From: a virus
Reading direction: 5' to 3' (one strand)
IMG/VR virus record: IMGVR_UViG_3300042301_004732
Location: 1-64,000 of that record
Length of the DNA: 64,000 bases
Program-made: the position numbers and the translations under genes
The notes under the pieces: generated by a model
Seen by the model: the letters and a program-made list of their open reading frames with translations, nothing else
The model's database searches: none
Told to the model about the DNA's origin: nothing
Part shown: positions 1-64,000 of the stretch, piece by piece
How the letters are laid out: each line of letters starts with the position of its first letter
How positions within the stretch are numbered: position 1 is the first letter of the stretch

Positions 1-1793
1 TCAATCTCTCCATGCCCGGTCATCACCGCTTCATTTTCAAAAATCGGGGCATAAGGAATAATGCAATCAATATACGGATTGCCTTCTAGTATCTCGCTAA
101 ACTGAGGATTGGCCGCAAAGTAAATTTTATGGTCCGGGTAAGTCTGGCGGGCAGATTCCAGAAGGGAGGTCGAAAGGTATAACTCTTGTTCATCACCATT
201 AGAGACAAAAAGAACGGTCTTACAATTTTGGTCAAATAATTCAGTCAATTCCGTTTTCTTATTCCGTTCATTATCATCTAAGGCAACTTTGATAAAGTAT
301 TTGTAAACATCTTCTCGGGAAATGCCTTGACTCAGCGCTGTCATCCAGTGCTTTCGCCCGTCCCCATTCGGGGGCTCGGGCTGGAAGAGAACGTTGTCAT
401 ACAGCAGGGTCAGGAATTCATCCGGGGATTCAACCTCGGGCATAGGATAGTCTGGATTCTTTCGTTTGGGCGTTAGATCGAAGTCGTAATTAATCTCGGG
501 AAGATTGTCTAGGATTTCGACCCATTTTTTACCCATTACCTCGGGAGAGAAGGTATTAAGGGCAAAAGAACGCCCGCTATCCCCAATGATTTTTCGCTTG
601 TCGGAATCCATTAAATGGATCTTTTTCAGGAATTTGAAGACCGAATATGGATTGGGGACGGCCCGATTGAATTGCGTTTGATGTTGAACCGTGTATGAAC
701 AATCAATTTCAGTCACAAAGGGTTCGTCCGTAAAGGTCTTCCCGAATGAGTAGGAGACGGTTCCAAGGGGTAGCCCGGCATACAGGGCCTCAATGATTGG
801 CATTTCGCACCCGCCCGCATTAGCAAGGTGGCAATAACAATCCATGATATTGTAAATTTCATTCAACTGGGATTCGGAAACCCCATGATAGACATTGGTT
901 GTGATTTGACTTTTCTCATACCCGCAAAATGGGCAGTTCTGATCCTGACCGACATACGGCTTGATCTCATATTCGTTGCATTGACGGCAAATATACGTGG
1001 TTAAGACATCCTCTGTTTGAACCCCGCAATCCTTCATCAGCTTAGGGATATTCCATCCTTCTGAAAAGTTCGTGTGAAGAAGTAGTTTTGCCTTTACGTT
1101 CGGGAATTCTTTTCGGAATTGAGCAAAGCCCTGCAAGAGCGGTTTGATTTCTTTCCGGGGCTGCGAACGGAAGACGAAGCCGGTGATGAAGGTATCGGAG
1201 TCAATACAGAACTTCTTTCGTAGGTTCAACTTGTCTTCTTTTGGTAACGGGAAGAAATATTCGTTCTCAATGATGGCGGGCATTGTCCGGACGTGATTCA
1301 GTCCGATTTTCTGAAATTCCTCCTCCGCGAATTTTGCCCAAACGGTCATATTCGGTGACTTCTTCGCCATTTCGATCTGTTCGTCGGCCAGAGGGAGAGA
1401 GTCAATCGTGATATGCGGAATGACGTTAATTTTGTTCCACCAAGACTTTTTCAGATAGGGGAAGGCCCAAGAGTCGTTGGAAAGAATGAATATGTCGGGC
1501 TTTGTCTTTTGAATGAACTCGTCAATTTTCAGAGAGCCATAAGAAGCGTCTCTGAGGGCTGTGGGATCAGATTGCAGAGCGGCGAGTTGATTCCGGTCAT
1601 CAGGGGTCGCCCCATAACATTCAATGGGAAGTTTTTTATTTTCGGGGGCAGACCAAGAAAGGCCGGTTGCAAAATATTTTAAGTCATACTTACCTGTCTT
1701 GTATAGATATTTCAGGAGGGCTTTCCCGTTTCTGCCTAGCCCGGTATTTGAAGTTGGGAAATCGGTTGAAATTGCAACTACTTTTTTGCGCAT
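1..1793 (-). CDS. Multidomain glycosyltransferase (GT4 + zinc knuckles + DUF4214-like + GT9-like), C-terminus cut by window edge
   Basis: The minus-strand reading frame is open from an ATG at 1793 to the window edge, giving 597 residues. It starts like a GT-B enzyme (residues 3-20) and has the GT4 donor-site pattern GGCEMPIIEALYAG at about 327-340. Within the GT fold are two CxxC knuckles (C269/C272 and C287/C290), which look like an inserted zinc ribbon. Residues about 457-505 match the DUF4214 pattern (LYDNVLF, W483, ISREDVYKYF). From about 526 a new Rossmann-like domain begins (TVLFVSNGDEQELYL), similar to the start of GT9/heptosyltransferase-like proteins, and it runs off the edge. It probably transfers a sugar to a surface or virion glycan; the acceptor is unknown. 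A promoter ends four bases before the ATG. Confidence 0.85.
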   Translation of the reverse strand, partial: MRKKVVAISTDFPTSNTGLGRNGKALLKYLYKTGKYDLKYFATGLSWSAPENKKLPIECYGATPDDRNQLAALQSDPTALRDASYGSLKIDEFIQKTKPDIFILSNDSWAFPYLKKSWWNKINVIPHITIDSLPLADEQIEMAKKSPNMTVWAKFAEEEFQKIGLNHVRTMPAIIENEYFFPLPKEDKLNLRKKFCIDSDTFITGFVFRSQPRKEIKPLLQGFAQFRKEFPNVKAKLLLHTNFSEGWNIPKLMKDCGVQTEDVLTTYICRQCNEYEIKPYVGQDQNCPFCGYEKSQITTNVYHGVSESQLNEIYNIMDCYCHLANAGGCEMPIIEALYAGLPLGTVSYSFGKTFTDEPFVTEIDCSYTVQHQTQFNRAVPNPYSVFKFLKKIHLMDSDKRKIIGDSGRSFALNTFSPEVMGKKWVEILDNLPEINYDFDLTPKRKNPDYPMPEVESPDEFLTLLYDNVLFQPEPPNGDGRKHWMTALSQGISREDVYKYFIKVALDDNERNKKTELTELFDQNCKTVLFVSNGDEQELYLSTSLLESARQTYPDHKIYFAANPQFSEILEGNPYIDCIIPYAPIFENEAVMTGHGEI

Positions 1794-1797
1794 GCAG

Positions 1798-1826
1798 ATT
1801 ATGAAAAACAAGAATACATAAGTCAA
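1798..1826 (-). promoter_or_regulatory. Promoter of the large glycosyltransferase gene; predicted leaderless start
   Basis: On the minus strand TTGACT (1826-1821), a 17-base spacer and CATAAT (1803-1798) form a near-consensus sigma70-type promoter. Only four bases separate the -10 box from the ATG at 1793, so transcription should begin at or beside the start codon. Confidence 0.6.
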
Positions 1827-1849
1827 GACGGAAGTTTATCATTCAAATC

Positions 1850-1884
1850 CGAAAAAAGAAAACCCGCCTGTTTTAAGGGCGGGC
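1850..1884 (-). terminator. Rho-independent terminator downstream of the SSB-like gene
   Basis: Read on the minus strand: CCCGCC (1883-1878), a nine-base loop, GGCGGG (1868-1863), then a T-rich run (TTTTCTTTTTTC). It separates the SSB-like transcript from the glycosyltransferase promoter. Confidence 0.8.
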
Positions 1885-1911
1885 TTTGCAAGTTGTTGAT
1901 TACGAATCAGA

Positions 1912-2577
1912 TCAGAAAGGGATCTCGGAACTGTCTTCCTGATCATCAACGGGTTGCGTCTTGGGCTTAGTGGTTTTCTTACCAGTGGGCGCGGGGGTAG
2001 GGTCAGCCTTCTTCGCGGGGACCGTGGTCTTACCGGAGAACTTCTCTTTGATAGCTTTCACGTAGAATTCATCAAGTTCGATAGAATCACGCTTAATTAC
2101 CTTACCTCGGCTATCCTTAATTTCCTCTTCCTTGGGGAGTTCGTCTTTGGTGAACTTCCACTTTACAAGTTCGTCATTTTGCCAAACGGAAATTTGTGGG
2201 TAACGAGCATTGTTCTTGGCGGGATTCGGCTTGGTAAGATAGATGGTGAACTTCAGATTCTCATAAGATTCTAGACCGAGAAGGGAATTGAATACGGATC
2301 GAGTGAGAATCGAAAAGCTCAAATCTAGAACATATTTTTCGTCCCCGTCAATCAGGGAGACCTTTACGGTGGGATACTTTTCACCCTTCCATTCGCGTTC
2401 GCCCGTATCAACTTTATCAAGAGCGCCGGAAAATTCCTTACTCTTCTGCACCACTTGGTATTCACCGTCAATCTTCTGCTTGAAAGAAAAATAAGGTTCG
2501 CACTGAACGTCATTTTCCTTGTGAACTGGTTTTACGAAGAAAACCTTGCCATTATATTCATTAGTAGAGCCAATCAT
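1912..2577 (-). CDS. ssb: Single-stranded DNA-binding protein (SSB-like)
   Basis: 221 residues. The N-terminal ~130 residues are beta-rich and fit an OB-type fold. The C-terminal third is a low-complexity Lys/Pro/Thr linker (about 175-208) ending in an acidic tail with a terminal Phe (DDQEDSSEIPF), the hallmark of SSB proteins that recruit replication partners through that tail. It should coat single-stranded DNA during phage replication and work with the helicase, polymerase and RecA-like protein elsewhere in the window. It has its own promoter (2659-2687) and terminator (1850-1884), so it is a single-gene transcript. The body does not resemble E. coli SSB closely; the call rests on tail, size and context. 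Confidence 0.7.
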   Translation of the reverse strand: MIGSTNEYNGKVFFVKPVHKENDVQCEPYFSFKQKIDGEYQVVQKSKEFSGALDKVDTGEREWKGEKYPTVKVSLIDGDEKYVLDLSFSILTRSVFNSLLGLESYENLKFTIYLTKPNPAKNNARYPQISVWQNDELVKWKFTKDELPKEEEIKDSRGKVIKRDSIELDEFYVKAIKEKFSGKTTVPAKKADPTPAPTGKKTTKPKTQPVDDQEDSSEIPF

Positions 2578-2658
2578 GATATTTTATTTTATTGTTGTTG
2601 TTTATATTTACTGTTTCTGACATTAGATTCGTTAGGATTCCCGCACGATTCTAAAATT

Positions 2659-2687
2659 GATATTCTGAATTTATCGGAAATTGTCAA
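2659..2687 (-). promoter_or_regulatory. Promoter of the SSB-like gene
   Basis: Minus strand: TTGACA (2687-2682), a 17-base spacer and AATATC (2664-2659). It leaves a leader of about 75 bases before the ATG at 2577. The TnpB element ends 18 bases upstream of the -35 box. Confidence 0.5.
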
Positions 2688-2705
2688 GAAGAAAAATTCA
2701 TTCGA

Positions 2706-4024
2706 GTGAACTACCACGCCCTAAAGGGCTGTGGCTTCCTGTTTCATAGGGTTTGACTTATTACTTTCAAACATATAGTTTGAAAAAACAGCGGTCAACT
2801 CCTCCACAGGCAGACTTCTAAGTTCCGTAGAAGTTAATTTTGGATTATATAACCCAAAACATAATATTGTTTTTGCTGATTTAATATCTCTATCTTCGGA
2901 AAAATCACCATCAACAAACATCCGTTCGGATAGGTTTATTTTTATGTTTTTCCCGCTAATTGGAGATATTTTTGTTGTTAGAAGCCAACGATTTATCATA
3001 ATGGAAGTTTCCAAGTTTTTTAACTTAGTCTTTATTCTCCCCATGACTGAATGCTGAACTTGTTTTCCGAAAAGACCGGAATGCCAACCTTTTAAATTTT
3101 CATCCTGAAAGACAACGGTTTCGTATGATTTTAATTTGCTTATGAATTTATTAGCAGCGTCATTTTTCTTATTAATTAGTTTTACATGTGATTTTTGTAT
3201 TTTCTTGATCTGTTTAACATAATTTTTACTTCCCTTTTTGCGCTTTGATAACTTTCTCTGTTTTCTCTTATGGTATATCGTTGGCGGAAAACTCCAATTA
3301 AATTTCTCACCGTTGGACAAAACAATATTATCTTTTATTCCAAAATCCAATCCAATTTTACCGCTTTTAGCAATCTTCTCTTTATTTTGATAGCAGCAAA
3401 TTTTAATATAATATCCGGTAGAATCTCTAAATAAAACAGCACTTGCGCAATCTTTTCCGTCTAACTGAGTCAACCCAGAGATTTTCAGCTTTCCGATTCC
3501 CTGAATCCTCATATAGTTCTTTCCAGAAATTTTATGAGTTGATCCAAATTGTTTCAACGGAATGGAATTAACTTCCTGTGAAAAATCTAACCCGCCAACT
3601 TTTAACCCCGCTTTTTTAGCTTTTGAAAGGTTTACAATATTTTGTTGACCTCTCTCAATTAAAGATTGAATAATTTGAGAACCAAGCGTTAAAGTTCTCT
3701 CTTCTTTTATATCACATTTTCCAGTTTCCTTATTAAAAACATGAACAATAACTTTTCGCTCTTTAGAATCTCTTGTGAAAAAACTTTGGTCGTTCAACAT
3801 ATCATTATACAACCATTTCGCTTGAACAAAAGAATTTTCTAATTTCTCCTTAACCTCCCTGCTTAAATGTGAATAATCTACCTTGACAGTGAAAACCTTC
3901 AAAGACATAGCAGATCTCTTAGCTTTATTCAAAGCCATAGTCTGTTTTATCTTTGCTGATTTTGATAACATAATTTACTTAGTAGAATCTTCCCAACATA
4001 TAAATACAGGTTTTTATGATAAAA
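2706..4024 (-). mobile_element. IS200/IS605-type element carrying only tnpB (copy 1, decayed)
   Basis: No tnpA is present. On the minus strand the right end carries the hairpin GCCC-TTTA-GGGC just after the tnpB stop and finishes with GTAGTTCAC (2706-2714). The left end follows GTTTTCAC (4032-4025). The second element at 24247-25496 has the same hairpin, the same terminal GTTCAC and the same GTTTTCAC beside its left end. That agreement sets the boundaries and points to TTTTCAC/TTCAC as the target (TAM-like) sequence. Confidence 0.7.
2721..3971 (-). CDS. tnpB: TnpB-family RNA-guided nuclease homologue with a lost zinc finger
   Basis: 416 residues. The RuvC-like core is recognisable: GLDFG around D209, the QDENLKGW segment at 289-296, and the EDRDIKSA segment with D362. 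The zinc finger that normally precedes the last motif has lost its four cysteines. Where the family has CPxCGK the protein has SPISGK (336-341), and the second knuckle reads FVDGDFSEDRD. The frame is nevertheless open to its end, MKQEATAL, matching the last residues of the intact copy (MKQEVTAL). Family proteins usually begin near MSLKVFTVKVDY, here M22 (3908), so the true start may be there. It may be a decaying nuclease or a retained RNA-guided binding protein; the sequence does not decide. Confidence 0.8.
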   Translation of the reverse strand: MLSKSAKIKQTMALNKAKRSAMSLKVFTVKVDYSHLSREVKEKLENSFVQAKWLYNDMLNDQSFFTRDSKERKVIVHVFNKETGKCDIKEERTLTLGSQIIQSLIERGQQNIVNLSKAKKAGLKVGGLDFSQEVNSIPLKQFGSTHKISGKNYMRIQGIGKLKISGLTQLDGKDCASAVLFRDSTGYYIKICCYQNKEKIAKSGKIGLDFGIKDNIVLSNGEKFNWSFPPTIYHKRKQRKLSKRKKGSKNYVKQIKKIQKSHVKLINKKNDAANKFISKLKSYETVVFQDENLKGWHSGLFGKQVQHSVMGRIKTKLKNLETSIMINRWLLTTKISPISGKNIKINLSERMFVDGDFSEDRDIKSAKTILCFGLYNPKLTSTELRSLPVEELTAVFSNYMFESNKSNPMKQEATAL

Positions 4025-4049
4025 GTGAAAACCATTTTAAAATTTATTG

Positions 4050-4091
4050 CGATAATTCATCCCCTAGCTAAAGCACGAGGCTTTCTTATCG
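4050..4091. repeat. Nested imperfect hairpin, likely orphan IS200/IS605-type end
   Basis: The outer arms CGATAA (4050-4055) and TTATCG (4086-4091) are perfect inverse complements. An inner imperfect stem CCCCTAGC / GCACGAGG encloses a TAAA loop (4061-4080). Two five-base segments (TTCAT and CTTTC) form a symmetric internal loop. It lies just outside the left end of the first TnpB element. Palindromes of this shape are typical of IS200/IS605 ends, so it may be the remnant of another insertion. It also lies just beyond the 3' end of the next minus-strand gene (4111). Confidence 0.45.
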
Positions 4092-4110
4092 TCATATCGT
4101 AAACTCAGCC

Positions 4111-4551
4111 TCAGAGTATTTCATAATTGTTGCCCGACCCGGCAATTACATCAACCGAGGCATAGGCATCTGAAATGACAAAGGTGGATTGATAATCAAA
4201 AGTCACGCCCGCGCCCGATAGCGTGATTGCATTCCCCGTAGATTGCCCGGCGATGTCTTTCACTTTGAAAATCTTAGCATCACCCGAGGGAATAGGGAAG
4301 GATAGTGTTTTGGCTGAACCTGAAGTATTCACCGCAAGATAGTAATCGGAATAGGAGACGGAATAGGAAGATTCGTTAATGACTTTTCGATTAATTGACT
4401 CGCTAAGAATAAAGATATTTTCAAAAGTTTTTTCACCCTCGACTGTCTGATCTCCGGTCAGAAGAACAAACTGCCCATCAACTACATCAAGGATATAACC
4501 TGAGAATTGCAGGAGATTTATTTGTTCAAGACGAATGGGCGAATAGGGCAT
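4111..4551 (-). CDS. Tail-fibre/virion structural protein, small
   Basis: 146 residues, rich in Ser/Gly/Thr/Val with few charges in its second half. The N-terminal part holds FVLLTGDQTVEGEKTF, a phrase common in phage tail-fibre and tail-spike proteins. The C-terminal part (KVKDIAGQSTGNAITLSGAG to the end) resembles the beta-rich tip domain of phage adhesins and ends in NNYEIL. It is the only clear virion-type gene here, suggesting the structural module lies beyond the left edge. Its exact place in the virion is unknown. A weak promoter-like pair (TTCATT, 17 bases, TAAAAT) lies upstream on the minus strand. Confidence 0.55.
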   Translation of the reverse strand: MPYSPIRLEQINLLQFSGYILDVVDGQFVLLTGDQTVEGEKTFENIFILSESINRKVINESSYSVSYSDYYLAVNTSGSAKTLSFPIPSGDAKIFKVKDIAGQSTGNAITLSGAGVTFDYQSTFVISDAYASVDVIAGSGNNYEIL

Positions 4552-4658
4552 ACGAAAAACGGATTAAAGAACTTTTGATTTTATCCGATGTTTTTGTCTG
4601 AATGAATGGGTTTCCTATCGGGAGGATTATTTTTAATTTTTATCATGATGATTAATGG

Positions 4659-5063
4659 TTAGTTTGGCATTCTAAATGTCTTGTCAATATGCTCTTGAAC
4701 CTTCTTCTGGGCGGCAATCTTGGGGCGGGGATCGTCAGGATGGTTGATTCCCCGGCGTTTCTTGGAATACTCGTCAAAGAATTTTATCTTAACGGGGTCC
4801 ATGCCGAGTTTCTGTTCCCGCTTGGCCGACATTTCGGCGGAACAGTCGGAGATGTCGCCGATTTTGACTTTTTTATTCTCAAATTGGTTGACGAACTGAC
4901 TCTGGGAGAATGGGTCGGCCTTGGTATTTGAGGAAGTATAAGGAATGTTGAATACCCGATTCCATTTCAGACCATCTGAATCAAAATAAACATGCGGGTC
5001 GTTGGCGTTCTGAGAAACGTCAATAATTTCGCCGGTTTCCGGATGTTGGTAGGTATATATCAT
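4659..5063 (-). CDS. Hypothetical protein, FmdB-like N-terminus
   Basis: 134 residues. It opens with MIYTYQHPETGEII, recalling small phage zinc-ribbon (FmdB-type) proteins, but the cysteine pairs of that family are absent. The C-terminal half is basic (KKRRGINHPDDPRPK, AAQKKVQEHIDK). No function can be assigned. It stands alone, with about 35 bases to the gene upstream and about 107 to the one downstream. Confidence 0.6.
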   Translation of the reverse strand: MIYTYQHPETGEIIDVSQNANDPHVYFDSDGLKWNRVFNIPYTSSNTKADPFSQSQFVNQFENKKVKIGDISDCSAEMSAKREQKLGMDPVKIKFFDEYSKKRRGINHPDDPRPKIAAQKKVQEHIDKTFRMPN

Positions 5064-5097
5064 GTGCCTTATTCCTGAATAAAGAGATTACACGGAA

Positions 5098-5490
5098 TCA
5101 ATCCGAGATAGAATTAGAAGAAGTAATTTTACTCAGTTCTCGACTCTTTAGGCTAATATCCAAATTAATTTGTTTGATAGTCTCCATGATTTTATTTTTA
5201 TTTTGAATAGCGTTTTGCCAAAGCCTCTCAGATGCAAACATTCTTTTGATTTGTAGAATTCTCCCCGGCCAAATTTTGTTAGTTTCACCAAATATTCCAT
5301 CAGAAATAGGTTGAATCTCGTTCCTTTGGATCTTATTATTTAGACTTACTTCTGATTGATAGCAAGAAAACAACTCGTTTTCACTTTCCGAAAGACTTAA
5401 AAACATTAATCTTAGTCCGGGTAATTTAGATTCAAGAAAAGAGATTTCATCCTTTAATTCATTGACTTTTTTGATTACAGAATTTTGCAT
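5098..5490 (-). CDS. Hypothetical coiled-coil protein
   Basis: 130 residues, strongly helical, with heptad-like Leu/Ile spacing at both ends (about 3-35 and 88-123), suggesting a helical hairpin. The ATG lies inside the end of the upstream glycosyltransferase gene (16-base overlap), so the two are probably translated together. No family recognised. Confidence 0.6.
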   Translation of the reverse strand: MQNSVIKKVNELKDEISFLESKLPGLRLMFLSLSESENELFSCYQSEVSLNNKIQRNEIQPISDGIFGETNKIWPGRILQIKRMFASERLWQNAIQNKNKIMETIKQINLDISLKSRELSKITSSNSISD

Positions 5491-6566
5491 AAAATTGCAT
5501 CAACGGTCTTTTTCCATGTAAAATCAGTTTGAATTTTTAACCCGGCCTCATTGATTTTATTTTTCAGTCTTTTTTCTAGCGCGCGGTCCATGGCAGAAGA
5601 GAACGAATTTGAGTCCCATGAAAAAAAATTTCCCTGATTCCATCCCGAGCCTTTAACGAAAAATTTATTGTCATAACAGGGGACTTTACCGTCCGGTTCA
5701 ATCAAATCCGCCCCGCCGACAGAAGCCCATTCCTTCAATCCCATGGTGTTTGGCCCGACCATATACTTTCCTAATCCGAGACAATGAAACGACGGCAAAC
5801 TCCATCCCTCATTCGCCCCGCCATCCAAGACGATATTGCAGCAGTTGAAGGCTTCGTTCAGTTGAGTCTGATTCGCTAGATATGGATAGATCGTAACATT
5901 AAAATACTTCTTCCCGCCCATGAACTTGTCGATCAGCCCGGCGTTCTCTTCCGGCTTGAGATGGACATTATGAACATGGAGATGCAGACGATGTTTTGGG
6001 TTATTACCGAACTTCTCAAGCCAGAGGGGTATTACTTTATGGTGCCACTTCCGGGCTTCAAGTTTTCCGCAAATCAGCCAGACGGTGACATCATCGGGCA
6101 GATACTTTTTATTGGTTGTATAGAAGTGTATGGGGTCGAATCCGAGGGGAATGTTATGAACCGGGACTTCGACCCCGTAATTCAAAAAAGTCTGGCGGGT
6201 TTCTTCATTTGTAACAAAGATTTGATCTTGATTGTTCAGAATATTGACTTCGTTCGGGGTTAATTCGTCTAGTTCATGGAAGGTCAGCAAGTTTTGGCGC
6301 TCGCCCACGGATTGTTCCGCCGACTGAATGTGCCAGAGTTTGAGCGTGGGATTCTTCCGTGAGTAGGAGGATAGGAATGAATTCGCCTTGGAGGTTAGTA
6401 GAGCCTTATCTTCCTCTTTTGCTTTCGAGAAGGATTGGAAATCCATTTGTCCGATTGGACAGAAATCAAAGGGCTGTCCGCGCCGGATTAGTTCTTGGGC
6501 GATGTTGAAGCCGACTGACCCAAAGGACACGGAATTTTGGGGCGCGTTGAAGTTGATTTTTTGCAT
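5475..6566 (-). CDS. Glycosyltransferase, GT4-like (GT-B fold)
   Basis: 363 residues. The middle holds the nucleotide-sugar domain opening (WLICGKLEARKWH, about 163-175), and the donor-binding region reads GGANEGWSLPSFHCLGLGK, corresponding to the ExFG...E loop of GT4 enzymes. A transferase of a nucleotide sugar onto an unknown acceptor is the safest call. It pairs with the larger glycosyltransferase at the window start and may decorate virion or host glycans. The last 16 bases overlap the coiled-coil gene. Confidence 0.75.
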   Translation of the reverse strand: MQKINFNAPQNSVSFGSVGFNIAQELIRRGQPFDFCPIGQMDFQSFSKAKEEDKALLTSKANSFLSSYSRKNPTLKLWHIQSAEQSVGERQNLLTFHELDELTPNEVNILNNQDQIFVTNEETRQTFLNYGVEVPVHNIPLGFDPIHFYTTNKKYLPDDVTVWLICGKLEARKWHHKVIPLWLEKFGNNPKHRLHLHVHNVHLKPEENAGLIDKFMGGKKYFNVTIYPYLANQTQLNEAFNCCNIVLDGGANEGWSLPSFHCLGLGKYMVGPNTMGLKEWASVGGADLIEPDGKVPCYDNKFFVKGSGWNQGNFFSWDSNSFSSAMDRALEKRLKNKINEAGLKIQTDFTWKKTVDAILCKIL

Positions 6567-6577
6567 ATATAGATTGT

Positions 6578-7006
6578 TTATCGTTTTTTGTAAAAATTCT
6601 CTTTGGCAACCCTAATTCTCTCTAAAAGCTCTGGATTTTCCATATTGTTTCCAATAATTTCCGCTAGCTGTTCTTCTGGCTCCATATAATCATGCCAAAT
6701 ATTCCCCGCACACCAATTAGAAATTACTAGACCAAGATCTTTATAATTATCTCCAACACAAAGAACGTCGCCTTCGTAAATTTCTTTTCCATTCTTATCT
6801 TTTGATCCGGTGAATTGTTGGATAACTAGCTTGTCTGGCATCACCAATTCATTGAATGAATTTCGGACTAGACAGCCCTGTTCCAGCAGATTCCGAAAAT
6901 AATTGGTTGATTGGTGGGTCGGAGTTAGTGGGTGGATATCATTAGAGGTAACCCATTCTTTATTTTCCGTATCCCATACTCGAAATTTGATTTGTCTGTT
7001 TGTCAT
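6578..7006 (-). CDS. YopX family protein (paralogue 1)
   Basis: 142 residues. It shows the YopX signature: an N-terminal RQIKFRVWDTENKEWV, a central QQFTGSKDKNGKEIYEGDVL, and a C-terminal IIGNNMENPELL. YopX proteins are common in phages and prophages and have no settled function; the fold is SH3-like barrels. Two more copies lie at 33612-34028 and 58470-58832. It is three bases from the sigma-like gene and likely cotranscribed with it. Confidence 0.85.
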   Translation of the reverse strand: MTNRQIKFRVWDTENKEWVTSNDIHPLTPTHQSTNYFRNLLEQGCLVRNSFNELVMPDKLVIQQFTGSKDKNGKEIYEGDVLCVGDNYKDLGLVISNWCAGNIWHDYMEPEEQLAEIIGNNMENPELLERIRVAKENFYKKR

Positions 7007-7009
7007 AAA

Positions 7010-7624
7010 TTAAAATTTCCGCCCGACTAATTCCTTCCCAACCTTCTCCCGGATTTTCTTCTGAATAGTCCGTGCAGAAACAATACAGCCCTGTTTTGAC
7101 GTTCCTTCCGACTCGGCAATAGCCTTCCATTTCCCGAGCGCCGAATTGTCCCCATGGTCGAGAAACCGCTTGCGGAAAACCCTTTGTTTTCTAGGAGTCA
7201 TGGTTCGAACCACCTGCTGTATGACCGCGATGCCGTCTCTGGCCTCCAACTCCGAATGCAGGCTCGGCATCTTGGCGGGCAGAATGTCGAAATTAATTTC
7301 ATCCCATGATTCATTCTTGGCGAATTTGTTCTTATCTTTAATAATTTGTAAACACCTGTTCCGTGTGACCGATCCGAGGAAGGTTCCGAATGCGCCTCTC
7401 GCTGGATCGTAACCTAGTGCCGCTGAGTAGACCGTATAGGGCTTTTCGTCCAAGCTTTCTTGGTAGGAAAAATGCGGGGAGTTTAAATAGGGCTTGGTGC
7501 AGGTATGGTAAATGCCGGAATGGCGACTCATTAGTTCGGTAACAGCCAAGCTATCGGCCTCCTCTTTGACTTTTCGGACCAATTCTAAATCGGGAACGGA
7601 GGAGAGGGACGGGGGCGTATACAT
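7010..7624 (-). CDS. RNA polymerase sigma-70-like factor
   Basis: 204 residues. Residues about 12-50 (ELVRKVKEEADSLAVTELM) followed by YDPARGAFGTFLGSVTRNRC and a basic stretch (IIKDKNK) match sigma region 2, including the '-10 recognition' helix. The C-terminal part (TPRKQRVFRKRF ... ARTIQKKIREKVG) fits a region-4 helix-turn-helix. It would redirect host RNA polymerase to phage promoters. Being small, with no region 1.1 or 3 visible, it is closer to ECF/SigH-type factors. It may be responsible for the promoters in this window that lack a good -10 box; that link is inference. Confidence 0.75.
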   Translation of the reverse strand: MYTPPSLSSVPDLELVRKVKEEADSLAVTELMSRHSGIYHTCTKPYLNSPHFSYQESLDEKPYTVYSAALGYDPARGAFGTFLGSVTRNRCLQIIKDKNKFAKNESWDEINFDILPAKMPSLHSELEARDGIAVIQQVVRTMTPRKQRVFRKRFLDHGDNSALGKWKAIAESEGTSKQGCIVSARTIQKKIREKVGKELVGRKF

Positions 7625-7627
7625 ACC

Positions 7628-8014
7628 TTAAAGAATTCTCATTTTCTTGATAAGAGGTAGCAAATAAGAAAAACTTGAATCAAAAAATACTAGAGAGTCA
7701 TTACCCCTTTCGATAAAGGGGATCAAAGAAGAACCGAAAATTTCCGGATTACCCAAATCCTCGCTGTATAAAACGTAAATCTGGTCCTCAAAAATTGATA
7801 CAAATGCGGTCTTTTTGCATTTTTTGAGCTGTTTGATGGCATTCTCTACAATGTTTTTAGCCGCTTTTTTGTTATCGTCAAAGTCCTGATTCCCAGCATA
7901 GTCAAAAGTATAAGCCAAGGCTGCTGCTGCCTCGTTATTTTCCCAGCTAAAACCAATAGGAAAGAAGGTGATTCGACCTAATTTGCTATTGAGTGATATT
8001 TGCTGGTAGCTCAT
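7628..8014 (-). CDS. Hypothetical protein
   Basis: 128 residues with alternating beta-type and helical segments and a helix with KKAAKNIVENAIKQLKKCKK in the middle. No family recognised. It is the first gene after a promoter at 8027-8054 and lies three bases from the sigma-like gene, so it probably leads that operon. Confidence 0.6.
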   Translation of the reverse strand: MSYQQISLNSKLGRITFFPIGFSWENNEAAAALAYTFDYAGNQDFDDNKKAAKNIVENAIKQLKKCKKTAFVSIFEDQIYVLYSEDLGNPEIFGSSLIPFIERGNDSLVFFDSSFSYLLPLIKKMRIL

Positions 8015-8026
8015 ACGTTCTGTCCC

Positions 8027-8054
8027 ACGTTATATTTTAACCGAAAAAAGTCAA
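8027..8054 (-). promoter_or_regulatory. Promoter for the sigma-factor operon
   Basis: Minus strand: TTGACT (8054-8049), a 16-base spacer and TAACGT (8032-8027), twelve bases before the ATG at 8014. The -35 box overlaps the stop codon of the polymerase-like gene upstream, as also happens at 52421. Confidence 0.45.
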
Positions 8055-9328
8055 GTCTTAATTTTGACTTCTGGCTTATATCCATACTTAGTGATAAATT
8101 CCTGTTCCATGATTAGCCGGACTCGGCCCGCATGTTGCTTTTTACAAATTACTGCATCATGAATAGGGATCGCCGTAATATCTTCGCTTAAAAGCCTAAA
8201 GAAAACTCCATCAAACATAAGGTCGGCTTCCATACTTTGAAGTTTAATTGAAAATTTGCTATTGCTGATATGTTTTTCGCTTTCAATGATTTCGTGAAGA
8301 TGGGGGAAAAGTTGTTTGAACATTACCAGTTTGGAAGAGTCATTCTGCCTTGGGTAATCGTAAAAGATTTGCGCAATACAACCGATTTTAAATTTTTGAT
8401 ATTTTTCATCCGTTGATATATCCGATTTAATCTTATCTGCTAAAAATTTGTAAAAGCCCTCATCAAGTGCCGCGTGGTATTCTTTTTTTTCTTTTTCAAA
8501 GCCGGGCTCATAAAACGACATACAGAGCCAAGGGTGACAGGCGGAAAAATCAACCTCTGTTGTCGGCTCTCCATCAATCAGGATGGCCGAACGGGACTCT
8601 CTCGGCATACAAGTCAGACTGTGGAATCGCCGCCCGCTCTTTTTGTCTTCCTTGAAGAAAATATTGCCGGACTCAATCTCGGTCAGGTGGGCATAAGCCG
8701 CAAAGAAGTCATTTCCGCCAAATTTTTTCGCTAATTCCTCGGGGCTATCCGAAAGAGTGACGGATTTCAGGTTTCGGTAAACCGCCTGATTGAATAAATT
8801 CTTATCCTGACTCAAAAATATCTCCGTCTCTTTATTGTTCACCCGACCAATCAGCTTTCCAGTGTATTTAACTCTCCATTTTTCGGGGCTCTCTTCGGCT
8901 TTTTGGGTCAGGCGGTAGGCCAGAGTCTTTCCTTCGGAAATAGAGTAGATGTTGTCACACTCGATCAGCCCAAGAGACAAAAGATCCCCAATCACTAAAT
9001 CGGTGTCGCGCGAGCCAAACAGAATTTCTAAATTTTTTCTGCTAAATCCGACCCACTTCTGATTTCTTTCCCATAAATCCGCTTCATACCGCATTAAGTT
9101 GTATCGGTTTAGAATTTCCTTTAAGAATACCAGAGATTTGATTTTTACCAAATCGGATTCCGGTCCTTCTGTCAGACGAATTAAATTTTCTTCCGAAAGC
9201 AAAACAACAATAGAATTATCTGAGTTCAATCTATGATCAAGACATAATCCATCAATGATAGGAGAGTAGAAGAGGTTAGGTATGTTAGAACCCTTAAGAA
9301 GATATGTATGATGCTTAGAAAGAGACAT
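8051..9328 (-). CDS. Family-A-type polymerase-like protein (TV-Pol-like)
   Basis: 425 residues from the ATG at 9328; a TTG five codons upstream is possible but less likely. A palm-type order of motifs is visible: GRRFHSLTCMP, then TEVDFSACHPWL (like motif A, catalytic Asp in DFS), then YQKFKIGCIAQIFYDYP (like the O-helix Lys...Tyr), and IPIHDAVICKK (like motif C, His-Asp). These resemble superfamily-A DNA polymerases and T7-type RNA polymerases, and best fit the transposon/virus 'TV-Pol' group described from comparative genomics. The N-terminal half has helix-turn-helix-like segments. The window also encodes a PolIII alpha, so this is a second polymerase-like enzyme of unknown substrate. Confidence 0.6.
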   Translation of the reverse strand: MSLSKHHTYLLKGSNIPNLFYSPIIDGLCLDHRLNSDNSIVVLLSEENLIRLTEGPESDLVKIKSLVFLKEILNRYNLMRYEADLWERNQKWVGFSRKNLEILFGSRDTDLVIGDLLSLGLIECDNIYSISEGKTLAYRLTQKAEESPEKWRVKYTGKLIGRVNNKETEIFLSQDKNLFNQAVYRNLKSVTLSDSPEELAKKFGGNDFFAAYAHLTEIESGNIFFKEDKKSGRRFHSLTCMPRESRSAILIDGEPTTEVDFSACHPWLCMSFYEPGFEKEKKEYHAALDEGFYKFLADKIKSDISTDEKYQKFKIGCIAQIFYDYPRQNDSSKLVMFKQLFPHLHEIIESEKHISNSKFSIKLQSMEADLMFDGVFFRLLSEDITAIPIHDAVICKKQHAGRVRLIMEQEFITKYGYKPEVKIKT

Positions 9329-9495
9329 GGATGAAACAAACAAACCAATAGCTATCCTACGGATATACCAGCCTATAAGAACTGTAATTTTCCGATTTAC
9401 CTAGGTAGTGTTTTTGAAATTTGAGCCAAAAGTCAAGGTTTTTAACTAAAATTCAGGCTTGACTCAATCCGAAAACTATCAAATAATGCCTTAAC
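9329..9495. promoter_or_regulatory. Divergent control region between minus and plus gene blocks
   Basis: This is the point where coding direction flips. Two -35-like boxes face away from each other: AGTCAAG (9431-9437; TTGACT on the minus strand) and CTTGACT (9458-9464), a perfect 7-base inverted repeat 20 bases apart. The plus-strand promoter is listed separately. No convincing minus-strand -10 box was found at normal spacing. Confidence 0.45.
9459..9487 (+). promoter_or_regulatory. Plus-strand promoter of the 9.5-kb block
   Basis: TTGACT (9459-9464), a 17-base spacer and AATAAT (9482-9487). Eight bases remain before the TTG start codon at 9496, so the transcript would be almost leaderless. 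Confidence 0.5.
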
Positions 9496-9708
9496 TTGAC
9501 AACTCCGACCCCAATCCAGCTCCGAACAACTTCCGGCGGAAAAGTCCTCTTTTATGGCCTGAGTCGGAATAAGGGCGTGGTCTGGATTCTTTGGGAGGGT
9601 CGGTCAACTCACATTCTGATTTCAGATTTGGACTCTGAATCTCAGGCCCGAGTTCAGGCAATCCTAGTTCAGACCTTAGCGGCGGAGCGGGCAGGCAAAC
9701 CGAATTAA
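9496..9708 (+). CDS. Hypothetical protein, TTG start
   Basis: 70 residues. No ATG exists in the frame and a stop lies at 9484, so TTG at 9496, just after a promoter, is the likely start. The body (KVLFYGLSRNKGVVWILWEGR, then an Ala/Gln-rich helix) looks like a real folded protein. Function unknown. Confidence 0.55.
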   Translation: MTTPTPIQLRTTSGGKVLFYGLSRNKGVVWILWEGRSTHILISDLDSESQARVQAILVQTLAAERAGKPN

Positions 9709-9718
9709 ATAAAAAAAT

Positions 9719-9919
9719 ATGAAAATTACGATAAACCAACAAAGGCGTTCTCGTTGTCCAAGTGCAAGCGCAGATATTAGTTTTGGATCTATTAGAGAGA
9801 TGGAAGATTTTTTGGCCGCTTTGAGCGAAATTAAAGAGCGGGCGGAACGGCATCCAGCCAATCCAAAAGAAATTTCTTGGCCAATCAATTCGGTTATTTC
9901 GAATTATTTTGAGAAATGA
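9719..9919 (+). CDS. Hypothetical protein
   Basis: 66 residues, mostly one long helix (REMEDFLAALSEIKERAERH). It overlaps the next gene by the ATGA motif. No family recognised. Confidence 0.5.
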   Translation: MKITINQQRRSRCPSASADISFGSIREMEDFLAALSEIKERAERHPANPKEISWPINSVISNYFEK

Positions 9920-10131
9920 AATTATTCGGTCAACCACCCCGCGATCCAGCGCGGATTGATGAAATACTAGCGGACTTAGGGAAGATCTGGAAGAAATACC
10001 CAGATTTTCGTTTCTACCAACTATTGAATCTGTTCGAAATGGAATACGCGAAAAGAGATAAGTTCTATGTAGAGGATTCGGATTTGCAGATTGGGATTGA
10101 CAAATTTAAGAAATTAAGAGGAATTAACTAA
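9916..10131 (+). CDS. Small 'IWKKYP' family protein (paralogue A)
   Basis: 71 residues. It has the pattern RIDEIL..LGKIWKKYPDFRFYQLLN, then FYVEDSDL. The same frame recurs in the gene at 10797-11042 (IWKKYPNLKFNQLIY, then FFFITDEEF). Such small proteins occur in Firmicute and phage genomes without a known role. It overlaps the preceding gene by four bases. Confidence 0.6.
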   Translation: MKLFGQPPRDPARIDEILADLGKIWKKYPDFRFYQLLNLFEMEYAKRDKFYVEDSDLQIGIDKFKKLRGIN

Positions 10132-10132
10132 A

Positions 10133-10327
10133 ATGATGCAACAAAATTCAATTACAATTGACGGTTTTATTGAAAATCTAGACTCATTGACCATCGGAAA
10201 GCAGGAGTTATCCGACTTTCTGTATTTCTCCATCGGAGGCCGAACGGCGAAATACGATATTCTATCTCAGACGGAGAACCGTGATGGCAATTTAGATCTA
10301 AAAGTTAAATTTATTGGGTATGAATAA
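10133..10327 (+). CDS. Hypothetical protein
   Basis: 64 residues beginning MMQQNSITIDGF; the second Met may be the actual start. An amphipathic N-terminal half and a beta-like C-terminus (DLKVKFIGYE). One base separates it from the gene upstream. Not recognised. Confidence 0.5.
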   Translation: MMQQNSITIDGFIENLDSLTIGKQELSDFLYFSIGGRTAKYDILSQTENRDGNLDLKVKFIGYE

Positions 10328-10335
10328 ATTCCAAA

Positions 10336-10740
10336 ATGGCAATTAAAATTATAGAGACCGGCGGATTCAGAGGTAGGACAAAAGTGTATCGAGGTGCGGA
10401 GGCACAAGGTATTGTTAATAAAGCGTTAGGCATTAGTTTTACTAATTATGATAATACGATTATGAATAAAAACTGGTTTAAATGCAAAGACACTCGTCCC
10501 TTTATCGACATCGCGCTTTTCTCCGCTGATTTCTGGGGTCATTCATACTGGTCTCATGACGAGACTGCAAATGAATTACATTATATCTTGCATTTCGTAG
10601 ATGACGACATTCTGCCGGAAGAACTCTGTAAAGTCGGCCCGGACGAGGCTCTGGAATTATTCCGGCTGATCGAGAAATACGGATACGATAAAGAGAATTA
10701 TCTCGCGGTTCAGAACTGGGCGGCAGAACGGAGTTATTGA
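10336..10740 (+). CDS. Hypothetical protein
   Basis: 134 residues, aromatic-rich (FWGHSYWSHDE at about 69-79), with an acidic C-terminal helix region. No known family. Last gene before the promoter at 10762. Confidence 0.55.
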   Translation: MAIKIIETGGFRGRTKVYRGAEAQGIVNKALGISFTNYDNTIMNKNWFKCKDTRPFIDIALFSADFWGHSYWSHDETANELHYILHFVDDDILPEELCKVGPDEALELFRLIEKYGYDKENYLAVQNWAAERSY

Positions 10741-10761
10741 TTTCTCCCTTTACTTTCCGTC

Positions 10762-10790
10762 TTGACAAGAAGTATAAAGAATTTTAATCT
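10762..10790 (+). promoter_or_regulatory. Promoter of the sugar/glycosylation block; leaderless start
   Basis: TTGACA (10762-10767), a 17-base spacer and TAATCT (10785-10790). The ATG at 10797 begins seven bases after the -10 box, at the expected +1. The upstream context TCCGTCTTGACAA resembles other promoters here. Confidence 0.65.
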
Positions 10791-10796
10791 CAGCCC

Positions 10797-11042
10797 ATGC
10801 TCGACCTCCTAAAGGAAAAAGAAGAAAGATCGGTCCAGATTAATCGGATTCTGACCCGCTTGTTTGAAATTTGGAAAAAATACCCGAATCTAAAATTCAA
10901 CCAACTGATTTATTATATTAATTCAGCGGGCGAAATTGGAGAACAGGATTTTTTCTTTATCACTGATGAGGAATTTGAAGAGGATATGGAGCGAGCGACA
11001 AGCACGGGTGGGCAACTTACGCGCGGGGAGGATGCTGAGTGA
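10797..11042 (+). CDS. Small 'IWKKYP' family protein (paralogue B)
   Basis: 81 residues, paralogue of the protein at 9916-10131 (shared RILTRLFEIWKKYPNLKFNQL and an F..TDEEF segment), with an extra acidic tail. First gene after the promoter, and its stop overlaps the GTG start of the glycosyltransferase. Confidence 0.6.
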   Translation: MLDLLKEKEERSVQINRILTRLFEIWKKYPNLKFNQLIYYINSAGEIGEQDFFFITDEEFEEDMERATSTGGQLTRGEDAE

Positions 11043-11905
11043 AGACTTATCGAGCCTTTGGATGGGAGGGACAGACGGGGCAGATTCAGAGAATTCGGCA
11101 AGGGCTGAATGAATTGGGGTGCGTGGAGGTTGACGCTGAACCGGATTTTATTTTCTCGAATGATGTGGGGAGCCATCTCCGGGCTGTTGCCATGAAGGAT
11201 CGCTTTCACAAGTCCAAGTTAATTTTGAACGTATTGGATATTCCTGAATTTTTATTACCCAATGGATATAATTTGGACGCGGCCAGAGAGTTGTTAAATT
11301 ATGCGGATGCTGTGACCTCCATCTCCAAACATACTCAGGGACAGGTCAAGAAGTTCTTCGGTTTGGATAGTTCGGTTATCTTTAATCCAGTTATGAATGT
11401 CGGGCCGTGCGCTTCGGATAAAGTCTTGCGCTACCTCAGTGTTGGGAGACGTTATGATAAAAATAAGCTCTATTCCGTTGTTCAGCAAGTATTTACGGAT
11501 GGTTTAAATCCGGAAGAGTTGGTAGAAATCGGGCCGGATCACGGTTCAATCGGTAAATACGTTGGAGTTATATCGGAGGGGGAATTATCCGAGTATTATT
11601 GCGGGGCCGACTTTTCTTTTTCTATTGGGCGTGAGGAAGGACTAAACTTACCCGTTTGCGAGGCGGCAATCTGTGGCTGCATTCCGGTCATACATTCGCA
11701 TCTTACGACCAGAGAAGAACTTCTACCACGAGAAGTCTTTCCGGAATATAACTATACGGAGACCACCAAGGAAAGCCTGATTAGGTTTGTCCGAGAAGTT
11801 GATGTCATTCATCTTAGCGAAAAGCTAGTTGACTATTTCGATTCGGAACATAAAGATAAATTTACTCCGGTTGGAGTCGCCTCTAAAATTCTTTCTACCC
11901 TTTAA
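11039..11905 (+). CDS. Glycosyltransferase, GT4-like
   Basis: 288 residues with a GTG start in the GTGA overlap with the preceding stop. The donor-binding part reads GREEGLNLPVCEAAICGC (about 201-218), equivalent to the ExFGxxxxEA motif of retaining GT4 enzymes. The N-terminal domain is short. It probably adds a sugar to a polysaccharide or protein acceptor, and the neighbouring sugar-nucleotide genes support that setting. Donor and acceptor cannot be read from the sequence. Confidence 0.75.
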   Translation: MKTYRAFGWEGQTGQIQRIRQGLNELGCVEVDAEPDFIFSNDVGSHLRAVAMKDRFHKSKLILNVLDIPEFLLPNGYNLDAARELLNYADAVTSISKHTQGQVKKFFGLDSSVIFNPVMNVGPCASDKVLRYLSVGRRYDKNKLYSVVQQVFTDGLNPEELVEIGPDHGSIGKYVGVISEGELSEYYCGADFSFSIGREEGLNLPVCEAAICGCIPVIHSHLTTREELLPREVFPEYNYTETTKESLIRFVREVDVIHLSEKLVDYFDSEHKDKFTPVGVASKILSTL

Positions 11906-11911
11906 TTCTGT

Positions 11912-12280
11912 ATGCATACCTTTTGTCGCGTTCCGGTTGGATATCATTGGGACTTCCTGAGTATATTGCGCGTGAAGTATATTAAGCACGGGGAAGATTC
12001 TGTTTTAAAAGACTACTACCAGTGCATAGAAGATCTTAAAATTCAGATCGGCCCACAAAAATTTGATGAAATATTTTATTCGGATGAGTATTTAGCCTTA
12101 TATCAGGCAAATGATTATCTTTTTGATTTGGTGGATATGATTAAAACCGATCCTTTGCGCGGCAAGGAATTAGACGATCAAGTTTTCGTGCGTTGGCAGA
12201 AAAAGAAAGCGTTGCAAGAAAAGTTTTTTGGTGGTGAGTTTTCCGAGAAAAAATATGGGTATACGGAGGAAGCGAAATGA
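11912..12280 (+). CDS. Hypothetical protein in sugar cluster
   Basis: 122 residues, mainly helical, with many aromatic and acidic residues and a basic helix near the end (RWQKKKALQEKFF). It overlaps the next gene by ATGA, so it is probably coupled to the PLP enzyme. No family recognised. Confidence 0.55.
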   Translation: MHTFCRVPVGYHWDFLSILRVKYIKHGEDSVLKDYYQCIEDLKIQIGPQKFDEIFYSDEYLALYQANDYLFDLVDMIKTDPLRGKELDDQVFVRWQKKKALQEKFFGGEFSEKKYGYTEEAK

Positions 12281-13497
12281 GTCAGAAGAAATATAATTGG
12301 CCGCTCTGCGCCTCCGTTTTTACTTTTTGGGATAAACTCAAAATCTCAAAGTTTCTATTTACGGAGAAAATCTGGACTTATGGCAAATGGGTTGAGCGGT
12401 ATGAAAATATGTGGTCGGACTATCTTGGCGGCGGGGCCTACGTTGTCATGGTCAGCAGCGGTTCGGCGGCAAACGAACTAATTGCATTGCGTCGGAAGTG
12501 GGAATTGGAGCGGGATGGAGAATGGCCGCGAAAAAATAAAGTTGTTGCGCCAGTAAATACGTGGATTTCTTCTGTAAGTTGTTGGTTAAACTCAGGTTAC
12601 GAAATAGTTTTCACAGACGTTGACCCGCGCAACCTAAATATGACTTCGGCGCACCTGAAAGAAGTCTTCGCCAAAGATACTAAGAAAGAGATTGGAACTG
12701 TTTTTTACACCGCCCTCTTGGGCTTCTTTGGCGACCTAGAAGAATGCAAGAGATTGACGGAGGAGCACGGCGCGAAATTCCTCATGGATAACTGCGAGGC
12801 GACTCTAAGCAGTTTTCAGACGAATGAAGGTAAGATTGATAACGTGATGAATTTTGTAACTTGTTCTACGTCACTGTTTTACTCGCACTTTTCGGTTTCG
12901 GGAACTGAAGGGGGCTTGGTGATCTGCCGTGATTATAACGAGGCGTGCTGGTATAAAATGATGAGATCCCACGGTCTGACTCGCGGAATGCCTGACCGAT
13001 TCAAGAATCCGGCGGTCAGTCCAATGTTCGACTTCTGCCTGATGGGCTCAAATTATCGTTCTTCAAACCTTCAAGCCTTCATGGCGAGTTTGGATTTTGA
13101 ACGGGCGATTGATTATTCTATCCGTGAGCGATATAAGATTTTTCATAGTTTTTACGCTTATTTGGACAGAGACCGTTTTCATAACTTTTATCAGCCCGAC
13201 CATTCAAAATATTCAGAAGTTGTCCCGCTTGCCATTCCGATTATCTGTAAGAATAAGACGATCCGCGACATGGTCGAACTTCATTGTCGCTTGAATGGTA
13301 TCGAGACCCGCCCGATCATCGGCGGAGTGTTGGTCGCTCATAACGCCTTTAAAAATTGCAAATCTCAAAAGTTCGGCAAACCAGAAGATTATCCCGTTGC
13401 TAATCACGCCCACGAATGCGGGTTATATATCGGTCTGAATAAGAATGTAACGACGGAAATGGCCCGGCAGCTCGCCCAAGATTTAAACTCACTCTAA
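12277..13497 (+). CDS. DegT/DnrJ/EryC1-family PLP sugar enzyme with His in place of Lys (3-dehydratase-like)
   Basis: 406 residues, with a purine-rich SD (GGAGGAAG) before the ATG. Family features are clear: MVSSGSAANE, APVNTWISSVSCWLNSG, FTDVDPRNLNM, LMDNCEATL and the loop SHFSVSGTEGG. Aminotransferases of this family carry the PLP-binding Lys in that loop. Here the position is His204 (codon 12886-12888). The same substitution defines ColD (GDP-4-keto-6-deoxymannose 3-dehydratase) and E1/RfbH-type 3-dehydrases, which remove the C3 hydroxyl instead of transferring an amino group. With Gmd at 27682 and an RmlD-like reductase at 15722, a GDP-3,6-dideoxyhexose (colitose-type) route is plausible. 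The substrate is inferred, not shown. Confidence 0.75.
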   Translation: MSQKKYNWPLCASVFTFWDKLKISKFLFTEKIWTYGKWVERYENMWSDYLGGGAYVVMVSSGSAANELIALRRKWELERDGEWPRKNKVVAPVNTWISSVSCWLNSGYEIVFTDVDPRNLNMTSAHLKEVFAKDTKKEIGTVFYTALLGFFGDLEECKRLTEEHGAKFLMDNCEATLSSFQTNEGKIDNVMNFVTCSTSLFYSHFSVSGTEGGLVICRDYNEACWYKMMRSHGLTRGMPDRFKNPAVSPMFDFCLMGSNYRSSNLQAFMASLDFERAIDYSIRERYKIFHSFYAYLDRDRFHNFYQPDHSKYSEVVPLAIPIICKNKTIRDMVELHCRLNGIETRPIIGGVLVAHNAFKNCKSQKFGKPEDYPVANHAHECGLYIGLNKNVTTEMARQLAQDLNSL

Positions 13498-13498
13498 A

Positions 13499-14092
13499 AT
13501 GCAACTACAAGACATCATTCAAAAATTAAACCCCAAGAACATTTGGGAAATCGGCGTTGGTAATCCGGATATTTGCCGGGCAAGACCCTATCTGAACGGG
13601 CCGATTCAGTTAAAGTTATTTGAGGTTAATCCCAAGACATACAACGATTTGGTATCTGCTTACGGGCATTATCCGAATATTCAGATTAGCAATTTTGGTC
13701 TGTATGACAAGAATGATACGATTGAGTTCCTAGAAGATGGTGATTCAACTTGCTCTGCCGAGGTCGCCGCGCCGACATTTGTTCTCGGGACTCCGAAGAT
13801 GGGGTCGGATTGGGTTGCGGCCAAGCCTAGGGTTCGGATGACTGTCCGTGATATGGCCGAGGTCGATCTGGGCGATATTGATGTTGCGCTGATTGACACG
13901 GAAGGGTGTGAATACAAAATTATCTCTCGGATGAAGTCTCGCCCGATGTTTTTGAGCGTGGAGACGCATAATGAGTGGTATAAGACGCCGGATTACGAAA
14001 AATTGCTTGACTGGTTTAGGGAAAATAATTATAAGTTAATCCATACGGATGTTACCGACTCGTGGTATCTCCGTGGCGACATTAATCTTTAA
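13499..14092 (+). CDS. FkbM-like methyltransferase
   Basis: 197 residues with a Rossmann-type SAM fold: IWEIGVGNPDICRARPYL (about 14-31), KLFEVNPKTY, then VDLGDIDVALIDTEGCEYKII (the FkbM-type Asp-Glu-Gly segment). FkbM proteins O-methylate sugars or polyketides, and the setting favours sugar methylation. It starts one base after the PLP enzyme stop. Confidence 0.7.
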   Translation: MQLQDIIQKLNPKNIWEIGVGNPDICRARPYLNGPIQLKLFEVNPKTYNDLVSAYGHYPNIQISNFGLYDKNDTIEFLEDGDSTCSAEVAAPTFVLGTPKMGSDWVAAKPRVRMTVRDMAEVDLGDIDVALIDTEGCEYKIISRMKSRPMFLSVETHNEWYKTPDYEKLLDWFRENNYKLIHTDVTDSWYLRGDINL

Positions 14093-14100
14093 TTCCAGAT

Positions 14101-14298
14101 ATGAAAACCACAAATCCAAAAGATACTCACTGGCCAACCGGCGCTCCCATTTTTACGGAAAAAGAAATGCGCGACCTACATAATTCCGCACAGCGTCTAG
14201 CTATCGCCCTTTCCGTTATTGTTGATTGCGGTGGAATCGGCGCGGAAGATATGTATGATGAAGCGCGGGATGCTTTAAGACAATATAACGATCTCTAA
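14101..14298 (+). CDS. Hypothetical protein
   Basis: 65 residues, one helical segment of alternating polarity (EKEMRDLHNSAQRLAIALSV) followed by Gly and acidic residues. No family recognised. It lies between two methyltransferase genes. Confidence 0.5.
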   Translation: MKTTNPKDTHWPTGAPIFTEKEMRDLHNSAQRLAIALSVIVDCGGIGAEDMYDEARDALRQYNDL

Positions 14299-14302
14299 TT
14301 TT

Positions 14303-14839
14303 ATGGACATTAAAACTAAACTCCGAACAGAAACTTCCGCCCGCGATGAAGTATTCCGAACCGCGCTGACTTACCTCGGAGGGCGACCTGCCGAATTCAT
14401 TGAAATTGGTTGTCTCCGCGACCTGAATTCCCGCGCTGGCGATGGCTGGTCAACTCTGCATTGGGCGGATTATATCGAGAAGAATGATGGGAATTTGACC
14501 GTTGTTGATATTACGAAAGAATCACTGGATCTTTGCCGAGGTTTGATTAATAACTTCGCGATTGAGGCAGAGTATTTAAATTGCAAGGGTGAGTCTTTGA
14601 GGTTGGATACTTACGATTTTGTTTATCTTGATGGCGGGATTTGCCCGCATGAGGCATTGGCGCAATTTCAAAAGTGCAATACAGAAACTCAACTCATTCT
14701 GATGGATGATTTTCATACCAAGGGAGTGATTGTTGATGAGAAATATCCGGACAAACTCCTTTTCCGATTCTCGAATGGGCATAAGATGGCTTTGTATGGT
14801 CGGGGCGTGAAGGCGGGGGAGAAGTTTATTCAAGTATGA
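14303..14839 (+). CDS. SAM-dependent methyltransferase-like protein
   Basis: 178 residues. FIEIGCLRDLNSRAGDG (about 31-47) is a glycine-rich motif I, followed by LTVVDITKESLDLCR and DFVYLDGGICPHEAL, the last typical of class I O-methyltransferases that act on sugars or small molecules. It overlaps the GT9-like gene by ATGA. Substrate unknown. Confidence 0.65.
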   Translation: MDIKTKLRTETSARDEVFRTALTYLGGRPAEFIEIGCLRDLNSRAGDGWSTLHWADYIEKNDGNLTVVDITKESLDLCRGLINNFAIEAEYLNCKGESLRLDTYDFVYLDGGICPHEALAQFQKCNTETQLILMDDFHTKGVIVDEKYPDKLLFRFSNGHKMALYGRGVKAGEKFIQV

Positions 14840-15714
14840 GTAAGATTGGAAAGAATTTTAAGATCTTCGGAATAAGGCAGTCCTTGCTGGGCGATTCTAT
14901 TATGAGTTTGCCCATCCTCACTTATCTTGAAAAAAGATACCCTAACAGTTATAAGATTTTTCACATTGCGAAAAAGTGCAGTCAGGCCGCGCCGCTGTAT
15001 TTTAATCAGCCTCTTATCGACCGAATACTGATTTCGGATTGCCCAGAGGGCTTCGGACCTAACGATTACGAAGTTATGAAGACCTGTGACTTGGTATTAA
15101 ACACCATGCCGCCGCATCCAGACGATAGGTTTCCTAATGACTTCGACATCTACGAGGAAACATTTAGGATGAGCGGCCTGCCGATTGAAGAATTCTGGGC
15201 AATGACCGAAGAAGAAAAACGCCCCAAGCTCGTTAAATGGTTTGATACGGAAAATCTTGGTCCAAAAACACTTGCATTTTTCGCTTGCGCCGGATACGGG
15301 GCTAATGGCTGGGCGAGTAGGAATCCAACGAAGCAATGGTATGAAAAACTGCTACCCATGCTGTATGCCGAAGGATTTACGATTTATCAATTCGGGCACC
15401 CATTGGATTATACTTTTGCGCCGCATTCCCAACATGTCGATTGCCGGAGTCTGCCGTTTTTCGACCAAGTAAAGAAATCTCTCGGAACTTCAATTGCCTT
15501 GGCAACCGATTCGGGAACTTCGTTAATCCTTGGCGCGTATGGCTTTGCGCAGGTAAGTTTACTGACAAACCATTGGAACTCTCCAAAACATGTTCGTAAT
15601 TTTTACGCATTCGGAACAAATAATCCCAATAACTATTCATTCTTTGGGATGAATCACTGTGACAACATTTCACAAAAAGAAGTGCTTGACAAGATAATCG
15701 AAAAGACGAAATAA
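14836..15714 (+). CDS. GT9-like (heptosyltransferase-type) glycosyltransferase
   Basis: 292 residues. The N-terminus (FKIFGIRQSLLGDSIMSLPIL) is the GT9 pattern with Gly-Asp for acceptor chemistry. The C-terminal domain has FFACAGYGANGWASRNPTKQW, then ALATDSGTSLILGAYG, matching the donor-site DSG...A element of ADP-heptose transferases. Such enzymes build LPS core in Gram-negative bacteria, which hints at the host. A transfer of a related sugar to a phage or host glycan is equally possible. Confidence 0.7.
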   Translation: MSKIGKNFKIFGIRQSLLGDSIMSLPILTYLEKRYPNSYKIFHIAKKCSQAAPLYFNQPLIDRILISDCPEGFGPNDYEVMKTCDLVLNTMPPHPDDRFPNDFDIYEETFRMSGLPIEEFWAMTEEEKRPKLVKWFDTENLGPKTLAFFACAGYGANGWASRNPTKQWYEKLLPMLYAEGFTIYQFGHPLDYTFAPHSQHVDCRSLPFFDQVKKSLGTSIALATDSGTSLILGAYGFAQVSLLTNHWNSPKHVRNFYAFGTNNPNNYSFFGMNHCDNISQKEVLDKIIEKTK

Positions 15715-15721
15715 TACACCC

Positions 15722-16615
15722 ATGTCTAATAAAAAAATCTCCGTTTTAATCCTCGGCGGCGGCGCACTAGGCAAAGTTTTCACAAAAGTCTTTAATACCG
15801 GAGAGTTTGATCTAGCCGTCGCCAAACGAAAGAAATTCAACTCAGAAGATGCTGGGAAGGGCTATCTGACTTATGAGTTTGACGCGGTTAACTGCCCGCC
15901 ATATGTCGCCAAAGACTTTGACTACATCGTGAATTGCATTGGGGTCATACCACAAAAAATTGATGAGGCATGCACGCATTCTAAACTCAATGCCTTGTTA
16001 GTTAATTCCGCCTTCCCCTACCAACTCGCCAAGAACTGCCCGAATAGTCGAATTATCCATATCTCGACCTCTCATGTTTTTGCCTTAACCGGTGGCAGCA
16101 AGACGGAAAATGATTGGCCGCAACCTCTGACGACCTATGAGAAGACGAAATTCACCGGGGAAGTCTGGGCCGAGAACGTGATGAATCTCCGCTGCTCCGT
16201 CGTGGGGCCGGGCGGCGGGCTATTTGAGTGGTTCAAGACGGAGAGAAAACAGAAGGGTCGGGTTGAAGGTTATACGAATCATATGTGGAATGGCTTAACA
16301 TCATTGAAATTGGCGGAAATCTGCCGAGGTATCATCCGAGATGAGCTATTTTGCGGAGGTATCCAGCACATTGTCCCTAACGGGAAGGTCAGTAAGCATC
16401 AGCTCTTATGGGAATTGAATCAGTATCCTTGGGGTGAATCTGACAAGGCGGCGGAGATAGTGGAAGCAAAGGCTGATTGCGGCTTGGATAGAACCCTTGG
16501 AACCGTCCGACTGATTGAAAATATGGCGCTTTGGCGTGGGGCGGGCAGCTTGGCTCCATTGGATATTCGGACGCAAATTAGAGAGATGGCGATTTGGGTG
16601 GAGGAGAACAAATAA
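15722..16615 (+). CDS. RmlD/ColC-like NAD(P)-dependent sugar reductase or epimerase/reductase
   Basis: 297 residues, extended SDR. N-terminal VLILGGGALGKVF (8-20) binds the nucleotide, ISTSHVF (114-120) supplies the catalytic Ser/Thr, and YEKTK (Y139, K143) is the SDR YxxxK pair. RmlD reduces dTDP-4-keto-rhamnose; the related ColC epimerises at C5 and reduces C4 of GDP-4-keto-3,6-dideoxymannose. Since no dTDP-rhamnose genes are visible but gmd and a ColD-like enzyme are, a GDP-sugar substrate is favoured as inference. Confidence 0.7.
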   Translation: MSNKKISVLILGGGALGKVFTKVFNTGEFDLAVAKRKKFNSEDAGKGYLTYEFDAVNCPPYVAKDFDYIVNCIGVIPQKIDEACTHSKLNALLVNSAFPYQLAKNCPNSRIIHISTSHVFALTGGSKTENDWPQPLTTYEKTKFTGEVWAENVMNLRCSVVGPGGGLFEWFKTERKQKGRVEGYTNHMWNGLTSLKLAEICRGIIRDELFCGGIQHIVPNGKVSKHQLLWELNQYPWGESDKAAEIVEAKADCGLDRTLGTVRLIENMALWRGAGSLAPLDIRTQIREMAIWVEENK

Positions 16616-16618
16616 CTT

Positions 16619-16960
16619 ATGAATAACGATATTCAATTTGGTTGCCTGAATGTTGATACTGGTGAATTCCGAAAGGGCCATATTGATAAATCCGGCAATC
16701 AACAGTTTAAAAGATTGCCTTGGTATAAGCGATTATTTTTCCGAGAGCCGAGTCAGACGGAGTTGGTCGGGACTACGACCCTTTCGGTTGGTTTTATTTG
16801 GACGAGAGATACGGATTTGAAGGATGTAAAGGCGGCTCTTTATAGAAAATTCAATCCGTATGCCGGAAAGACTCAGAAAATTTGGGCCAAACAAAATGGA
16901 AATACAGTGTTTTTTGATCCTTTTATATATGACGAAAATAAGCAATTAGTTATAAATTAA
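16619..16960 (+). CDS. Hypothetical protein
   Basis: 113 residues, beta-rich with a basic aromatic patch (LPWYKRLFFRE). No family recognised. It sits three bases after the reductase and before a glycosyltransferase. Confidence 0.55.
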   Translation: MNNDIQFGCLNVDTGEFRKGHIDKSGNQQFKRLPWYKRLFFREPSQTELVGTTTLSVGFIWTRDTDLKDVKAALYRKFNPYAGKTQKIWAKQNGNTVFFDPFIYDENKQLVIN

Positions 16961-16969
16961 GACAATTTT

Positions 16970-17767
16970 ATGAGTTATAAGATCGGCGTCCTCCTTTGCA
17001 GTTATTCACTCCCAGAATATATTCACGACTGCCTCCGCCCGTGGATTGAAGCCCGGCAAGCCAAACTCGGAGGTCATGAATTTATCATTTCGGCAATTTC
17101 CGTCCCATTCAAAGAATATAAGGATAAGGCAGAGGAGGATACGGAAAGCCCAAAAATTTTACAGGAATACAAAGAGAAAGGCTTGATTGACTATCTGTTC
17201 ACGGAGCCGAAGTGGGAGGAAGAGAAAGTTGTCCGGAATACTGCGCTCAATCCGCTGCTGGAAATTGAGAATTGTGACTTCTGTTGGCTGGTCGATTGTG
17301 ATGAATTTTACCAACTCGTTGAGATTGAACGGATTATGAAATTCGTAGAGAGGAACCCGCTGACTTGTTGGTTCAGAGGCAGCCTTAAGAACTATGTGTT
17401 CGACCAGAAATCTTACCTTAGTCAGCCGTTTAATCCTGCTCGGATTTACCGGACTAAATATAATTCTTATCGGCTTTACGGATTTCGATATGATAACGAG
17501 ATGATATATCATGGGACGATCACGCGTGACATTAAAGATCACGAACAATTACCAAGTCTCACAATCCCCAAAAATATCGGATTCACAAGGCATTATACGT
17601 GGTTTTCGGATGCAAATAGTAAGAAGAAATGTCAATATCAAAAAGAAAGATTCAGCCTTGAACTTTGTTCTTTCCGGTGGAATGACTCAGAAAACAAATT
17701 AGAGTTCAACCCATTGTATTTCAGCAAGTTCGGAAAGCCTATTCCAGAAGTCTGTCGGGAGGATTGA
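16970..17767 (+). CDS. Glycosyltransferase, GT2-like (DxD)
   Basis: 265 residues. The N-terminus (KIGVLLCSYSLPEYIHDCL) fits a GT-A enzyme that starts with a nucleotide-binding strand. CWLVDCDEFY (about 104-113) gives the DxD metal-binding motif. A later SLKNYVFD segment and KNIGFTRHYTWF resemble the acceptor half of GT2-type proteins. Last gene of the sugar cluster. Confidence 0.7.
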   Translation: MSYKIGVLLCSYSLPEYIHDCLRPWIEARQAKLGGHEFIISAISVPFKEYKDKAEEDTESPKILQEYKEKGLIDYLFTEPKWEEEKVVRNTALNPLLEIENCDFCWLVDCDEFYQLVEIERIMKFVERNPLTCWFRGSLKNYVFDQKSYLSQPFNPARIYRTKYNSYRLYGFRYDNEMIYHGTITRDIKDHEQLPSLTIPKNIGFTRHYTWFSDANSKKKCQYQKERFSLELCSFRWNDSENKLEFNPLYFSKFGKPIPEVCRED

Positions 17768-17877
17768 CGGGAAGGCGAAAATCGTTACACTCTGTGTTTT
17801 TCTAGTGAACCAAAAGAGTCTGAAATCGTTTTTCTGATTCTTTTTCCGGGCGCTAGATTGTAAACCTATCTTTCCCT

Positions 17878-18876
17878 ATGACAGACAACAAACCCATTCG
17901 CCTTTTCGATGAGCAAATTGCCAGAAAACCAGACCGCTATAGTTGGTCCTCTAGTTTTGTCGAGGCTATGCATAATGGCTTTTGGACGCACAGAGAGTTT
18001 AACTTCCAGAGTGATATTCAAGACTTTAAAGTTAATCTGAACGAACAGGAGAGGCAGATTATTGTTCGTTCTCTTTCTACTATTGGCCAACTTGAAATTT
18101 CCGTGAAGAAGTATTGGGCTCGTCTAGGAGAAAATCTCCCCCATCCGTCTATCAATGATATGGGCTACGTAATGGCTAATACTGAAGTTATTCATGGCGA
18201 TGCCTACGAACGACTTCTGGAGGTTTTGGGAATTGATGATGCGTTTGATAAGCTCCTTGAAGAGCCGATCATTAAAGGGCGTGTTAATTATCTCCGAAAG
18301 CATCTTCATAAATTTCACCAAGATAATAAAAAGCAATTTGTTTACTCTTTAATTCTCTTTACCCTTTTTGTGGAAAATATCTCTTTGTTTTCCCAATTCT
18401 ATACCATCAGTTGGTTTGGCCGTAACAAAAATTATCTTAAAGATACGAATAAGCAGGTAGAATACACCTCCCGAGAGGAAGCCCTTCACGGAATGATTGG
18501 TATGAAAATTATTAATGTTCTTCGCGAGGAGTATCCAGAACTCTTTGATAAAGAACTAGAAGATAAAATTCTCCATGAGTCCGAACAAGCCGTTAAATAT
18601 GAGTGCGAGATTATTGACTGGATTCTCTCTGGATATAATCAGAAAGGTTTAAATTCTGAATTACTCAAAGAATTTATTAAGAACCGAATGAACGATTCTC
18701 TCGCGGAGATTGGATATGGCAAGATTTTCCCCGTTGACAAAAACGCGCTAAAGGAAACTCTCTGGTTTGATGAACAGGTTATGGGCAACAACATGACAGA
18801 TTTTTTTCACTCCCGCCCCGTGGAATACTCCAAGAAGTCTCAGAGTTTTGACGAGTCTGACCTTTTCAACGATTAA
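17878..18876 (+). CDS. nrdB: Ribonucleotide reductase class I small subunit (NrdB)
   Basis: 332 residues, usual length for R2. Metal ligands are all in place: E73, E103-x-x-H106, E166, and E201-x-x-H204 (REEALH). The radical-site tyrosine aligns with Y110 (HGDAYERLL), so a Tyr-radical, di-iron type enzyme is expected. First position Glu rather than Asp is like Bacteroidota/Chlamydia-type R2 proteins. It makes dNTPs from NDPs with NrdA. TGTAAACC lies upstream of the ATG as a -10-like box, but no clear -35 box is seen. The next gene follows six bases after the stop. Confidence 0.95.
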   Translation: MTDNKPIRLFDEQIARKPDRYSWSSSFVEAMHNGFWTHREFNFQSDIQDFKVNLNEQERQIIVRSLSTIGQLEISVKKYWARLGENLPHPSINDMGYVMANTEVIHGDAYERLLEVLGIDDAFDKLLEEPIIKGRVNYLRKHLHKFHQDNKKQFVYSLILFTLFVENISLFSQFYTISWFGRNKNYLKDTNKQVEYTSREEALHGMIGMKIINVLREEYPELFDKELEDKILHESEQAVKYECEIIDWILSGYNQKGLNSELLKEFIKNRMNDSLAEIGYGKIFPVDKNALKETLWFDEQVMGNNMTDFFHSRPVEYSKKSQSFDESDLFND

Positions 18877-18882
18877 TTTATT

Positions 18883-20532
18883 ATGTTTCCTAAATATTAC
18901 TGGCTTAATGACGATTCACGCAAATTCCTTGAAAAGGACTATTTACAAAGAGGTGTAACGCCAGAGGCGCGGGTGCGACAGATTGCTGAAAGAGCTGAGG
19001 AGGTTCTTGGATTCAAAGGTTTTGCGGATAAGTTTGAGGATTATGTTGCTCGCGGTTTCTTTTCCCTTTCTACCCCCGTTTGGACTAACTTCGGCAACCA
19101 GAGAGGGCTTCCTGTAAGTTGTTTTGGTTCTTATGTTGGTGACAACATGACTTCTATTCTGGAAAAGGTCGGAGAGGTTGGGATCATGTCTAAAATGGGC
19201 GGTGGCACATCCGGCTATTTCGGAGATTTGCGCCCTCGTGGTTCGGCTATCAGTGTTGGTGGAGAGTCTAGCGGTCCGGTTCACTTCATGGAACTTTTTG
19301 ACAAGGTTGCTGATGTTGTAAGTCAAGGCTCGGCGCGGCGTGGCTCGTTTGCAGCCTATCTCCCAATAGAGCATCCCGACGTTGAAGAATTTTTACTTAT
19401 TCGCGGGGAGGGTCATCCTATTCAAAATATGAGCATCGGAGTTACAATTACCGACGAATGGATGAAGGAGATGACGGCGGGAGATAAGAAAAAGCGGTCG
19501 TTGTGGGGCAAGGTTATCAAGAAGCGATTTGAGACGGGGTATCCCTATATTTTCTTTTCTGATACTGTAAACAAAAACGCTCCAAAGGTTTATAAAGACA
19601 AAGGGCTTAAAATAAATCATTCAAACTTATGTTCGGAAATAAATTTAGCTAATAACGAGAATGAAAGTTTTGTGTGCGTTTTGTCCTCTATCAATCTTCT
19701 TCACTGGAATGAGATTGAAAAAACGGATGCAGTAGAAACACTTGTTTATTTTCTTGAAGCGGTAAATGAAGAATTTGTCCAAAAAACGAAAAATGTGAAA
19801 TTCATGTCTGCGCCCCATGAGTTTGCCAAGAATCAGCGTGCGTTGGGCGCGGGCGTGCTAGGCTGGCATTCTTTACTTCAGTCAAAAGGGGTTGCTTTTG
19901 AGTCAATGGAAGCGAAACTACTTAATACAAGAATTTGGAAAGCAATTAGAGCGCGGGCCGATAAAGCTACTGCCGATCTGGCTGAAAAGCTAGGGGAACC
20001 AGAACTGCTTAAGGGTTACAGTCGCCGAAACGTAACAACCCTTGCCGTCGCCCCCACTACTTCCTCTTCCTTTATCCTTGGACAAGTTTCCTCTGGGATT
20101 GAGCCATTGAATAGTAATTACTTCGTCAAAAAAACAGCAAAGGGATCATTTACCTATCGTAACCCATTCTTGGTTAAAATTCTTGAAGAAAAAAATCAGA
20201 ATACCGAAGAGGTATGGAAGACTATTCTTGTAAAAGGTGGCTCCGTTCAACATTTGGATTTCCTTTCCGAGCAGGAAAAAGATTGTTTTAAGACTTTTGG
20301 CGAAATCTCTCAAAAGGAAATCGTTATTCAGAACGCCCAAAGACAGAAATATATTGACCAGTCGGTGAGTCTTAATTTGATGATTCCCGCTACAACCAAA
20401 CCCAAGGATGTTAGCGACCTCCTTATTTTTGGTTGGGAAAACGGAATTAAAACTTTTTACTATCAAAGATCCAGTAACCCAAGTCAAGACTTGGCCCGTA
20501 ATATCATGAGTTGTAAATCATGCGAGGCATAA
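18883..20532 (+). CDS. nrdA: Ribonucleotide reductase class I large subunit (NrdA)
   Basis: 549 residues, short because the N-terminal ATP-cone is absent, so overall activity control by dATP is probably missing. The active site is intact: C80 (PVSCFGSY), N248-C250-E252 (NLCSEI), C265 (FVCVLSSIN). PTTSSSF and SSGIEPLNS are the usual phosphate-binding loops. The C-terminal CKSC (544-547) is the thiol relay to thioredoxin or glutaredoxin. Works with NrdB encoded just upstream. A strong terminator follows. Confidence 0.95.
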   Translation: MFPKYYWLNDDSRKFLEKDYLQRGVTPEARVRQIAERAEEVLGFKGFADKFEDYVARGFFSLSTPVWTNFGNQRGLPVSCFGSYVGDNMTSILEKVGEVGIMSKMGGGTSGYFGDLRPRGSAISVGGESSGPVHFMELFDKVADVVSQGSARRGSFAAYLPIEHPDVEEFLLIRGEGHPIQNMSIGVTITDEWMKEMTAGDKKKRSLWGKVIKKRFETGYPYIFFSDTVNKNAPKVYKDKGLKINHSNLCSEINLANNENESFVCVLSSINLLHWNEIEKTDAVETLVYFLEAVNEEFVQKTKNVKFMSAPHEFAKNQRALGAGVLGWHSLLQSKGVAFESMEAKLLNTRIWKAIRARADKATADLAEKLGEPELLKGYSRRNVTTLAVAPTTSSSFILGQVSSGIEPLNSNYFVKKTAKGSFTYRNPFLVKILEEKNQNTEEVWKTILVKGGSVQHLDFLSEQEKDCFKTFGEISQKEIVIQNAQRQKYIDQSVSLNLMIPATTKPKDVSDLLIFGWENGIKTFYYQRSSNPSQDLARNIMSCKSCEA

Positions 20533-20555
20533 AAAATTAAAATATTAACATAATC

Positions 20556-20583
20556 AACCCGCCTATTCAAAGGCGGGTTTTTT
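20556..20583 (+). terminator. Rho-independent terminator after nrdA
   Basis: Perfect 8-base stem AACCCGCC / GGCGGGTT (20556-20563 and 20572-20579) with an eight-base loop and a T-run to 20583. It insulates the class I RNR operon from the anaerobic one. Confidence 0.9.
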
Positions 20584-20653
20584 GTGCCTAAAGATACCCT
20601 GAAGCATATTTTGCCAACCCCCACCCAGATCTTGTCATCTGGCCCAAACACCC

Positions 20654-20681
20654 TTGATTCTCCCTTAAAATCGTGTAAACT
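20654..20681 (+). promoter_or_regulatory. Promoter of the anaerobic RNR operon
   Basis: TTGATT (20654-20659), a 16-base spacer and TAAACT (20676-20681) with an upstream TG one base away. Nine bases remain before the ATG at 20691, so the mRNA leader would be very short. Confidence 0.55.
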
Positions 20682-20690
20682 TCGTATCCA

Positions 20691-21134
20691 ATGTTAAAGT
20701 ATGCAAGATCGAGTATCGCGTTTCAAGAAGTCCCAAACGAAATTAGTCTATCCTATGAGGTATGCGGATGCCCATTACGCTGCGATGGTTGTCACTCTCC
20801 CGAACTTAGACAAGATAAAGGTTTTCCGTTGGACGCTAGTCGGATTTTCGCCGATTCAATCAAATATGATGGATTGATTTCTTGTGTTTTGTTTATGGGC
20901 GGAGACTGGGTGGTGCAGGACATAATTGGGCTTTTGTCTTTTGTAAAATCCCAAGGATTAAAAACAGCGCTATATTCTGGTTTTGATTCTGTCCCGGACG
21001 ATATTACCTCTAGGTTGGATTATCTGAAGGTCGGTCCATACAAGAAAGAACTCGGCGGGCTGAACTCCCCAGTCACAAACCAGCAATTCTTCCATATTCC
21101 CACCCTGACCAATCTTAACCATCTTTTCCTATGA
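20691..21134 (+). CDS. nrdG: Anaerobic RNR-activating radical-SAM protein (NrdG)
   Basis: 147 residues. The radical-SAM motif CPLRCDGC gives C27-x3-C31-x2-C34 for the [4Fe-4S] cluster. LFMGGDW follows at the GGE-type SAM-binding position. NrdG generates the glycyl radical on NrdD under anaerobic conditions. It overlaps nrdD by ATGA, and the order G-D is reversed from E. coli. Confidence 0.9.
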   Translation: MLKYARSSIAFQEVPNEISLSYEVCGCPLRCDGCHSPELRQDKGFPLDASRIFADSIKYDGLISCVLFMGGDWVVQDIIGLLSFVKSQGLKTALYSGFDSVPDDITSRLDYLKVGPYKKELGGLNSPVTNQQFFHIPTLTNLNHLFL

Positions 21135-22900
21135 TACTTAATCAATCTCAGTTAGATAATAAAATCGCTTTCGTCAAAAACTATATTGGAGCATCCAATG
21201 CGGCCAGCGGCTCAAAGTTTGATGCCAATGCAAACGTATCATCTAAGAATGTAGCGACTCTTGCCGCTGAAATACATAAAGATATCAATATTCAAATCAA
21301 GCGGGCGATTGTCACCCAAAAGATTTCAGAAATGTTCGGAGTAGAATTAGCAGCGGAGTATAACCGACAGATTCAAGATAAGGAAATTTACGTTCATGAT
21401 GAGTCAAATATTTTACTCCCATATTGTGTTAGTATTTCAATGTATCCGCTTTTGACGGATGGTTTGAAAAGTCTTGGCGGTGATTCCGGCCCGCCTAGCC
21501 ATCTATCTTCGTTTTGCGGCTCTTTCGTTAATTTAATGTTCGCTATTTCAAGTCAGTTTGCGGGGGCAGTAGCAGCGGTTGAACTTCTTCTATATTTTAA
21601 TCAATTCGCGGTAAAAGACTATGGGGAGAATTATCTAGAAACTCATACAAAGGAAATAGAGAATCATCTTCAGCATATTGTTTACGCCTTGAATCAGCCC
21701 GCCGCTGCGCGTTCGTTTCAGTCCGTTTTCTGGAATACCTCTATTTTTGATCGGTATTATTTCGATTCAATGTTTGAAGGTTTCGCTTTTCCAGACGGCT
21801 CCCGCCCAGCGTTTGAATCGGTTAATAAACTTCAAAAGTTTTTCATAAAATGGTTTAATAAAGAAAGAGAAAAAGCCGTGCTGACTTTTCCTGTGATTAC
21901 AGCGGCGATTCTTTCCGAAGGTGATGAGCCCAAAGATGTGGAATTTTCTAACTTTCTTGCGGGCGAACTAGCCGAAGGTAATTCGTTTTTTATTTACTCT
22001 TCAGATACCGCCGATTCGTTGTCAAGTTGCTGTCGTTTAAAGTCAAAAATACAGAAGAATACATTCCAGACCTCTCTGGGCGCGGGAGGTGTCGCCACGG
22101 GTTCTATTAATGTTATCACACTGAACATGAATCGACTCATCCAAAAAAATCTGATTCTGTCCGAACAAGTTATGAAAATCCATAAATATCAAGTCGCATA
22201 TAGGGAGCTGATGAAAGGTATGATTAAGGACGGAATGTTGCCCGTTTACACCTCTGGGTTTATAACGTTAGACAAGCAATATTCTACAATTGGTATTAAT
22301 GGCATGGTAGAAGCATCTGAATATATTGGTATTAAACCGTCTAATAATGCAGAGTATAAGGAATGGGTATCAGCCCAGTTAAAAACGATTAACAAACTAA
22401 ACAAGGTCGCTAGTTTGGAATACGGATGTATGTTTAATACCGAATTCGTCCCAGCGGAGAACTTAGGGGTTAAATTTTCCAAATGGGACAAAGAGGATGG
22501 GTTGGTTGTTCCTCGCGATTGCTATAACTCTTATTTTTACCCAGTCGAAGATGATTCAATCAACGCTTTGGATAAATTTATTCTTCATGGTCGCGAAATG
22601 ACTGAATTTTTAGATGGTGGGTCAGCCCTTCATCTTAATTTAGAACAATATCTGACAAAGGATCAGTATTTTAAACTAATCGGCATTGCGATAAAGACGG
22701 GTTGTAATTATTTCTGCACGAATGTAAAAATCACAGTTTGTGAGGATTGCGGGCACATCAACAAGAAGACGGAGTGCCATTGCGTAAAATGCCGGAGCAA
22801 GAACGTTAGTCATGCCACTCGGATTATTGGTTATTTAAAGAAAATTACTTCGTGGTCGGGTGCGCGCAAGACGGAGGAGAAGAAAAGATTTTATCACTGA
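21131..22900 (+). CDS. nrdD: Anaerobic ribonucleotide triphosphate reductase (NrdD)
   Basis: 589 residues. The C-terminal zinc site has four cysteines (C537, C540, C551, C554) and the glycyl radical motif is RIIGYL with G567. LSSCCRLKSK in the middle of the protein carries active-site cysteines. No ATP-cone is seen at the N-terminus. It reduces ribonucleotides without oxygen, complementing NrdAB, and its presence suggests infection of cells in anoxic or fluctuating conditions. Confidence 0.93.
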   Translation: MILNQSQLDNKIAFVKNYIGASNAASGSKFDANANVSSKNVATLAAEIHKDINIQIKRAIVTQKISEMFGVELAAEYNRQIQDKEIYVHDESNILLPYCVSISMYPLLTDGLKSLGGDSGPPSHLSSFCGSFVNLMFAISSQFAGAVAAVELLLYFNQFAVKDYGENYLETHTKEIENHLQHIVYALNQPAAARSFQSVFWNTSIFDRYYFDSMFEGFAFPDGSRPAFESVNKLQKFFIKWFNKEREKAVLTFPVITAAILSEGDEPKDVEFSNFLAGELAEGNSFFIYSSDTADSLSSCCRLKSKIQKNTFQTSLGAGGVATGSINVITLNMNRLIQKNLILSEQVMKIHKYQVAYRELMKGMIKDGMLPVYTSGFITLDKQYSTIGINGMVEASEYIGIKPSNNAEYKEWVSAQLKTINKLNKVASLEYGCMFNTEFVPAENLGVKFSKWDKEDGLVVPRDCYNSYFYPVEDDSINALDKFILHGREMTEFLDGGSALHLNLEQYLTKDQYFKLIGIAIKTGCNYFCTNVKITVCEDCGHINKKTECHCVKCRSKNVSHATRIIGYLKKITSWSGARKTEEKKRFYH

Positions 22901-22983
22901 GATTAAGATTCTAGGGAGGACGGTATTAGTGTAAACTTATGGAAGCCAAACAACGCACCCACTGATCCGCTTTATTTTCCGTC

Positions 22984-23685
22984 ATGAAGTCCACCGCCAC
23001 CGTAATTTATCTAAATAAATCCCTTCACTCCAAGGTCAAACAGGCAGCGGACCAGAAATTTGATAAGCCTAGCTACGTCAAGTCTTTGTGGATCACTCGG
23101 GAATACAAGAAACGCGGCGGCAAAGTCAGGTATGAAGGGGGAAAGCCCTCCAAGGAAAGTATTAAGAAGGCTGTTGCATCCGAAGGTATTCAGACTTGCG
23201 GTTGTCACGTTACGGCCAGTCTGACTTGGGATCAGTATGAGACGGAGGAAATCAATGCGAGTCTGGATGAAGAGTTCAGTCCAGTAGAGGGCGAGACCGA
23301 TAAAGAAGTTTTGTTCGCGGCTCGGTTTTGGGAAGATAATAAGGAGGATATTTGCAAAGACGAAGAGGGTTTAATTACAGAGTTGGATCGCTCCTCAATG
23401 TTTGAAGCCGAAGAATATCTTGCTCTAGCCGAGAAAGAGAGAAAAACCCTAAACAAACCCTTCCGCACTCCGGGAGAAAGTAAGAAATTCGGCGTTTGGG
23501 TTAAAAACGAAAAGGGGAACGTTGTCCTCGTCCGCTTTGGGGATAGTGAGCTATCCATAAAAAGGACAAATCCTGAGCGCAGAAAATCCTTTATGGCCCG
23601 TCATGGTTGTGATAACCCCGGTCCACGGTGGTCCGCAAAATTTTGGGCGTGCTGGAGCTGGCGTACTAATACAAAACTACCTTAA
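22984..23685 (+). CDS. Phage protein with C-terminal DUF6321-like domain
   Basis: 233 residues. The N-terminus is basic (SYVKSLWITREYKKRGGKV), the middle strongly acidic. The last ~65 residues (FGVWVKNEKGNVVLVRFGD, then NPERRKSFMARHGCDNPGPRW, ending in ACWSWRT) match a domain widespread at the C-terminus of phage proteins, which I recall as DUF6321. Its function is not established. A promoter overlaps its stop codon. Confidence 0.65.
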   Translation: MKSTATVIYLNKSLHSKVKQAADQKFDKPSYVKSLWITREYKKRGGKVRYEGGKPSKESIKKAVASEGIQTCGCHVTASLTWDQYETEEINASLDEEFSPVEGETDKEVLFAARFWEDNKEDICKDEEGLITELDRSSMFEAEEYLALAEKERKTLNKPFRTPGESKKFGVWVKNEKGNVVLVRFGDSELSIKRTNPERRKSFMARHGCDNPGPRWSAKFWACWSWRTNTKLP

Positions 23686-23710
23686 ACGTTAGCTCTCATA
23701 GTTCTATACT
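23682..23710 (+). promoter_or_regulatory. Promoter before the coiled-coil membrane protein gene
   Basis: TTAAAC (23682-23687), a 17-base spacer and TATACT (23705-23710), nine bases from the ATG at 23720. The -35 box is weak and the -10 box good. Confidence 0.45.
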
Positions 23711-23719
23711 ATTTTCATC

Positions 23720-24139
23720 ATGACAAATAATCCCGACCACTCTCACACATTCAATCCAAACGCGATTGATGTAAAACTAGCCGAAATCCTTCTGCTGCAA
23801 AGACTTGACAAAGAGGATCGAGATCGTTGGCGCGCTGAATTCAACGCAAAGATAGATGGGGTTGACGAAAGACTGAAGAGGGTTGAACAACAATGCCTCC
23901 TCACAAACGGAAAAATCATAAAACATACCGGCCAAATTGACGCCTTGGAAAAAATTAACGAGTTGGAGGAGGCAAGACAGGAAGAGATTGAATCTATCAT
24001 TTCCACCAAGAAGTTTATCAATAAATGGCTTATCAATAAATGGTTCATCGTCTTCCTGATTGTCTTGGGCGCGGGAATCCTGAAGGTTATTTCCTCCCCT
24101 TGGCTTCAAGGAATACTTCGCCCGCTATCGGGAATTTAA
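23720..24139 (+). CDS. Coiled-coil protein with a C-terminal membrane segment
   Basis: 139 residues. Residues about 15-95 are a charged helix with heptad character, followed by a hydrophobic segment (WFIVFLIVLGAGILKVI, about 108-124). The orientation is not clear from charges. Possible roles include lysis or an inner-membrane anchor, but nothing specific supports either. A terminator follows. Confidence 0.6.
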   Translation: MTNNPDHSHTFNPNAIDVKLAEILLLQRLDKEDRDRWRAEFNAKIDGVDERLKRVEQQCLLTNGKIIKHTGQIDALEKINELEEARQEEIESIISTKKFINKWLINKWFIVFLIVLGAGILKVISSPWLQGILRPLSGI

Positions 24140-24175
24140 GGAAGACTGACAGAAAACGATTATTTTTTTGGATTT

Positions 24176-24209
24176 AACCCCGCCCGGCTTTTAAACTTGG
24201 CGGGTTTTT
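24176..24209 (+). terminator. Rho-independent terminator
   Basis: CCCGCC (24179-24184) pairs with GGCGGG (24199-24204) across a 14-base loop and is followed by five Ts. It ends the transcript of the coiled-coil membrane protein gene. Confidence 0.8.
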
Positions 24210-24246
24210 CATTTTTCGGAGGTGAGGCAGGATTCCGCCTTGACAA

Positions 24247-25496
24247 GTGAACTACCTTGCCCTAAAGGGCCGTGACTTCCTGCTTCATAGACCCACTAAC
24301 GCGAGTCTCCACAGGCTTAACTTTCCGACATTCCATCGGTAGTGAGGTTTTGCCCGAAAGCAAACCAAATTTTTTAATATTTATGGCCGCGTTTAAATCA
24401 CGGTCATGCTTGGTCCCGCAAACGCAGGTCCAGTGTCTATCGGCTAGGGTTAAGCCATGATTAATTTCGCCACAGCTTGAACAAGTTTTAGAACTGGGTT
24501 CAAATCGGCCAATTTTAATCAGATTAATCCCTTTCCATTCACACTTGTATTTCAAAACTTCGTAAAACCGACCGATAGCGACATCTGACATTGCTCTGGC
24601 CAATTTCCGATTTTTCATAATGCCCTTTACATTCAAATCCTCAATACAAATCGTGTCCACTTGGTTATCGTTGACGATTTTTGCCGTGACTTGATGAATG
24701 TAATTATTCCGCTGGTTTGTTACTTTTTCATATTGTTTAGCTAGTTTGATTCGCGATTTGTCTCTGTTCTTGCTGTCCTTTTTCTTTCTTGAGTGCGAGC
24801 GGCTGAGTTTTCTTAGTTTTTTGAGTGATTTTTTAAGAAATTTATTATTTTCAAAGGTCTGCCCATTTGAAATTGTGAGAAAAGTTTTAATCCCGGTATC
24901 AATCCCGATGGCGCCGTTTTCGGTTATCGGTTTGAGTTCTGATTTGCTATCGGGAGTTTCTACTAAAATTGACGCAAAATATTTGCCAGAAGGAACTTGG
25001 GAAATTGTGACCGTTTTGATATTTCCCTCAAAAGTTCTATGAAAATTGGCTTTAATTTTATTTTCTTTTGTAAATTTCGGTATTTGCAAGTATCCGGTTC
25101 CAAAATCGGCCTTGGCGTTTTGCGGGCACTGAAAGGAGTGGCTATTAAGTTTTTTGCTTTTAAATTTTGGGAAACCTTTCTTTTCTTTGAAAAATCTCTG
25201 AAAGGCATTATCCAAGTTCCTTGCCGCCATCTGCAAACACTGAGAATTTACTTCATTCAACCAAGAAAACTCTTGACTTGCCTTCAGTAAAGTGACACGA
25301 TTCATTACATCAAAACAACTCAACTTTTCCCTCTTCTCATATGCCTTTATCTTCTCTGCCAACCCCCAATTATACATCCAGCGAGCGCAACCAAAATGCT
25401 TTGCCAAAAGCACCTTTTGCTCTTGATTTGGGTAAATTTGGTATTTAAACGCTTTTAACATCTTCCTATTTATGATTACATATTTTTCTTACAGAA
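24247..25496 (-). mobile_element. IS200/IS605-type element carrying only tnpB (copy 2, intact)
   Basis: On the minus strand it begins right after GTTTTCAC (25504-25497) and ends at GTAGTTCAC (24247-24255), with the GCCC-TTTA-GGGC hairpin between stop codon and end. No tnpA or target duplication is present, as usual for this group. Being next to the terminator and inside a promoter, it may now control expression of the genes at 25548 onward. Confidence 0.75.
24262..25461 (-). CDS. tnpB: TnpB RNA-guided nuclease
   Basis: 399 residues, family-typical length. RuvC motifs are complete: GIDTG with the first Asp (about 188), ICIEDLNVKG with the catalytic Glu, and HDRDLNAAINI with the last Asp. The zinc finger is intact (CSSCG ... 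CVCG). TnpB proteins form a complex with a guide RNA transcribed from the element's right end and cut DNA beside a TAM, which helps retain the element. The guide would correspond to the flank, here the sequence holding the split promoter's -35 box. There is no TnpA in the window to mobilise it. Confidence 0.93.
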   Translation of the reverse strand: MLKAFKYQIYPNQEQKVLLAKHFGCARWMYNWGLAEKIKAYEKREKLSCFDVMNRVTLLKASQEFSWLNEVNSQCLQMAARNLDNAFQRFFKEKKGFPKFKSKKLNSHSFQCPQNAKADFGTGYLQIPKFTKENKIKANFHRTFEGNIKTVTISQVPSGKYFASILVETPDSKSELKPITENGAIGIDTGIKTFLTISNGQTFENNKFLKKSLKKLRKLSRSHSRKKKDSKNRDKSRIKLAKQYEKVTNQRNNYIHQVTAKIVNDNQVDTICIEDLNVKGIMKNRKLARAMSDVAIGRFYEVLKYKCEWKGINLIKIGRFEPSSKTCSSCGEINHGLTLADRHWTCVCGTKHDRDLNAAINIKKFGLLSGKTSLPMECRKVKPVETRVSGSMKQEVTAL

Positions 25497-25547
25497 GTGA
25501 AAACAACTGTGTAAAATTTTTTATTTTACTTGCGACCCTTTATCCCC

Positions 25548-25850
25548 ATGGCTAAAATTACGAAAATCATTGAAAGCGGGGGATTCTGTCCATTCCAATT
25601 AGAAGCGCAAACGGAAGATGGTCGGATGATTTATCTCCGTTATCGTGGCGGGCTTCTCCGCTGGGGTTTCGTCGGGAAGGACAGACTTACCCCGGACGAA
25701 TACGAATTTTCAGCTCAGATAGGGGGCCAGTATGACGGCTCGGCAGACGATAAGGAATTTAAGGCCGCGCTGAAAGATAGTTTGGAATTCCCTGAGGGTT
25801 TTTCTTTTGAAGAGGATTTTCAGGCAGAACAAAAAGATGACCGAGAATAA
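25548..25850 (+). CDS. Hypothetical protein
   Basis: 100 residues from the ATG at 25548; a TTG 18 bases upstream is possible. The N-terminus (AKITKIIESGGFCPFQLEAQTEDG) is beta-like and the C-terminus acidic. No family recognised. First gene downstream of the split promoter. Confidence 0.55.
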   Translation: MAKITKIIESGGFCPFQLEAQTEDGRMIYLRYRGGLLRWGFVGKDRLTPDEYEFSAQIGGQYDGSADDKEFKAALKDSLEFPEGFSFEEDFQAEQKDDRE

Positions 25851-25853
25851 TTT

Positions 25854-26075
25854 ATGAAAGCCTACAAAATTGAATTAATCATAGTCGATCATGACGAAAT
25901 CGGAGACCGAGAGGAAATCATCGGACCGATTGAAAACGCGAACTATCCCAACGATTGCATCAACCCGCATGTCTTGTCTTTCCGTGAAGCCGACATTGGA
26001 GAGTGGTACGATGATCACCCTCTGAATGGTTCGGAAAACTATGAAGCCTCTGTTGCAAAATATTTCCCTGAATGA
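25854..26075 (+). CDS. Hypothetical acidic protein
   Basis: 73 residues, acidic (many Asp/Glu), with a beta-type start (KAYKIELIIVDHD). It overlaps the methyltransferase by ATGA. Not recognised. Confidence 0.5.
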   Translation: MKAYKIELIIVDHDEIGDREEIIGPIENANYPNDCINPHVLSFREADIGEWYDDHPLNGSENYEASVAKYFPE

Positions 26076-26566
26076 GCAAACCCCTAGTTCCAACTTTCAA
26101 GAAAACTCCAGAGCACGATCTTGTCTATACTCCGGATGACTTAGCCGAGAAGATCGTCCGGCATTTCAACCCGCGAGGTAGAATTTTAGAACCCTGCCGA
26201 GGCGGCGGGGCTTTCACGCGGGCGATGCCGAATGCAGATTGGTGCGAGATACAGGAGGGTCGAGATTTCCTAAGTTGTTCTGGCTTATGGGATTGGGCGA
26301 TTACTAATCCGCCGTGGTCACAGCTAAGACCCTTTCTGAAAAAGTCAATGGAAGTTGCCGATAATGTCGTTTTCCTCTGTCTGATTAATGCGTTTTTCAT
26401 GCGGGCAAGAATCCGTGATATGGAGCAAGCAGGTTTCGGCTTCCGCGAGATTGTTTTTCTGGACACCCCGAAAGCTCCATGGCCCCAGACCGGCTTCCAA
26501 CTGGGCGCAATTTTCATTCAGAGGGGCGCGACTGGACCGGTTAAATTTAGCAAGTTGGCTGATTAA
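26072..26566 (+). CDS. Adenine-type DNA methyltransferase, small
   Basis: 164 residues. A TPDDLAEKIV segment, motif I ILEPCRGGGAF (38-48) and catalytic motif IV NPPW (79-82) identify a SAM-dependent N6-adenine or N4-cytosine methyltransferase. It has no visible target-recognition domain, so it may act on short sites or as part of an anti-restriction set with the enzyme at 28773. No partner endonuclease is seen. Confidence 0.75.
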   Translation: MSKPLVPTFKKTPEHDLVYTPDDLAEKIVRHFNPRGRILEPCRGGGAFTRAMPNADWCEIQEGRDFLSCSGLWDWAITNPPWSQLRPFLKKSMEVADNVVFLCLINAFFMRARIRDMEQAGFGFREIVFLDTPKAPWPQTGFQLGAIFIQRGATGPVKFSKLAD

Positions 26567-26569
26567 TTT

Positions 26570-26815
26570 ATGAAAGATAAGACAAAAACAATTCAGCAAC
26601 ACGAATGGCTCAACCAAGCGATTCAATACGGCCTTTCCGTCGAGCCTTTCGTTCCGGCCCGTCTGCCCTTGGTCGATCAAATACTGAAATTGCATTCAAA
26701 ATGGGAGAAGAACGGCGGAGATAAACAAACCGGCCTTCTTATCCTCCGTCAGGCAATCGGGGTGACCGAAATGTATAATACTCCAATTTACACGGTCGGG
26801 CAGAAGAAAAAGTAA
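26570..26815 (+). CDS. Hypothetical protein
   Basis: 81 residues, mostly helical, Gln/Lys-rich at both ends. No family recognised. Its stop lies one base before the next promoter's -35 box. Confidence 0.5.
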   Translation: MKDKTKTIQQHEWLNQAIQYGLSVEPFVPARLPLVDQILKLHSKWEKNGGDKQTGLLILRQAIGVTEMYNTPIYTVGQKKK

Positions 26816-26845
26816 TTGACAAGAATAGAGAAAGGTTTATAAGAT
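26816..26845 (+). promoter_or_regulatory. Promoter of the LAGLIDADG gene; leaderless start
   Basis: TTGACA (26816-26821) and TATAAGAT (26838-26845), giving a spacer of 16 for TATAAG or 18 for TAAGAT. The ATG at 26852 is six bases beyond, at the expected +1. No SD is present. Confidence 0.65.
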
Positions 26846-26851
26846 AGAATT

Positions 26852-27685
26852 ATGCCCAAACTAGAAATACCGAAAGAAATTCTTTCCGAAATGTCCAAAG
26901 ATTATAATAATGGTCTCTCTGTAGAGAAGCTGGTTTCTAAATACGAAAATAAATATACCGAATGGCAAATTCGTCGTCGCTTAGTTGAAAATGGAACTCC
27001 CATGCGCCATAGGGCGGCTCTTTCTAGAAAATATGACTTAGATCAGCCCTTCTTTAATGTGATTGATACAGAGGAAAAGGCTTATTGGTTGGGGATGATG
27101 TTCGCCGATGGATCAATTTACTCCTCAAAAAAGGGAAAAATGTTTCATTTAACTTTGCAAGGAAGAGACTTGCACCATGTTAAAAAGTTTAAAAAAGCCC
27201 TAAAAGCAGAAGCGCCCGTTCACCATCAGAAAAAGAAAAATCATTATGGTCTTTTTATTTGGAGCGGGTTACTTTACGACTCTTTGGAGCGAGCTGGATG
27301 CATAAGACAAAAAGGGGCCTATATTAGGCTTCCTAAAGAAGATATTCTTCCCAAAAGTCTTGTCCGCCATTTTGTTCGCGGTTATTTTGATGGGAACGGA
27401 TGTTTTTCTTGGAGTAGGTCAAATTTTAGGGTCGCTATCAGAATAGTTTCCAATACTGATTTTGTTGCAGATCTAAAAGAGATTTTTACTTCTGAGGTAG
27501 GCGTCAAACATTACTACCATAAAGAGCCAGTAGAATATCAAGATTATCCCGGCAGATACTATACAAATCTTGATTTCGGAACATATGAAGGGGCGCTTGG
27601 CCTATATCATTATATGTATGACAATGCGACTGTTTTCTTGGAGAGAAAGAAAGAAAAGTTTAACAAATTTATCAAAGAGTCATGA
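26852..27685 (+). CDS. LAGLIDADG homing endonuclease with N-terminal HTH
   Basis: 277 residues. A helix-turn-helix unit occupies about 9-50. Two LAGLIDADG helices follow: AYWLGMMFADGS (77-88) and HFVRGYFDGNG (173-183), each with its catalytic Asp, so the protein is a single-chain enzyme with pseudo-dimeric symmetry. It has its own promoter and overlaps gmd by ATGA. It is a selfish nuclease, free-standing rather than in an intron as far as visible. Confidence 0.85.
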   Translation: MPKLEIPKEILSEMSKDYNNGLSVEKLVSKYENKYTEWQIRRRLVENGTPMRHRAALSRKYDLDQPFFNVIDTEEKAYWLGMMFADGSIYSSKKGKMFHLTLQGRDLHHVKKFKKALKAEAPVHHQKKKNHYGLFIWSGLLYDSLERAGCIRQKGAYIRLPKEDILPKSLVRHFVRGYFDGNGCFSWSRSNFRVAIRIVSNTDFVADLKEIFTSEVGVKHYYHKEPVEYQDYPGRYYTNLDFGTYEGALGLYHYMYDNATVFLERKKEKFNKFIKES

Positions 27686-28728
27686 GTAAAATAATTATTT
27701 CAGCGGCAAATGGGCAAGACGGGTCAAATATGGTAGACTATCTACTTTCCTCAACGGATGACGAGGTGATAGGAACTATCCGTAGAACAAGTCAACCAAT
27801 TTTAGAAAACCTAAAAGAAGCTATTGGTCATCCGCGCTTTCGTTTAGAGATGATGGATCTAAATGACGCCCATTCAATTGACGAATTAATCGCTAAGGAA
27901 AAACCTGATTATTTTATCAATTTCGGCGCGTCTGCTTTTGTTCCTGATTCTTGGAATTCGCCCGCAGCTTGCATGGAGACAAATGCAATTGCATTAATTC
28001 ATATTTTAGAATCAGTTCGGAAACATAATCCTAAGTGCCGGGTATATTCGGCTGGCTCTTCAGAGCAGTGGGGGGATGTAAAGTATAGCCCGCAAGACGA
28101 AAAACATCCAATGTCTCCTCGTTCTATCTATGGCGTTTCAAAATGTGCCGCATCCCTTATTTGTAAAATTTACCGTGAGTCGTATAATCTATTTGTAATT
28201 CATGGCATTCTGACAAATCACGAGGGTTTGCGCCGGCAGTATCACTATGTTTCACGGAAGATTACTTCTAATGTAGCCCGAATTTATCATAAGGCTCAGA
28301 AAGATCAAAATTTCGAACCCTTGATTCTTGGTCAGTTAGATGCCAAGCGAGACTGGTCGGATTCGAGAGATTTTATGCGAGGGGTCTGGTCCATGATTAA
28401 TCAGAGTGAGCCGAACGAATACATTCTTTCTTCCAACGAAACCCACTCGGTAAGAGAGTTTTGTGAAATTAGCTTTCGGGAAGCTGGTTTTAGTGACTGC
28501 TGGTGGGAGGGAGAGGGCGTAAATGAGAAATATTTTTGGAAAAATCCTCAAGGAGAGAAGGTCGTTTTAGTCTCCGTTTCGGAAAAGTTTTATCGCCCGG
28601 CTGATGTCATGTTGCTCCAAGGGGATTCAACCTTGGCTCGAAAAAATCTTGGTTGGATTCCAGAAATTACATTTAATCAAATGGTTAAAGATATGGTGAT
28701 GCATGATATTGAGCTATACAAAAGTTGA
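27682..28728 (+). CDS. gmd: GDP-mannose 4,6-dehydratase (Gmd)
   Basis: 348 residues, full length. SDR features: N-terminal SAANGQDGSNMVDYL (nucleotide site), AGSSEQWGDV (Ser/Glu catalytic pair, about 124-133) and SIYGVSK (Y150, K154). FGASAFVPDSW and NHEGLRRQ match Gmd-type substrate loops. It converts GDP-mannose to GDP-4-keto-6-deoxymannose, the entry to fucose, rhamnose, perosamine and colitose. No fucose synthase is seen; the ColD-like enzyme at 12277 and the reductase at 15722 could take the product on. Confidence 0.85.
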   Translation: MSKIIISAANGQDGSNMVDYLLSSTDDEVIGTIRRTSQPILENLKEAIGHPRFRLEMMDLNDAHSIDELIAKEKPDYFINFGASAFVPDSWNSPAACMETNAIALIHILESVRKHNPKCRVYSAGSSEQWGDVKYSPQDEKHPMSPRSIYGVSKCAASLICKIYRESYNLFVIHGILTNHEGLRRQYHYVSRKITSNVARIYHKAQKDQNFEPLILGQLDAKRDWSDSRDFMRGVWSMINQSEPNEYILSSNETHSVREFCEISFREAGFSDCWWEGEGVNEKYFWKNPQGEKVVLVSVSEKFYRPADVMLLQGDSTLARKNLGWIPEITFNQMVKDMVMHDIELYKS

Positions 28729-28735
28729 TTCTGCC

Positions 28736-28766
28736 TTGACAACTTAACCAAAACCAAAGACAATCT
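28736..28766 (+). promoter_or_regulatory. Promoter of the methyltransferase-thyX block
   Basis: ATTCTGCC-TTGACA (28736-28741), then CCAAAA in the spacer and CAATCT (28761-28766), spacing 19. Six bases separate the -10-like box from the ATG at 28773. The -10 match is weak. Confidence 0.5.
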
Positions 28767-28772
28767 TAACTT

Positions 28773-29525
28773 ATGGCCGACCAAAAACTCACACCAGAAA
28801 TCGAATCCGTCCTCCGCGCCGCCCGAATTGAGGGGAACAAACTTCATCTGGTTGGGCAGCTTAGTCCGAAGGAATATAAGGCAGTCAAAGAATTTTTATT
28901 GTTGGTCGGGGCTGTTTGGGATAAGAAGCAGAAGTGCCACGTTTTTTCGGGAGACCCTGCCAAGCTCATGTTTGCGATGGAGGAAGGCGAGGCGAAAGAC
29001 ATAAAGAAGAAAAGGCAGGCGTTTTACACCCCGCTTGATTTAGTTGAAGAGGTGGTTCGAATCGCAGATGTAAAGGGGAAGGATATTTTGGAGCCGAGTT
29101 GTGGGGATGGGCGGTTTATTCGGGAATGTTTTAAGCAAGGGGCGGTAGGAATTGATGTGGTTGAAATTTGTGAAGAAGAGGCGGAGAAGGTAGCGACAGA
29201 GTTTTTTGGTCGAATTGCTATCCACGTTGGGGATTTTCTTGAGTTTAATCCCATTACAGATGACAATTTCCTTCCGGAATATGATATTCTGATCGGAAAC
29301 CCCCCGTATTCCCGGACCGACTGGCTGAAACATACCCTACACGCTTTTAAATTTGTCAAGCCGGGTGGCAAGTTGGTGTTCATCCTGCCAAACTCCATCC
29401 ATTCAAACAAGAAATTTCAGGATTTTGTGCTGGACAAGAAGTGGGAATACAGAGAGATTCCGGCTGGAGCCTTCAAAAGCGAAGGAACAAATATCGCCAC
29501 AAACATTGTAACAATTTATAAATGA
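28773..29525 (+). CDS. N6-adenine DNA methyltransferase
   Basis: 250 residues. After an N-terminal ~80-residue domain, FYTPLDLVEEVV leads into motif I ILEPSCGDGRFI (105-116), and NPPY lies at 176-179. This gamma-type arrangement is typical of phage and type I/II adenine methyltransferases. Role likely self-protection from restriction or marking of phage DNA. It overlaps thyX at its stop (ATGATG). Confidence 0.85.
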   Translation: MADQKLTPEIESVLRAARIEGNKLHLVGQLSPKEYKAVKEFLLLVGAVWDKKQKCHVFSGDPAKLMFAMEEGEAKDIKKKRQAFYTPLDLVEEVVRIADVKGKDILEPSCGDGRFIRECFKQGAVGIDVVEICEEEAEKVATEFFGRIAIHVGDFLEFNPITDDNFLPEYDILIGNPPYSRTDWLKHTLHAFKFVKPGGKLVFILPNSIHSNKKFQDFVLDKKWEYREIPAGAFKSEGTNIATNIVTIYK

Positions 29526-30163
29526 TGCAAACCAAATTAATTTCCGTAACCCAACCTTTGATTGATGGCGTTAAAACTGCCGAAGAACTAATTTCATACT
29601 GCGCGCGAGTCAGCAATCCTTCAAACCAGTTAAACGTCGAGACCGGCGCGAAACTTATCAATTATTGCATCAGAAATAAACATTGGTCGGTCTTTGAGCA
29701 AGCCTCCTTCTGCGTCGAAATCAAGACCTCTCGCGCAATCGCCGCACAAATTCTCCGACACAAGACATTTACATTTCAAGAGTTCAGTCAGAGATACGCA
29801 GCCGTAACCAAACTTCACCCCTTAGAATGGCGTATGCAGGGGAAAACCAATCGACAGGTCGGAGATGAAGAGGTCAATTTGGAAATTGATTTGCTTGACA
29901 AGATTGATGCCCTGCAAGACCGGGCAATTGACTTATACGACGAATTGATTCAAAAGGGGATTGCCAAAGAGTGCGCCCGAATGATTCTTCCGCTAAATAC
30001 CGAGACAACGATCTATATGAACGGGACCATCCGTAGCTGGATTCATTATTTTGAAGTTCGTTGTGATACCCATACACAAAAAGAACATCGGGATATCGCC
30101 TTATCTGTTCGTGAAATTTTCAAGAAGCAGTTCCCCGTAATTTCAGAAGCCTTAAGTTATTAA
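29522..30163 (+). CDS. thyX: Flavin-dependent thymidylate synthase (ThyX)
   Basis: 213 residues. The signature RHKTFTFQEFSQRY (R79-Y92) corresponds to the RHRxxSxNExSxRY ThyX motif with Lys for the second Arg. HWSVFEQASFCVEI and LPLNTETTIYMNGTIRSW are the flanking FAD/dUMP segments. It makes dTMP from dUMP using methylenetetrahydrofolate and NADPH, complementing the RNRs. The start is ambiguous between two adjacent Met codons. Confidence 0.92.
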   Translation: MMQTKLISVTQPLIDGVKTAEELISYCARVSNPSNQLNVETGAKLINYCIRNKHWSVFEQASFCVEIKTSRAIAAQILRHKTFTFQEFSQRYAAVTKLHPLEWRMQGKTNRQVGDEEVNLEIDLLDKIDALQDRAIDLYDELIQKGIAKECARMILPLNTETTIYMNGTIRSWIHYFEVRCDTHTQKEHRDIALSVREIFKKQFPVISEALSY

Positions 30164-30691
30164 ATGAATAAATATTATCTTTATTTTCGTTACCTCTTTC
30201 GCCATAAATTTTATGTAGCGCGTGAGTGTTTTAAGTTCGGCCTTTATTGGCGCGGTCTTAAACATGATTGGTCCAAATTCCTACCATGCGAACTGTTCCC
30301 TTACGTGGAATCCTTTTATGGAATTGGAACTTATTCGGACTCCTATGAACAAGCCTATATTAGATATTTGTCGCGTGAACACTCCTATACTTTGCCTTTT
30401 GAGAAAACCAAGGCCGGGGTTAAAGTAGCATTTAATCGGGCTTGGTTACACCATCAACATTTGAATTCCCACCACTGGCAACATTGGATTCTTCGAGAGG
30501 ATTCCGGGGATACAAAGATTCTCGAAATGTCAATAAATGACGCCAAGGAAATGTATTGTGATTGGGTCGGGGCTGGGCTCGCAATCACCGGGAAGTTGGA
30601 TATAGAGACTTGGTATGGGAAGAATAAAGAGAAGATCCTGCTTCATCCGAACACACGTAAATTCGTAGAGCAATTAATCTATAAAAACTAA
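30164..30691 (+). CDS. DUF5662-like protein
   Basis: 175 residues. Conserved-looking histidine-rich segments RGLKHDWSKF (about 30-39), FNRAWLHHQHLNSHHWQHW and WVGAGLAITGK match a phage/bacterial family with several His and Asp positions (DUF5662). The HD-like pairs (HD in KHDWSK, HH, HHW) suggest a metal-dependent enzyme, but the activity is unknown. It starts one base after thyX stops. Confidence 0.7.
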   Translation: MNKYYLYFRYLFRHKFYVARECFKFGLYWRGLKHDWSKFLPCELFPYVESFYGIGTYSDSYEQAYIRYLSREHSYTLPFEKTKAGVKVAFNRAWLHHQHLNSHHWQHWILREDSGDTKILEMSINDAKEMYCDWVGAGLAITGKLDIETWYGKNKEKILLHPNTRKFVEQLIYKN

Positions 30692-30692
30692 T

Positions 30693-30980
30693 ATGATCGG
30701 TGGAACAATCATTCAGACGGAAGAAATACCTAAGTCCGGAAAGCTCCGGCTGGACATCGTAACGGATCAATACAAAGACAAGCACTCCGTCTTTGTTGAA
30801 TTGAACGATGCCGCCCGCTGCATTCAGGAAGATGACTCTGCCTTCTGGCACGAAGATCGAGACGGCGGTACTGTCTTTTGGTCGCCCAAACTTCGGACGT
30901 TCCATGACTATCCACTGAAGAAGATCGGGAAGAGCTTTCAGACGGAGAAGGCGGATAAGAAGGAGCTGGTCGGAAAATGA
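30693..30980 (+). CDS. Hypothetical protein
   Basis: 95 residues, beta-rich start (MIGGTIIQTEEIPKSGKLRLDIV), acidic middle (ARCIQEDDSAFWHEDRDGGT). It overlaps the next gene by ATGA. Not recognised. Confidence 0.5.
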   Translation: MIGGTIIQTEEIPKSGKLRLDIVTDQYKDKHSVFVELNDAARCIQEDDSAFWHEDRDGGTVFWSPKLRTFHDYPLKKIGKSFQTEKADKKELVGK

Positions 30981-31339
30981 AACTCTACGTAGTCCGAAAC
31001 AAACAGGGAAAGTTTTTCCGAGCGGTCGGAATGGGCGGATATGGCAAGAATTGGGAAGACTCTTTAGATAAGGCCAAATTCTATGCCAAGATCGGGCAGG
31101 CCAAGTCTCGTGTCACTTATTTCTTCAAGTCCGATCCGTCTTTTGGTTGCCCGGATATTCTTGAATTCGAATTGGACATTCAGAGGGCGAAGGTTTTGGA
31201 CATGGCGGAATTGACCACGAAATCCATCCAAAAGATTGAAAAGAAGAAAATCAACCGGGAGCTGTATTGGCGGGAACAGGAGAAAAAGTGCTTGACAGAA
31301 GAGCAAGAAAGAATCAGACTTAGACTGAAGTCTCTATGA
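30977..31339 (+). CDS. Hypothetical protein
   Basis: 120 residues. The first ~60 residues are beta-type (KLYVVRNKQGKFFRAVGMGG...YFF), and the C-terminal half is a charged helix (TTKSIQKIEKKKINRELY). It overlaps the following gene by ATGA. Not recognised. Confidence 0.5.
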   Translation: MKLYVVRNKQGKFFRAVGMGGYGKNWEDSLDKAKFYAKIGQAKSRVTYFFKSDPSFGCPDILEFELDIQRAKVLDMAELTTKSIQKIEKKKINRELYWREQEKKCLTEEQERIRLRLKSL

Positions 31340-31569
31340 GTTCCGACCACATACCGACCGACGCCGAGAAGATTAAAATGTATGAAAATTTCCTACATCG
31401 TATCAGTCTGTATTGCACTTGCGGGAATAATGATGCAATCCGTAAGTTAGTTCAGAATGCGGACAGTTGGAGTTTTGCGCACCGCCAAGGGAACGGAGAA
31501 CTTTCTGATGAGGAGCAGGAGCAGATTGTGTCGGTAAGGTTTTGGAGCCTTTGTCAAACAGAAGATTGA
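31336..31569 (+). CDS. Hypothetical protein with a duplicated C-terminus downstream
   Basis: 77 residues with a CxC (YCTCG) in the middle. The end, GNGELSDEEQEQIV...FWSLC, reappears almost unchanged as a fragment at 32538-32624. The 3' end overlaps the antisense end of the GIY-YIG gene by 16 bases. Not recognised otherwise. Confidence 0.55.
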   Translation: MSSDHIPTDAEKIKMYENFLHRISLYCTCGNNDAIRKLVQNADSWSFAHRQGNGELSDEEQEQIVSVRFWSLCQTED

Positions 31570-32429
31570 GTGCAAACAGGTTTTGCTTTGCACATATTTC
31601 CGTGGTATCTATTGTAGTTCCCCATATTTGTTAAAACTTTCGCGCAATGCGGGCACGTAATTTCTGGTGCGTTTTCCCAATATTTTTTCATTTCTATAGA
31701 GTGGGCTTTTTTGAATTCTTCTGTTTTGGAATAGTTGTCAACTCCATATTTAGCCATATTTCCATCTTTTCTTTTTTGTTCGCATTCTTTTGTTTGAGAA
31801 TAGTATTCTACGCCATATTTTTTCAAATTTTCTTGTCTAATCTTTTCCTTTGTTTTGGGATTATTCATCGAGCAGGAAACTCCATATTTTTCTAATGATT
31901 TTTTTCTTATAGACTCTTTTACATTTTCCAATTGAGAAGAGTGCTCGACTCCATATTTTTCCAACATTGTTTTTCTTTGTTTTTCCATATTATTGAAGTT
32001 CTCAGAGCCGTATTTTTTCTTTTTCGTAGCTTTCACAAGATACTCCCACTCTTCTCTTTGAGAAGAATACTCAACTCCATATTTTTTTAGCATTGTTTTT
32101 CTTAGACTTTCTTTCATTTTCCTGATAGATTCTTCATCGTGCTGAATACATATATTGTCAGATTGATTTATCCACTTAGGATTTTTTGCCGCTCCAAGTC
32201 TTTTTAATACTTTATGTTCCCACTCCCTTGCACTTTTAGCATCTTTAAAAGTTCTTCTTATTTGGATAATATCGGGATTTCCATGCTCTAAAATTATTTT
32301 TTTCACTCTTTTGCTACTGGTGAAATATGTTTTAAATAAGTCGTTTGGCTCGCAATTTTTACTAAATCTTACGCCATAATAGTAACGATTTAACTTGGCC
32401 CAGCCGATAAGGTAAGTATAAGGAGTCAT
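31554..32429 (-). CDS. GIY-YIG homing endonuclease with KYG repeats
   Basis: 291 residues from the ATG at 32429; the longer open frame to 32618 carries no family signal upstream. Residues 5-42 (YLIGWAKLNRYYYG ... YFTSSK) are a GIY-YIG-type nuclease head with the later acidic REWEHKVLKRL helix. Then six KYG units start at 116, 139, 158, 181, 204 and 227 (spacing mostly 23), as in DUF723-type DNA-binding repeats. The tail has CPHC and H..C (259-280), probably zinc-binding. It is antisense to its neighbours and sits between a gene and a copy of that gene's tail. Confidence 0.75.
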   Translation of the reverse strand: MTPYTYLIGWAKLNRYYYGVRFSKNCEPNDLFKTYFTSSKRVKKIILEHGNPDIIQIRRTFKDAKSAREWEHKVLKRLGAAKNPKWINQSDNICIQHDEESIRKMKESLRKTMLKKYGVEYSSQREEWEYLVKATKKKKYGSENFNNMEKQRKTMLEKYGVEHSSQLENVKESIRKKSLEKYGVSCSMNNPKTKEKIRQENLKKYGVEYYSQTKECEQKRKDGNMAKYGVDNYSKTEEFKKAHSIEMKKYWENAPEITCPHCAKVLTNMGNYNRYHGNMCKAKPVCTQSSV

Positions 32430-32484
32430 ACAAAGGTAGATTACACTAATAGGGTCAGAAATGGTAAATTTATTTGAAAAAGTC

Positions 32485-32512
32485 TTGACATTGCAGGAAA
32501 ATATCTTAAATT
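32485..32512 (+). promoter_or_regulatory. Promoter behind the GIY-YIG gene
   Basis: TTGACA (32485-32490), a 16-base spacer and TAAATT (32507-32512). It would restart plus-strand transcription for the gene at 32621. Confidence 0.45.
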
Positions 32513-32537
32513 TGCTTTTAAATAAAAACAACAAAGG

Positions 32538-32624
32538 GTGGGAAACGGGGAATACTCCGACGAGGAACAAGATCAGATTGTGGCGGCGAAATTTTGGAAA
32601 CTTTTGGATACCGACCAAACATGA
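32538..32624 (+). pseudogene. Truncated duplicate of the 31336-31569 gene
   Basis: In this frame 28 residues can be read, with GNGEYSDEEQDQIV followed by FWKLL and DTDQT. They match the C-terminus of the protein at 31336 (GNGELSDEEQEQIV). A stop codon (TAA) nine bases upstream-in-frame closes it off, so only the tail remains. The stop overlaps the ATG at 32621. Confidence 0.7.
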
Positions 32625-32887
32625 AAAATAAATTCCCTGCTGACTTTGAAAGTTTGGAAGATCTGAAAGAATGGATTGCCAAAAACCACCCGGGAAAGAT
32701 CGAACGGGCTTTTGATAAAGTTCAATTCGGTAATCCTATTGTTGCGAAAGGTTTGGCCGAAGGGCTAACTTTGGAGGAGATTATCGTTGAGCTGGACCGA
32801 GAGAATAAGAGGCTTCAAGACCTGTATTTCCGTTTGGTTGAACGGCAAGGCCCGGCTCCGTTGTTTTTCAGATATTTTGAGGATTAA
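32621..32887 (+). CDS. Hypothetical protein
   Basis: 88 residues from the ATG at 32621, which overlaps the preceding fragment's TGA (ATGA). It has a helical, charged middle (LEEIIVELDRENKRLQDLYF). Not recognised. Confidence 0.55.
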   Translation: MKNKFPADFESLEDLKEWIAKNHPGKIERAFDKVQFGNPIVAKGLAEGLTLEEIIVELDRENKRLQDLYFRLVERQGPAPLFFRYFED

Positions 32888-32893
32888 TATACT

Positions 32894-33412
32894 ATGAATA
32901 AAATATATGCCGGAATTGGTTCTCGCGAAGTTACGCACGAAAAAATGCCTGAAATGCATAGTCTTTTCGTTAAGATCGGAAAGTTCTTGGCTGAAAAAGG
33001 TTACGTTTTAAGGTCGGGCGCGGCAGAGGGGAGTGATGCGGCCTTTGAGGCTGGCTGTGATTCGGTGAAAGGCCAGAAAGAAATTTATGTTCCTTGGCGC
33101 GGATTTAATAATTGTTATCATGGAATAGATTGGACGCAGGCGGGCTGGAAAATGGCAGAGCAATTCCATCCGAATTGGGAAAACTTAAAACTCGGGGGAA
33201 GACAGATGATGGCTCGGAATTCTCACCAAATTCTGGGTTTGGATTTAAAGTCGCCGGTTGATTTCGTTTGCTGTTGGACGGAGGGTGGTTTGATGAAAGG
33301 GGGAACGGCGCAGGCTTTGCGGATTGCCGAGGCAAATAAGGTAAAGATATTCAATTTTGGAGAAGAAAAGACTCTTGACAAGTTTCGGAAATGGTGTAAA
33401 AAGAATGCGTGA
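32894..33412 (+). CDS. SLOG/DprA-like Rossmann protein
   Basis: 172 residues. IYAGIGSREVTH at the N-terminus, RSGAAEGSDAAFEAG (about 40-54) and KEIYVPWRGF fit the SLOG superfamily (DprA and lysine-decarboxylase-like folds) found in many phages. CCWTEGGLMKGGTAQALRIA contains the glycine-rich GGT segment. In this superfamily members bind nucleotides or their derivatives, including as sensors in defence systems; here the ligand is unknown. Confidence 0.75.
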   Translation: MNKIYAGIGSREVTHEKMPEMHSLFVKIGKFLAEKGYVLRSGAAEGSDAAFEAGCDSVKGQKEIYVPWRGFNNCYHGIDWTQAGWKMAEQFHPNWENLKLGGRQMMARNSHQILGLDLKSPVDFVCCWTEGGLMKGGTAQALRIAEANKVKIFNFGEEKTLDKFRKWCKKNA

Positions 33413-33615
33413 AAAAGACTTTCCGAAATTCCCTGATAGCTATTTGCATCACCCTTTGTTTAGTTATTGGCGTATGGGGAAGGTTCGCCTACTTCCATTC
33501 TACTGAGATGGAGACTTTATTTTACGGGTGGAGATATTGGACGGCATCATCATTTTTCGGAATTTCAGCCTTATGGCTAATTCACTCTGATCAAAATAAG
33601 AGAAATAAACTATGA
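33409..33615 (+). CDS. Two-pass membrane protein, small
   Basis: 68 residues, GTG start in an overlap with the previous stop. Hydrophobic segments at about 8-25 (SLIAICITLCLVIGVWG) and 43-60 flank a short charged loop, and the C-terminus is basic. Function unknown. Confidence 0.55.
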   Translation: MKKTFRNSLIAICITLCLVIGVWGRFAYFHSTEMETLFYGWRYWTASSFFGISALWLIHSDQNKRNKL

Positions 33616-34028
33616 ATAACCGCACGATTAAATTCCGTGTTTGGAACAAAAAGACAAAAGAGTGGGTTCACGGGCCGCACAAAGAGCCCTGTTTGGACGG
33701 AGTGAATCTCTTCGGGGAAACCATTCTTCTCGGCGCGTTTATGCCGGTCAGACTGGAAGAGCTAAATGAGTGTATTGCCGTTCAATATACAGGACTGAAA
33801 GATATTAACGGGGAAGAATTGTTTGAAGGGGATATTTGCAAGTATGAGGAAGGGGAAGATGCAGAACTTTTTTCCGCTGCTGTCATCGACTTCTTTTGGG
33901 GCTCCTTCCGTCTGAACGGAGATTACATTGATAGCTTCATTGAGAATGAACATGCGGCGGCGAAAGGCTCGACCTCGCTTGAAAAGATTGGGAATGCGTT
34001 TGAGAATCCAGAATTGATGAAATTTTAA
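33612..34028 (+). CDS. YopX family protein (paralogue 2)
   Basis: 138 residues. RTIKFRVWNKKTKEWV, VQYTGLKDINGEELFEGDI and IGNAFENPELM are the three YopX signatures, in the same order as in the other two copies. It overlaps the membrane protein gene by four bases. Function not known for this family. Confidence 0.88.
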   Translation: MNNRTIKFRVWNKKTKEWVHGPHKEPCLDGVNLFGETILLGAFMPVRLEELNECIAVQYTGLKDINGEELFEGDICKYEEGEDAELFSAAVIDFFWGSFRLNGDYIDSFIENEHAAAKGSTSLEKIGNAFENPELMKF

Positions 34029-34032
34029 TTTT

Positions 34033-34278
34033 ATGAAATCAAGAGAAATAAAACCCGGAACAGTCTTCCGTATAATTGACCGAGGCACCGGAAAAGCGCA
34101 AGGCTCTTACAGTCGCGCCTGTTGTGATGAATATGATTTTGAATCCGCCCAAGAAGCCCGATATGCCAATTGTCACGGTATCTTTCAGTACAAGTCAAAA
34201 TATAAAATAGCTAAATATCAGGTTATATATAAATTGGTAGAAGACGATGTAGACACAGATCAAAAAACAAAACTATGA
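34033..34278 (+). CDS. Hypothetical phage protein
   Basis: 81 residues with a central SRACCDEYDFESAQEARYAN, a phrase seen in other phage small proteins, and a C-terminal beta-like AKYQVIYKLVEDD. No function known. It overlaps the next gene by ATGA. Confidence 0.6.
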   Translation: MKSREIKPGTVFRIIDRGTGKAQGSYSRACCDEYDFESAQEARYANCHGIFQYKSKYKIAKYQVIYKLVEDDVDTDQKTKL

Positions 34279-34643
34279 TTCCGGCACTGACAAATTACAC
34301 AAAGAACGGCTTTTATTATCAATTAGTCGAACGGCAAGGCGATTGGGCGATCTTCCGGCAATCAAGTAAGAAGGATTCAACAACCCCTCTTGACGTGGGT
34401 ATGGCGTGGGAAGTATTCAAGATTAAGGTCAGTAAGGGCGGCGACATGAAGGTTAAAGACAAAGATGGGAATCCTCTGATAATTCATTGCGAGCCAAAGG
34501 AATGCCCGCCGGGGGATGAAATGTTCGGTTCGAACGGGTGGTCCTGCCATACTCTGGCGCGCGCCCGCGAGAAAATGGCTGAACGAATGGCAGCGGAACA
34601 GGAGCGGGAAGAAGAGAAGAATAGAAGGAGCAAGACTGAATAA
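34275..34643 (+). CDS. Hypothetical protein
   Basis: 122 residues. The first ~90 residues alternate strands and turns (YYQLVERQGDWAIFRQ), with one Cys pair (HCEPKECPPG) in the middle, and the C-terminus is a long charged helix (EKMAERMAAEQEREEEKNRR). Not recognised. Confidence 0.55.
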   Translation: MIPALTNYTKNGFYYQLVERQGDWAIFRQSSKKDSTTPLDVGMAWEVFKIKVSKGGDMKVKDKDGNPLIIHCEPKECPPGDEMFGSNGWSCHTLARAREKMAERMAAEQEREEEKNRRSKTE

Positions 34644-34676
34644 CAAAAACTGATAGTCAGTATAAGAATATCTAAT

Positions 34677-35180
34677 ATGCGTGAACCAAAAAAGGGTGAA
34701 ATTGTCAGACTGAAAAACGATCCGAACAAAACCTACAAGGTCTTGGATTATTGCCTAGGTCTTGTCAGTCTGAGAGAGAATGTCCTTCGATCCCGGAACA
34801 AGACAGAAGTCAGCCTGAGTGAAATAGAATACACGGAGGCGGAGAAGGTCTGTTTGACGATGCCGGAGAAGAAAGCGATCCTTCGAAGGTTAGTCGAAGA
34901 GAAGACACTTAAGGAGAATTTTCAGAGGGAGATGATTCTTCTGTGCAAGATGTGGAAACGCCTGCCACACAGAGAGTTCTGGCTGGAAGGTTTCTGCCCA
35001 GCTCTGAAGGTTAATTCAATGACTTACTGGTTTAATCGGCAGGAAGTTGAGGATTTGTATAAGAAATGGGCAGTAAATCTTGAAAGCAAACGGGAGGAGA
35101 TTGTTTTAGAAAAAGAGAAGATTGGGAAGGATATTATCGTTCAGAAGCGAGCAAGGAACCTTTTAGAATTGTTGAAATAA
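34677..35180 (+). CDS. Hypothetical protein with SH3-like start and coiled-coil end
   Basis: 167 residues. The start (REPKKGEIVRLKNDPNKTYKVL) resembles a small SH3-like barrel, and the rest is helical with a charged coiled-coil region at about 130-167. The upstream gap of 33 bases has no clear promoter. Not recognised. Confidence 0.55.
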   Translation: MREPKKGEIVRLKNDPNKTYKVLDYCLGLVSLRENVLRSRNKTEVSLSEIEYTEAEKVCLTMPEKKAILRRLVEEKTLKENFQREMILLCKMWKRLPHREFWLEGFCPALKVNSMTYWFNRQEVEDLYKKWAVNLESKREEIVLEKEKIGKDIIVQKRARNLLELLK

Positions 35181-35184
35181 ATTT

Positions 35185-35724
35185 ATGGAAAACTTAAATC
35201 AGTCAGAAATTAAACCATTTATCATGCCCGAACATGATTGTTTTTGGTGTGGAGAGAAAACCCGGTCGATGCATTGGGCCTGTGAACGATGCGGGCCGCT
35301 GAAAGAAGAGGGATATGCGCGGGCGCGGGAAGCGGGAGAGAATAATTATGGACAAGTCATCAATCGCGTTTTTGACGTTTTAAAAGAAAATGGTGTCGGG
35401 ATTGACTTGACAAAAACAACAAAACAAAACACTATGAAACCCATGCCCACTCAAACTAAACTCGCCCGGAATCCAGACGCAATCTACAGAAAGAAAAGTA
35501 AAGCCGCTTATCAGAAGACTAAGCAGGTGTCGGATCTTTTCTGGAAAAGAAAGTTAATGCAGGTCTTGGAAGTTTTTCACGATCAAGAATTGCACTGGCA
35601 TAAAGAGTTGTGGTCGGATTACGGTATTTCCGATGCCGAAGCGCGCGTGATTGAAAAGGCGTTCTCTGTCCAGAAGGCTTGGCGGGCTCGCGGACGGAAT
35701 GATAAGGTCGGAGAGGTAGATTGA
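35185..35724 (+). CDS. Hypothetical protein with an N-terminal zinc ribbon
   Basis: 179 residues. Two CxxC knuckles (C19/C22 and C34/C37) form a probable zinc ribbon. The C-terminal half is basic and helical. A TTGACA at 35407 followed by an A-rich stretch precedes an internal ATG at 35434, so a shorter product of about 96 residues could also be made. Unknown function. Confidence 0.55.
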   Translation: MENLNQSEIKPFIMPEHDCFWCGEKTRSMHWACERCGPLKEEGYARAREAGENNYGQVINRVFDVLKENGVGIDLTKTTKQNTMKPMPTQTKLARNPDAIYRKKSKAAYQKTKQVSDLFWKRKLMQVLEVFHDQELHWHKELWSDYGISDAEARVIEKAFSVQKAWRARGRNDKVGEVD

Positions 35725-35741
35725 AAAGAAGGACAAACAAT

Positions 35742-36113
35742 ATGGAGAAGTCAAAATATAATTCAAAAAACGAGTCTGGCGAGGATTTATATACCCTAAG
35801 CACACATCTTTTTGTTGCAGAGGGGGCGGTGAACGTAAGTAAGAATGTAAACAAGATTGAATGGCGGGCAGGCGAGGACGAGGAATACATGAAGTTTTGC
35901 CGCGAGCAATACGGAAGAGAGGAAAAGCCGGAACCTTTTCAAATTCAACCGCTTCGCTTTGAAGGGACTCCCGCTAATTTGCTCAATAGTCTTTTTGTGA
36001 ATGCGGCATTTATTCTGGCGACGGCGGAGGCAAATAAAAACGGCGAAGACGTGACGGAAATTTTCGAGAAACTAAAAACAGATTTTTTACACAAACTAAC
36101 TAATAATCAATAA
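35742..36113 (+). CDS. Hypothetical protein upstream of the RecA-like gene
   Basis: 123 residues from the ATG at 35742; an in-frame TTG at 35721 overlaps the upstream stop and could also serve. It has a helical C-terminal half (LNSLFVNAAFILATAEANKN) and an acidic body. Thirteen bases separate it from the RecA-like gene. Not recognised. Confidence 0.55.
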   Translation: MEKSKYNSKNESGEDLYTLSTHLFVAEGAVNVSKNVNKIEWRAGEDEEYMKFCREQYGREEKPEPFQIQPLRFEGTPANLLNSLFVNAAFILATAEANKNGEDVTEIFEKLKTDFLHKLTNNQ

Positions 36114-36126
36114 TTTATAAAATATC

Positions 36127-37254
36127 ATGGCACGACCAAAAAAAGATACGGGGAATGATGGGGAAGAGAATGTTTCGGGCTCCGAGTCCAAAAACGTTCT
36201 GAACGTCCTATTTAAGGCAAATAAGACGGACCACTATAACTTTGAAGACGAAATTCATTATACGGTTCCCTCCTCCAGTATGATTCTAAATGCTCGTTTG
36301 AAAGGCGGTATTCCTCCGGGCGTTATCCGGCTGACGGGCGCGACTTCCGGAGGAAAATCGAGTGTTGCTCTCGACTTTATGAAAAACTTTCTCAAAGAGT
36401 CTTCTGACAAGGAGTTGCGCCGAGGGGTTTATTTTCGTTGCGAGGGTCGCTTATCCCCTGAAATCAAAGCTCGCTCTGGTGTAAAGTTTGTTAATTCTAT
36501 TGATGAATGGGAGAACGGAACATGTCTCATTGTCGATAGTAACGTATTTGAATTTGTTTTTGATATCGTTCGCCAGCTTATTGTCAAAAACGAGGAAAAA
36601 TACAAGTTCATATTCTGTATTGATAGCGTAGATATGATGGCAAAGCGGGCCGATCTTGAAAAGACTTTGGACGAGGCGGCGACTGTTGCCGGTGGCGCTC
36701 TTATTACCAGTGTATTCCTTAAGAAAGTGTCCACGGCACTAACTAAGCGTGGGCATATCGCTATTTTTATCTCTCAGGTGCGGGAAACGGTTAATATCAA
36801 CCCTTACGCCAAGACCCCTCCAAAACAGGGTGGTGCATCAGGTGGGCACGCTCTTGAACATGCGGCCCAGACAGTGCTGGAATTTTTACCTCGTTATAAT
36901 GATGATATTATCCGAGAGAATGACGAAAAGAATGGGCGACCTATCGGGCATTATGCCAAGTGCAAGATCGTTAAGGATAACTCTGAGGGATATTTGACAG
37001 AAGTTCGTTATCCCATTATCTATGGCCGGACCAATGGTTCTTCTGTATGGCGCGAACGAGAGGTCTTGGATCTTCTTCAGATGTTTAACCTGATTACCCG
37101 AGCTGGAGCTTGGTATTATCTTGATGATGCTGTTAAGAAGGAGCTATCTGAAAAGAACCTCCCCTTTGATGAAAAGTATCAGGGTATTGGCGGTGTAAAC
37201 GCTTGGCTAGAGCAGAACCCAGAGGTCGTCAACCATTTCGCCTCCAAATTTTAA
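36127..37254 (+). CDS. RecA/UvsX-like recombinase
   Basis: 375 residues. Walker A GATSGGKSS (71-79) is followed by the RecA-type core: FIFCIDSVDMM (Walker B-like), IAIFISQVRETVN and GGHALEHAAQ. RecA-type proteins form filaments on single-stranded DNA and drive strand exchange, giving recombination-dependent replication and repair. It clusters with two nucleases and an adjacent homing endonuclease. Confidence 0.85.
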   Translation: MARPKKDTGNDGEENVSGSESKNVLNVLFKANKTDHYNFEDEIHYTVPSSSMILNARLKGGIPPGVIRLTGATSGGKSSVALDFMKNFLKESSDKELRRGVYFRCEGRLSPEIKARSGVKFVNSIDEWENGTCLIVDSNVFEFVFDIVRQLIVKNEEKYKFIFCIDSVDMMAKRADLEKTLDEAATVAGGALITSVFLKKVSTALTKRGHIAIFISQVRETVNINPYAKTPPKQGGASGGHALEHAAQTVLEFLPRYNDDIIRENDEKNGRPIGHYAKCKIVKDNSEGYLTEVRYPIIYGRTNGSSVWREREVLDLLQMFNLITRAGAWYYLDDAVKKELSEKNLPFDEKYQGIGGVNAWLEQNPEVVNHFASKF

Positions 37255-37670
37255 TGAAGTGGTTTATTAAATCTGGCAAGTCCGTTAATCTGAATCCCTC
37301 AAGGTATAAAATTGATTGGAAAAGGAAGGTTAGCGGACCCCAGCTTGCCGTTAAAAATTTTCTTTTCAAATACTGGAAACATGATTTGGTTTTAGAGGAG
37401 ATGGTCATCCCTAAGACGGGTGGCAAGCGATTTGATTTGGTTAATCTTACGACCAAGACTATTATTGAGGTTAGTCCAATATCGGTTCACCTCAAATACA
37501 ATGAGTTCATGCACGGATCGGAAGATGGATATCTAAAAAAGTTAAAGTCAGATTATGACAAAATGCTCGTGGCCGAATTAAACAAATTTAAGTTTATCGA
37601 ATTACACGACAACGAGATAAATAATCTTTCAAAAGAAATGCTTAAGGAGAAGTTCGGACTTGACCTCTAA
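37254..37670 (+). CDS. PD-(D/E)XK-like small nuclease
   Basis: 138 residues from the ATG at 37254, which shares the last A of the RecA-like stop. The pattern GGKRFDLVNLTTKTIIEVSP (D61, E72) looks like the PD-(D/E)XK catalytic core of VSR-like and other phage nucleases, although the usual Lys is replaced by Ser74. A basic N-terminus would bind DNA. It could process recombination intermediates next to RecA. The activity is unproven. Confidence 0.5.
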   Translation: MKWFIKSGKSVNLNPSRYKIDWKRKVSGPQLAVKNFLFKYWKHDLVLEEMVIPKTGGKRFDLVNLTTKTIIEVSPISVHLKYNEFMHGSEDGYLKKLKSDYDKMLVAELNKFKFIELHDNEINNLSKEMLKEKFGLDL

Positions 37671-37683
37671 GAAGCCTATAAAA

Positions 37684-38733
37684 ATGGGGATAGACGATCA
37701 CGTCAGAGCGATAGCTTTGATCAAAGCAGGCTGGTTATGTCAGGGTATCGCCGCCGAGTTTGATTGTTCTTGGCCTGTCATTTCTAGAATCGCGGCCAAA
37801 TATGATTTGAAATTTTCACAATATAAAAAAGAATTTTCTTACAGACAAGAACAAGAAATTGTAAGAGATTATTTGGACGGGGAATCACTTGAATCACTTT
37901 TCTCTAAGAATAAAACGGGGACAGAAAACATTAAAAGGGTTCTGGAAAAATACGAAATTCCGCTAAGAGATAATAAGATAAGCGAAGAAAAAAAGAACGA
38001 AGTCCAATATCTATATGAGGAAACGGATTTAGATATAACAAACATAGAAAAACAGACGAAAGTTGGATATACCTCTATTTTAAAATTAGCAAAAAAAAGA
38101 GGATGGGCAAGAAAAATCTGGAAAAGAAAATTCTTCAAAGATGTTTGGGCCTTTGATCTTACTAAAGAAGAGGTTGAAAAGAAGTTAAACGAAGTAAGAA
38201 AAAAGCAATCGGAAAATTCTTCTGGTGAGAACAACCCGATGTATGGAAAACCCACTCCGAACGGGGCGGGCAACGGATGGAAGGGCCGATACAAGGGACG
38301 ATATTTTAGGAGCCTCCAAGAAGCATCGTTCATGATAGAAAAAGATGATGCTGGGATTGCTTTTGAAAACGGGGAAACTATGACGATCCCTTACGAATTT
38401 ATGGGCCGGAAGAGAACCTACCGACCAGACTTTATTATCGGTGATACTGTTTATGAATTGAAGCCGAAAAAATTAATGAAGTCTGCTGTTATTTTGGCGA
38501 AAAAAGAAGCGGCAGAAAAATATTTGGCAGACAAGGGAATGAAATATGTATTGATGGAGCAAAAATACGATTTCAACAAGATAAAGGTTGCGGTGGCTCT
38601 CAAACATATTATCCTTGCCGCAGATTACATGGATCGTCTTCTTTACAGAATCTTTACGGAGGGTGGTATGCTTGTAGATACAACTTATGAAACTTTTAAA
38701 AAAGCAAGGGAAAGCAGAAGGAATGAAAAATGA
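37684..38733 (+). CDS. PD-(D/E)XK homing endonuclease with three HTH repeats
   Basis: 349 residues from the ATG at 37684; an upstream TTG at 37660 is less convincing. Three helix-turn-helix units lie at about 3-42, 51-92 and 99-141. Then SGENNPMYGKPT (180-191) is a NUMOD3-like DNA-binding linker, and TYRPDFIIGDTVYELKP gives the catalytic D249, E258 and K260. This is a mobile homing nuclease inserted between recombination genes. It overlaps the next gene by ATGA. Confidence 0.8.
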   Translation: MGIDDHVRAIALIKAGWLCQGIAAEFDCSWPVISRIAAKYDLKFSQYKKEFSYRQEQEIVRDYLDGESLESLFSKNKTGTENIKRVLEKYEIPLRDNKISEEKKNEVQYLYEETDLDITNIEKQTKVGYTSILKLAKKRGWARKIWKRKFFKDVWAFDLTKEEVEKKLNEVRKKQSENSSGENNPMYGKPTPNGAGNGWKGRYKGRYFRSLQEASFMIEKDDAGIAFENGETMTIPYEFMGRKRTYRPDFIIGDTVYELKPKKLMKSAVILAKKEAAEKYLADKGMKYVLMEQKYDFNKIKVAVALKHIILAADYMDRLLYRIFTEGGMLVDTTYETFKKARESRRNEK

Positions 38734-39749
38734 TTAATTTCGGCCCCGACTTCAAACACAAGCAGCCTCTTTCCGCGTCGAAAATCAAAACGCTAACCCA
38801 TTGTAGCGCTCGCTATTACGCAAGTTACATTCTGAAGCTTCCCGACAAGGGCAATTCGGGCAGTCAGAAGGGCGATGTCACGCATCGAATCCTAGAATTA
38901 CTCTGCCAGAAACGCCGGAAGCCCCTTGTTGACCGTATCCGCGCATTTCAGTCTTGTCGCCCCGTCCGACAGATTTGGTATCTTGTAAAGAAGTATTCCG
39001 CCGAGCATAAAATTTTTGATGAAGCGGAATATGATATGATTAACAAGTTTATTCTGACCGCCCTGAATACAGAATTTTTCGGCCCCGATGGTGACGTTGA
39101 AATCATAATTGAAAAGCCGTTTGATTTTGAAGTAATCCGAGAAGGCGTTTCCTACCGAGCTAGGGGTTTTATTGACAAGCTAATCTTCACCTCCCTCCCC
39201 AATCGTAAAAAAAGTGTAAAAATAGTAGATTATAAGTCTTCAAAAAAGAAATTTTCGAAACAGGAGGTCGATGACAACATCCAATCCCAGCTCTATGAGC
39301 GTGCGGTTCGATATATGTATCCCGATTGCGAAGTCACAACTATTGATTTCCTGTTCTTGGCCTTCCCGCAAAATCCAAAAATGGAGTTCCCTGTATTGGG
39401 CGAGGATGTAATGAATGGACTGGAAACTTATCTTACGCATGTTCAGCAAATCGTGGATAATTTTTCAGAGAAGAATGTTGGGGATAATCTTGGGATTCAG
39501 AAATACGAAACGAAAGGCTTGTGCGGCCCGGCTAAGAGCGGCTGGATCTGTCCAAGCCAACGTCCGTTTGATTACTGGGTAATAACAACTTCTGAAAATC
39601 CCTCTGAGATTGTCCTGTCCGCCTTCACCGAAGATGAACTAACCCCCAAACTCAAATCGGGCCAAAAGATTGAAAAACGCTCGTATGGCGGCTGTATTTG
39701 GTTCTACCGAGAGGATGGAACGCCCCGAACTCTGAAACAGGATTACTAA
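38730..39749 (+). CDS. PD-(D/E)XK nuclease of the RecB/AddB/Cas4 type
   Basis: 339 residues. SASKIKTLTHCSARYYASYI opens the domain as in RecB-family nucleases, H52, then GFIDKLIF (D149), VDYKSSKKK (D167, K169) and QSQLYERA (the Q-x3-Y motif) follow in order. Cys at 24 and a C-terminal pair (CGPAKSGWIC) may form an iron-sulfur site as in Cas4/AddB. It most likely trims DNA ends with the RecA-like protein. It is not part of a CRISPR locus. Confidence 0.8.
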   Translation: MINFGPDFKHKQPLSASKIKTLTHCSARYYASYILKLPDKGNSGSQKGDVTHRILELLCQKRRKPLVDRIRAFQSCRPVRQIWYLVKKYSAEHKIFDEAEYDMINKFILTALNTEFFGPDGDVEIIIEKPFDFEVIREGVSYRARGFIDKLIFTSLPNRKKSVKIVDYKSSKKKFSKQEVDDNIQSQLYERAVRYMYPDCEVTTIDFLFLAFPQNPKMEFPVLGEDVMNGLETYLTHVQQIVDNFSEKNVGDNLGIQKYETKGLCGPAKSGWICPSQRPFDYWVITTSENPSEIVLSAFTEDELTPKLKSGQKIEKRSYGGCIWFYREDGTPRTLKQDY

Positions 39750-39766
39750 TCAATCAAACCCGCCAC

Positions 39767-40087
39767 ATGAAAACTATATTTTATCAAGAAGCTGAGTTAA
39801 TTCTGAATACCCGTCTAGACCGCCGAATGAAATGCTTTCATGAGGATACCCAAGATGCCTTCCAGACATTTGGCGGCGGTCCAATTTATACCTACGGGGA
39901 ATGGACTCAAGAATGTTCAGGCTGCACGGAATCTTATATGGGCCAGTATTATACCGGCCAGCCCGGCAAAGGCATAGGTTGTTCTGAGTGCGGGTATACT
40001 GGAAAGCGCCGACAGGGTTGGTGGGCTCCGGTTTGTGTTAAGGCAAAAGAACGCCCCAATCTTCCCCTGATTGTCCCATCGGTGTAA
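39767..40087 (+). CDS. Zinc-ribbon protein
   Basis: 106 residues from the ATG at 39767. CSGC and CSEC pairs (about 51-54 and 72-75) with a further Cys near 90 suggest a DnaJ-type zinc ribbon in an otherwise Gly/Tyr-rich protein. Unknown role. Confidence 0.6.
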   Translation: MKTIFYQEAELILNTRLDRRMKCFHEDTQDAFQTFGGGPIYTYGEWTQECSGCTESYMGQYYTGQPGKGIGCSECGYTGKRRQGWWAPVCVKAKERPNLPLIVPSV

Positions 40088-40109
40088 TCCCCTGTAAATA
40101 CACTTTGTC

Positions 40110-40250
40110 ATGAAAAAACATAAAAATAAGAACCGAGAAAACAAACAGAAAGACAAAGCGAAAGCCATGAAGGCCCGCAAGGCCAAATTCTTCCCTATCC
40201 CCTTCGTTGATCTGACCAAACTCCGTTCCCCAATTAGCAGATTTGAGTAA
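40110..40250 (+). CDS. Small basic protein
   Basis: 46 residues, read directly from the sequence between 40110 and the TAA at 40248. The first ~28 residues are almost all Lys, Arg, Asn and Gln, followed by a hydrophobic/proline tail (FFPIPFVDL). It could bind nucleic acid. The gene order and clean start fit a real gene, though at this size coding is uncertain. Confidence 0.45.
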   Translation: MKKHKNKNRENKQKDKAKAMKARKAKFFPIPFVDLTKLRSPISRFE

Positions 40251-40275
40251 GTTTAATTCCGTCCTTCATTCTGCC

Positions 40276-40281
40276 TTGACA
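40276..40281 (+). promoter_or_regulatory. Promoter-like -35 box upstream of the phosphoesterase gene
   Basis: TTCTGCC-TTGACAAG with CCAAAA starting twelve bases after the first T of the box, exactly as at 28736. No clear -10 box follows at normal spacing (closest CATCCA). It lies 65 bases upstream of the ATG at 40341. Confidence 0.4.
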
Positions 40282-40340
40282 AGTCCACCAAAAGACAAAT
40301 CATCCAAACAATCAATAAGCCATCCGGCCTTTCATCCTTT

Positions 40341-42035
40341 ATGAGTCAAAAACAAACCCAGACAAATCAGTCGGCAGAGCATTATATTAGAGAGTTTGCG
40401 AAAAATAATTCAGCCTCAGAGACTCGAAAGGAGATTGGAAAATTCTTCGGTTTGAAGAAGACGGCTAGAAATAATAAGTTCCGCAAGATGTTCGGGCGGA
40501 TTGATTGGGGCTCAGAAGGTTGCGTTTCGTGCTCGGGAGAGGTTCAGATTGGTGGGGGCGAGGATAAGATTTATACAATGGAAGATAAAACAAATAGCAT
40601 GTCCGAACTTACACTTCAAGAGAGTAAAGAATTGTTAAAATTTGAACTAGTTGAATCACATAAAACCTTTGAAGATTATTGTAAGGAGCGGTGGGGGATT
40701 AGCCGGGGAGAGGCTTACCGCCAAATTGGAGCGGCCTCCGTGGTTGAAGACTTAGCGAAGGGGCAAAATATCATCCTTCCGACCGCTATTTCACAAACCC
40801 GCGCTTTGCAAAAATTGAAAACTCCCGAAGAGCGCCGGAAAGCATGGGAGAAGGCGGGTAAAATTTCTAATGGGGCTGTTACGGCTGAAGTTGTCGAAAA
40901 GGTGGTGGAGGGGGTTCTGAAAAACGAAGGAAAACCCGCAAGTGGCTCTGGGGTAAAGGGTTCGGCGGCTCCGAAAGTTGATATTAAAGGAGATAAGGCG
41001 ACGGTGGAAACGAAAGGAACGGAAGGTATTGAGACACTTCAAGATTTAGTCGCTTACTGCAATATTGATTTGGATGTATGGGAATGCACTTCTTTCCGCC
41101 ATTCAACTTGGGATGGGAAAATTGGCGTTAGGGCCGAATTTGTTCGCATTAAGGGTAAGCAGGAGTTCGCGGACATTTTGAAGACTTTTATTGAGAAAGC
41201 CGCCGCTCACTCTCCACAAGAATTCATTTACAAGAAACCAAATGCTGAGGCCGACTCTTTTTATATTTTGTCAATTGTTGACCCACATTTTGGAAAACTT
41301 GCAGAATCACAAAGCACTGGGTATGAGGACTATAAGATTGAAATTGCAAAGGATTATTATCGGAAAACCGTTGATGATTTGCTGAATGGTGCTGACTTAA
41401 ATCGAGTGAAGAAGATTGGTCTTATTGTAGCCAGTGACGCAATCCATATTGAAAACGAAAGAATGGAAACCTCTAGTGGAACACGAATTGATGGTGATTC
41501 TCGTTGGCACAAAATTTTTGATGATACCTGTTCTTTAATGGTTGAGACCGTGGAGCGTCTTGCGGCCCAGTTCGAGGTTGAGGTTATCGTCATTCCGGGC
41601 AATCATAGTCGCCTAACGGAATACGCAATGGGGGCATATATTAAGAGTTATTTCCGAAAGCATGAAAACGTAAGCGTCGATAACCGCCCACTTCCCCGAA
41701 AATACTTCTCATATGGAAAGACTTTAGTGGGAATATGTCACGGTGACGGCGTGCGGAAGTTAGAAGATCTAGGGGCCGTTCTTTTCCGAGAGAATTTAGA
41801 AACCCTTTCTAATCATAAGCATTTTTATTATCTAAGTGGCCATCGCCATCGCTTCGGTTCCGTAATTGATGATCGCGGGGTTCGCATCTTTGTATCTGGC
41901 GCTATTTGCCCCCCTGATAAATGGCACAGCGAGGGAAATATGACCGGGGCCGTTCAGTCAGCGGAGGGCTATATGTTTAGCGCGGAAAATGGACTTTCCC
42001 AAATCGTATTTAGTAAACCGCTTAACAAAAAATAA
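40341..42035 (+). CDS. DNA-binding domain fused to a calcineurin-type phosphoesterase
   Basis: 564 residues. Residues about 90-205 (FEDYCKERWGISRGEAYRQIGAASVVEDL, then ILPTAISQTRALQKL and KAWEKA) match a DNA-binding domain common in plasmid and mobile-element regulators. The C-terminal half is a metallophosphoesterase: IVDPHFGK (D-x-H), IVASDAIHIEN, IPGNHSRL (GNH) and SGHRHRF (GHxH). The pairing suggests a nuclease or phosphatase directed to DNA. Polypeptides like this are used in phage replication regions, but the biological substrate here is unknown. Confidence 0.7.
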   Translation: MSQKQTQTNQSAEHYIREFAKNNSASETRKEIGKFFGLKKTARNNKFRKMFGRIDWGSEGCVSCSGEVQIGGGEDKIYTMEDKTNSMSELTLQESKELLKFELVESHKTFEDYCKERWGISRGEAYRQIGAASVVEDLAKGQNIILPTAISQTRALQKLKTPEERRKAWEKAGKISNGAVTAEVVEKVVEGVLKNEGKPASGSGVKGSAAPKVDIKGDKATVETKGTEGIETLQDLVAYCNIDLDVWECTSFRHSTWDGKIGVRAEFVRIKGKQEFADILKTFIEKAAAHSPQEFIYKKPNAEADSFYILSIVDPHFGKLAESQSTGYEDYKIEIAKDYYRKTVDDLLNGADLNRVKKIGLIVASDAIHIENERMETSSGTRIDGDSRWHKIFDDTCSLMVETVERLAAQFEVEVIVIPGNHSRLTEYAMGAYIKSYFRKHENVSVDNRPLPRKYFSYGKTLVGICHGDGVRKLEDLGAVLFRENLETLSNHKHFYYLSGHRHRFGSVIDDRGVRIFVSGAICPPDKWHSEGNMTGAVQSAEGYMFSAENGLSQIVFSKPLNKK

Positions 42036-42042
42036 TAATCTT

Positions 42043-42759
42043 ATGTCTAAACTAGTAATTATCACATCAAAAATCGAAGATTCCGCGCGGAATTATTTTG
42101 CAGATTGCCCCGTTGAAGTCGGGAGCACGCATGTAGTTCTTCCTATCGGGTTTTTATCAAAATTTATTGAAAGTCAGGAATTGGATAAAGAGATCGAAAT
42201 TCGTTACATCAATCCAAACCCAGCGGATAAAGTCAATGCCTGTCTGACGGAAATTAAAAACGCTCTCGGGGGCTCGTCCGAAGAAATCGAAAAAATCACA
42301 GCCGCAATTAACAAATTTGCCAGCGAGGTTTTGGAGAGTAACAAAATTCTAGAGGGTTTTTCAGGCATTCGGGCCAAGTTCTTTGTCACCGAGAAGGAAT
42401 TGGAAGAAGCCATCCGGCGAGTCGGTTCATCTGCCGAAGAGGCCGGGGTTAGCTTTGACGAACTAATTTCCCTCGTGGAGGAGGCACAGAAGATTAGCGC
42501 TCGCGGCGGCGCAATCATCGGGAACGCCTTGAAAACAATCTTCACCCGACTTCAGAGAGAAGATGTTCAGAAGGAATTATGTTGGCTCGGTATTAAGGTC
42601 GCCAAGGGGAATCGGACCGGGGCGGTTGAGATTTTAAAAGATCTGGCGATTAAGTTTGATTCTCTGGAAGAAAAAGACCAGCAGAATATTCTTGAATTGC
42701 TTGGCGGGGTATTTCAGATGAGTATCTTAAAGGCTATTCTGGTCGGTATTAAATCTTAA
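42043..42759 (+). CDS. Short protein with a tape-measure-like (TP901-type) domain
   Basis: 238 residues from the ATG at 42043. Residues about 125-235 (GVSFDELISLVEEAQKISARGGAIIGNALKTIFTRLQRED...LGIKVAKGNRTG...GGVFQMSILKAILVG) closely follow a conserved segment of TP901-type tail tape measure proteins. Genuine tape measures are several hundred to thousands of residues long and lie among tail genes; this one is short and embedded in replication genes. It may be a fragment, a co-opted helical scaffold or a decoy; no evidence favours one. Confidence 0.55.
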   Translation: MSKLVIITSKIEDSARNYFADCPVEVGSTHVVLPIGFLSKFIESQELDKEIEIRYINPNPADKVNACLTEIKNALGGSSEEIEKITAAINKFASEVLESNKILEGFSGIRAKFFVTEKELEEAIRRVGSSAEEAGVSFDELISLVEEAQKISARGGAIIGNALKTIFTRLQREDVQKELCWLGIKVAKGNRTGAVEILKDLAIKFDSLEEKDQQNILELLGGVFQMSILKAILVGIKS

Positions 42760-42767
42760 ATTAATTT

Positions 42768-42965
42768 ATGTCAAACACAAATCAAAACAAAGACAAACTC
42801 AGTCAAGCCAATCAAGGTATCGACAAAGCCCAAGACGAAGCCAAGGCAATTCAGTCCCAAGGCATTAAGTCATACCTATTTGAACGGAAAGTCAGTATGA
42901 AACTCGTCTGGTTCCTATCGAGCCTCGCAGGTGCATTCCTTGCGGGCGTTATTCTGGCTTGGTGA
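42768..42965 (+). CDS. Single-pass membrane protein, small
   Basis: 65 residues, a Gln/Asp-rich soluble N-terminus and one C-terminal membrane helix (LVWFLSSLAGAFLAGVILAW). Probably membrane-anchored with the N-terminus on one side; the role is unknown. Followed by a terminator. Confidence 0.55.
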   Translation: MSNTNQNKDKLSQANQGIDKAQDEAKAIQSQGIKSYLFERKVSMKLVWFLSSLAGAFLAGVILAW

Positions 42966-42981
42966 TTCGGAGATTAGCACG

Positions 42982-43018
42982 AAACCGCTCGCTGGCTAAT
43001 AACCTTCGGGCGGTTTTT
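42982..43018 (+). terminator. Rho-independent terminator
   Basis: Ten-base stem AAACCGCTCG / CGGGCGGTTT (42982-42991 and 43007-43016, one G-T pair) with a 15-base loop and a short T-run. A TTGACA follows at 43021. Confidence 0.85.
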
Positions 43019-43065
43019 CGTTGACAGATACCAAGAAAACAGCATCATGAAACAGTAAATCATAT

Positions 43066-44613
43066 ATGGCATCAAAATCCCTTTTTTCAGTTGAAATTGA
43101 ACAGTCAATCCTTGCAATTCTCTTACAATACCCCGAATCCTATGTAGAAATCCCCTTCATCAACTCAAAAGATTTCTCTCGGCAGAACTCCCCGATCTTC
43201 GCCGTTATATCAAACATTGTTGAGAATAAGGGTCGCCCGGATGAAATTGTGGTAGCCGAAAAACTGAAATCCCTCGGGATTACATTGGAGGGGCTTGAGG
43301 TGGGTGATTTCTGCTCTGCATTGAAAATCCGCCCTGTCGATAAACGGAATATTTTGGATTTGGCTAAAGCCTTAAAGAAGAAAACTCTCATCCGAACCAT
43401 CCACGAGAACGCAATCAAAGTTCAGAAGGAGGTTTTGGAAAATGAGGATAAATCGGCGAAGGAATTGGTTGGAATCGCGGATAAGTATTTGGGAGAATCT
43501 TTAATTAGCATTACCCAGAATGAGCGTGAGGCGAAGAACCTTCTGGAAGAACTTCCTTCCGTGATTGAAGAAATGGGCAATCCGGAAAATATCAGTGATT
43601 TTATCAACATGCCGTATAAAACATGGAATGATATTATCGGGCCACTTCGTCCGGGACAGATTTACATGTGGGCGGCTCGACAAGGATCAAAAAAATCTAC
43701 TTTACTCCTTGATATTACGCGAGATATAGCAGCGGCCAATCCAGACAAGGAAGATATGGCTGTATTATTTTTAGATTCCGAGATGACAATTAATGACGCC
43801 ATCGTTCGTTATGTTGCGGGAAATATTGGTTGTCCACCATTCTTGATGGATTCTAAGAAATGGAAATTTTCGAAAGAGTGGGCTCCCAAAATTAATGAGG
43901 AGGTTCGGCGCATTCAAAACTTAAAACATAAGAATATTTGGTTTGAACCCATCGGGAATATGGGAATGTCAGAGGTTGAGAAATTTGTCAAACGATGGAA
44001 ATTGACTAAGTGCGGTCGTTCACGTTCTTCTGTTATCGTATATGATTATTTCAAGTTGAATAACAACGACAAGAAAGAGCTTAATTCAAAAGAGGGAGAG
44101 CACAGTCAGTCCTACCAGAAGATCGAAATAATTAAAGATCTTTGTGACTGGACAACCTCCCCGCTTCTTTCTGCTCTACAACAAAATCGTTCTGGTGATA
44201 TTCTTAGTAAAGATGGTCCGGACGATTCCTCGGCATCGAATTCCCTCAGTGATAGGATCGGATGGTTGGTTGCAGTTCTGGCTATTCTTCGTGGGCGCAC
44301 TCCTGATGAAATGCTGAATGATTCAACTCCGGAGATGAAAGCCCCGTCAAATAAAATGATTTTTCAGAAGACTCGCTACCTGTGGGAACATGGTCCAGCG
44401 TTTTTGAATTACATTAGGGTTGGCAAGGGTAAAGACGTTAAATATACCCCGAACTTCATGAATTTCGATATTACCAACTTCAAAGTGACCGATTGCGGCA
44501 CGCAGGACCAATGGCTTATTAAGACGGGTCAGCAGGCCGTAAAAATCAATAAAGCAGTTAGCGAATCGAAACTTATTAAGGAGGCGGATAAGGGTGAAGA
44601 ACCTGCATTTTGA
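43066..44613 (+). CDS. dnaB: DnaB-type replicative helicase
   Basis: 515 residues. The N-terminal domain (VEIEQSILAILLQYPE, residues 9-24) matches DnaB. The RecA-like domain has PGQIYMWAARQGSKKST (Walker A, 196-212; the usual Gly before Lys is Lys209), VLFLDSEM, SVIVYDYFKL (Walker B), SALQQNR (glutamine finger region) and a late acidic insertion. It should unwind DNA at the fork with the primase at 45899. An upstream TTGACA at 43021 may drive it, but the -10 box is unclear. Confidence 0.85.
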   Translation: MASKSLFSVEIEQSILAILLQYPESYVEIPFINSKDFSRQNSPIFAVISNIVENKGRPDEIVVAEKLKSLGITLEGLEVGDFCSALKIRPVDKRNILDLAKALKKKTLIRTIHENAIKVQKEVLENEDKSAKELVGIADKYLGESLISITQNEREAKNLLEELPSVIEEMGNPENISDFINMPYKTWNDIIGPLRPGQIYMWAARQGSKKSTLLLDITRDIAAANPDKEDMAVLFLDSEMTINDAIVRYVAGNIGCPPFLMDSKKWKFSKEWAPKINEEVRRIQNLKHKNIWFEPIGNMGMSEVEKFVKRWKLTKCGRSRSSVIVYDYFKLNNNDKKELNSKEGEHSQSYQKIEIIKDLCDWTTSPLLSALQQNRSGDILSKDGPDDSSASNSLSDRIGWLVAVLAILRGRTPDEMLNDSTPEMKAPSNKMIFQKTRYLWEHGPAFLNYIRVGKGKDVKYTPNFMNFDITNFKVTDCGTQDQWLIKTGQQAVKINKAVSESKLIKEADKGEEPAF

Positions 44614-44627
44614 TGAATGTCATTGAT

Positions 44628-45695
44628 TTAGATAAAATATTCTATCTCGGGATTCAAGCTATTGTTTTTAGCGACAATATTACAAATTTCAATAAATCTA
44701 TTCACTTCTAACTCCTGCTTCATTCTATTAATATCCCAAATACATAATACAACATTGTCTTTCACATATCCCTTTCCTGAGTCAATTCTGTCTATACTCA
44801 AAACATTTTTATGGTTTGGTTTCCACGATAATAACTCACCGGAATAAAAACAAAAACCTTTCTGTTTTTTGAAGATTTGTAACATATACTCTAAATCTAT
44901 ATTAAAATCCCAATTCATTTTCAAACATCGACTCTTACCAAATTTAATTTTCTGTTTCAACATTTGCTCTAGTATTAATCTTTTGTTTTTATTTTCATTT
45001 TTTCGATCTAGAATTTTTTTATATTTATAAGTGATTTTAAGTTTTTCGCATCTATGGATAATGGAAATGTCACTTCGGATGAGAGTTTTGGAGATTTCAT
45101 CAATATCAATATTATTATCGAGCATATCAATCAATAGGCGGTCTTCCTCTTCACACCAAGACCGGCCACCCTTGGGGTTTCTAAACCCATATTGCCGACA
45201 TATATATTCCACGGTCTCTAGGGGCAACTCCGTTTTGATGCTTATAATCTTTTTTGTAAATTTTTTATTTTCTAACATGTTTTTAATGTCAGATAAAAGG
45301 CTATCGGAATATTTTCTGGAGGAAATAGAACTAGTCTGATATCCCTTGTCCGAGCCATTGAACTCTGATTTTCTGACTAGCCCGAGTTTTTTTGAGACAC
45401 CCTCTGCTTCATAAGTGGTAAGCCCTAATTTAGACCCAATTTCTGACATTGGTAAATTCTCGAAAAATAAATTTCTAAATTTTAAAACAAATGAATCTTC
45501 AAATGTTACCCCTTTTTTGAATTTATATTTCTTTCTGATCCCTATTTTGCCCTTTCTTGCGTCTATGGCGGGGCGCGTAGTCCCCATCTCGACAGCAATT
45601 TCAAATACCCCCTTGCCTTTTTCGCACAGAGATATAAGTTTTTCATCCAGTTCCTTTGTCCACTTAATTTTTGGTAGATTTGATGTGTTTTTCAT
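44628..45695 (-). CDS. HNH homing endonuclease with four HTH repeats
   Basis: 355 residues from the ATG at 45695. Four helix-turn-helix units (about 12-53, 64-106, 127-171, 180-221) precede the nuclease: CFYSGELL, LSIDRIDSGKGYVKDNVVLCIW and NRMKQEL, an HNH of the type with SIDRIDS...GY. It is antisense to its neighbours, between the helicase and primase genes. It overlaps a small ribbon-helix-helix gene that starts upstream. Confidence 0.8.
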   Translation of the reverse strand: MKNTSNLPKIKWTKELDEKLISLCEKGKGVFEIAVEMGTTRPAIDARKGKIGIRKKYKFKKGVTFEDSFVLKFRNLFFENLPMSEIGSKLGLTTYEAEGVSKKLGLVRKSEFNGSDKGYQTSSISSRKYSDSLLSDIKNMLENKKFTKKIISIKTELPLETVEYICRQYGFRNPKGGRSWCEEEDRLLIDMLDNNIDIDEISKTLIRSDISIIHRCEKLKITYKYKKILDRKNENKNKRLILEQMLKQKIKFGKSRCLKMNWDFNIDLEYMLQIFKKQKGFCFYSGELLSWKPNHKNVLSIDRIDSGKGYVKDNVVLCIWDINRMKQELEVNRFIEICNIVAKNNSLNPEIEYFI

Positions 45696-45816
45696 ATTGT
45701 TCAGTAATCCCGTTTGAAATAATAGTAACAAGCTTAAGGCCGCTTAACTTAGCGATCTCTCTTAGCTTGGCGTCTGTTTCTGGCTTTAACTCCAAATTTA
45801 ATCTTTTGATGCTCAT
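45664..45816 (-). CDS. Small ribbon-helix-helix (CopG/Arc-like) regulator
   Basis: 50 residues, read directly on the minus strand. The start MSIKRLNLELKPETDAKLRE, followed by IAKLSGLKLVTIISNGI, is the strand-helix-helix layout of CopG/Arc repressors. Its 3' end overlaps the 5' end of the HNH gene in another frame. Direct repeats (TGGTGTA twice) lie just before its start. It is likely an autorepressor that also limits the endonuclease. Confidence 0.65.
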   Translation of the reverse strand: MSIKRLNLELKPETDAKLREIAKLSGLKLVTIISNGITEQYEKHIKSTKN

Positions 45817-45818
45817 AC

Positions 45819-45835
45819 TACACCAGTTTACACCA
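45819..45835 (-). promoter_or_regulatory. Probable operator of the small repressor
   Basis: On the minus strand TGGTGTA-AAC-TGGTGTA (45835-45829 and 45825-45819): a 7-base direct repeat with a 10-base period, one helical turn, overlapping a TAAACT -10-like box. Direct half-sites at this spacing suit a dimeric ribbon-helix-helix protein. Confidence 0.5.
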
Positions 45836-45898
45836 AATCATTCAAGCGGAGAAAAATTATCTTGCTGTTCCTCGAAAATTTAGAAAAATCCCACGTAA

Positions 45899-46810
45899 AT
45901 GAATAAGATTGATTTGGAAAAATTAGAAAACAAAGTAACCCAATCGGACGGTTCTTGGGTTTGTTTTTGTCCTGCGTGTGGAGAAGAGGGGCGTAATTTA
46001 CGGTCTAAGAATCACTTGCGCGTTTGGCCCGACTTGCGTTTCAATTGTGTCGTTAGCACGGGGGACCGCCAGCACAACTCAAGAATTCTCCAATTAGTCG
46101 GAACCGAATCGGACGGAATACTGACTCATTATACCGCCCGAACTGAAGAGCCCAAAATTAAACAACCCGCGACTTGGCCGCTATCCATTCTCGACAAGCT
46201 GATTTTTGATTATTCCTATTTCGAATCCCGAGGAATCAGTGCGGAGACTCAAAAGCATTTCCGAATGGGCGTGGCGAGCAGTGGGCAGTTGAATGGCCGG
46301 GCGATTCTCCCTATTTTATCCCCGCAGAAAGATAAAATTATCGGGTTCACGGGCCGACTCATAAATTATACTAAATGGCACAAGGAAAACAAGATACCCA
46401 AATGGAAACATCTCAATCCGTCCGGCAGTTTCCTGCTTGTTGGTGATGAATTTTCTATTCGCGAATCCCGAACAATCCTCATAACGGAAGGCCCAGCAGA
46501 CATTCTAGCACTATATGAAGCCGGAATACGGAATACAATCTGCTTATTCGGAACGACAATCAGTTCAAAGCAACTTGGTTTTCTAATTAAGAGCAATCCA
46601 TTAAAAATTGTAATTGGATTGAATAACGAACCCGGAAATAAAAATATTGGCGGGATCGCTGCCGAAAAGCTCCGGAAGACTCTTTTGAATTATTTCTCGG
46701 AAGAAAGGATAATTATTGCGCTCCCGAAGGCTAAGGACTACAATGACTGGCTTTTGGAAAAAAATGGAAAATCAGAGCTTGACGAATACCGAAAAACATG
46801 GCTTCCTTGA
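45899..46810 (+). CDS. DNA primase (TOPRIM type)
   Basis: 303 residues. A zinc-binding start (C22, C24, C27, then a Cys near 50; CFCPACGEEG) is followed by a TOPRIM domain with ILITEGPADILALYEAG (Glu and Asp) and VIGLNNEPGNKN (normally the DxD motif, here NNE). It lacks a helicase domain and should synthesise RNA primers for lagging-strand replication, using the DnaB-like helicase encoded upstream. The replaced Asp may reflect a divergent active site. Confidence 0.75.
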   Translation: MNKIDLEKLENKVTQSDGSWVCFCPACGEEGRNLRSKNHLRVWPDLRFNCVVSTGDRQHNSRILQLVGTESDGILTHYTARTEEPKIKQPATWPLSILDKLIFDYSYFESRGISAETQKHFRMGVASSGQLNGRAILPILSPQKDKIIGFTGRLINYTKWHKENKIPKWKHLNPSGSFLLVGDEFSIRESRTILITEGPADILALYEAGIRNTICLFGTTISSKQLGFLIKSNPLKIVIGLNNEPGNKNIGGIAAEKLRKTLLNYFSEERIIIALPKAKDYNDWLLEKNGKSELDEYRKTWLP

Positions 46811-46814
46811 TTGT

Positions 46815-47078
46815 ATGGAAAACGAACACCAGCCCAACATCCCAATTCTGAAAACCCACGTCTATTTTCAGAACCGCGTCTTCTTCGTTTCAACGATTGA
46901 ACGAACATACGATACCTACGCAGGCTCCTCTCGGGGAAATGAGACTATGGCATGGGAGGTCGATCCTAAGACTCTGGCCAGAGGGGCTTGGTTGTATCAA
47001 GGCGGCGGGCCGAATGACCATTTTGATGTTTGCCGACAATTGGTTCTAAGTGGGGAAATTAAGGAAAAGGATGAATAA
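46815..47078 (+). CDS. Hypothetical protein
   Basis: 87 residues from the ATG at 46815. Beta-rich, with VYFQNRVFFVSTIERTYDTY and GGGPNDHFDVC. Overlaps the next gene. Not recognised. Confidence 0.55.
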   Translation: MENEHQPNIPILKTHVYFQNRVFFVSTIERTYDTYAGSSRGNETMAWEVDPKTLARGAWLYQGGGPNDHFDVCRQLVLSGEIKEKDE

Positions 47079-47253
47079 AGAAATAGAACTTTTCCCCGGA
47101 CAGAAAGACAAGACAAAACCTCTGTTCAAAACAAAAAAAGAATATCGGGAGTGGTGTGATCATTTTTGTGAAAAAGTCGCCCCGCAATTAGAAGAACTGA
47201 GAATTAAAAGAATGAAATCCGAGCGGGAATCACTAATCAGAATTGTAGATTGA
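47071..47253 (+). CDS. Hypothetical protein
   Basis: 60 residues starting MNKEIELFPG, from the ATG at 47071 preceded by a purine-rich AAGGAAAAGG that may serve as SD. Basic with one Cys pair (WCDHFC). It ends where the next gene begins (TTGA). Confidence 0.5.
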   Translation: MNKEIELFPGQKDKTKPLFKTKKEYREWCDHFCEKVAPQLEELRIKRMKSERESLIRIVD

Positions 47254-47270
47254 AAATAAAACCAACAGAT

Positions 47271-47714
47271 ATGATCGACCAAATACCAGAATCAATTCGG
47301 AAAATTATTAAGAATCTGAGGGGACAGGACGGCAGATGCACGAATTTACCGATCTTCTGCGTTCAGAAGAAAGAGCGGACTTACGGATTTGATCCCCATT
47401 GGTCCGACGAGTTCATTTGGATGGACAGAAGTGAAGAGGTATATGATGAAGACTTGCTTGCCGTTCTAAATAAAAAAGACGAAATGCATGACGATATTGA
47501 CTACCGATTTTACAAATGCTATTACCGGGACACTTGGCTTTCCGTCCAACCATTCCTAACCGAAGTCGGCGCGCAAGCATACATTGACTGCAATGCACAC
47601 AATCTTGGCGGGAAGGAGAACTGTCGGATCTATGTTGAGTCCGGCTGGCGGAATGCTGAATGGCAAGAAATTCGATCTTTCCTCTTGACTCTGGACGCTA
47701 AAGCAACAGACTGA
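47271..47714 (+). CDS. Conserved-type phage protein of unknown function
   Basis: 147 residues from the ATG at 47271; a TTG at 47250 overlapping the upstream stop is an alternative. The pattern GQDGRCTNLPIFCVQKKERTYG...FIWMDRSE...WLSVQPFLTEVGAQAYI...HNLG recalls a protein common in phages, whose role is not known to me. Confidence 0.6.
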   Translation: MIDQIPESIRKIIKNLRGQDGRCTNLPIFCVQKKERTYGFDPHWSDEFIWMDRSEEVYDEDLLAVLNKKDEMHDDIDYRFYKCYYRDTWLSVQPFLTEVGAQAYIDCNAHNLGGKENCRIYVESGWRNAEWQEIRSFLLTLDAKATD

Positions 47715-47733
47715 ACTCGCATAAACCCTCATT

Positions 47734-48069
47734 ATGAAAACCTCCTACCAACCCACCCTTGAACTAACCCCCGAACAGAAAACCGCAATTCGTTTGCGTT
47801 ATCCCAAGGTCGATCTTGATGAAATACCTTATGTCGGAACTCTGAGGTCTCTGGATTGCTCGTTCGATCACGAATTCGGCACGCAGAAAAAGATTGAGTT
47901 TGCCATTGATTGGTTGGAAGTAGGATTTGACACTCTGGAGGGCATTAATCCACATACGCATTTCACTCTGATTGATCGTTCGGTGGAGTTGAGTCAAGCC
48001 TTGTTTGTCTTAACGGAGAGCCAGAAGGAATTGGTGATTCGGAACCTAATGTTGACGACCGTTGATTAA
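47734..48069 (+). CDS. Hypothetical protein
   Basis: 111 residues with no recognised domain; a hydrophobic-acidic helix at the C-terminus (SQALFVLTESQKELVIRNLM). It ends just before the gene at 48074. Confidence 0.5.
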   Translation: MKTSYQPTLELTPEQKTAIRLRYPKVDLDEIPYVGTLRSLDCSFDHEFGTQKKIEFAIDWLEVGFDTLEGINPHTHFTLIDRSVELSQALFVLTESQKELVIRNLMLTTVD

Positions 48070-48073
48070 ATTT

Positions 48074-48322
48074 ATGACAAAAAGTGACCTATGGGCGGAA
48101 ATTAGTAAGAAGAATCCGGGTTTTAACTCCGAGGGGAATGTAACGCTGAGTGCAAAAGGTTTGCGGAAGATGTTTGATCTAGCCTATGGCAAGGGATTCG
48201 ATCAAGGGAAAGCTGTCTCGGCGGCTTTGAACGATCTTGCAAAAAGCGCAAACGGATTTGACGCAGGCGGAATGAATGAAATGAATGCTTTCAAGGATAT
48301 TTTCGGAGGGCTCGGAAAATGA
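48074..48322 (+). CDS. Hypothetical protein
   Basis: 82 residues from the ATG at 48074. LWAEISKKNPGFNSEGNVTLSAKGLRKMFDLAYGKG suggests a small helical DNA-binding-like fold, ending in a Gly-rich tail. Overlaps the next gene by ATGA. Confidence 0.5.
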   Translation: MTKSDLWAEISKKNPGFNSEGNVTLSAKGLRKMFDLAYGKGFDQGKAVSAALNDLAKSANGFDAGGMNEMNAFKDIFGGLGK

Positions 48323-48525
48323 TTAAAGTTCAACAAGAGGGCTGCCCAGTTTACTTCAAGCAAACCGATGACGGGGTTTTGGTTTCGGCCCATACTGATT
48401 TGGGCGAATTTTATACTTCGATTCATCTGTATAACTGGTCCCCTGCCGAACTCCGATATGTCGCGGAGGCATTAGAAGAAGCACGGGCGAATGGCGGGCG
48501 ACTCATAATGGAAATTAAATCTTAA
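48319..48525 (+). CDS. Hypothetical protein
   Basis: 68 residues with a beta-rich start and a helical end (ELRYVAEALEEARANGG). Not recognised. Confidence 0.5.
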   Translation: MIKVQQEGCPVYFKQTDDGVLVSAHTDLGEFYTSIHLYNWSPAELRYVAEALEEARANGGRLIMEIKS

Positions 48526-48531
48526 AAAATC

Positions 48532-48873
48532 ATGAAAGAACAAATTAAATATCCAATTACAGTTTATTCGGTCGATGAGACTCATTCTTACGGGGCCGAC
48601 AAGCGGGGCGCGATATCGTCCATAGTCTTTGAATCAGAACCGGATAATTCAAAAAATCACCATTTTGATAGTCTTTATCATCGAATTAATGGTGATTATT
48701 TTTATGAGTGCTATTCTTATTATGACGGTATGACAGAAACGAAGTATTATCTCAATCCGAACAAGGCAAAGGCTCGGGCCAAAGAATTGACTGAAAAGGC
48801 ATTGGCGGCGGCTAGGGAATGTGTGGAGAAACTTGAGAAACAATTAAAAGACATTGGGGGGTTTGGGGGATGA
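48532..48873 (+). CDS. Hypothetical protein
   Basis: 113 residues, Tyr/Asp-rich middle and a basic helical C-terminus (NKAKARAKELTEKALAAARE). It overlaps the next gene by ATGA. Not recognised. Confidence 0.5.
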   Translation: MKEQIKYPITVYSVDETHSYGADKRGAISSIVFESEPDNSKNHHFDSLYHRINGDYFYECYSYYDGMTETKYYLNPNKAKARAKELTEKALAAARECVEKLEKQLKDIGGFGG

Positions 48874-49181
48874 ATAAGCAGAAAAACAAAATTCGGTCAG
48901 TCTTCTTTGTTGAGATCCGCCGACGAACAAAAAACGGTTCCGAGAATGAGTGTTTGCGACAGAATTTCGGCGGGTTTTCAACCATTCGGAAGGCCCAAAA
49001 ATACATTCAGAAGGAAGGGCGGCAGATTGTTCGGGATTTTGCTCGCGGACATGCAAGAAAGGATTTGTTCTTTGCGGTTCTCCGCATGGAGGTTGATTGT
49101 CCCGGCTGGGAGTGGCCGATGGCGGAAATTGCTCTTGACCTGAACGGGAAAGAAACTTATTGGTTTCGGGCTAAAAAATGA
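48870..49181 (+). CDS. Hypothetical protein
   Basis: 103 residues, basic throughout, with GFSTIRKAQKYIQKEGRQIV and an aromatic C-terminus. Overlaps the following gene by ATGA. Not recognised. Confidence 0.5.
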   Translation: MNKQKNKIRSVFFVEIRRRTKNGSENECLRQNFGGFSTIRKAQKYIQKEGRQIVRDFARGHARKDLFFAVLRMEVDCPGWEWPMAEIALDLNGKETYWFRAKK

Positions 49182-49468
49182 AAAAACAAAATAAATCTAT
49201 CCGTTCATCCAATTGGGCTCGCCGACTGAAAAGAAGTCTCGGGCAAGGATCGGCGTATGAGGAAGGAATACAGATTGCGGAAAAGCTGCTTTCGGGCGAA
49301 ATTCCGTCCGTCTTCCTGAATCATAATGATGAGAATGGCGAATGGATGTGGTCAATTCAGCCTTTTGTTACTTTTGGGAATTTGGGAGAGTATTGGTTGG
49401 ATGCCAAGAAAACCAAGAAAGAGGCCGAGCAGGTTTGCCGGGAGATGGGGTGGAAGATCAAAAAATGA
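49178..49468 (+). CDS. Hypothetical protein
   Basis: 96 residues. SSNWARRLKRSLGQGS is basic; WMWSIQPFVTFGNLGEYWLDAKKTKKEAE resembles part of a small phage domain. It overlaps the gene at 49465 by four bases. Not recognised. Confidence 0.5.
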   Translation: MKKQNKSIRSSNWARRLKRSLGQGSAYEEGIQIAEKLLSGEIPSVFLNHNDENGEWMWSIQPFVTFGNLGEYWLDAKKTKKEAEQVCREMGWKIKK

Positions 49469-49842
49469 AATCTGAACAATATTTCTCTATAAAAGAAGGC
49501 GACGTAGTAACATTTGATGTTTTAACTTGGGATGAGGGTTATGAATTTGGAGCGCCATGCCTAATGCTCTCACCGGTTATCCGAGAAAACAGCGATTCCC
49601 ATGCGGAAGCAATGATTGAGGACATTTGCATTGATTTAGTCTGTCAAGACAAGATCGTCCAGAATAACGAATCCGATCAAATTGAATGGCGCGGTTGGAA
49701 TCTCAAATATCTCAGGTGGAAATTTAACGAGGCTTTAGCCGGGAAGAAGTTCCCCAAAATGAATTATCAGGCGACCCGGAAAAAAGTTAAGTTTATCAAA
49801 GATAAAAGGGGAGAATTGATTTGGGAGGATATCTCGGAATGA
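49465..49842 (+). CDS. Hypothetical protein
   Basis: 125 residues from the ATG at 49465 (ATGA overlap with the upstream stop). It has an acidic middle (MIEDICIDLVCQDKIVQN) and a basic tail (TRKKVKFIKDKRG). Not recognised. Confidence 0.55.
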   Translation: MKSEQYFSIKEGDVVTFDVLTWDEGYEFGAPCLMLSPVIRENSDSHAEAMIEDICIDLVCQDKIVQNNESDQIEWRGWNLKYLRWKFNEALAGKKFPKMNYQATRKKVKFIKDKRGELIWEDISE

Positions 49843-50474
49843 AAAACGGAAGAAAACAAAATAAGACCATGACAGATAAGGAGCGGATTTTTGCCAATAT
49901 CATCAATCAGCTATCATTCACCCAAATGCTCTGTCATGGTGGTGATGGCTACCGTTCTGAAACCTATCGGGACGGGCGGGGTCGAGAGTATGTCCATTTC
50001 GCCAATTCCGAAAAGCCAGTTGTTGGCGATTTGGTTCTGGCCAAGACAGGTTTTGTCTCTGAATGGAAAATCGGTTTCTATCACCAAGAGCTGTGTGATG
50101 GTGCGGTCATCCGAGAGATTGGAACGGGCCGACTCTGTAATTATACAAATGAGAGTTTCGTCCCGATTCGCGGGATGAGCAGAATTGATTTGCTGGAAGG
50201 CGAGGAATATCAATTCTATCGGAGGGTGCTGTTGGCGTTTGGCAAGGGTCGGGAATACAATTATAGATTCTCAAATATTGTTTTCCATGAGGGCGGCTTG
50301 GTTAGCGTTTTCGTTCGGGAAGCGTTTGGTGGATTCCGGAGAGATTGCGAATCTATTCCGTTTGAAATCAAGTTTGAGTGGAATAAAAAGATGACCGTTA
50401 AGAGAATTTTGGAGGTTCTGAGAGAGGGCGGGTATGGGACGAAAGAGTTTGAGACGAAGGAGATTGAAAAATGA
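49839..50474 (+). CDS. Hypothetical protein
   Basis: 211 residues from the ATG at 49839; internal Met at 49869 is an alternative. Beta-rich centre (VVGDLVLAKTGFVSEWKIGFYH) and a helical end. No family recognised, though it is the largest unknown gene in this block. Confidence 0.55.
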   Translation: MKNGRKQNKTMTDKERIFANIINQLSFTQMLCHGGDGYRSETYRDGRGREYVHFANSEKPVVGDLVLAKTGFVSEWKIGFYHQELCDGAVIREIGTGRLCNYTNESFVPIRGMSRIDLLEGEEYQFYRRVLLAFGKGREYNYRFSNIVFHEGGLVSVFVREAFGGFRRDCESIPFEIKFEWNKKMTVKRILEVLREGGYGTKEFETKEIEK

Positions 50475-50752
50475 AAGAAGAATACCGACTAGCCTATTTT
50501 GAATTAAAGAAAATCCTTGAAAATCCACTATCCACGGAAGAAGAATCTGATTTTGCTCAGGAAGCCATGGACAGATATTATAATACCTTTGACGGGTGGA
50601 AGTCGGCAGGGAGCTGTATCCAGAAGGGGGAGAAGGCAATTAAAGATGGCAACAGAGCCATTTTTCATTCCTCCCAGTTAAAACCGAATGATGGACAGTT
50701 GGAATACTGCATGAGGGATGAACTACTTGGGACTAATCATTTTGGAATTTAA
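50471..50752 (+). CDS. Hypothetical protein
   Basis: 93 residues, mostly helical in the first half (YFELKKILENPLSTEEESDF), ending with a hydrophobic tail. Overlaps the upstream gene by ATGA. Confidence 0.5.
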   Translation: MKEEYRLAYFELKKILENPLSTEEESDFAQEAMDRYYNTFDGWKSAGSCIQKGEKAIKDGNRAIFHSSQLKPNDGQLEYCMRDELLGTNHFGI

Positions 50753-50761
50753 TGCAATTTT

Positions 50762-50974
50762 ATGAAATTAACCGTATCAACAATAGTCGATCAGCGAACC
50801 GGACAAGACCAATACCAGTCCATTCAATACTCGAAAGTCATTGACGGCGGGGAAACAATTTACAAGATGCTGTGTTGGGCAACGAATGTCCATAAAAAGC
50901 ACAGTATACACAAGCTGCCTGATGATTGGCTCGCCGACATTTGGGATATTCGGATTGGGAAGGTGGAGGATTGA
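50762..50974 (+). CDS. Hypothetical protein
   Basis: 70 residues with a beta-rich start (KLTVSTIVDQRTGQDQYQSI). Not recognised. It precedes the PolIII genes by 23 bases. Confidence 0.5.
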   Translation: MKLTVSTIVDQRTGQDQYQSIQYSKVIDGGETIYKMLCWATNVHKKHSIHKLPDDWLADIWDIRIGKVED

Positions 50975-50997
50975 GTGGGGACTGAAAACTTAATTAA

Positions 50998-51771
50998 ATG
51001 ATTGATAATAAAAATATTACAGCGATATGGTATTCTGATTCATCTCAACGCGCGATTAATGTGTGGTGGCCCGAGAAGGATTGCGCGCCTGATGGACCTC
51101 AGTCAATTGTCAGTCTGGCGAAAAAGGCAGGACTTAAGGAGGTGTATTTTGTGTCAACCCGTTTTTACGATATGATTGCGGCTTGGAAACTCTGCGAGGA
51201 GAACGACTTACAGTTGATTTTCGGGCTTGAAATGTGGGTGTGTAGCAATCCAGAAGACCATACCGAGGCGTCTATTGCGGACGAGTCCAAGGTAATTGTT
51301 TTTATGCGGAATGGTGACGGATATAAAGACCTGATAAAATTGTATTCTAAAGTTTATACGAACATAAAGAATAAATATTATAAATTCAGGGGCTCTTATA
51401 ATATTCTGAAAGAGCACTGGACCGATAATCTTTTATTGTCCGTTCCATTCTTCGATTCGTTTCTGGCGAGGAATACTCTGAATTTCGGCAGTGCGATTGT
51501 TCCCGATTTTCCAACCCGCCCGATTTTCATGCAGGAGGTTAATTCTGGTCTTCCGTTTGAACCCCTTATTAATGAAGCTCTTATGAATTTTACAAAGGGG
51601 GAATACGAAATTATGAAAACTAAGACGATTTACTATCCGGATTATTCTGATAGTAAGGCATGGACGGTATTTAGAACCATTAAGGAGCGCAGTAGCTTTA
51701 ATAAGCCCCAACTTGATTATTGCTGTTCAGAGAACTTTTGCCTGTCTGACTATTTGGAGGTAGCAAAATGA
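50998..51771 (+). CDS. Stand-alone PHP-like domain of DNA polymerase III alpha
   Basis: 257 residues. SIVSLAKKAGLKEVYFVSTRFYDMIAAWKLCEENDLQLIFGLEMWVC (about 37-83) follows the start of the PolIII PHP domain (normally ...HGN...A..FY..CKK.GIKPI.G.E.YV). The metal-binding histidines are missing (IWYSDSSQRA where HxH is expected), so it is probably structural. The next gene overlaps by ATGA and encodes the exonuclease, while the polymerase core is further downstream. Confidence 0.65.
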   Translation: MIDNKNITAIWYSDSSQRAINVWWPEKDCAPDGPQSIVSLAKKAGLKEVYFVSTRFYDMIAAWKLCEENDLQLIFGLEMWVCSNPEDHTEASIADESKVIVFMRNGDGYKDLIKLYSKVYTNIKNKYYKFRGSYNILKEHWTDNLLLSVPFFDSFLARNTLNFGSAIVPDFPTRPIFMQEVNSGLPFEPLINEALMNFTKGEYEIMKTKTIYYPDYSDSKAWTVFRTIKERSSFNKPQLDYCCSENFCLSDYLEVAK

Positions 51772-52424
51772 TAGGATCAGACTTGCTTCGATATAAGAAA
51801 GATCAGCTTTTTGTATGCCCCGACATGGAGGCTAGTGGACTTAACCTTATTCATACGCTGCCATTTCAAATTGGTTATGTTACTTTTACTTTAGAAAAAA
51901 ATCTAACCAAGCAGAGTCGTTATATTTGGTGGCCGCAGTTACGTATGAGTGCGGACGCTGCTCGAATTACCCGATTTGATTATAATTTTTATAAAGAAAG
52001 GGCAGAAGACCCGAAGAAAGTATTGGAAGAGTTTGAAGATATTCTCTACTCAAAATCTTATAAGTGTGTATCCCAGAACTGGTTAGGGTATGATTCCATG
52101 ATTGTTAATGCTTGGCGGCGGGCACTCGGATTAAAACCCCGATACGATTACCTCTACCAACCCTTTAAAGTTTACGATACTTTATGTTTGTCGCGGGCGA
52201 TTAAAAAGGGTATTAAACCTGACGCAAGTTCTTCAAATGCTTTTCTGGCATGGAGTTACAAAATGCAGAGTATACATCAGAAGGGTTTAAAATGTTCTCT
52301 AGGGGCCATGGGCAAAGAGTTGGGGGTAGAATTTGATGCTGGGAATCTGCACGAGGCACTATCCGATGTTTTATTGAATGTTGAGGTTTTCAGAAAGCAG
52401 ATCTGGCAGTTGGAATTGGTTTGA
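51768..52424 (+). CDS. DnaQ-type 3'-5' proofreading exonuclease
   Basis: 218 residues. DEDDh motifs: D19-x-E21 (PDMEASGLN), NWLGYDSM and HEALSDVLLN (His and Asp). As in epsilon subunits and in PolC, it should proofread for the polymerase. It lies between the PHP-like and polymerase genes, in the order PolC places its exonuclease domain. The TTGACA of the next promoter overlaps its stop. Confidence 0.8.
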   Translation: MIGSDLLRYKKDQLFVCPDMEASGLNLIHTLPFQIGYVTFTLEKNLTKQSRYIWWPQLRMSADAARITRFDYNFYKERAEDPKKVLEEFEDILYSKSYKCVSQNWLGYDSMIVNAWRRALGLKPRYDYLYQPFKVYDTLCLSRAIKKGIKPDASSSNAFLAWSYKMQSIHQKGLKCSLGAMGKELGVEFDAGNLHEALSDVLLNVEVFRKQIWQLELV

Positions 52425-52449
52425 CAAGATAAAGGAAATCGGTTAATAA
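52421..52449 (+). promoter_or_regulatory. Promoter of the HNH endonuclease gene
   Basis: TTGACA (52421-52426), a 17-base spacer and TAATAA (52444-52449), 37 bases from the ATG at 52487 with GGAG in the leader. Here a normal leader is seen, unlike other promoters in the window. Confidence 0.6.
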
Positions 52450-52486
52450 GTAGAATCATAAAATTATAAAGATGGAGAATATTTAG

Positions 52487-54163
52487 ATGAGTGATATTTG
52501 GGATGGGGTTGAAATAAGTGTCAAGCAGGACGTTTCATCAGGAAGAGGTTCTTCTTGGTCTAAAGAAGATGAGAAATTCCTAAGAGATAACCATGATCTT
52601 CTTGGTAGAAAAGAATGCGCCAAAAAACTAGGGAGAACATTTTCGGCAGTTTGCTGTAAAGCTAAAAAGATGGGGTTAAACGTTGATACGAAAATAGATC
52701 AAGGGATTGTAGATTTTCTAAAAGAGAATTATTCCAAATTAGGTCCAGCTAAATGTGCCGAAATCTTGGGAATGCCTAAAAATAAAGTATATTCAATTGC
52801 TACATCCAGAAAAATACATGGTGGAAGAAACTTTGAATGGCATGACTATGAAATTCAATATTTGAAAGACAACGTTTATAAAAAGAGTCTATATGAGATA
52901 TCTTCCTTCTTACAAAGAACACAAAGTAGTATAAAAAATAAACTTCACAAATTAGATATTTTAGAGGATAGAAAATGGAAAGATGAAGAAAATATTTTAT
53001 TTAAAGAAATTTATAGTAAAAAAACTCTAGATGAATTGGTTGATATCTTTAAAAGGACAAAATCCTCCTTACAGGGTCATGCATTCAAATTAGGAATTAC
53101 TGATAAGAATAAAAATTGGTCTGATGAGGATGATTCGTTACTTAAAAAAATTTACCCAACTAAAGAAACTGGTTTTTGTGCAATTTTACTAAAAACAACA
53201 CAAAGAGCAGTTGCTTCTAGAGCGTTTACACTAGGATTAGAAAAAGGTAAAATTGTTTACGAGCAGGATGATATGAAATCATGCTCAAAATGTAAACAAT
53301 ATATACCAATTAATAGCTATTTATTCCAAAATTCTAAGAATTTATATTCAGCGGCCTGCAAAGAATGTCAAAATAAAAAAGCTAAAAATAGGGGAATTAC
53401 TTTCCCCCCAGAACAAGAGACAGAAATAAAAAGATTATTCTCTCTGGGTATGGGATCACCCGAAATCGCCGAAACGACAAAATTTAGTGGTAGATCTAAA
53501 ATATCTCAGTTTTTAAAACAAAATGGACTCAGAAGGACATCGGCTTTTCGCTTCAAACAGAAATTTAAAGACAGAGTTGGTAAAAAATTTAATTTGTTAA
53601 CCGTTTTAGACAGACATGTTGATGATAAGGGAAGGACTTCGTATACTTGTTTATGCGATTGCGGGAACACAGCAGTGATCAAAGGAGACGGCGTTTTCTC
53701 TGGAAAAACCAGAAGTTGTGGTTGTCTTTTATCCAGAAAGGGTATTGATAACCCGAACTGGGGAGGTGCCGGGGAGATATCGGGTCAAGTATTTTCTTCA
53801 ATTAGGGGTGGTGCGGCATCTAGAAATTTAGAATTTAATATAAGTGTCGAATATATTTGGGATTTATTTCTAAAACAAAATAGAAAATGTGCCATCTCTG
53901 GATTAGATTTATGTTTCGCTATAAATGACCAAGAAAAAACAGCCTCATTAGATAGAATTGATTCTAACCTTGGATATACCCAACAAAATATTCAATGGGT
54001 TCATAAATATGTGAATTTTCTCAAACGCGAAATACACGATATTGATTTTTTTACTATTGTAAAACATGTTTATGAGTTTAAAAAATTGAATGAATATAGC
54101 CCAAGCGATTTATTAGAAGCGTTTAAACAAAGCCCCTATTTTTCTAGATTTAATAATGAATAA
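52487..54163 (+). CDS. HNH homing endonuclease with five HTH repeats
   Basis: 558 residues. Five helix-turn-helix units (about 22-64, 69-110, 116-158, 163-204, 209-251) repeat every 46-47 residues, with Trp at 24, 118, 164 and 211. A CxxC-type zinc segment (CSKC...CKEC, 266-294) follows, then a further HTH, a GKKFNLLTVLDRHVD...CDCGN...TRSCGC segment seen in other phage endonucleases, and the HNH itself (CAISGLDL, SLDRIDSNLGYTQQN). It interrupts the PolIII genes and has its own promoter. A selfish nuclease. Confidence 0.8.
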   Translation: MSDIWDGVEISVKQDVSSGRGSSWSKEDEKFLRDNHDLLGRKECAKKLGRTFSAVCCKAKKMGLNVDTKIDQGIVDFLKENYSKLGPAKCAEILGMPKNKVYSIATSRKIHGGRNFEWHDYEIQYLKDNVYKKSLYEISSFLQRTQSSIKNKLHKLDILEDRKWKDEENILFKEIYSKKTLDELVDIFKRTKSSLQGHAFKLGITDKNKNWSDEDDSLLKKIYPTKETGFCAILLKTTQRAVASRAFTLGLEKGKIVYEQDDMKSCSKCKQYIPINSYLFQNSKNLYSAACKECQNKKAKNRGITFPPEQETEIKRLFSLGMGSPEIAETTKFSGRSKISQFLKQNGLRRTSAFRFKQKFKDRVGKKFNLLTVLDRHVDDKGRTSYTCLCDCGNTAVIKGDGVFSGKTRSCGCLLSRKGIDNPNWGGAGEISGQVFSSIRGGAASRNLEFNISVEYIWDLFLKQNRKCAISGLDLCFAINDQEKTASLDRIDSNLGYTQQNIQWVHKYVNFLKREIHDIDFFTIVKHVYEFKKLNEYSPSDLLEAFKQSPYFSRFNNE

Positions 54164-56741
54164 TTTCACTTCCAATTTCTCTAAATATACCATTGAAAAT
54201 TATGGTTACATTCGCCTGCCCGAGATCCGAATTACCGATGAACAGAAGAAAAATCTAAATCTTCCCGATGATGTTTCCAATCTAGAATTTTGCCGCGCAC
54301 TCGCTAGACAAGGCTGGAAAGAGCGCTGCAAACATGTTAAGAAAGAAGATTATCCTAAGTATAAAGAACGCATTGAATACGAACTCGAAATTCTAAACGA
54401 GTTGGGATTCATTGATTACATGTTACTTGTTTGGATGGTTATCAATAAAGCTCGTGAGTTAGGGGTTTTTATTGATTACGGGCGCGGATCAATCGGTGGC
54501 TGTTGTATTGCTTGGTTGTTGAAAATTACTGGGTTCCCCGTCGATCCAATTCGTCACGGCCTCTTCTTTGAACGCTTTGTAAGCAGGGCTCGTAATGGCA
54601 AGAAGATGATCGACGGTAAGTTGTTCTTAAAGGGTGACTTACTGGCCGACGCAGACGTTAACCTAGGTAATGGCAGGGATTTACTAGTTGCTTGGCTCAA
54701 GGAAATTTATCCTAATTGTGTATCTAAGATTTCCAATATCTCTACATTTACCACTAAGATTCTCCTCAAGGACGTTTACAAATCTTTAGAAGAAGTTAAC
54801 GAGGATGAGGCCCGTCGTGTGGCTGATATGATTGAAGTCCGATTCGGGGTCGCTCAATCTATTGATGAAGCATATAAGGAAAGTAAGGAATTCAAACAGT
54901 GGGCGGATGAACACCCCGACACCGTTTCTGTTTGCAAAAGACTATGCGAAACCATGCGCGGCACATCCAGTCACGCTTCCGGTTATCTCGTATCCTTTTA
55001 TGAATTAACTGATTTGATCCCAATTGAGATTAATAAAGAGGGTGATATTGTCAGCTCGTATGATATGAAAATCGTCAGCAATTTTGCGACGAAATTAGAC
55101 CTTCTTTCCCTCACCACAAATGCAATTATTAAACGAGTCGCCGATATTATCCCCGAGAAGATTGATGAGATTAATCTAGATGATGATCCATTTATTTATG
55201 AGAAATTTCAGGATAGTAAACTCCTACCTTATGGTCTTTATCAAATTTCGGCTGATTGCGCATATGGAGTAACAGAAGCGATTAAACCTAAAAATGTTAA
55301 TGAGTTGAGTGACATTAATGCGCTGGCCCGGCCCGGAAGTTTGAGTTATGTAAATTCCTACAAAAACAATAATGCGGAGGCTGTTCATAAAGTATTCGAA
55401 CCCATTCTATCCCAAACCCGTAATGTTCCGCTTTATCAAGAGCAGTTAATGAAAATGTCGGTGGCCATTGGATTTACAAATGAGGAAGCAGAGGTGATTC
55501 GTAAAATTGTAGGTAAGAAGGACTTGCAAAAAGTAAAGGAATGGGAAAAGAAAATTTATGATAAGTGCGAGGAAAAGGGGTTTGATAAAACTGTAGCCGA
55601 CGCGATTTGGAAGCTTCTAAACGAGTCAGCTTCGTATTCATTCAACAAGGCGCATTCTATCTCGACATCCTATCTATCCGCATTAACGGTATATTTGAAA
55701 TATAAATATCCCTTGGAATGGTATTGGTCTTGTCTCGTTGGAACAAAAGATTTGGCTAACCCCTTAGAAGAAATTACTGCGATTCAAAAAGAACTAGAAA
55801 TTTTCGGTATTAAACTACTCCCTCCAGATATTATTAAGAGTGAGTATGATTATACCATGGAGAATGGGGGTATTCGAACGGGATTAAGCAGTGTTCGAAA
55901 TCTTTCGGATGCCAATCTAGAGCGGTTAAAGTCTTTCAGGGCGACTGTTACTAATAAATTCGATCTCTTCCTAAGTATTCAGAATGCAAAGTTACCGCTA
56001 GGTGTTGTATCCTCTCTTATTCTAAGTGGCGGGTTCGACAGTGTTTCTAATTCAGGAAGAAATAAAACGTTACTCGATTTCGAAATATGGAATGAGCTGA
56101 CACCCAGAGAATTACCCATCATTAACAATCTCGGCTCTCGCTTCAATTTTGACTTAATTGAGATTCTGAAACGGGCCTCCACCGACCTGAAGGACGAAAA
56201 AGGCAAACCGCTGATTAAAGAATCCCGCCTGAATACCCTCCGAACCAAGACTAAACCGTATATTTTAAAGTTCAAATATAATGAACGCTTCAGCGACCTA
56301 ACGACTTATTTGGCCGAAAATCATTACCTCGGCTTCTCCTACTCTCACACTCTGAAAGGCATTTACAGCAAACATATAAACAACCTTCTGAGCTTAAAAG
56401 AACTCCGAACCGCCCCGGACAGAAAGGAAAATTACATCTCCGTAGTTCAGATCGGAGAGGTCGAGAAGAGAACCAGTCGGAATAAAAAAGAGTATGTCCG
56501 GTATACTCTGAAAGACGATTCAGACAGTTTGACCGTTATGGATTTCCAACTTGACAATCGGGGCGGAAAGAAGTTTTCTGAAGATATGATTTGCGTCTTT
56601 CATGTCTCAAAAAAGAAAACTGAAACTGGGGATTTCTTATATTTTGTCTCTGACATCGTGGAGCAAGAAGTCCCGACCGTCTTGAAAACGAGTGTTGTGA
56701 GGAAAGAACTGGAAGACAAGCAAAGCAAGGAAAATAAATAA
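54156..56741 (+). CDS. dnaE: DNA polymerase III alpha catalytic protein (DnaE-like)
   Basis: 861 residues. The nucleotidyltransferase core is intact: DYGRGSIGG (108-115), DADV (D165, D167), and KLDLL (D315), the three catalytic aspartates. SSHASGYLVS, KIVGKKD and SFNKAHSISTSYLSALTVYLK are the usual finger/thumb segments. The C-terminal ~130 residues include VVQIGEVEKR...RYTLKDDSDSLTVMDF, an OB-fold. The N-terminal PHP domain is absent and encoded separately. The start overlaps the end of the HNH gene. Confidence 0.9.
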   Translation: MNNFTSNFSKYTIENYGYIRLPEIRITDEQKKNLNLPDDVSNLEFCRALARQGWKERCKHVKKEDYPKYKERIEYELEILNELGFIDYMLLVWMVINKARELGVFIDYGRGSIGGCCIAWLLKITGFPVDPIRHGLFFERFVSRARNGKKMIDGKLFLKGDLLADADVNLGNGRDLLVAWLKEIYPNCVSKISNISTFTTKILLKDVYKSLEEVNEDEARRVADMIEVRFGVAQSIDEAYKESKEFKQWADEHPDTVSVCKRLCETMRGTSSHASGYLVSFYELTDLIPIEINKEGDIVSSYDMKIVSNFATKLDLLSLTTNAIIKRVADIIPEKIDEINLDDDPFIYEKFQDSKLLPYGLYQISADCAYGVTEAIKPKNVNELSDINALARPGSLSYVNSYKNNNAEAVHKVFEPILSQTRNVPLYQEQLMKMSVAIGFTNEEAEVIRKIVGKKDLQKVKEWEKKIYDKCEEKGFDKTVADAIWKLLNESASYSFNKAHSISTSYLSALTVYLKYKYPLEWYWSCLVGTKDLANPLEEITAIQKELEIFGIKLLPPDIIKSEYDYTMENGGIRTGLSSVRNLSDANLERLKSFRATVTNKFDLFLSIQNAKLPLGVVSSLILSGGFDSVSNSGRNKTLLDFEIWNELTPRELPIINNLGSRFNFDLIEILKRASTDLKDEKGKPLIKESRLNTLRTKTKPYILKFKYNERFSDLTTYLAENHYLGFSYSHTLKGIYSKHINNLLSLKELRTAPDRKENYISVVQIGEVEKRTSRNKKEYVRYTLKDDSDSLTVMDFQLDNRGGKKFSEDMICVFHVSKKKTETGDFLYFVSDIVEQEVPTVLKTSVVRKELEDKQSKENK

Positions 56742-56744
56742 ATC

Positions 56745-57266
56745 ATGAGTGATAACCCGTTGTATAGTGATGTTAAAATTGATGGAAAGCCCTATCAGAA
56801 GGGCGACTACGCCAAATATGCCGTTTGGAACGATAAGGAAATTAAAGGTTTCTTTGGTGAGAACCGATGGCTTTCTAATTTTTGGCCCGTAAATATTTTT
56901 GGCTTTCCATCGGTTGAAAACGCATATATGGCGGCGAAGATCGTTCTGGGCGACAGAGAGTATTTTAAGACCTGTTCCCCGACCGAGGCTAAGAAGAATT
57001 GGAGGAAGTTCAAACTTAAAGACGCCGCCCCGTCTGATTGGGATGCGCGAAAATTTGATGTTATGAGTCGGTGTATTTTCGAGAAGTTTTTGGTAGATTT
57101 GGAATTACGCTCAAAATTGCTGAATACTAGAGACAAATATTTGGAGGAGTTAAATTTTTGGGGTGATACTTACTGGGGCGTAGATATTAAAAAGGGTGGG
57201 AAAAATAATCTTGGGAAAATACTTATGGGGGTCAGAGACTTCTGGAAGAATCAAAATAAGGTTTGA
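56745..57266 (+). CDS. NADAR domain protein (YbiA-like)
   Basis: 173 residues. Pattern FFGENRWLSNFWPV, PSVENAYMAAKIVLGD, WRKFKLKD, KFDVMSRCIFEKF and WGDTYWG...GGKNNLGKILMGVRDFW is characteristic of the NADAR/YbiA superfamily. Some members hydrolyse N-glycosidic bonds in nucleotide or ADP-ribose-type substrates, and some reverse DNA ADP-ribosylation. In a phage this could undo NAD- or ADP-ribose-based host defence. That is inference; the catalytic residues were not individually checked against a structure. Confidence 0.75.
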   Translation: MSDNPLYSDVKIDGKPYQKGDYAKYAVWNDKEIKGFFGENRWLSNFWPVNIFGFPSVENAYMAAKIVLGDREYFKTCSPTEAKKNWRKFKLKDAAPSDWDARKFDVMSRCIFEKFLVDLELRSKLLNTRDKYLEELNFWGDTYWGVDIKKGGKNNLGKILMGVRDFWKNQNKV

Positions 57267-57320
57267 CAACTATGAGCGAATGCGAATAACTTTCCGCCCG
57301 AGCGGAGCGAGTAAGGAAAT

Positions 57321-57494
57321 ATGAGAAATCCCAAAATAATTCACCACAGAGACGGAACGCGCACTCTCATTTATACTGTCTCCCGCCTGACAAAGCCTTG
57401 GGCCTTCAAAGGAGCAGAATCTGCCATTCGTGCTTTGGCTGGGGATGCCATCAGAAAGACGGATAAAATTAAGATCAAAGGGAGTAAGTCATGA
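57321..57494 (+). CDS. Hypothetical protein
   Basis: 57 residues, read directly from the sequence. SD-like AAGGAA sits just before the ATG, and the stop overlaps the next start (ATGA). Basic and unrecognised. A TCCGC-CCGA-GCGGA hairpin lies at 57291-57304 upstream. Confidence 0.5.
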   Translation: MRNPKIIHHRDGTRTLIYTVSRLTKPWAFKGAESAIRALAGDAIRKTDKIKIKGSKS

Positions 57495-57691
57495 AGAACC
57501 CGTATGTTTTAGGCCGAGAGGCCCAAGATAGGGACATTCCGGACAATCTGAACCCCTACTGGAATGCATGGGAAAGAAAACAGAGGTATTCTTGGTCTTC
57601 CGGGTGGTTCGACCGAGATATGAAAATTTGGCGGCAATTCGGCTTAAAGTTTGACGAGTATGAGAAAATACGGCAGAAGATTGTCAAATAA
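57491..57691 (+). CDS. Hypothetical protein
   Basis: 66 residues, aromatic (RYSWSSGWFDRDMKIW), overlapping the previous gene by ATGA. Not recognised. Confidence 0.5.
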   Translation: MKNPYVLGREAQDRDIPDNLNPYWNAWERKQRYSWSSGWFDRDMKIWRQFGLKFDEYEKIRQKIVK

Positions 57692-57694
57692 CTT

Positions 57695-57940
57695 ATGATT
57701 GTCAAAATCCGAAATACAAAACCGTCTTGGCAAAAGCATGTCGGGACTTGGGTTGAACTCTTTGAGGAAAATTCCGATTGGGACGGCTCGCCGGAATTTA
57801 TTCGTGCATATGTTGTTAAAATAACGGAGAAAGGCGTGTGGTTTAGCAGGCAGGAAGACTGGGCGAATGATAATATCTACTGGGTCGCATTTAAGAAAAT
57901 AAAGGGCTATTGGAAATACGAAGGGGACTCTTCCGTATGA
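57695..57940 (+). CDS. Hypothetical protein
   Basis: 81 residues, Trp-rich, beta-like pattern (IVKIRNTKPSWQKHVGTWVE). It overlaps the next gene by ATGA. Not recognised. Confidence 0.5.
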   Translation: MIVKIRNTKPSWQKHVGTWVELFEENSDWDGSPEFIRAYVVKITEKGVWFSRQEDWANDNIYWVAFKKIKGYWKYEGDSSV

Positions 57941-58170
57941 AATTCATTCATAGAGGTTGCAGTATTGATGTTCACCGGGAGAAATCCCTCGGAGGTTGGT
58001 CGGAAGTGTATTGGTCACTATTTAGTCCGAACGGTTATGAAATCACCTCTGGTTTCGGCGGCGGGACAGTTCGAGAAATGGTCAGAGAAATGAGGGAAAC
58101 CGCTGATGTTTTTCTTGACAAGTTCGAGGGAAATTCTCAGTCTTGGGATGTCTATCTAAGAGAAGGGTGA
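57937..58170 (+). CDS. Hypothetical protein
   Basis: 77 residues from the ATG at 57937. Beta-type start followed by a helix (VREMVREMRETADVFLDKF). Not recognised. Confidence 0.5.
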   Translation: MKFIHRGCSIDVHREKSLGGWSEVYWSLFSPNGYEITSGFGGGTVREMVREMRETADVFLDKFEGNSQSWDVYLREG

Positions 58171-58173
58171 AAA

Positions 58174-58458
58174 ATGAAAGAAAAGCTAAACAAAAAATAC
58201 TTCGAACTCATCTGTCATATTGAAAAACACTTAACCGAAGAGGATTCCGAGAGTTTTGCCGCATTTCTCTCGGAAATCTCCGCCCTTGAGACTCCGACTT
58301 CAACCCCGCGCTCCACTGAAATTCCGAAGGAGGTCCGAATTGGTGATGAATTTGAGGAATTTAAGCGATTTTTGGAATTATCCGAGAAGATGAGAATACC
58401 GCCGCCAGATAGTGACAATACCGTCTATGGCCCGCCCCCGTTTGGTTTTGATCGTTAA
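58174..58458 (+). CDS. Hypothetical protein
   Basis: 94 residues with a helical first half and a proline-rich middle and end (SALETPTSTPRSTEIPKE, PPPDSDNTVYGPPPFG). Not recognised. Confidence 0.5.
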   Translation: MKEKLNKKYFELICHIEKHLTEEDSESFAAFLSEISALETPTSTPRSTEIPKEVRIGDEFEEFKRFLELSEKMRIPPPDSDNTVYGPPPFGFDR

Positions 58459-58469
58459 AAAATAAAATT

Positions 58470-58832
58470 ATGAATAAGAATAGAGAAATTAAATTACGAG
58501 TTTGGTGTGTTCTAAATGGAATCGGAAGATTTTATACCCTCGCATTGGAAGAATATGGATCGTTCAATTTCGACATTCTTGATGACAAGCCCGTCTTTCA
58601 GGAGTGGACCGGGTTGAAAGATCGGAAAGGCAAAGAAATTTATGAGGGCGATATCGTGAATACAAACGGCGGGAATCATGTAATCGAATGGCGCGGGGCG
58701 GGCTTTGCTTGCACTTGGAGCGATTACAATCTGGATTCCTGTTGGTTCATGGGTGGCGGGCCGGTTGTCGTCGGGAATATTTTTGAGAATGCGGAATTGG
58801 CAGACAGAGCACGGAAGGGGCCGACTAAATAA
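58470..58832 (+). CDS. YopX family protein (paralogue 3)
   Basis: 120 residues, shortest of the three copies. REIKLRVWC at the start, FQEWTGLKDRKGKEIYEGDIV in the middle and VGNIFENAEL near the end give the YopX signature. Function unknown for the family. Confidence 0.85.
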   Translation: MNKNREIKLRVWCVLNGIGRFYTLALEEYGSFNFDILDDKPVFQEWTGLKDRKGKEIYEGDIVNTNGGNHVIEWRGAGFACTWSDYNLDSCWFMGGGPVVVGNIFENAELADRARKGPTK

Positions 58833-58848
58833 TTTAAAATCATTCGTT

Positions 58849-59127
58849 ATGAAATTAGAAGACCTACAAGAAATCTGTTGTTTTAAAAACCATTCTTTCT
58901 ACCGTATTCCAGGCAGAAAAGATTTGACGTTTGTAAAACTCCCTGAAGGTGAGGATATATTAAGGGTTAAAATTTTTAATTATTTGAAGTCCGAAGGCTT
59001 TATGGATGGAATAGATAGGAAACTTTTTGGCGGGAGGGGGCATGTTTTAGGTTTTAAATTTGAAAAACTTTCCGAAGTCTGGAAATACGAAAAGGACAAG
59101 CGGGATGATTTTCCGACTATTTTATGA
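58849..59127 (+). CDS. Hypothetical protein
   Basis: 92 residues from the ATG at 58849, helix-strand pattern with KIFNYLKSEGF in the middle. It overlaps the next gene by ATGA. Not recognised. Confidence 0.5.
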   Translation: MKLEDLQEICCFKNHSFYRIPGRKDLTFVKLPEGEDILRVKIFNYLKSEGFMDGIDRKLFGGRGHVLGFKFEKLSEVWKYEKDKRDDFPTIL

Positions 59128-59435
59128 ATTATAAAGAAGATAAGACGGAGATTAAGAGCATGAAAGAATATGTAGAACCGCTGGAAGTGAAAGTTACCAA
59201 AATCGGTAAGAAATGGCACTGCCGTCTTTTCAAGCTTGGAAAACTCTTTGATGAATCCTCTTGTGAACAGCGGTCGGATATCAGTCGTTGCTGCCGAGAT
59301 ATGCTCCGATGGTATGACAAAATGGGGAATGAACCCTATTCGAAATGGGCTGATTGGTCACGGCATAATAATGAAGAGGGCTATCGACAGAACTATATGG
59401 AAACAGGTAAAATTGTAAATCATATCAAATCATGA
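59124..59435 (+). CDS. Hypothetical protein
   Basis: 103 residues. KVTKIGKKWHCRLFKLGKLF resembles a short beta-barrel found in small phage proteins, and SCEQRSDISRCCRDMLRW adds a Cys-rich helix. Overlaps the next gene by ATGA. Confidence 0.55.
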   Translation: MNYKEDKTEIKSMKEYVEPLEVKVTKIGKKWHCRLFKLGKLFDESSCEQRSDISRCCRDMLRWYDKMGNEPYSKWADWSRHNNEEGYRQNYMETGKIVNHIKS

Positions 59436-59683
59436 GCAGACTAAAAGAAATACAGAAATTGTTAGTTTCGGATGATTCTGTCTATCGGTTGGCGAAATAC
59501 CTTTGTAACGATCCGGACAGCCGCCGATTGGAAGTTTTCGGGAATCAGGTCTGGTTAATTAATCAGAAGAAGGGGCGGTCGGGCGCGATCCGAACTTGCA
59601 TTTGGTCCCCGCAATTTGACGAACCGAGTATCCCGGAATATGATTCTGAATTCGGAGAGGATTTAAGAGTATTTAAGAGATAA
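59432..59683 (+). CDS. Hypothetical protein
   Basis: 83 residues, beta-type centre (LEVFGNQVWLINQKKG), acidic tail. Not recognised. Confidence 0.5.
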   Translation: MSRLKEIQKLLVSDDSVYRLAKYLCNDPDSRRLEVFGNQVWLINQKKGRSGAIRTCIWSPQFDEPSIPEYDSEFGEDLRVFKR

Positions 59684-59687
59684 AATT

Positions 59688-59882
59688 ATGAAAAAATATA
59701 CCAAATATTTTACACCTAAAAAAATTGCCGCTGGATTTATTTTTGTCGGAGGTTTTATTTCGGCAATGCATTTCTGGCAGGTGAGAGTAGAACAGGTAGG
59801 TCTTCTTGATTATCTTATCGGACTGGTAATTTATGCCCTATGTTCTGGCGTTTCGAAAGCAATGTCGGAGGACAAGGATTGA
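59688..59882 (+). CDS. Two-pass membrane protein, small
   Basis: 64 residues. Segments at about 11-27 (IAAGFIFVGGFISAMHF) and 37-53 (LLDYLIGLVIYALCSGV) look like membrane helices with a short loop. Function unknown. Its stop overlaps the next TTG start. Confidence 0.5.
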   Translation: MKKYTKYFTPKKIAAGFIFVGGFISAMHFWQVRVEQVGLLDYLIGLVIYALCSGVSKAMSEDKD

Positions 59883-60358
59883 TTCCGGTATTCCAAAAAG
59901 TAGTCGATCCGGGTAAAGGTGATTGTTGGCGGTGCTGCATTGCGTCAATTTTAGAATTGAATGTGGATTGTGTTCCGAACTTCGTAGGTGAGTCCGACCA
60001 CTCAAAAGGCATTCTAGCCGAAGATTTGGTTCGTAAGTGGCTGAAAGACAGAGGACTATTCCTTTTAGAGATATTCCTTTGGAATGATCGTCCTTGGGAT
60101 CACGTTCTGAATTGGATTCACCTTGACGGCTCGTTCTGCATTATGTCCGTCCCTTCTCAGAAGTATCCAAAAGGCACCCATGCAGTCGTTGGGCAATTTC
60201 AGAAGGTCAAGGGCAGCACAGAGTTGGTAATCGTCCACGACCCCAACCCCGGAAACGCTCCGTATGGAGAGGTCAACCCGTCCCGCATTCAGTTCATTCT
60301 ACCCTTCTTCCCCTCCGTACGGCCTGTCTTAACGAGAAATTCCCAAGATTGTCCTTGA
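59879..60358 (+). CDS. Papain-like/C39-like fold protein
   Basis: 159 residues from the TTG at 59879 in a TTGA overlap; an ATG at 59840 in frame is an alternative. GDCWRCCIASILELNVDCVPNF near the start, with a Cys-rich first helix, and a later GTHAVVGQFQ...LVIVHDPNP resemble a papain-like or C39-type peptidase fold with Cys and His roles. Members in phages have unknown roles. The next promoter's -35 box overlaps the stop. Confidence 0.5.
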   Translation: MIPVFQKVVDPGKGDCWRCCIASILELNVDCVPNFVGESDHSKGILAEDLVRKWLKDRGLFLLEIFLWNDRPWDHVLNWIHLDGSFCIMSVPSQKYPKGTHAVVGQFQKVKGSTELVIVHDPNPGNAPYGEVNPSRIQFILPFFPSVRPVLTRNSQDCP

Positions 60359-60383
60359 CCGCCCAACCAAAACTTCAGAACAT
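60355..60383 (+). promoter_or_regulatory. Promoter-like element before the 60.4-kb gene
   Basis: TTGACC (60355-60360) with CCAAAA twelve bases after its first T, as at 28736 and 40276. The -10 region at normal spacing (GAACAT, 60378-60383) is a poor match. The ATG at 60390 is six bases further on. Confidence 0.4.
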
Positions 60384-60389
60384 TCCCCC

Positions 60390-61097
60390 ATGCGCAAATC
60401 AGACAAACCACTACAAACCGAGCCCAAGAAGCTAGCCAAGCCCGTCCTGACCTGTTATTCGAACATCCTAGAGAACATCCTGAATCTGGAACTCACTGGC
60501 CTACTAACCCCGGAGCGTTTGGAGGAAGTCAAGAAAGTTCTGTCCGATGACGCCTTCATTCCAGCTCGTCTGGATGGTGGCCGGGAAATTCCGGGCTGGT
60601 TTGCCAATAAATACACGGGCAATCTATTCAATGAGTGGTGTTCGACCCAGAAGTCCTTTCGGAATAAAGAGGTTTTGAATCAGCTCCTAACTGAGGCCGA
60701 AATCATTGTAATTAATGGTTTGGCTAATGAAGTTTGGTCCGAGCAGAAAGACGCCGAACGCTTTCAGAAGGCGGAGAAGGTCTTGGCGGACAATTGGACG
60801 GGTCGAGTTTTCTGGAGTGATGAGTTTTACGAAGATGTCGATAGTTTTCTAGATCGGACGGAAGAAGAAAATACTCCCGACTTTATTTGGGCCGTGGACG
60901 AATCCGAGCCGGTTCTGCAACTTGATGCCGATTATATCGTGGAGAACGATACAGAGGACCGCGCCTATGAAGACTTTTCAATCTCCGATCTATCTGGATT
61001 TGAAGAGTTTCAGAATGCCGTTCAGAAGTTCAACGAGCAGAATAAGGATGTAATTGTTTTCCGTCCAAGCTATAAAGTCGCTATTCTCTTAAAATGA
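60390..61097 (+). CDS. Hypothetical protein
   Basis: 235 residues, helical N-terminal half (CYSNILENILNLELTG), acidic middle. No family recognised. It overlaps the next gene by ATGA. Confidence 0.55.
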   Translation: MRKSDKPLQTEPKKLAKPVLTCYSNILENILNLELTGLLTPERLEEVKKVLSDDAFIPARLDGGREIPGWFANKYTGNLFNEWCSTQKSFRNKEVLNQLLTEAEIIVINGLANEVWSEQKDAERFQKAEKVLADNWTGRVFWSDEFYEDVDSFLDRTEEENTPDFIWAVDESEPVLQLDADYIVENDTEDRAYEDFSISDLSGFEEFQNAVQKFNEQNKDVIVFRPSYKVAILLK

Positions 61098-61426
61098 GCC
61101 ACTTATTTATATACGCCCAGTTTGAGGACGGTTCCGTCTTCCATCTCAAAGACGCGAAAATTAGATACCATCCAAACCAAATTTTAGTAAATCATATCGG
61201 TGCAGACCCTTATGTTGGAATATCTAAATCGGACCGCCTAACCTTTCCTTTCCTATTGGACCCCAAATACAAATGCTTACCGGGGCAGGAGCAATATACG
61301 CTGACTTTTCAAAATCTACTTAATGGGAAATTTGTAGACGAGCCGTTTTATGTTGGCGATATTGAATTCCACCTAGTAAGCTATAGCGAGGATGGTTATA
61401 ATGTGGCAGCAGGAAAGAAAAAATAA
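61094..61426 (+). CDS. Hypothetical protein
   Basis: 110 residues, beta-rich (FIYAQFEDGSVFHLKDAKIRY and GDIEFHLVSYSEDGY). Unknown function. Confidence 0.5.
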   Translation: MSHLFIYAQFEDGSVFHLKDAKIRYHPNQILVNHIGADPYVGISKSDRLTFPFLLDPKYKCLPGQEQYTLTFQNLLNGKFVDEPFYVGDIEFHLVSYSEDGYNVAAGKKK

Positions 61427-61433
61427 TTCCGAC

Positions 61434-61850
61434 ATGCGAACTGTAAATATAGACGGGCATAATTTAGAAGTTCATACCTTTGACGATAAGACCCAGCCGA
61501 ATCAAGATGTTCTCCGCTTGGGTAATTTAGGCCGCTTTAACGAGGTCGCTACGAATACCGACATTAAACTTGCACGAATTTGCGAGGTAAGTTCGACCCG
61601 CATCAAGACTTGGGAAGTCAGCCCTTGGTTGGTTGCCGCTTTTGAAGATCACAAACACTGGAATCGAAAAGCGACCGTCTCCAGTTTTTTAAACTCTGTC
61701 CAGAAGAATGCAAAGGCGTGGGCTCTGGCGAAAGACTTGTTTGTCATCCGCCTCCTATCTGACAAACCGGCGGAGAAAATTGATGGAGTTCGCGGGAAGA
61801 GTTCGGCGGGGATTTATTATGATGACTTAGGACTGTTTGAAGAGAAATAA
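61434..61850 (+). CDS. Hypothetical protein
   Basis: 138 residues from the ATG at 61434, with RTVNIDGHNLEVHTF and a helical TVSSFLNSVQKNAKAWALAK. Not recognised. Confidence 0.5.
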   Translation: MRTVNIDGHNLEVHTFDDKTQPNQDVLRLGNLGRFNEVATNTDIKLARICEVSSTRIKTWEVSPWLVAAFEDHKHWNRKATVSSFLNSVQKNAKAWALAKDLFVIRLLSDKPAEKIDGVRGKSSAGIYYDDLGLFEEK

Positions 61851-61863
61851 AAAATAAAACACT

Positions 61864-62070
61864 ATGGATTCAAAAACATATACAGAACGACTTGATGAAG
61901 AACTGGCTGAGATTTTCGCCGAATGCGATGATGAATGCGAGAATGGGAATTACCATCACCTGATCGGTCTGGCGGAAAGCATTTTTGATGAGGTTTGGCC
62001 TTATGTTCCGCTCGGTGATCGCATTACGGTCGCCAAGGCAATTTCAGAGAAGATTCAGAATTCATTCTAA
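61864..62070 (+). CDS. Small acidic protein
   Basis: 68 residues with about 17 Asp/Glu (LAEIFAECDDECENGN). DNA-mimic proteins can look like this, but small acidic phage proteins are very common, so no function is claimed. Confidence 0.5.
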   Translation: MDSKTYTERLDEELAEIFAECDDECENGNYHHLIGLAESIFDEVWPYVPLGDRITVAKAISEKIQNSF

Positions 62071-62082
62071 AAACCCAATTTC

Positions 62083-62529
62083 ATGTCCCATCAATCCCTA
62101 CCGAACAGTTTAAATATCGCCGAACCCGCCCTTCTATCATCCCATAATCGAATAATTCAATCCTTCACTCAGAATAATATCCCCTTCGAAGCCGAATACA
62201 ATCAGGAATTCGACCCGGATTTCAGCTCGACCGTCTTCTATACAATTCAGACCAATGACAAACGCTGCGGCTTCATCAGTTGTCCTAACGGGAGATTTGC
62301 CGGGGCGATCATCAAAGGAGAACGCATTCGATATTTGCAAAAAGAGGGGTTTGACATGGAGGAGTCGCTGGACTCTGAACCGGTCTTCGCAAAAGCCCCT
62401 TGTGTCATGGCGTTTGTTAGTATGTTGGCTGTTGACTTACTCGGGAAACTGGAGTTTGATTGCGACCTGATTGAGGAGTTTGATGAGACGACCAAAGATA
62501 GAAAAACGAAGAAAAAGAAAACTAAATAA
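62083..62529 (+). CDS. Hypothetical protein, tandem paralogue 1
   Basis: 148 residues. NIAEPALLSSHNRIIQSF, RCGFISCPNGRFAGAIIKG and SEPVFAKAPCVMAFVSMLAVD recur in the next gene, so this is a tandem duplication. The tail is basic (RKTKKKKTK). Function unknown. Confidence 0.6.
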   Translation: MSHQSLPNSLNIAEPALLSSHNRIIQSFTQNNIPFEAEYNQEFDPDFSSTVFYTIQTNDKRCGFISCPNGRFAGAIIKGERIRYLQKEGFDMEESLDSEPVFAKAPCVMAFVSMLAVDLLGKLEFDCDLIEEFDETTKDRKTKKKKTK

Positions 62530-62540
62530 AAATCCCTAAA

Positions 62541-62927
62541 ATGAATAATCCTCTCAACATTGTCGAACCGAGCCTTCTGGCTCTCCATCAAAAAGTCGAG
62601 CAAACCCTCAATCTGAATGGCATTCAATTCACCGCTACGTATTACAGGGAGGAAGATCCCAAATTTAACTCTTCCGTTCGTTATCACACGGAAATCCCCT
62701 TTAGAGTTGGCTTCATCGTTTCGAACAAGGGGGAATTCGGTGGGGCTGTTGTGAAAAGCTATAAAGGAAATAAAGATGGTAGTTCCGAGCCCGTCTTTGC
62801 ATCCGCTTCCTGTGTTATGGCCTTCGTCGGGATGTTTGCCATTGACAAAATTAAGGAATTGAAATTCGGAGATGAATTGATTAAAGAGTTTGACGCACTA
62901 AATAAAAATGACAAAAGCAAAAAATAA
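62541..62927 (+). CDS. Hypothetical protein, tandem paralogue 2
   Basis: 128 residues. NIVEPSLLALHQKVEQTL, VGFIVSNKGEFGGAVVKS and SEPVFASASCVMAFVGMFAID align with the gene just upstream. The 3' end overlaps the next gene's start by 20 bases. Confidence 0.6.
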   Translation: MNNPLNIVEPSLLALHQKVEQTLNLNGIQFTATYYREEDPKFNSSVRYHTEIPFRVGFIVSNKGEFGGAVVKSYKGNKDGSSEPVFASASCVMAFVGMFAIDKIKELKFGDELIKEFDALNKNDKSKK

Positions 62928-63153
62928 TACAAGCAAGACAAAGGCCGCTAAGACAATTAAGCCTGCCAAGAAAGTTCGGATTTGGTGGTTAAAACGGGAA
63001 GGTTGCGGTTACTGGACTGATAATCCCCCTGACTGGATCGGGGAATTTCAGGCAATGGCGGATGGAGATGTCTTTACGATTGAGCGTAAGGAACTCAGCC
63101 AGAGGGAGTTCAACAAACTGGCGAAAAATTCTGGCGAGTTTGATGGTTGGTAA
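62908..63153 (+). CDS. Hypothetical protein with a basic tail-like start
   Basis: 81 residues. The first ~24 residues are almost only Lys, Ala, Thr and Asn, followed by a structured-looking RIWWLKREGCGYW...EFQAMADGD. Not recognised. Confidence 0.5.
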   Translation: MTKAKNNTSKTKAAKTIKPAKKVRIWWLKREGCGYWTDNPPDWIGEFQAMADGDVFTIERKELSQREFNKLAKNSGEFDGW

Positions 63154-63168
63154 AACAATTTCTGAATT

Positions 63169-63405
63169 ATGATTGACAAAATTAAACACACAAAGGCAGA
63201 ATACATTGAATCCGGCTCATATCAGGGCGGCGAGGAAGAGGCTTGGGATATCGGAGTTCGTTCAGGGGATGATTGCGTAGTTATGAAAGAAGCTGAATTT
63301 CAGAAGATCGAACTGATTTTCCGGCTGATTGAGAACGATGATTCGGGCGATTTTGAATTTATTAAGCATCAGATTGGAAAGATTCTAACGGGGGAAAACG
63401 CGTGA
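63169..63405 (+). CDS. Hypothetical protein
   Basis: 78 residues, alternating charge pattern, with a helical C-terminus (FQKIELIFRLIENDD). It overlaps the next gene at GTGA. Confidence 0.5.
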   Translation: MIDKIKHTKAEYIESGSYQGGEEEAWDIGVRSGDDCVVMKEAEFQKIELIFRLIENDDSGDFEFIKHQIGKILTGENA

Positions 63406-63713
63406 AAATGGCCAAAGCCAACTTCTCAGAATGGCAAAATTTAATGGATTTTGCTAATGAATACGAGGAAATGACTCGTCCATTCAGCCTCAAGCCTCCG
63501 TCCGATGCCGAACTTGGCGCGCTGATCCGGAAATTCAACCCCCAGTTCTTCCGAACGGTTTTCGGTTATGCAACTCTGGTTGACAATTTCTGTGATTCCA
63601 AATCGGATACTCTAGCGGTTGAACCGAAATTAGCTAAACTAATGGAGGACAATCAATTTAAGATTGAGGGCGGGAATTATTTCAAGACAGAAGGGGATGC
63701 TGGCAATGAGTAA
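63402..63713 (+). CDS. Hypothetical protein
   Basis: 103 residues from the GTG at 63402, or 101 from the ATG at 63408. Mixed helical; no family recognised. Overlaps the next gene by eight bases. Confidence 0.5.
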   Translation: MKMAKANFSEWQNLMDFANEYEEMTRPFSLKPPSDAELGALIRKFNPQFFRTVFGYATLVDNFCDSKSDTLAVEPKLAKLMEDNQFKIEGGNYFKTEGDAGNE

Positions 63714-64000
63714 AGAACAGTGTAATAAATATCTGCATCCCCAAGGAAAAGACGGACCACGGGCTTGTCAGGTCTGCAATCTCGGTCCTTGCAAATTCCA
63801 GTCGTTCGGCGATCCGCCTCCTCTGGTTATTATAGTTGATTTCTTTAAACCCTCCGGCAAATGGTATGCGGGCGGGGAAGTCAAACTTAGTCCGGATACG
63901 TGGCCGCATTCACCTGACCTAAAACAGCAAATTGTCGATAATCAAAAGGCTTTGCAAGACGGTTGGCAAGGGAATTATATCGTGGTGACGGATTATAACC
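63706..64000 (+). CDS. Partial protein with a Cys-rich start, runs off the window
   Basis: At least 98 residues from the ATG at 63706, open to the edge. Near the start, CQVCNLGPC (about 22-30) could bind zinc; then PPLVIIVDFFKPSGKWYAGGEV. Not recognised. Confidence 0.5.
   Translation, partial: MSKEQCNKYLHPQGKDGPRACQVCNLGPCKFQSFGDPPPLVIIVDFFKPSGKWYAGGEVKLSPDTWPHSPDLKQQIVDNQKALQDGWQGNYIVVTDYN

Follow-up and report, generated by a model that had tools for sequence, protein, structure and literature searches.

The PHP domain has been described as universal in C-family DNA polymerases (PMC12926913), and PHP, palm, thumb and fingers are described as lying "within a single polypeptide" (PMC3666897). 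The locus studied here raises the question of how such an enzyme is assembled, and from which ancestor it derives, when its PHP, exonuclease and polymerase parts are encoded by separate genes. It lies in a stretch of 64,000 nt, hereafter the window, from an IMG/VR virus record of 69.7 kb in total. A preliminary description of this DNA had reported four separate reading frames, encoding a PHP protein, an exonuclease, an HNH endonuclease and a polymerase core, with the HNH gene between the exonuclease and polymerase genes. All four were recovered, on the plus strand, at the positions and in the order it gave (Table 1). The PHP and exonuclease genes overlap by 4 nt and the HNH and polymerase genes by 8 nt, and a gap of 62 nt separates the exonuclease and HNH genes.

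Table 1. Replication genes of the window and the matches on which their assignments rest
Feature	Positions (nt)	Strand	Match
Stand-alone PHP protein, 257 aa	50998..51771	+	Pfam PHP, E=3.7e-10
DEDDh (DnaQ-like) 3'-5' exonuclease, 218 aa	51768..52424	+	phrog_192
HTH-repeat and HNH endonuclease, 558 aa	52487..54163	+	phrog_3322/1035 endonuclease matches
DnaE-type polymerase core without PHP, 861 aa	54156..56741	+	Pfam and NCBIfam
DnaB-like replicative helicase, same replication region	43066..44613	+	NCBIfam DnaB, 3.4e-19
DnaG-like primase, same replication region	45899..46810	+	NCBIfam dnaG, 3.9e-15

Relatives were collected by scanning IMG/VR with the PHP, exonuclease and polymerase, together with one genome-contig scan. 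The scans yielded several hundred relatives; the best ones were fetched, and 193 distinct loci were classified after duplicate removal. PHP, exonuclease and polymerase were separate genes, in PHP-exo-pol order on one strand, in 186 of the 193 loci, a count that measures conservation inside the clade and not frequency across all phages, since the searches list the closest relatives first. The exonuclease gene lay between PHP and polymerase in every split locus having all three genes, and the polymerase itself was in two pieces in 10 of the 186 split loci. Six loci carried polymerase alone or exonuclease and polymerase, most of them starting close to or at the end of a contig, and in the one remaining locus, L339, PHP and polymerase were fused and the exonuclease lay elsewhere. 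Among the 147 three-gene loci from the first scans, the PHP and exonuclease genes overlapped or were at most 60 nt apart in 112, and the exonuclease and polymerase genes in 94. A 191-kb IMG/VR contig (IMGVR_UViG_3300042868_010004) was identical to the window, with zero differences across the 16.6 kb compared. Because the same separate-gene order recurs in so many distinct related loci, the separate genes are real and not an assembly accident.

A search of 50,697 isolated-phage records matched neither the PHP and exonuclease of the window nor the corresponding queries from three more divergent relatives, and the PHROGs matched included no stand-alone PHP family of similar length; the spread of the cassette was therefore judged from IMG/VR. 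In the isolated-phage records, the window core matched phage DnaE only, always at less than 60% identity. The carriers of the cassette are a large, widespread group of uncultured tailed phages, and the PHP-exo-pol cassette can serve as a marker for this phage group, of which the collection searched contains no isolate. Most relatives checked also had the DnaB-like helicase and DnaG-like primase genes upstream of PHP. A family A polymerase was not matched in the records of 12 relatives, some of which may be fragments, so these phages probably have the C-family enzyme as their sole polymerase. A sliding clamp likewise went unrecognised in the 12 records, where a divergent clamp could escape detection and which may be fragments, and we infer that the host clamp is a likely partner of the cassette polymerase. 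Further PHP-exo-pol cassettes came from metagenome bins labelled Flavobacteriaceae, Saprospiraceae or otherwise, into which phage contigs have probably been sorted along with bacterial ones; the labels are a hint, not proof, that the hosts are Bacteroidota.

The polymerase core has the make-up of DnaE: palm, thumb and fingers with the three catalytic Asp residues, followed by HhH and OB-fold domains. In Pfam it matched DNA_pol3_alpha (1.8e-44), DNA_pol3_finger and HHH_6 (1.8e-13); residues 743–838 matched OB folds, and the predicted structure aligned with alpha up to residue 1074. D165, D167 and D315, which the preliminary description had found retained in the window, were present in all 131 sequences, and the median dN/dS of the polymerase was 0.033 (close pairs). 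Unlike DnaE, the window core has no N-terminal PHP in the same polypeptide, an arrangement that was seen only in L339 among the 193 loci. Against solved structures, the polymerase profile scored 404 bits with Taq alpha, 343 with E. coli alpha and 42 with PolC. Each of the 11 members scanned had strong matches to DnaE models and at best marginal ones to PolC models. Maximum-likelihood trees joined the cassette polymerases in a single clade (support 100), which fell on the side of DnaE and at a long distance from PolC. In fold, too, the core model (pLDDT 89.8) was closer to DnaE (Z 29–37) than to PolC (Z 20–29).

The PHP protein leads to the same family. Its model (pLDDT 91.6) had its best fold match in residues 4–248 of E. 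coli alpha, with Z 21.1 over 231 residues and an rmsd of 3.1; Z values were 16–18 for PolC and about 11 for free-standing PHP phosphoesterases. The core model aligned from alpha residue 260/271 onwards. On these model alignments, the two proteins correspond to successive stretches of one DnaE chain, with the predicted break at about alpha residue 250–260. In phrog_405, a phage DnaE family, the PHP protein matched positions 62–273 and the core positions 326–1067, that is, consecutive parts.

The preliminary description had seen in the gene order the domain order of PolC, and had proposed fission of a PolC-like ancestor. The order is indeed PHP-exo-pol, and the exonuclease profile matched the exonuclease domains of PolC no worse than it did other DEDDh exonucleases. 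However, the exonuclease of PolC sits inside the PHP domain of one chain (PMC3919608), whereas the window PHP is whole and uninterrupted in the model and the exonuclease is a separate gene. By bit scores and tree the core is not of PolC type, and with the PHP fold also nearer to DnaE, descent from PolC is refuted for both proteins. In the exonuclease tree, the cassette exonucleases formed a clade of their own that was not joined to PolC exonucleases, with deep support that was weak and too low to name the source of the exonuclease. The same description had named beforehand a core grouping with DnaE as the outcome that refutes its PolC reading, and the tree gave that grouping. A PolC ancestor is thus highly improbable; what survives of the proposal is fission of a single-chain C-family polymerase, the ancestor being of DnaE type.

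We then considered what keeps a separate PHP protein in these phages. The loss of the PHP histidines noted in the window extends across the family: of 143 sequences, practically all had the His ligands deleted or substituted, with acidic residues remaining at a few positions, and the metal-binding motif of an active PHP proofreader, HHDHEH[C/H]DH, was not found in the PHP protein. All three genes were nevertheless under strong purifying selection, with median dN/dS values for close pairs of 0.064 for PHP and 0.036 for the exonuclease, beside the value given above for the polymerase. Since the catalytic site has been lost and yet the protein is strongly constrained beside its former partner, the PHP protein is most simply interpreted as a structural subunit. 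In E. coli alpha, the dead PHP domain stabilises the polymerase, which becomes less stable and less active when the degenerate site is mutated (PMC3666897); the same domain bears the epsilon-binding site (PMC3919608).

Alternatively, the separate PHP could be a decaying leftover, or could have taken a new job such as binding DNA or a host factor, with the core working alone. The lost metal ligands would fit this, as would a PHP dN/dS about twice that of the exonuclease and polymerase. We consider it unlikely, because a dN/dS of 0.064 and full-length retention beside the exonuclease and polymerase in 186 loci argue against decay, the fold is retained in the model, and PHP is fused to the polymerase in L339. 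A second way to dispense with a separate subunit would be for split inteins to rejoin the parts after translation. Split inteins do exist inside the polymerase of some relatives, but the PHP protein and the core start and end at domain edges with no extra residues, and the window PHP, exonuclease and polymerase had no Pfam match to an intein or Hint domain and so no sign of a split intein; the chance of such rejoining is negligible.

The exonuclease assignment was weak in Pfam and clearer, as phrog_192, in relatives. D19, E21, D109, H195 and D200, the DEDDh residues, were present in 147 of 147 sequences. After the HxxxxD motif, the cassette exonucleases have a median of 17 residues, as against 76 in E. 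coli DnaQ, and the C-terminal tail by which Pol III epsilon binds PHP is missing. If the exonuclease does bind its partners, its contact must therefore differ from that of epsilon.

The fourth gene of the locus appears to be foreign to the replicase. The HNH gene has a GC3 of 0.24 compared with 0.39–0.45 in its neighbours, and its product carries the motif C..SG...DRID...N..WVH and is HNH/endonuclease VII-like in profile matches. With this motif, DNA-binding repeats and a site beside an essential gene, it has the features of a homing endonuclease, and it is probably a free-standing one and no part of the replicase. The relative L016, closest to the window by polymerase (79%), carries an HNH gene related to that of the window (31%), another relative (L015) carries an unrelated LAGLIDADG endonuclease gene at the same exo/pol place, and no nuclease occupies this place in most other loci. 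In the window and in both of these relatives, the endonuclease frame ends across the polymerase start codon with an overlap of 4–8 nt, which places the element at a gene boundary with no frame broken. Judging from its alien GC3, its absence from most loci, its boundary position and the differing occupants, the endonuclease is most likely a later guest at an existing exo/pol gene boundary. This agrees with reports that phage homing endonucleases tend to settle next to essential genes and along the borders of genetic exchange (PMC10448857, PMC2988022). The identities between the window and L016 are discordant, at 79% for the polymerase, 67% for PHP and about 35% for the exonuclease, which points to exchange near the exo/pol site and suggests that partners can be exchanged between close phages.

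These observations bear on the suggestion, also made in the preliminary description, that the endonuclease perhaps promoted the fission. Gene splitting by phage endonucleases has precedents (PMC2988022), among them mobE in nrdA of Aeromonas phage Aeh1, and the HNH gene does sit at the exo/pol boundary of the window. Most relatives, however, are split with no nuclease between exonuclease and polymerase, the occupants of the site vary (HNH, LAGLIDADG and others), the window HNH gene is alien in GC3, and insertion alone leaves the exonuclease between PHP and polymerase unexplained. An endonuclease-driven split, conceivable through an ancestral endonuclease that has since been lost everywhere, is accordingly quite improbable.

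A search for relatives with fused genes, which the preliminary description had called for, gave one, L339 (IMG/VR 3300005330_000014, 208 kb), and a single-sequence scan, which reaches close relatives only, found no second one like it. L339 carries an exonuclease of the cassette family at 3023–3673 and, 1.2 kb beyond it, a single frame of 1138 aa; the PHP profile aligns with its residues 3–250 and the POL profile with residues 259–1111, so that the two profiles meet 8 residues apart. The frame shows where PHP and core would join, and since other loci encode the two proteins separately, their fusion here is an argument for an interaction between PHP and polymerase. L339 falls inside the cassette clade (support 100) and was sister to all split cassettes in the best tree with a weak support of 63; it may be a secondary fusion. 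Because the exonuclease gene lies between PHP and polymerase in all complete split loci and not in L339, its placement, and not the endonuclease, would seem to have accompanied the split.

Taken together, we favour, at a probability of roughly 75%, a three-subunit DnaE-type C-family replicase that arose by fission between PHP and palm and in which PHP is supplied in trans. An ancestral phage DnaE would have been severed where PHP meets palm, near alpha residue 250–260, with a DEDDh exonuclease gene coming in between the two pieces. The PHP protein, its metal site gone, would most likely dock on the core at the position of the PHP domain in DnaE and stabilise the core, and it may assist in positioning the exonuclease. 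The separate exonuclease would proofread in trans, the core would polymerise with the phage DnaB-like helicase and DnaG-like primase, and the HNH endonuclease would be a later selfish insert at the exo/pol boundary. Gene order, predicted folds, catalytic residues, purifying selection, DnaE ancestry and the fused relative come directly from the analysis, and from them we infer complex formation, stoichiometry, the exonuclease docking site, proofreading in trans and the scaffold role of PHP. Counted against the three-subunit replicase are the exonuclease without an epsilon tail, the discordant partner identities, and L339 as a possible secondary fusion.

No published description of a separately encoded PHP was found in the open-access literature, where the reported variants are PolC without exonuclease and Bacteroidota DnaE1 with an N-terminal exonuclease (PMC3919608). 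By this literature, the separately encoded PHP would be new; replication enzymes encoded in pieces were known already (PMC2988022), and some other phage DnaE genes have their breaks elsewhere, as in Alicyclobacillus phage MMB025 and Rossellomorea phage phiT1. On balance, we are inclined to regard the cassette as the first known C-family polymerase with PHP as an obligate separate subunit, made by an exonuclease gene between PHP and core. If true, this route to the split recalls the exonuclease insertion of PolC and yet is independent of it. Selection maintains this replicase, divided as it is at a domain edge, across a large clade. The cassette offers a way to address what a dead PHP does, since its natural separation allows PHP and exonuclease to be added or withheld in trans, making stability, polymerisation and proofreading directly measurable on the separated parts.

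Among known systems, the phage DnaE-like Pol III alpha proteins of phrog_405 (Moorella phage MTATph1, Streptomyces phage Warpy) have the same core and PHP family, but there PHP and core form one chain of about 1000–1240 aa with no exonuclease gene between, whereas the cassette is split. The E. coli Pol III core (alpha, epsilon) likewise combines a dead PHP, a separate DEDDh proofreader and a DnaE polymerase; its PHP is part of alpha and its epsilon has a long PHP-binding tail, in contrast to the separate PHP and tailless exonuclease of the cassette. In PolC of Bacillota, the exonuclease is also encoded between PHP and polymerase parts and the three activities occur together, but within one chain and with the exonuclease inside PHP, and by sequence, tree and fold the cassette core and PHP stand far from it. 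Bacteroidota DnaE1 with an N-terminal exonuclease (PMC3919608) resembles the cassette as a DnaE with its own DEDDh exonuclease, and differs from the three genes in PHP-exo-pol order in being one chain of order exo-PHP-pol. This DnaE was rejected as the fused ancestor, its order being different and its exonuclease only distantly similar. Aeh1 nrdA/mobE and phage 25 gene 43A/43B (PMC2988022) are replication enzymes in pieces with endonucleases beside the break, as in the window, and for gene 43A/43B the endonuclease may have entered an already split gene (PMC2988022). Those splits concern other enzyme families and occur in one or a few phages, whereas the order of the cassette is conserved across a large clade.

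The polymerase core, a DnaE-type C-family enzyme, was found in two pieces in seven of the fetched loci related to the window cassette (L118, L140, L141, L180, L196, L281 and L315). In all seven, the break lies within the conserved FNK-SHS motif. The N piece ends with ...SFNK/C... and roughly 95 further aa, which match Hint/intein families weakly, and the C piece begins with about 37 aa ending in ...SN/SHSIS. Judged from these sequences, the polymerase break appears to carry a split intein.

Extra genes were also observed inside the cassettes of relatives (Table). One subgroup encodes a conserved small protein of about 71–85 aa (MASLDDIYDMIQKLDDSNIEYLLITIQKGKKNGKADVF...) between the DEDDh exonuclease and polymerase genes, which is possibly a further subunit. 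The additional L020 protein looks by eye like an IMP dehydrogenase/GMP reductase.

In the window, the NADAR gene directly follows the polymerase gene with a gap of 3 nt, suggesting a role of its product in NAD/ADP-ribose metabolism or counter-defence. Three further proteins are probably additional homing endonucleases, of which the HNH protein has 35% in common over 89 aa with the HNH endonuclease encoded between exonuclease and polymerase (52487-54163). Aerobic and anaerobic ribonucleotide reductase systems are both encoded by this one phage.

Table. Features in the window and related loci
Locus	Position	Feature	Remark
Window	17878-22900	Ribonucleotide reductase (small chain, large chain), 4Fe-4S (NrdG-like) protein, anaerobic NrdD	Adjacent genes
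Window	26852-27685	LAGLIDADG protein	Probable homing endonuclease
Window	37660-38733	NUMOD3/TnsA-like nuclease protein	Probable homing endonuclease
Window	44628-45731	HNH protein	Probable homing endonuclease
Window	56745-57266	NADAR-domain protein	Pfam 6.3e-19
L020	1263-2312	349-aa protein between PHP and exonuclease	Resemblance by eye
L067	5769-5984	Small exonuclease-polymerase intergenic protein	Same position in ~35 other loci
L339	4905-8321	PHP-polymerase fusion	

The L339 gene was the sole PHP-polymerase fusion found in this clade of uncultured phages, with the exonuclease gene 1.2 kb upstream. Two isolated phages also carry divided DnaE genes, with break points that differ from the PHP/polymerase break of the cassette. 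In Alicyclobacillus phage MMB025 (L004), an endonuclease separates pieces of 735 and 286 aa, and in Rossellomorea phage phiT1 (L247), a small ORF separates pieces of 573 and 469 aa.
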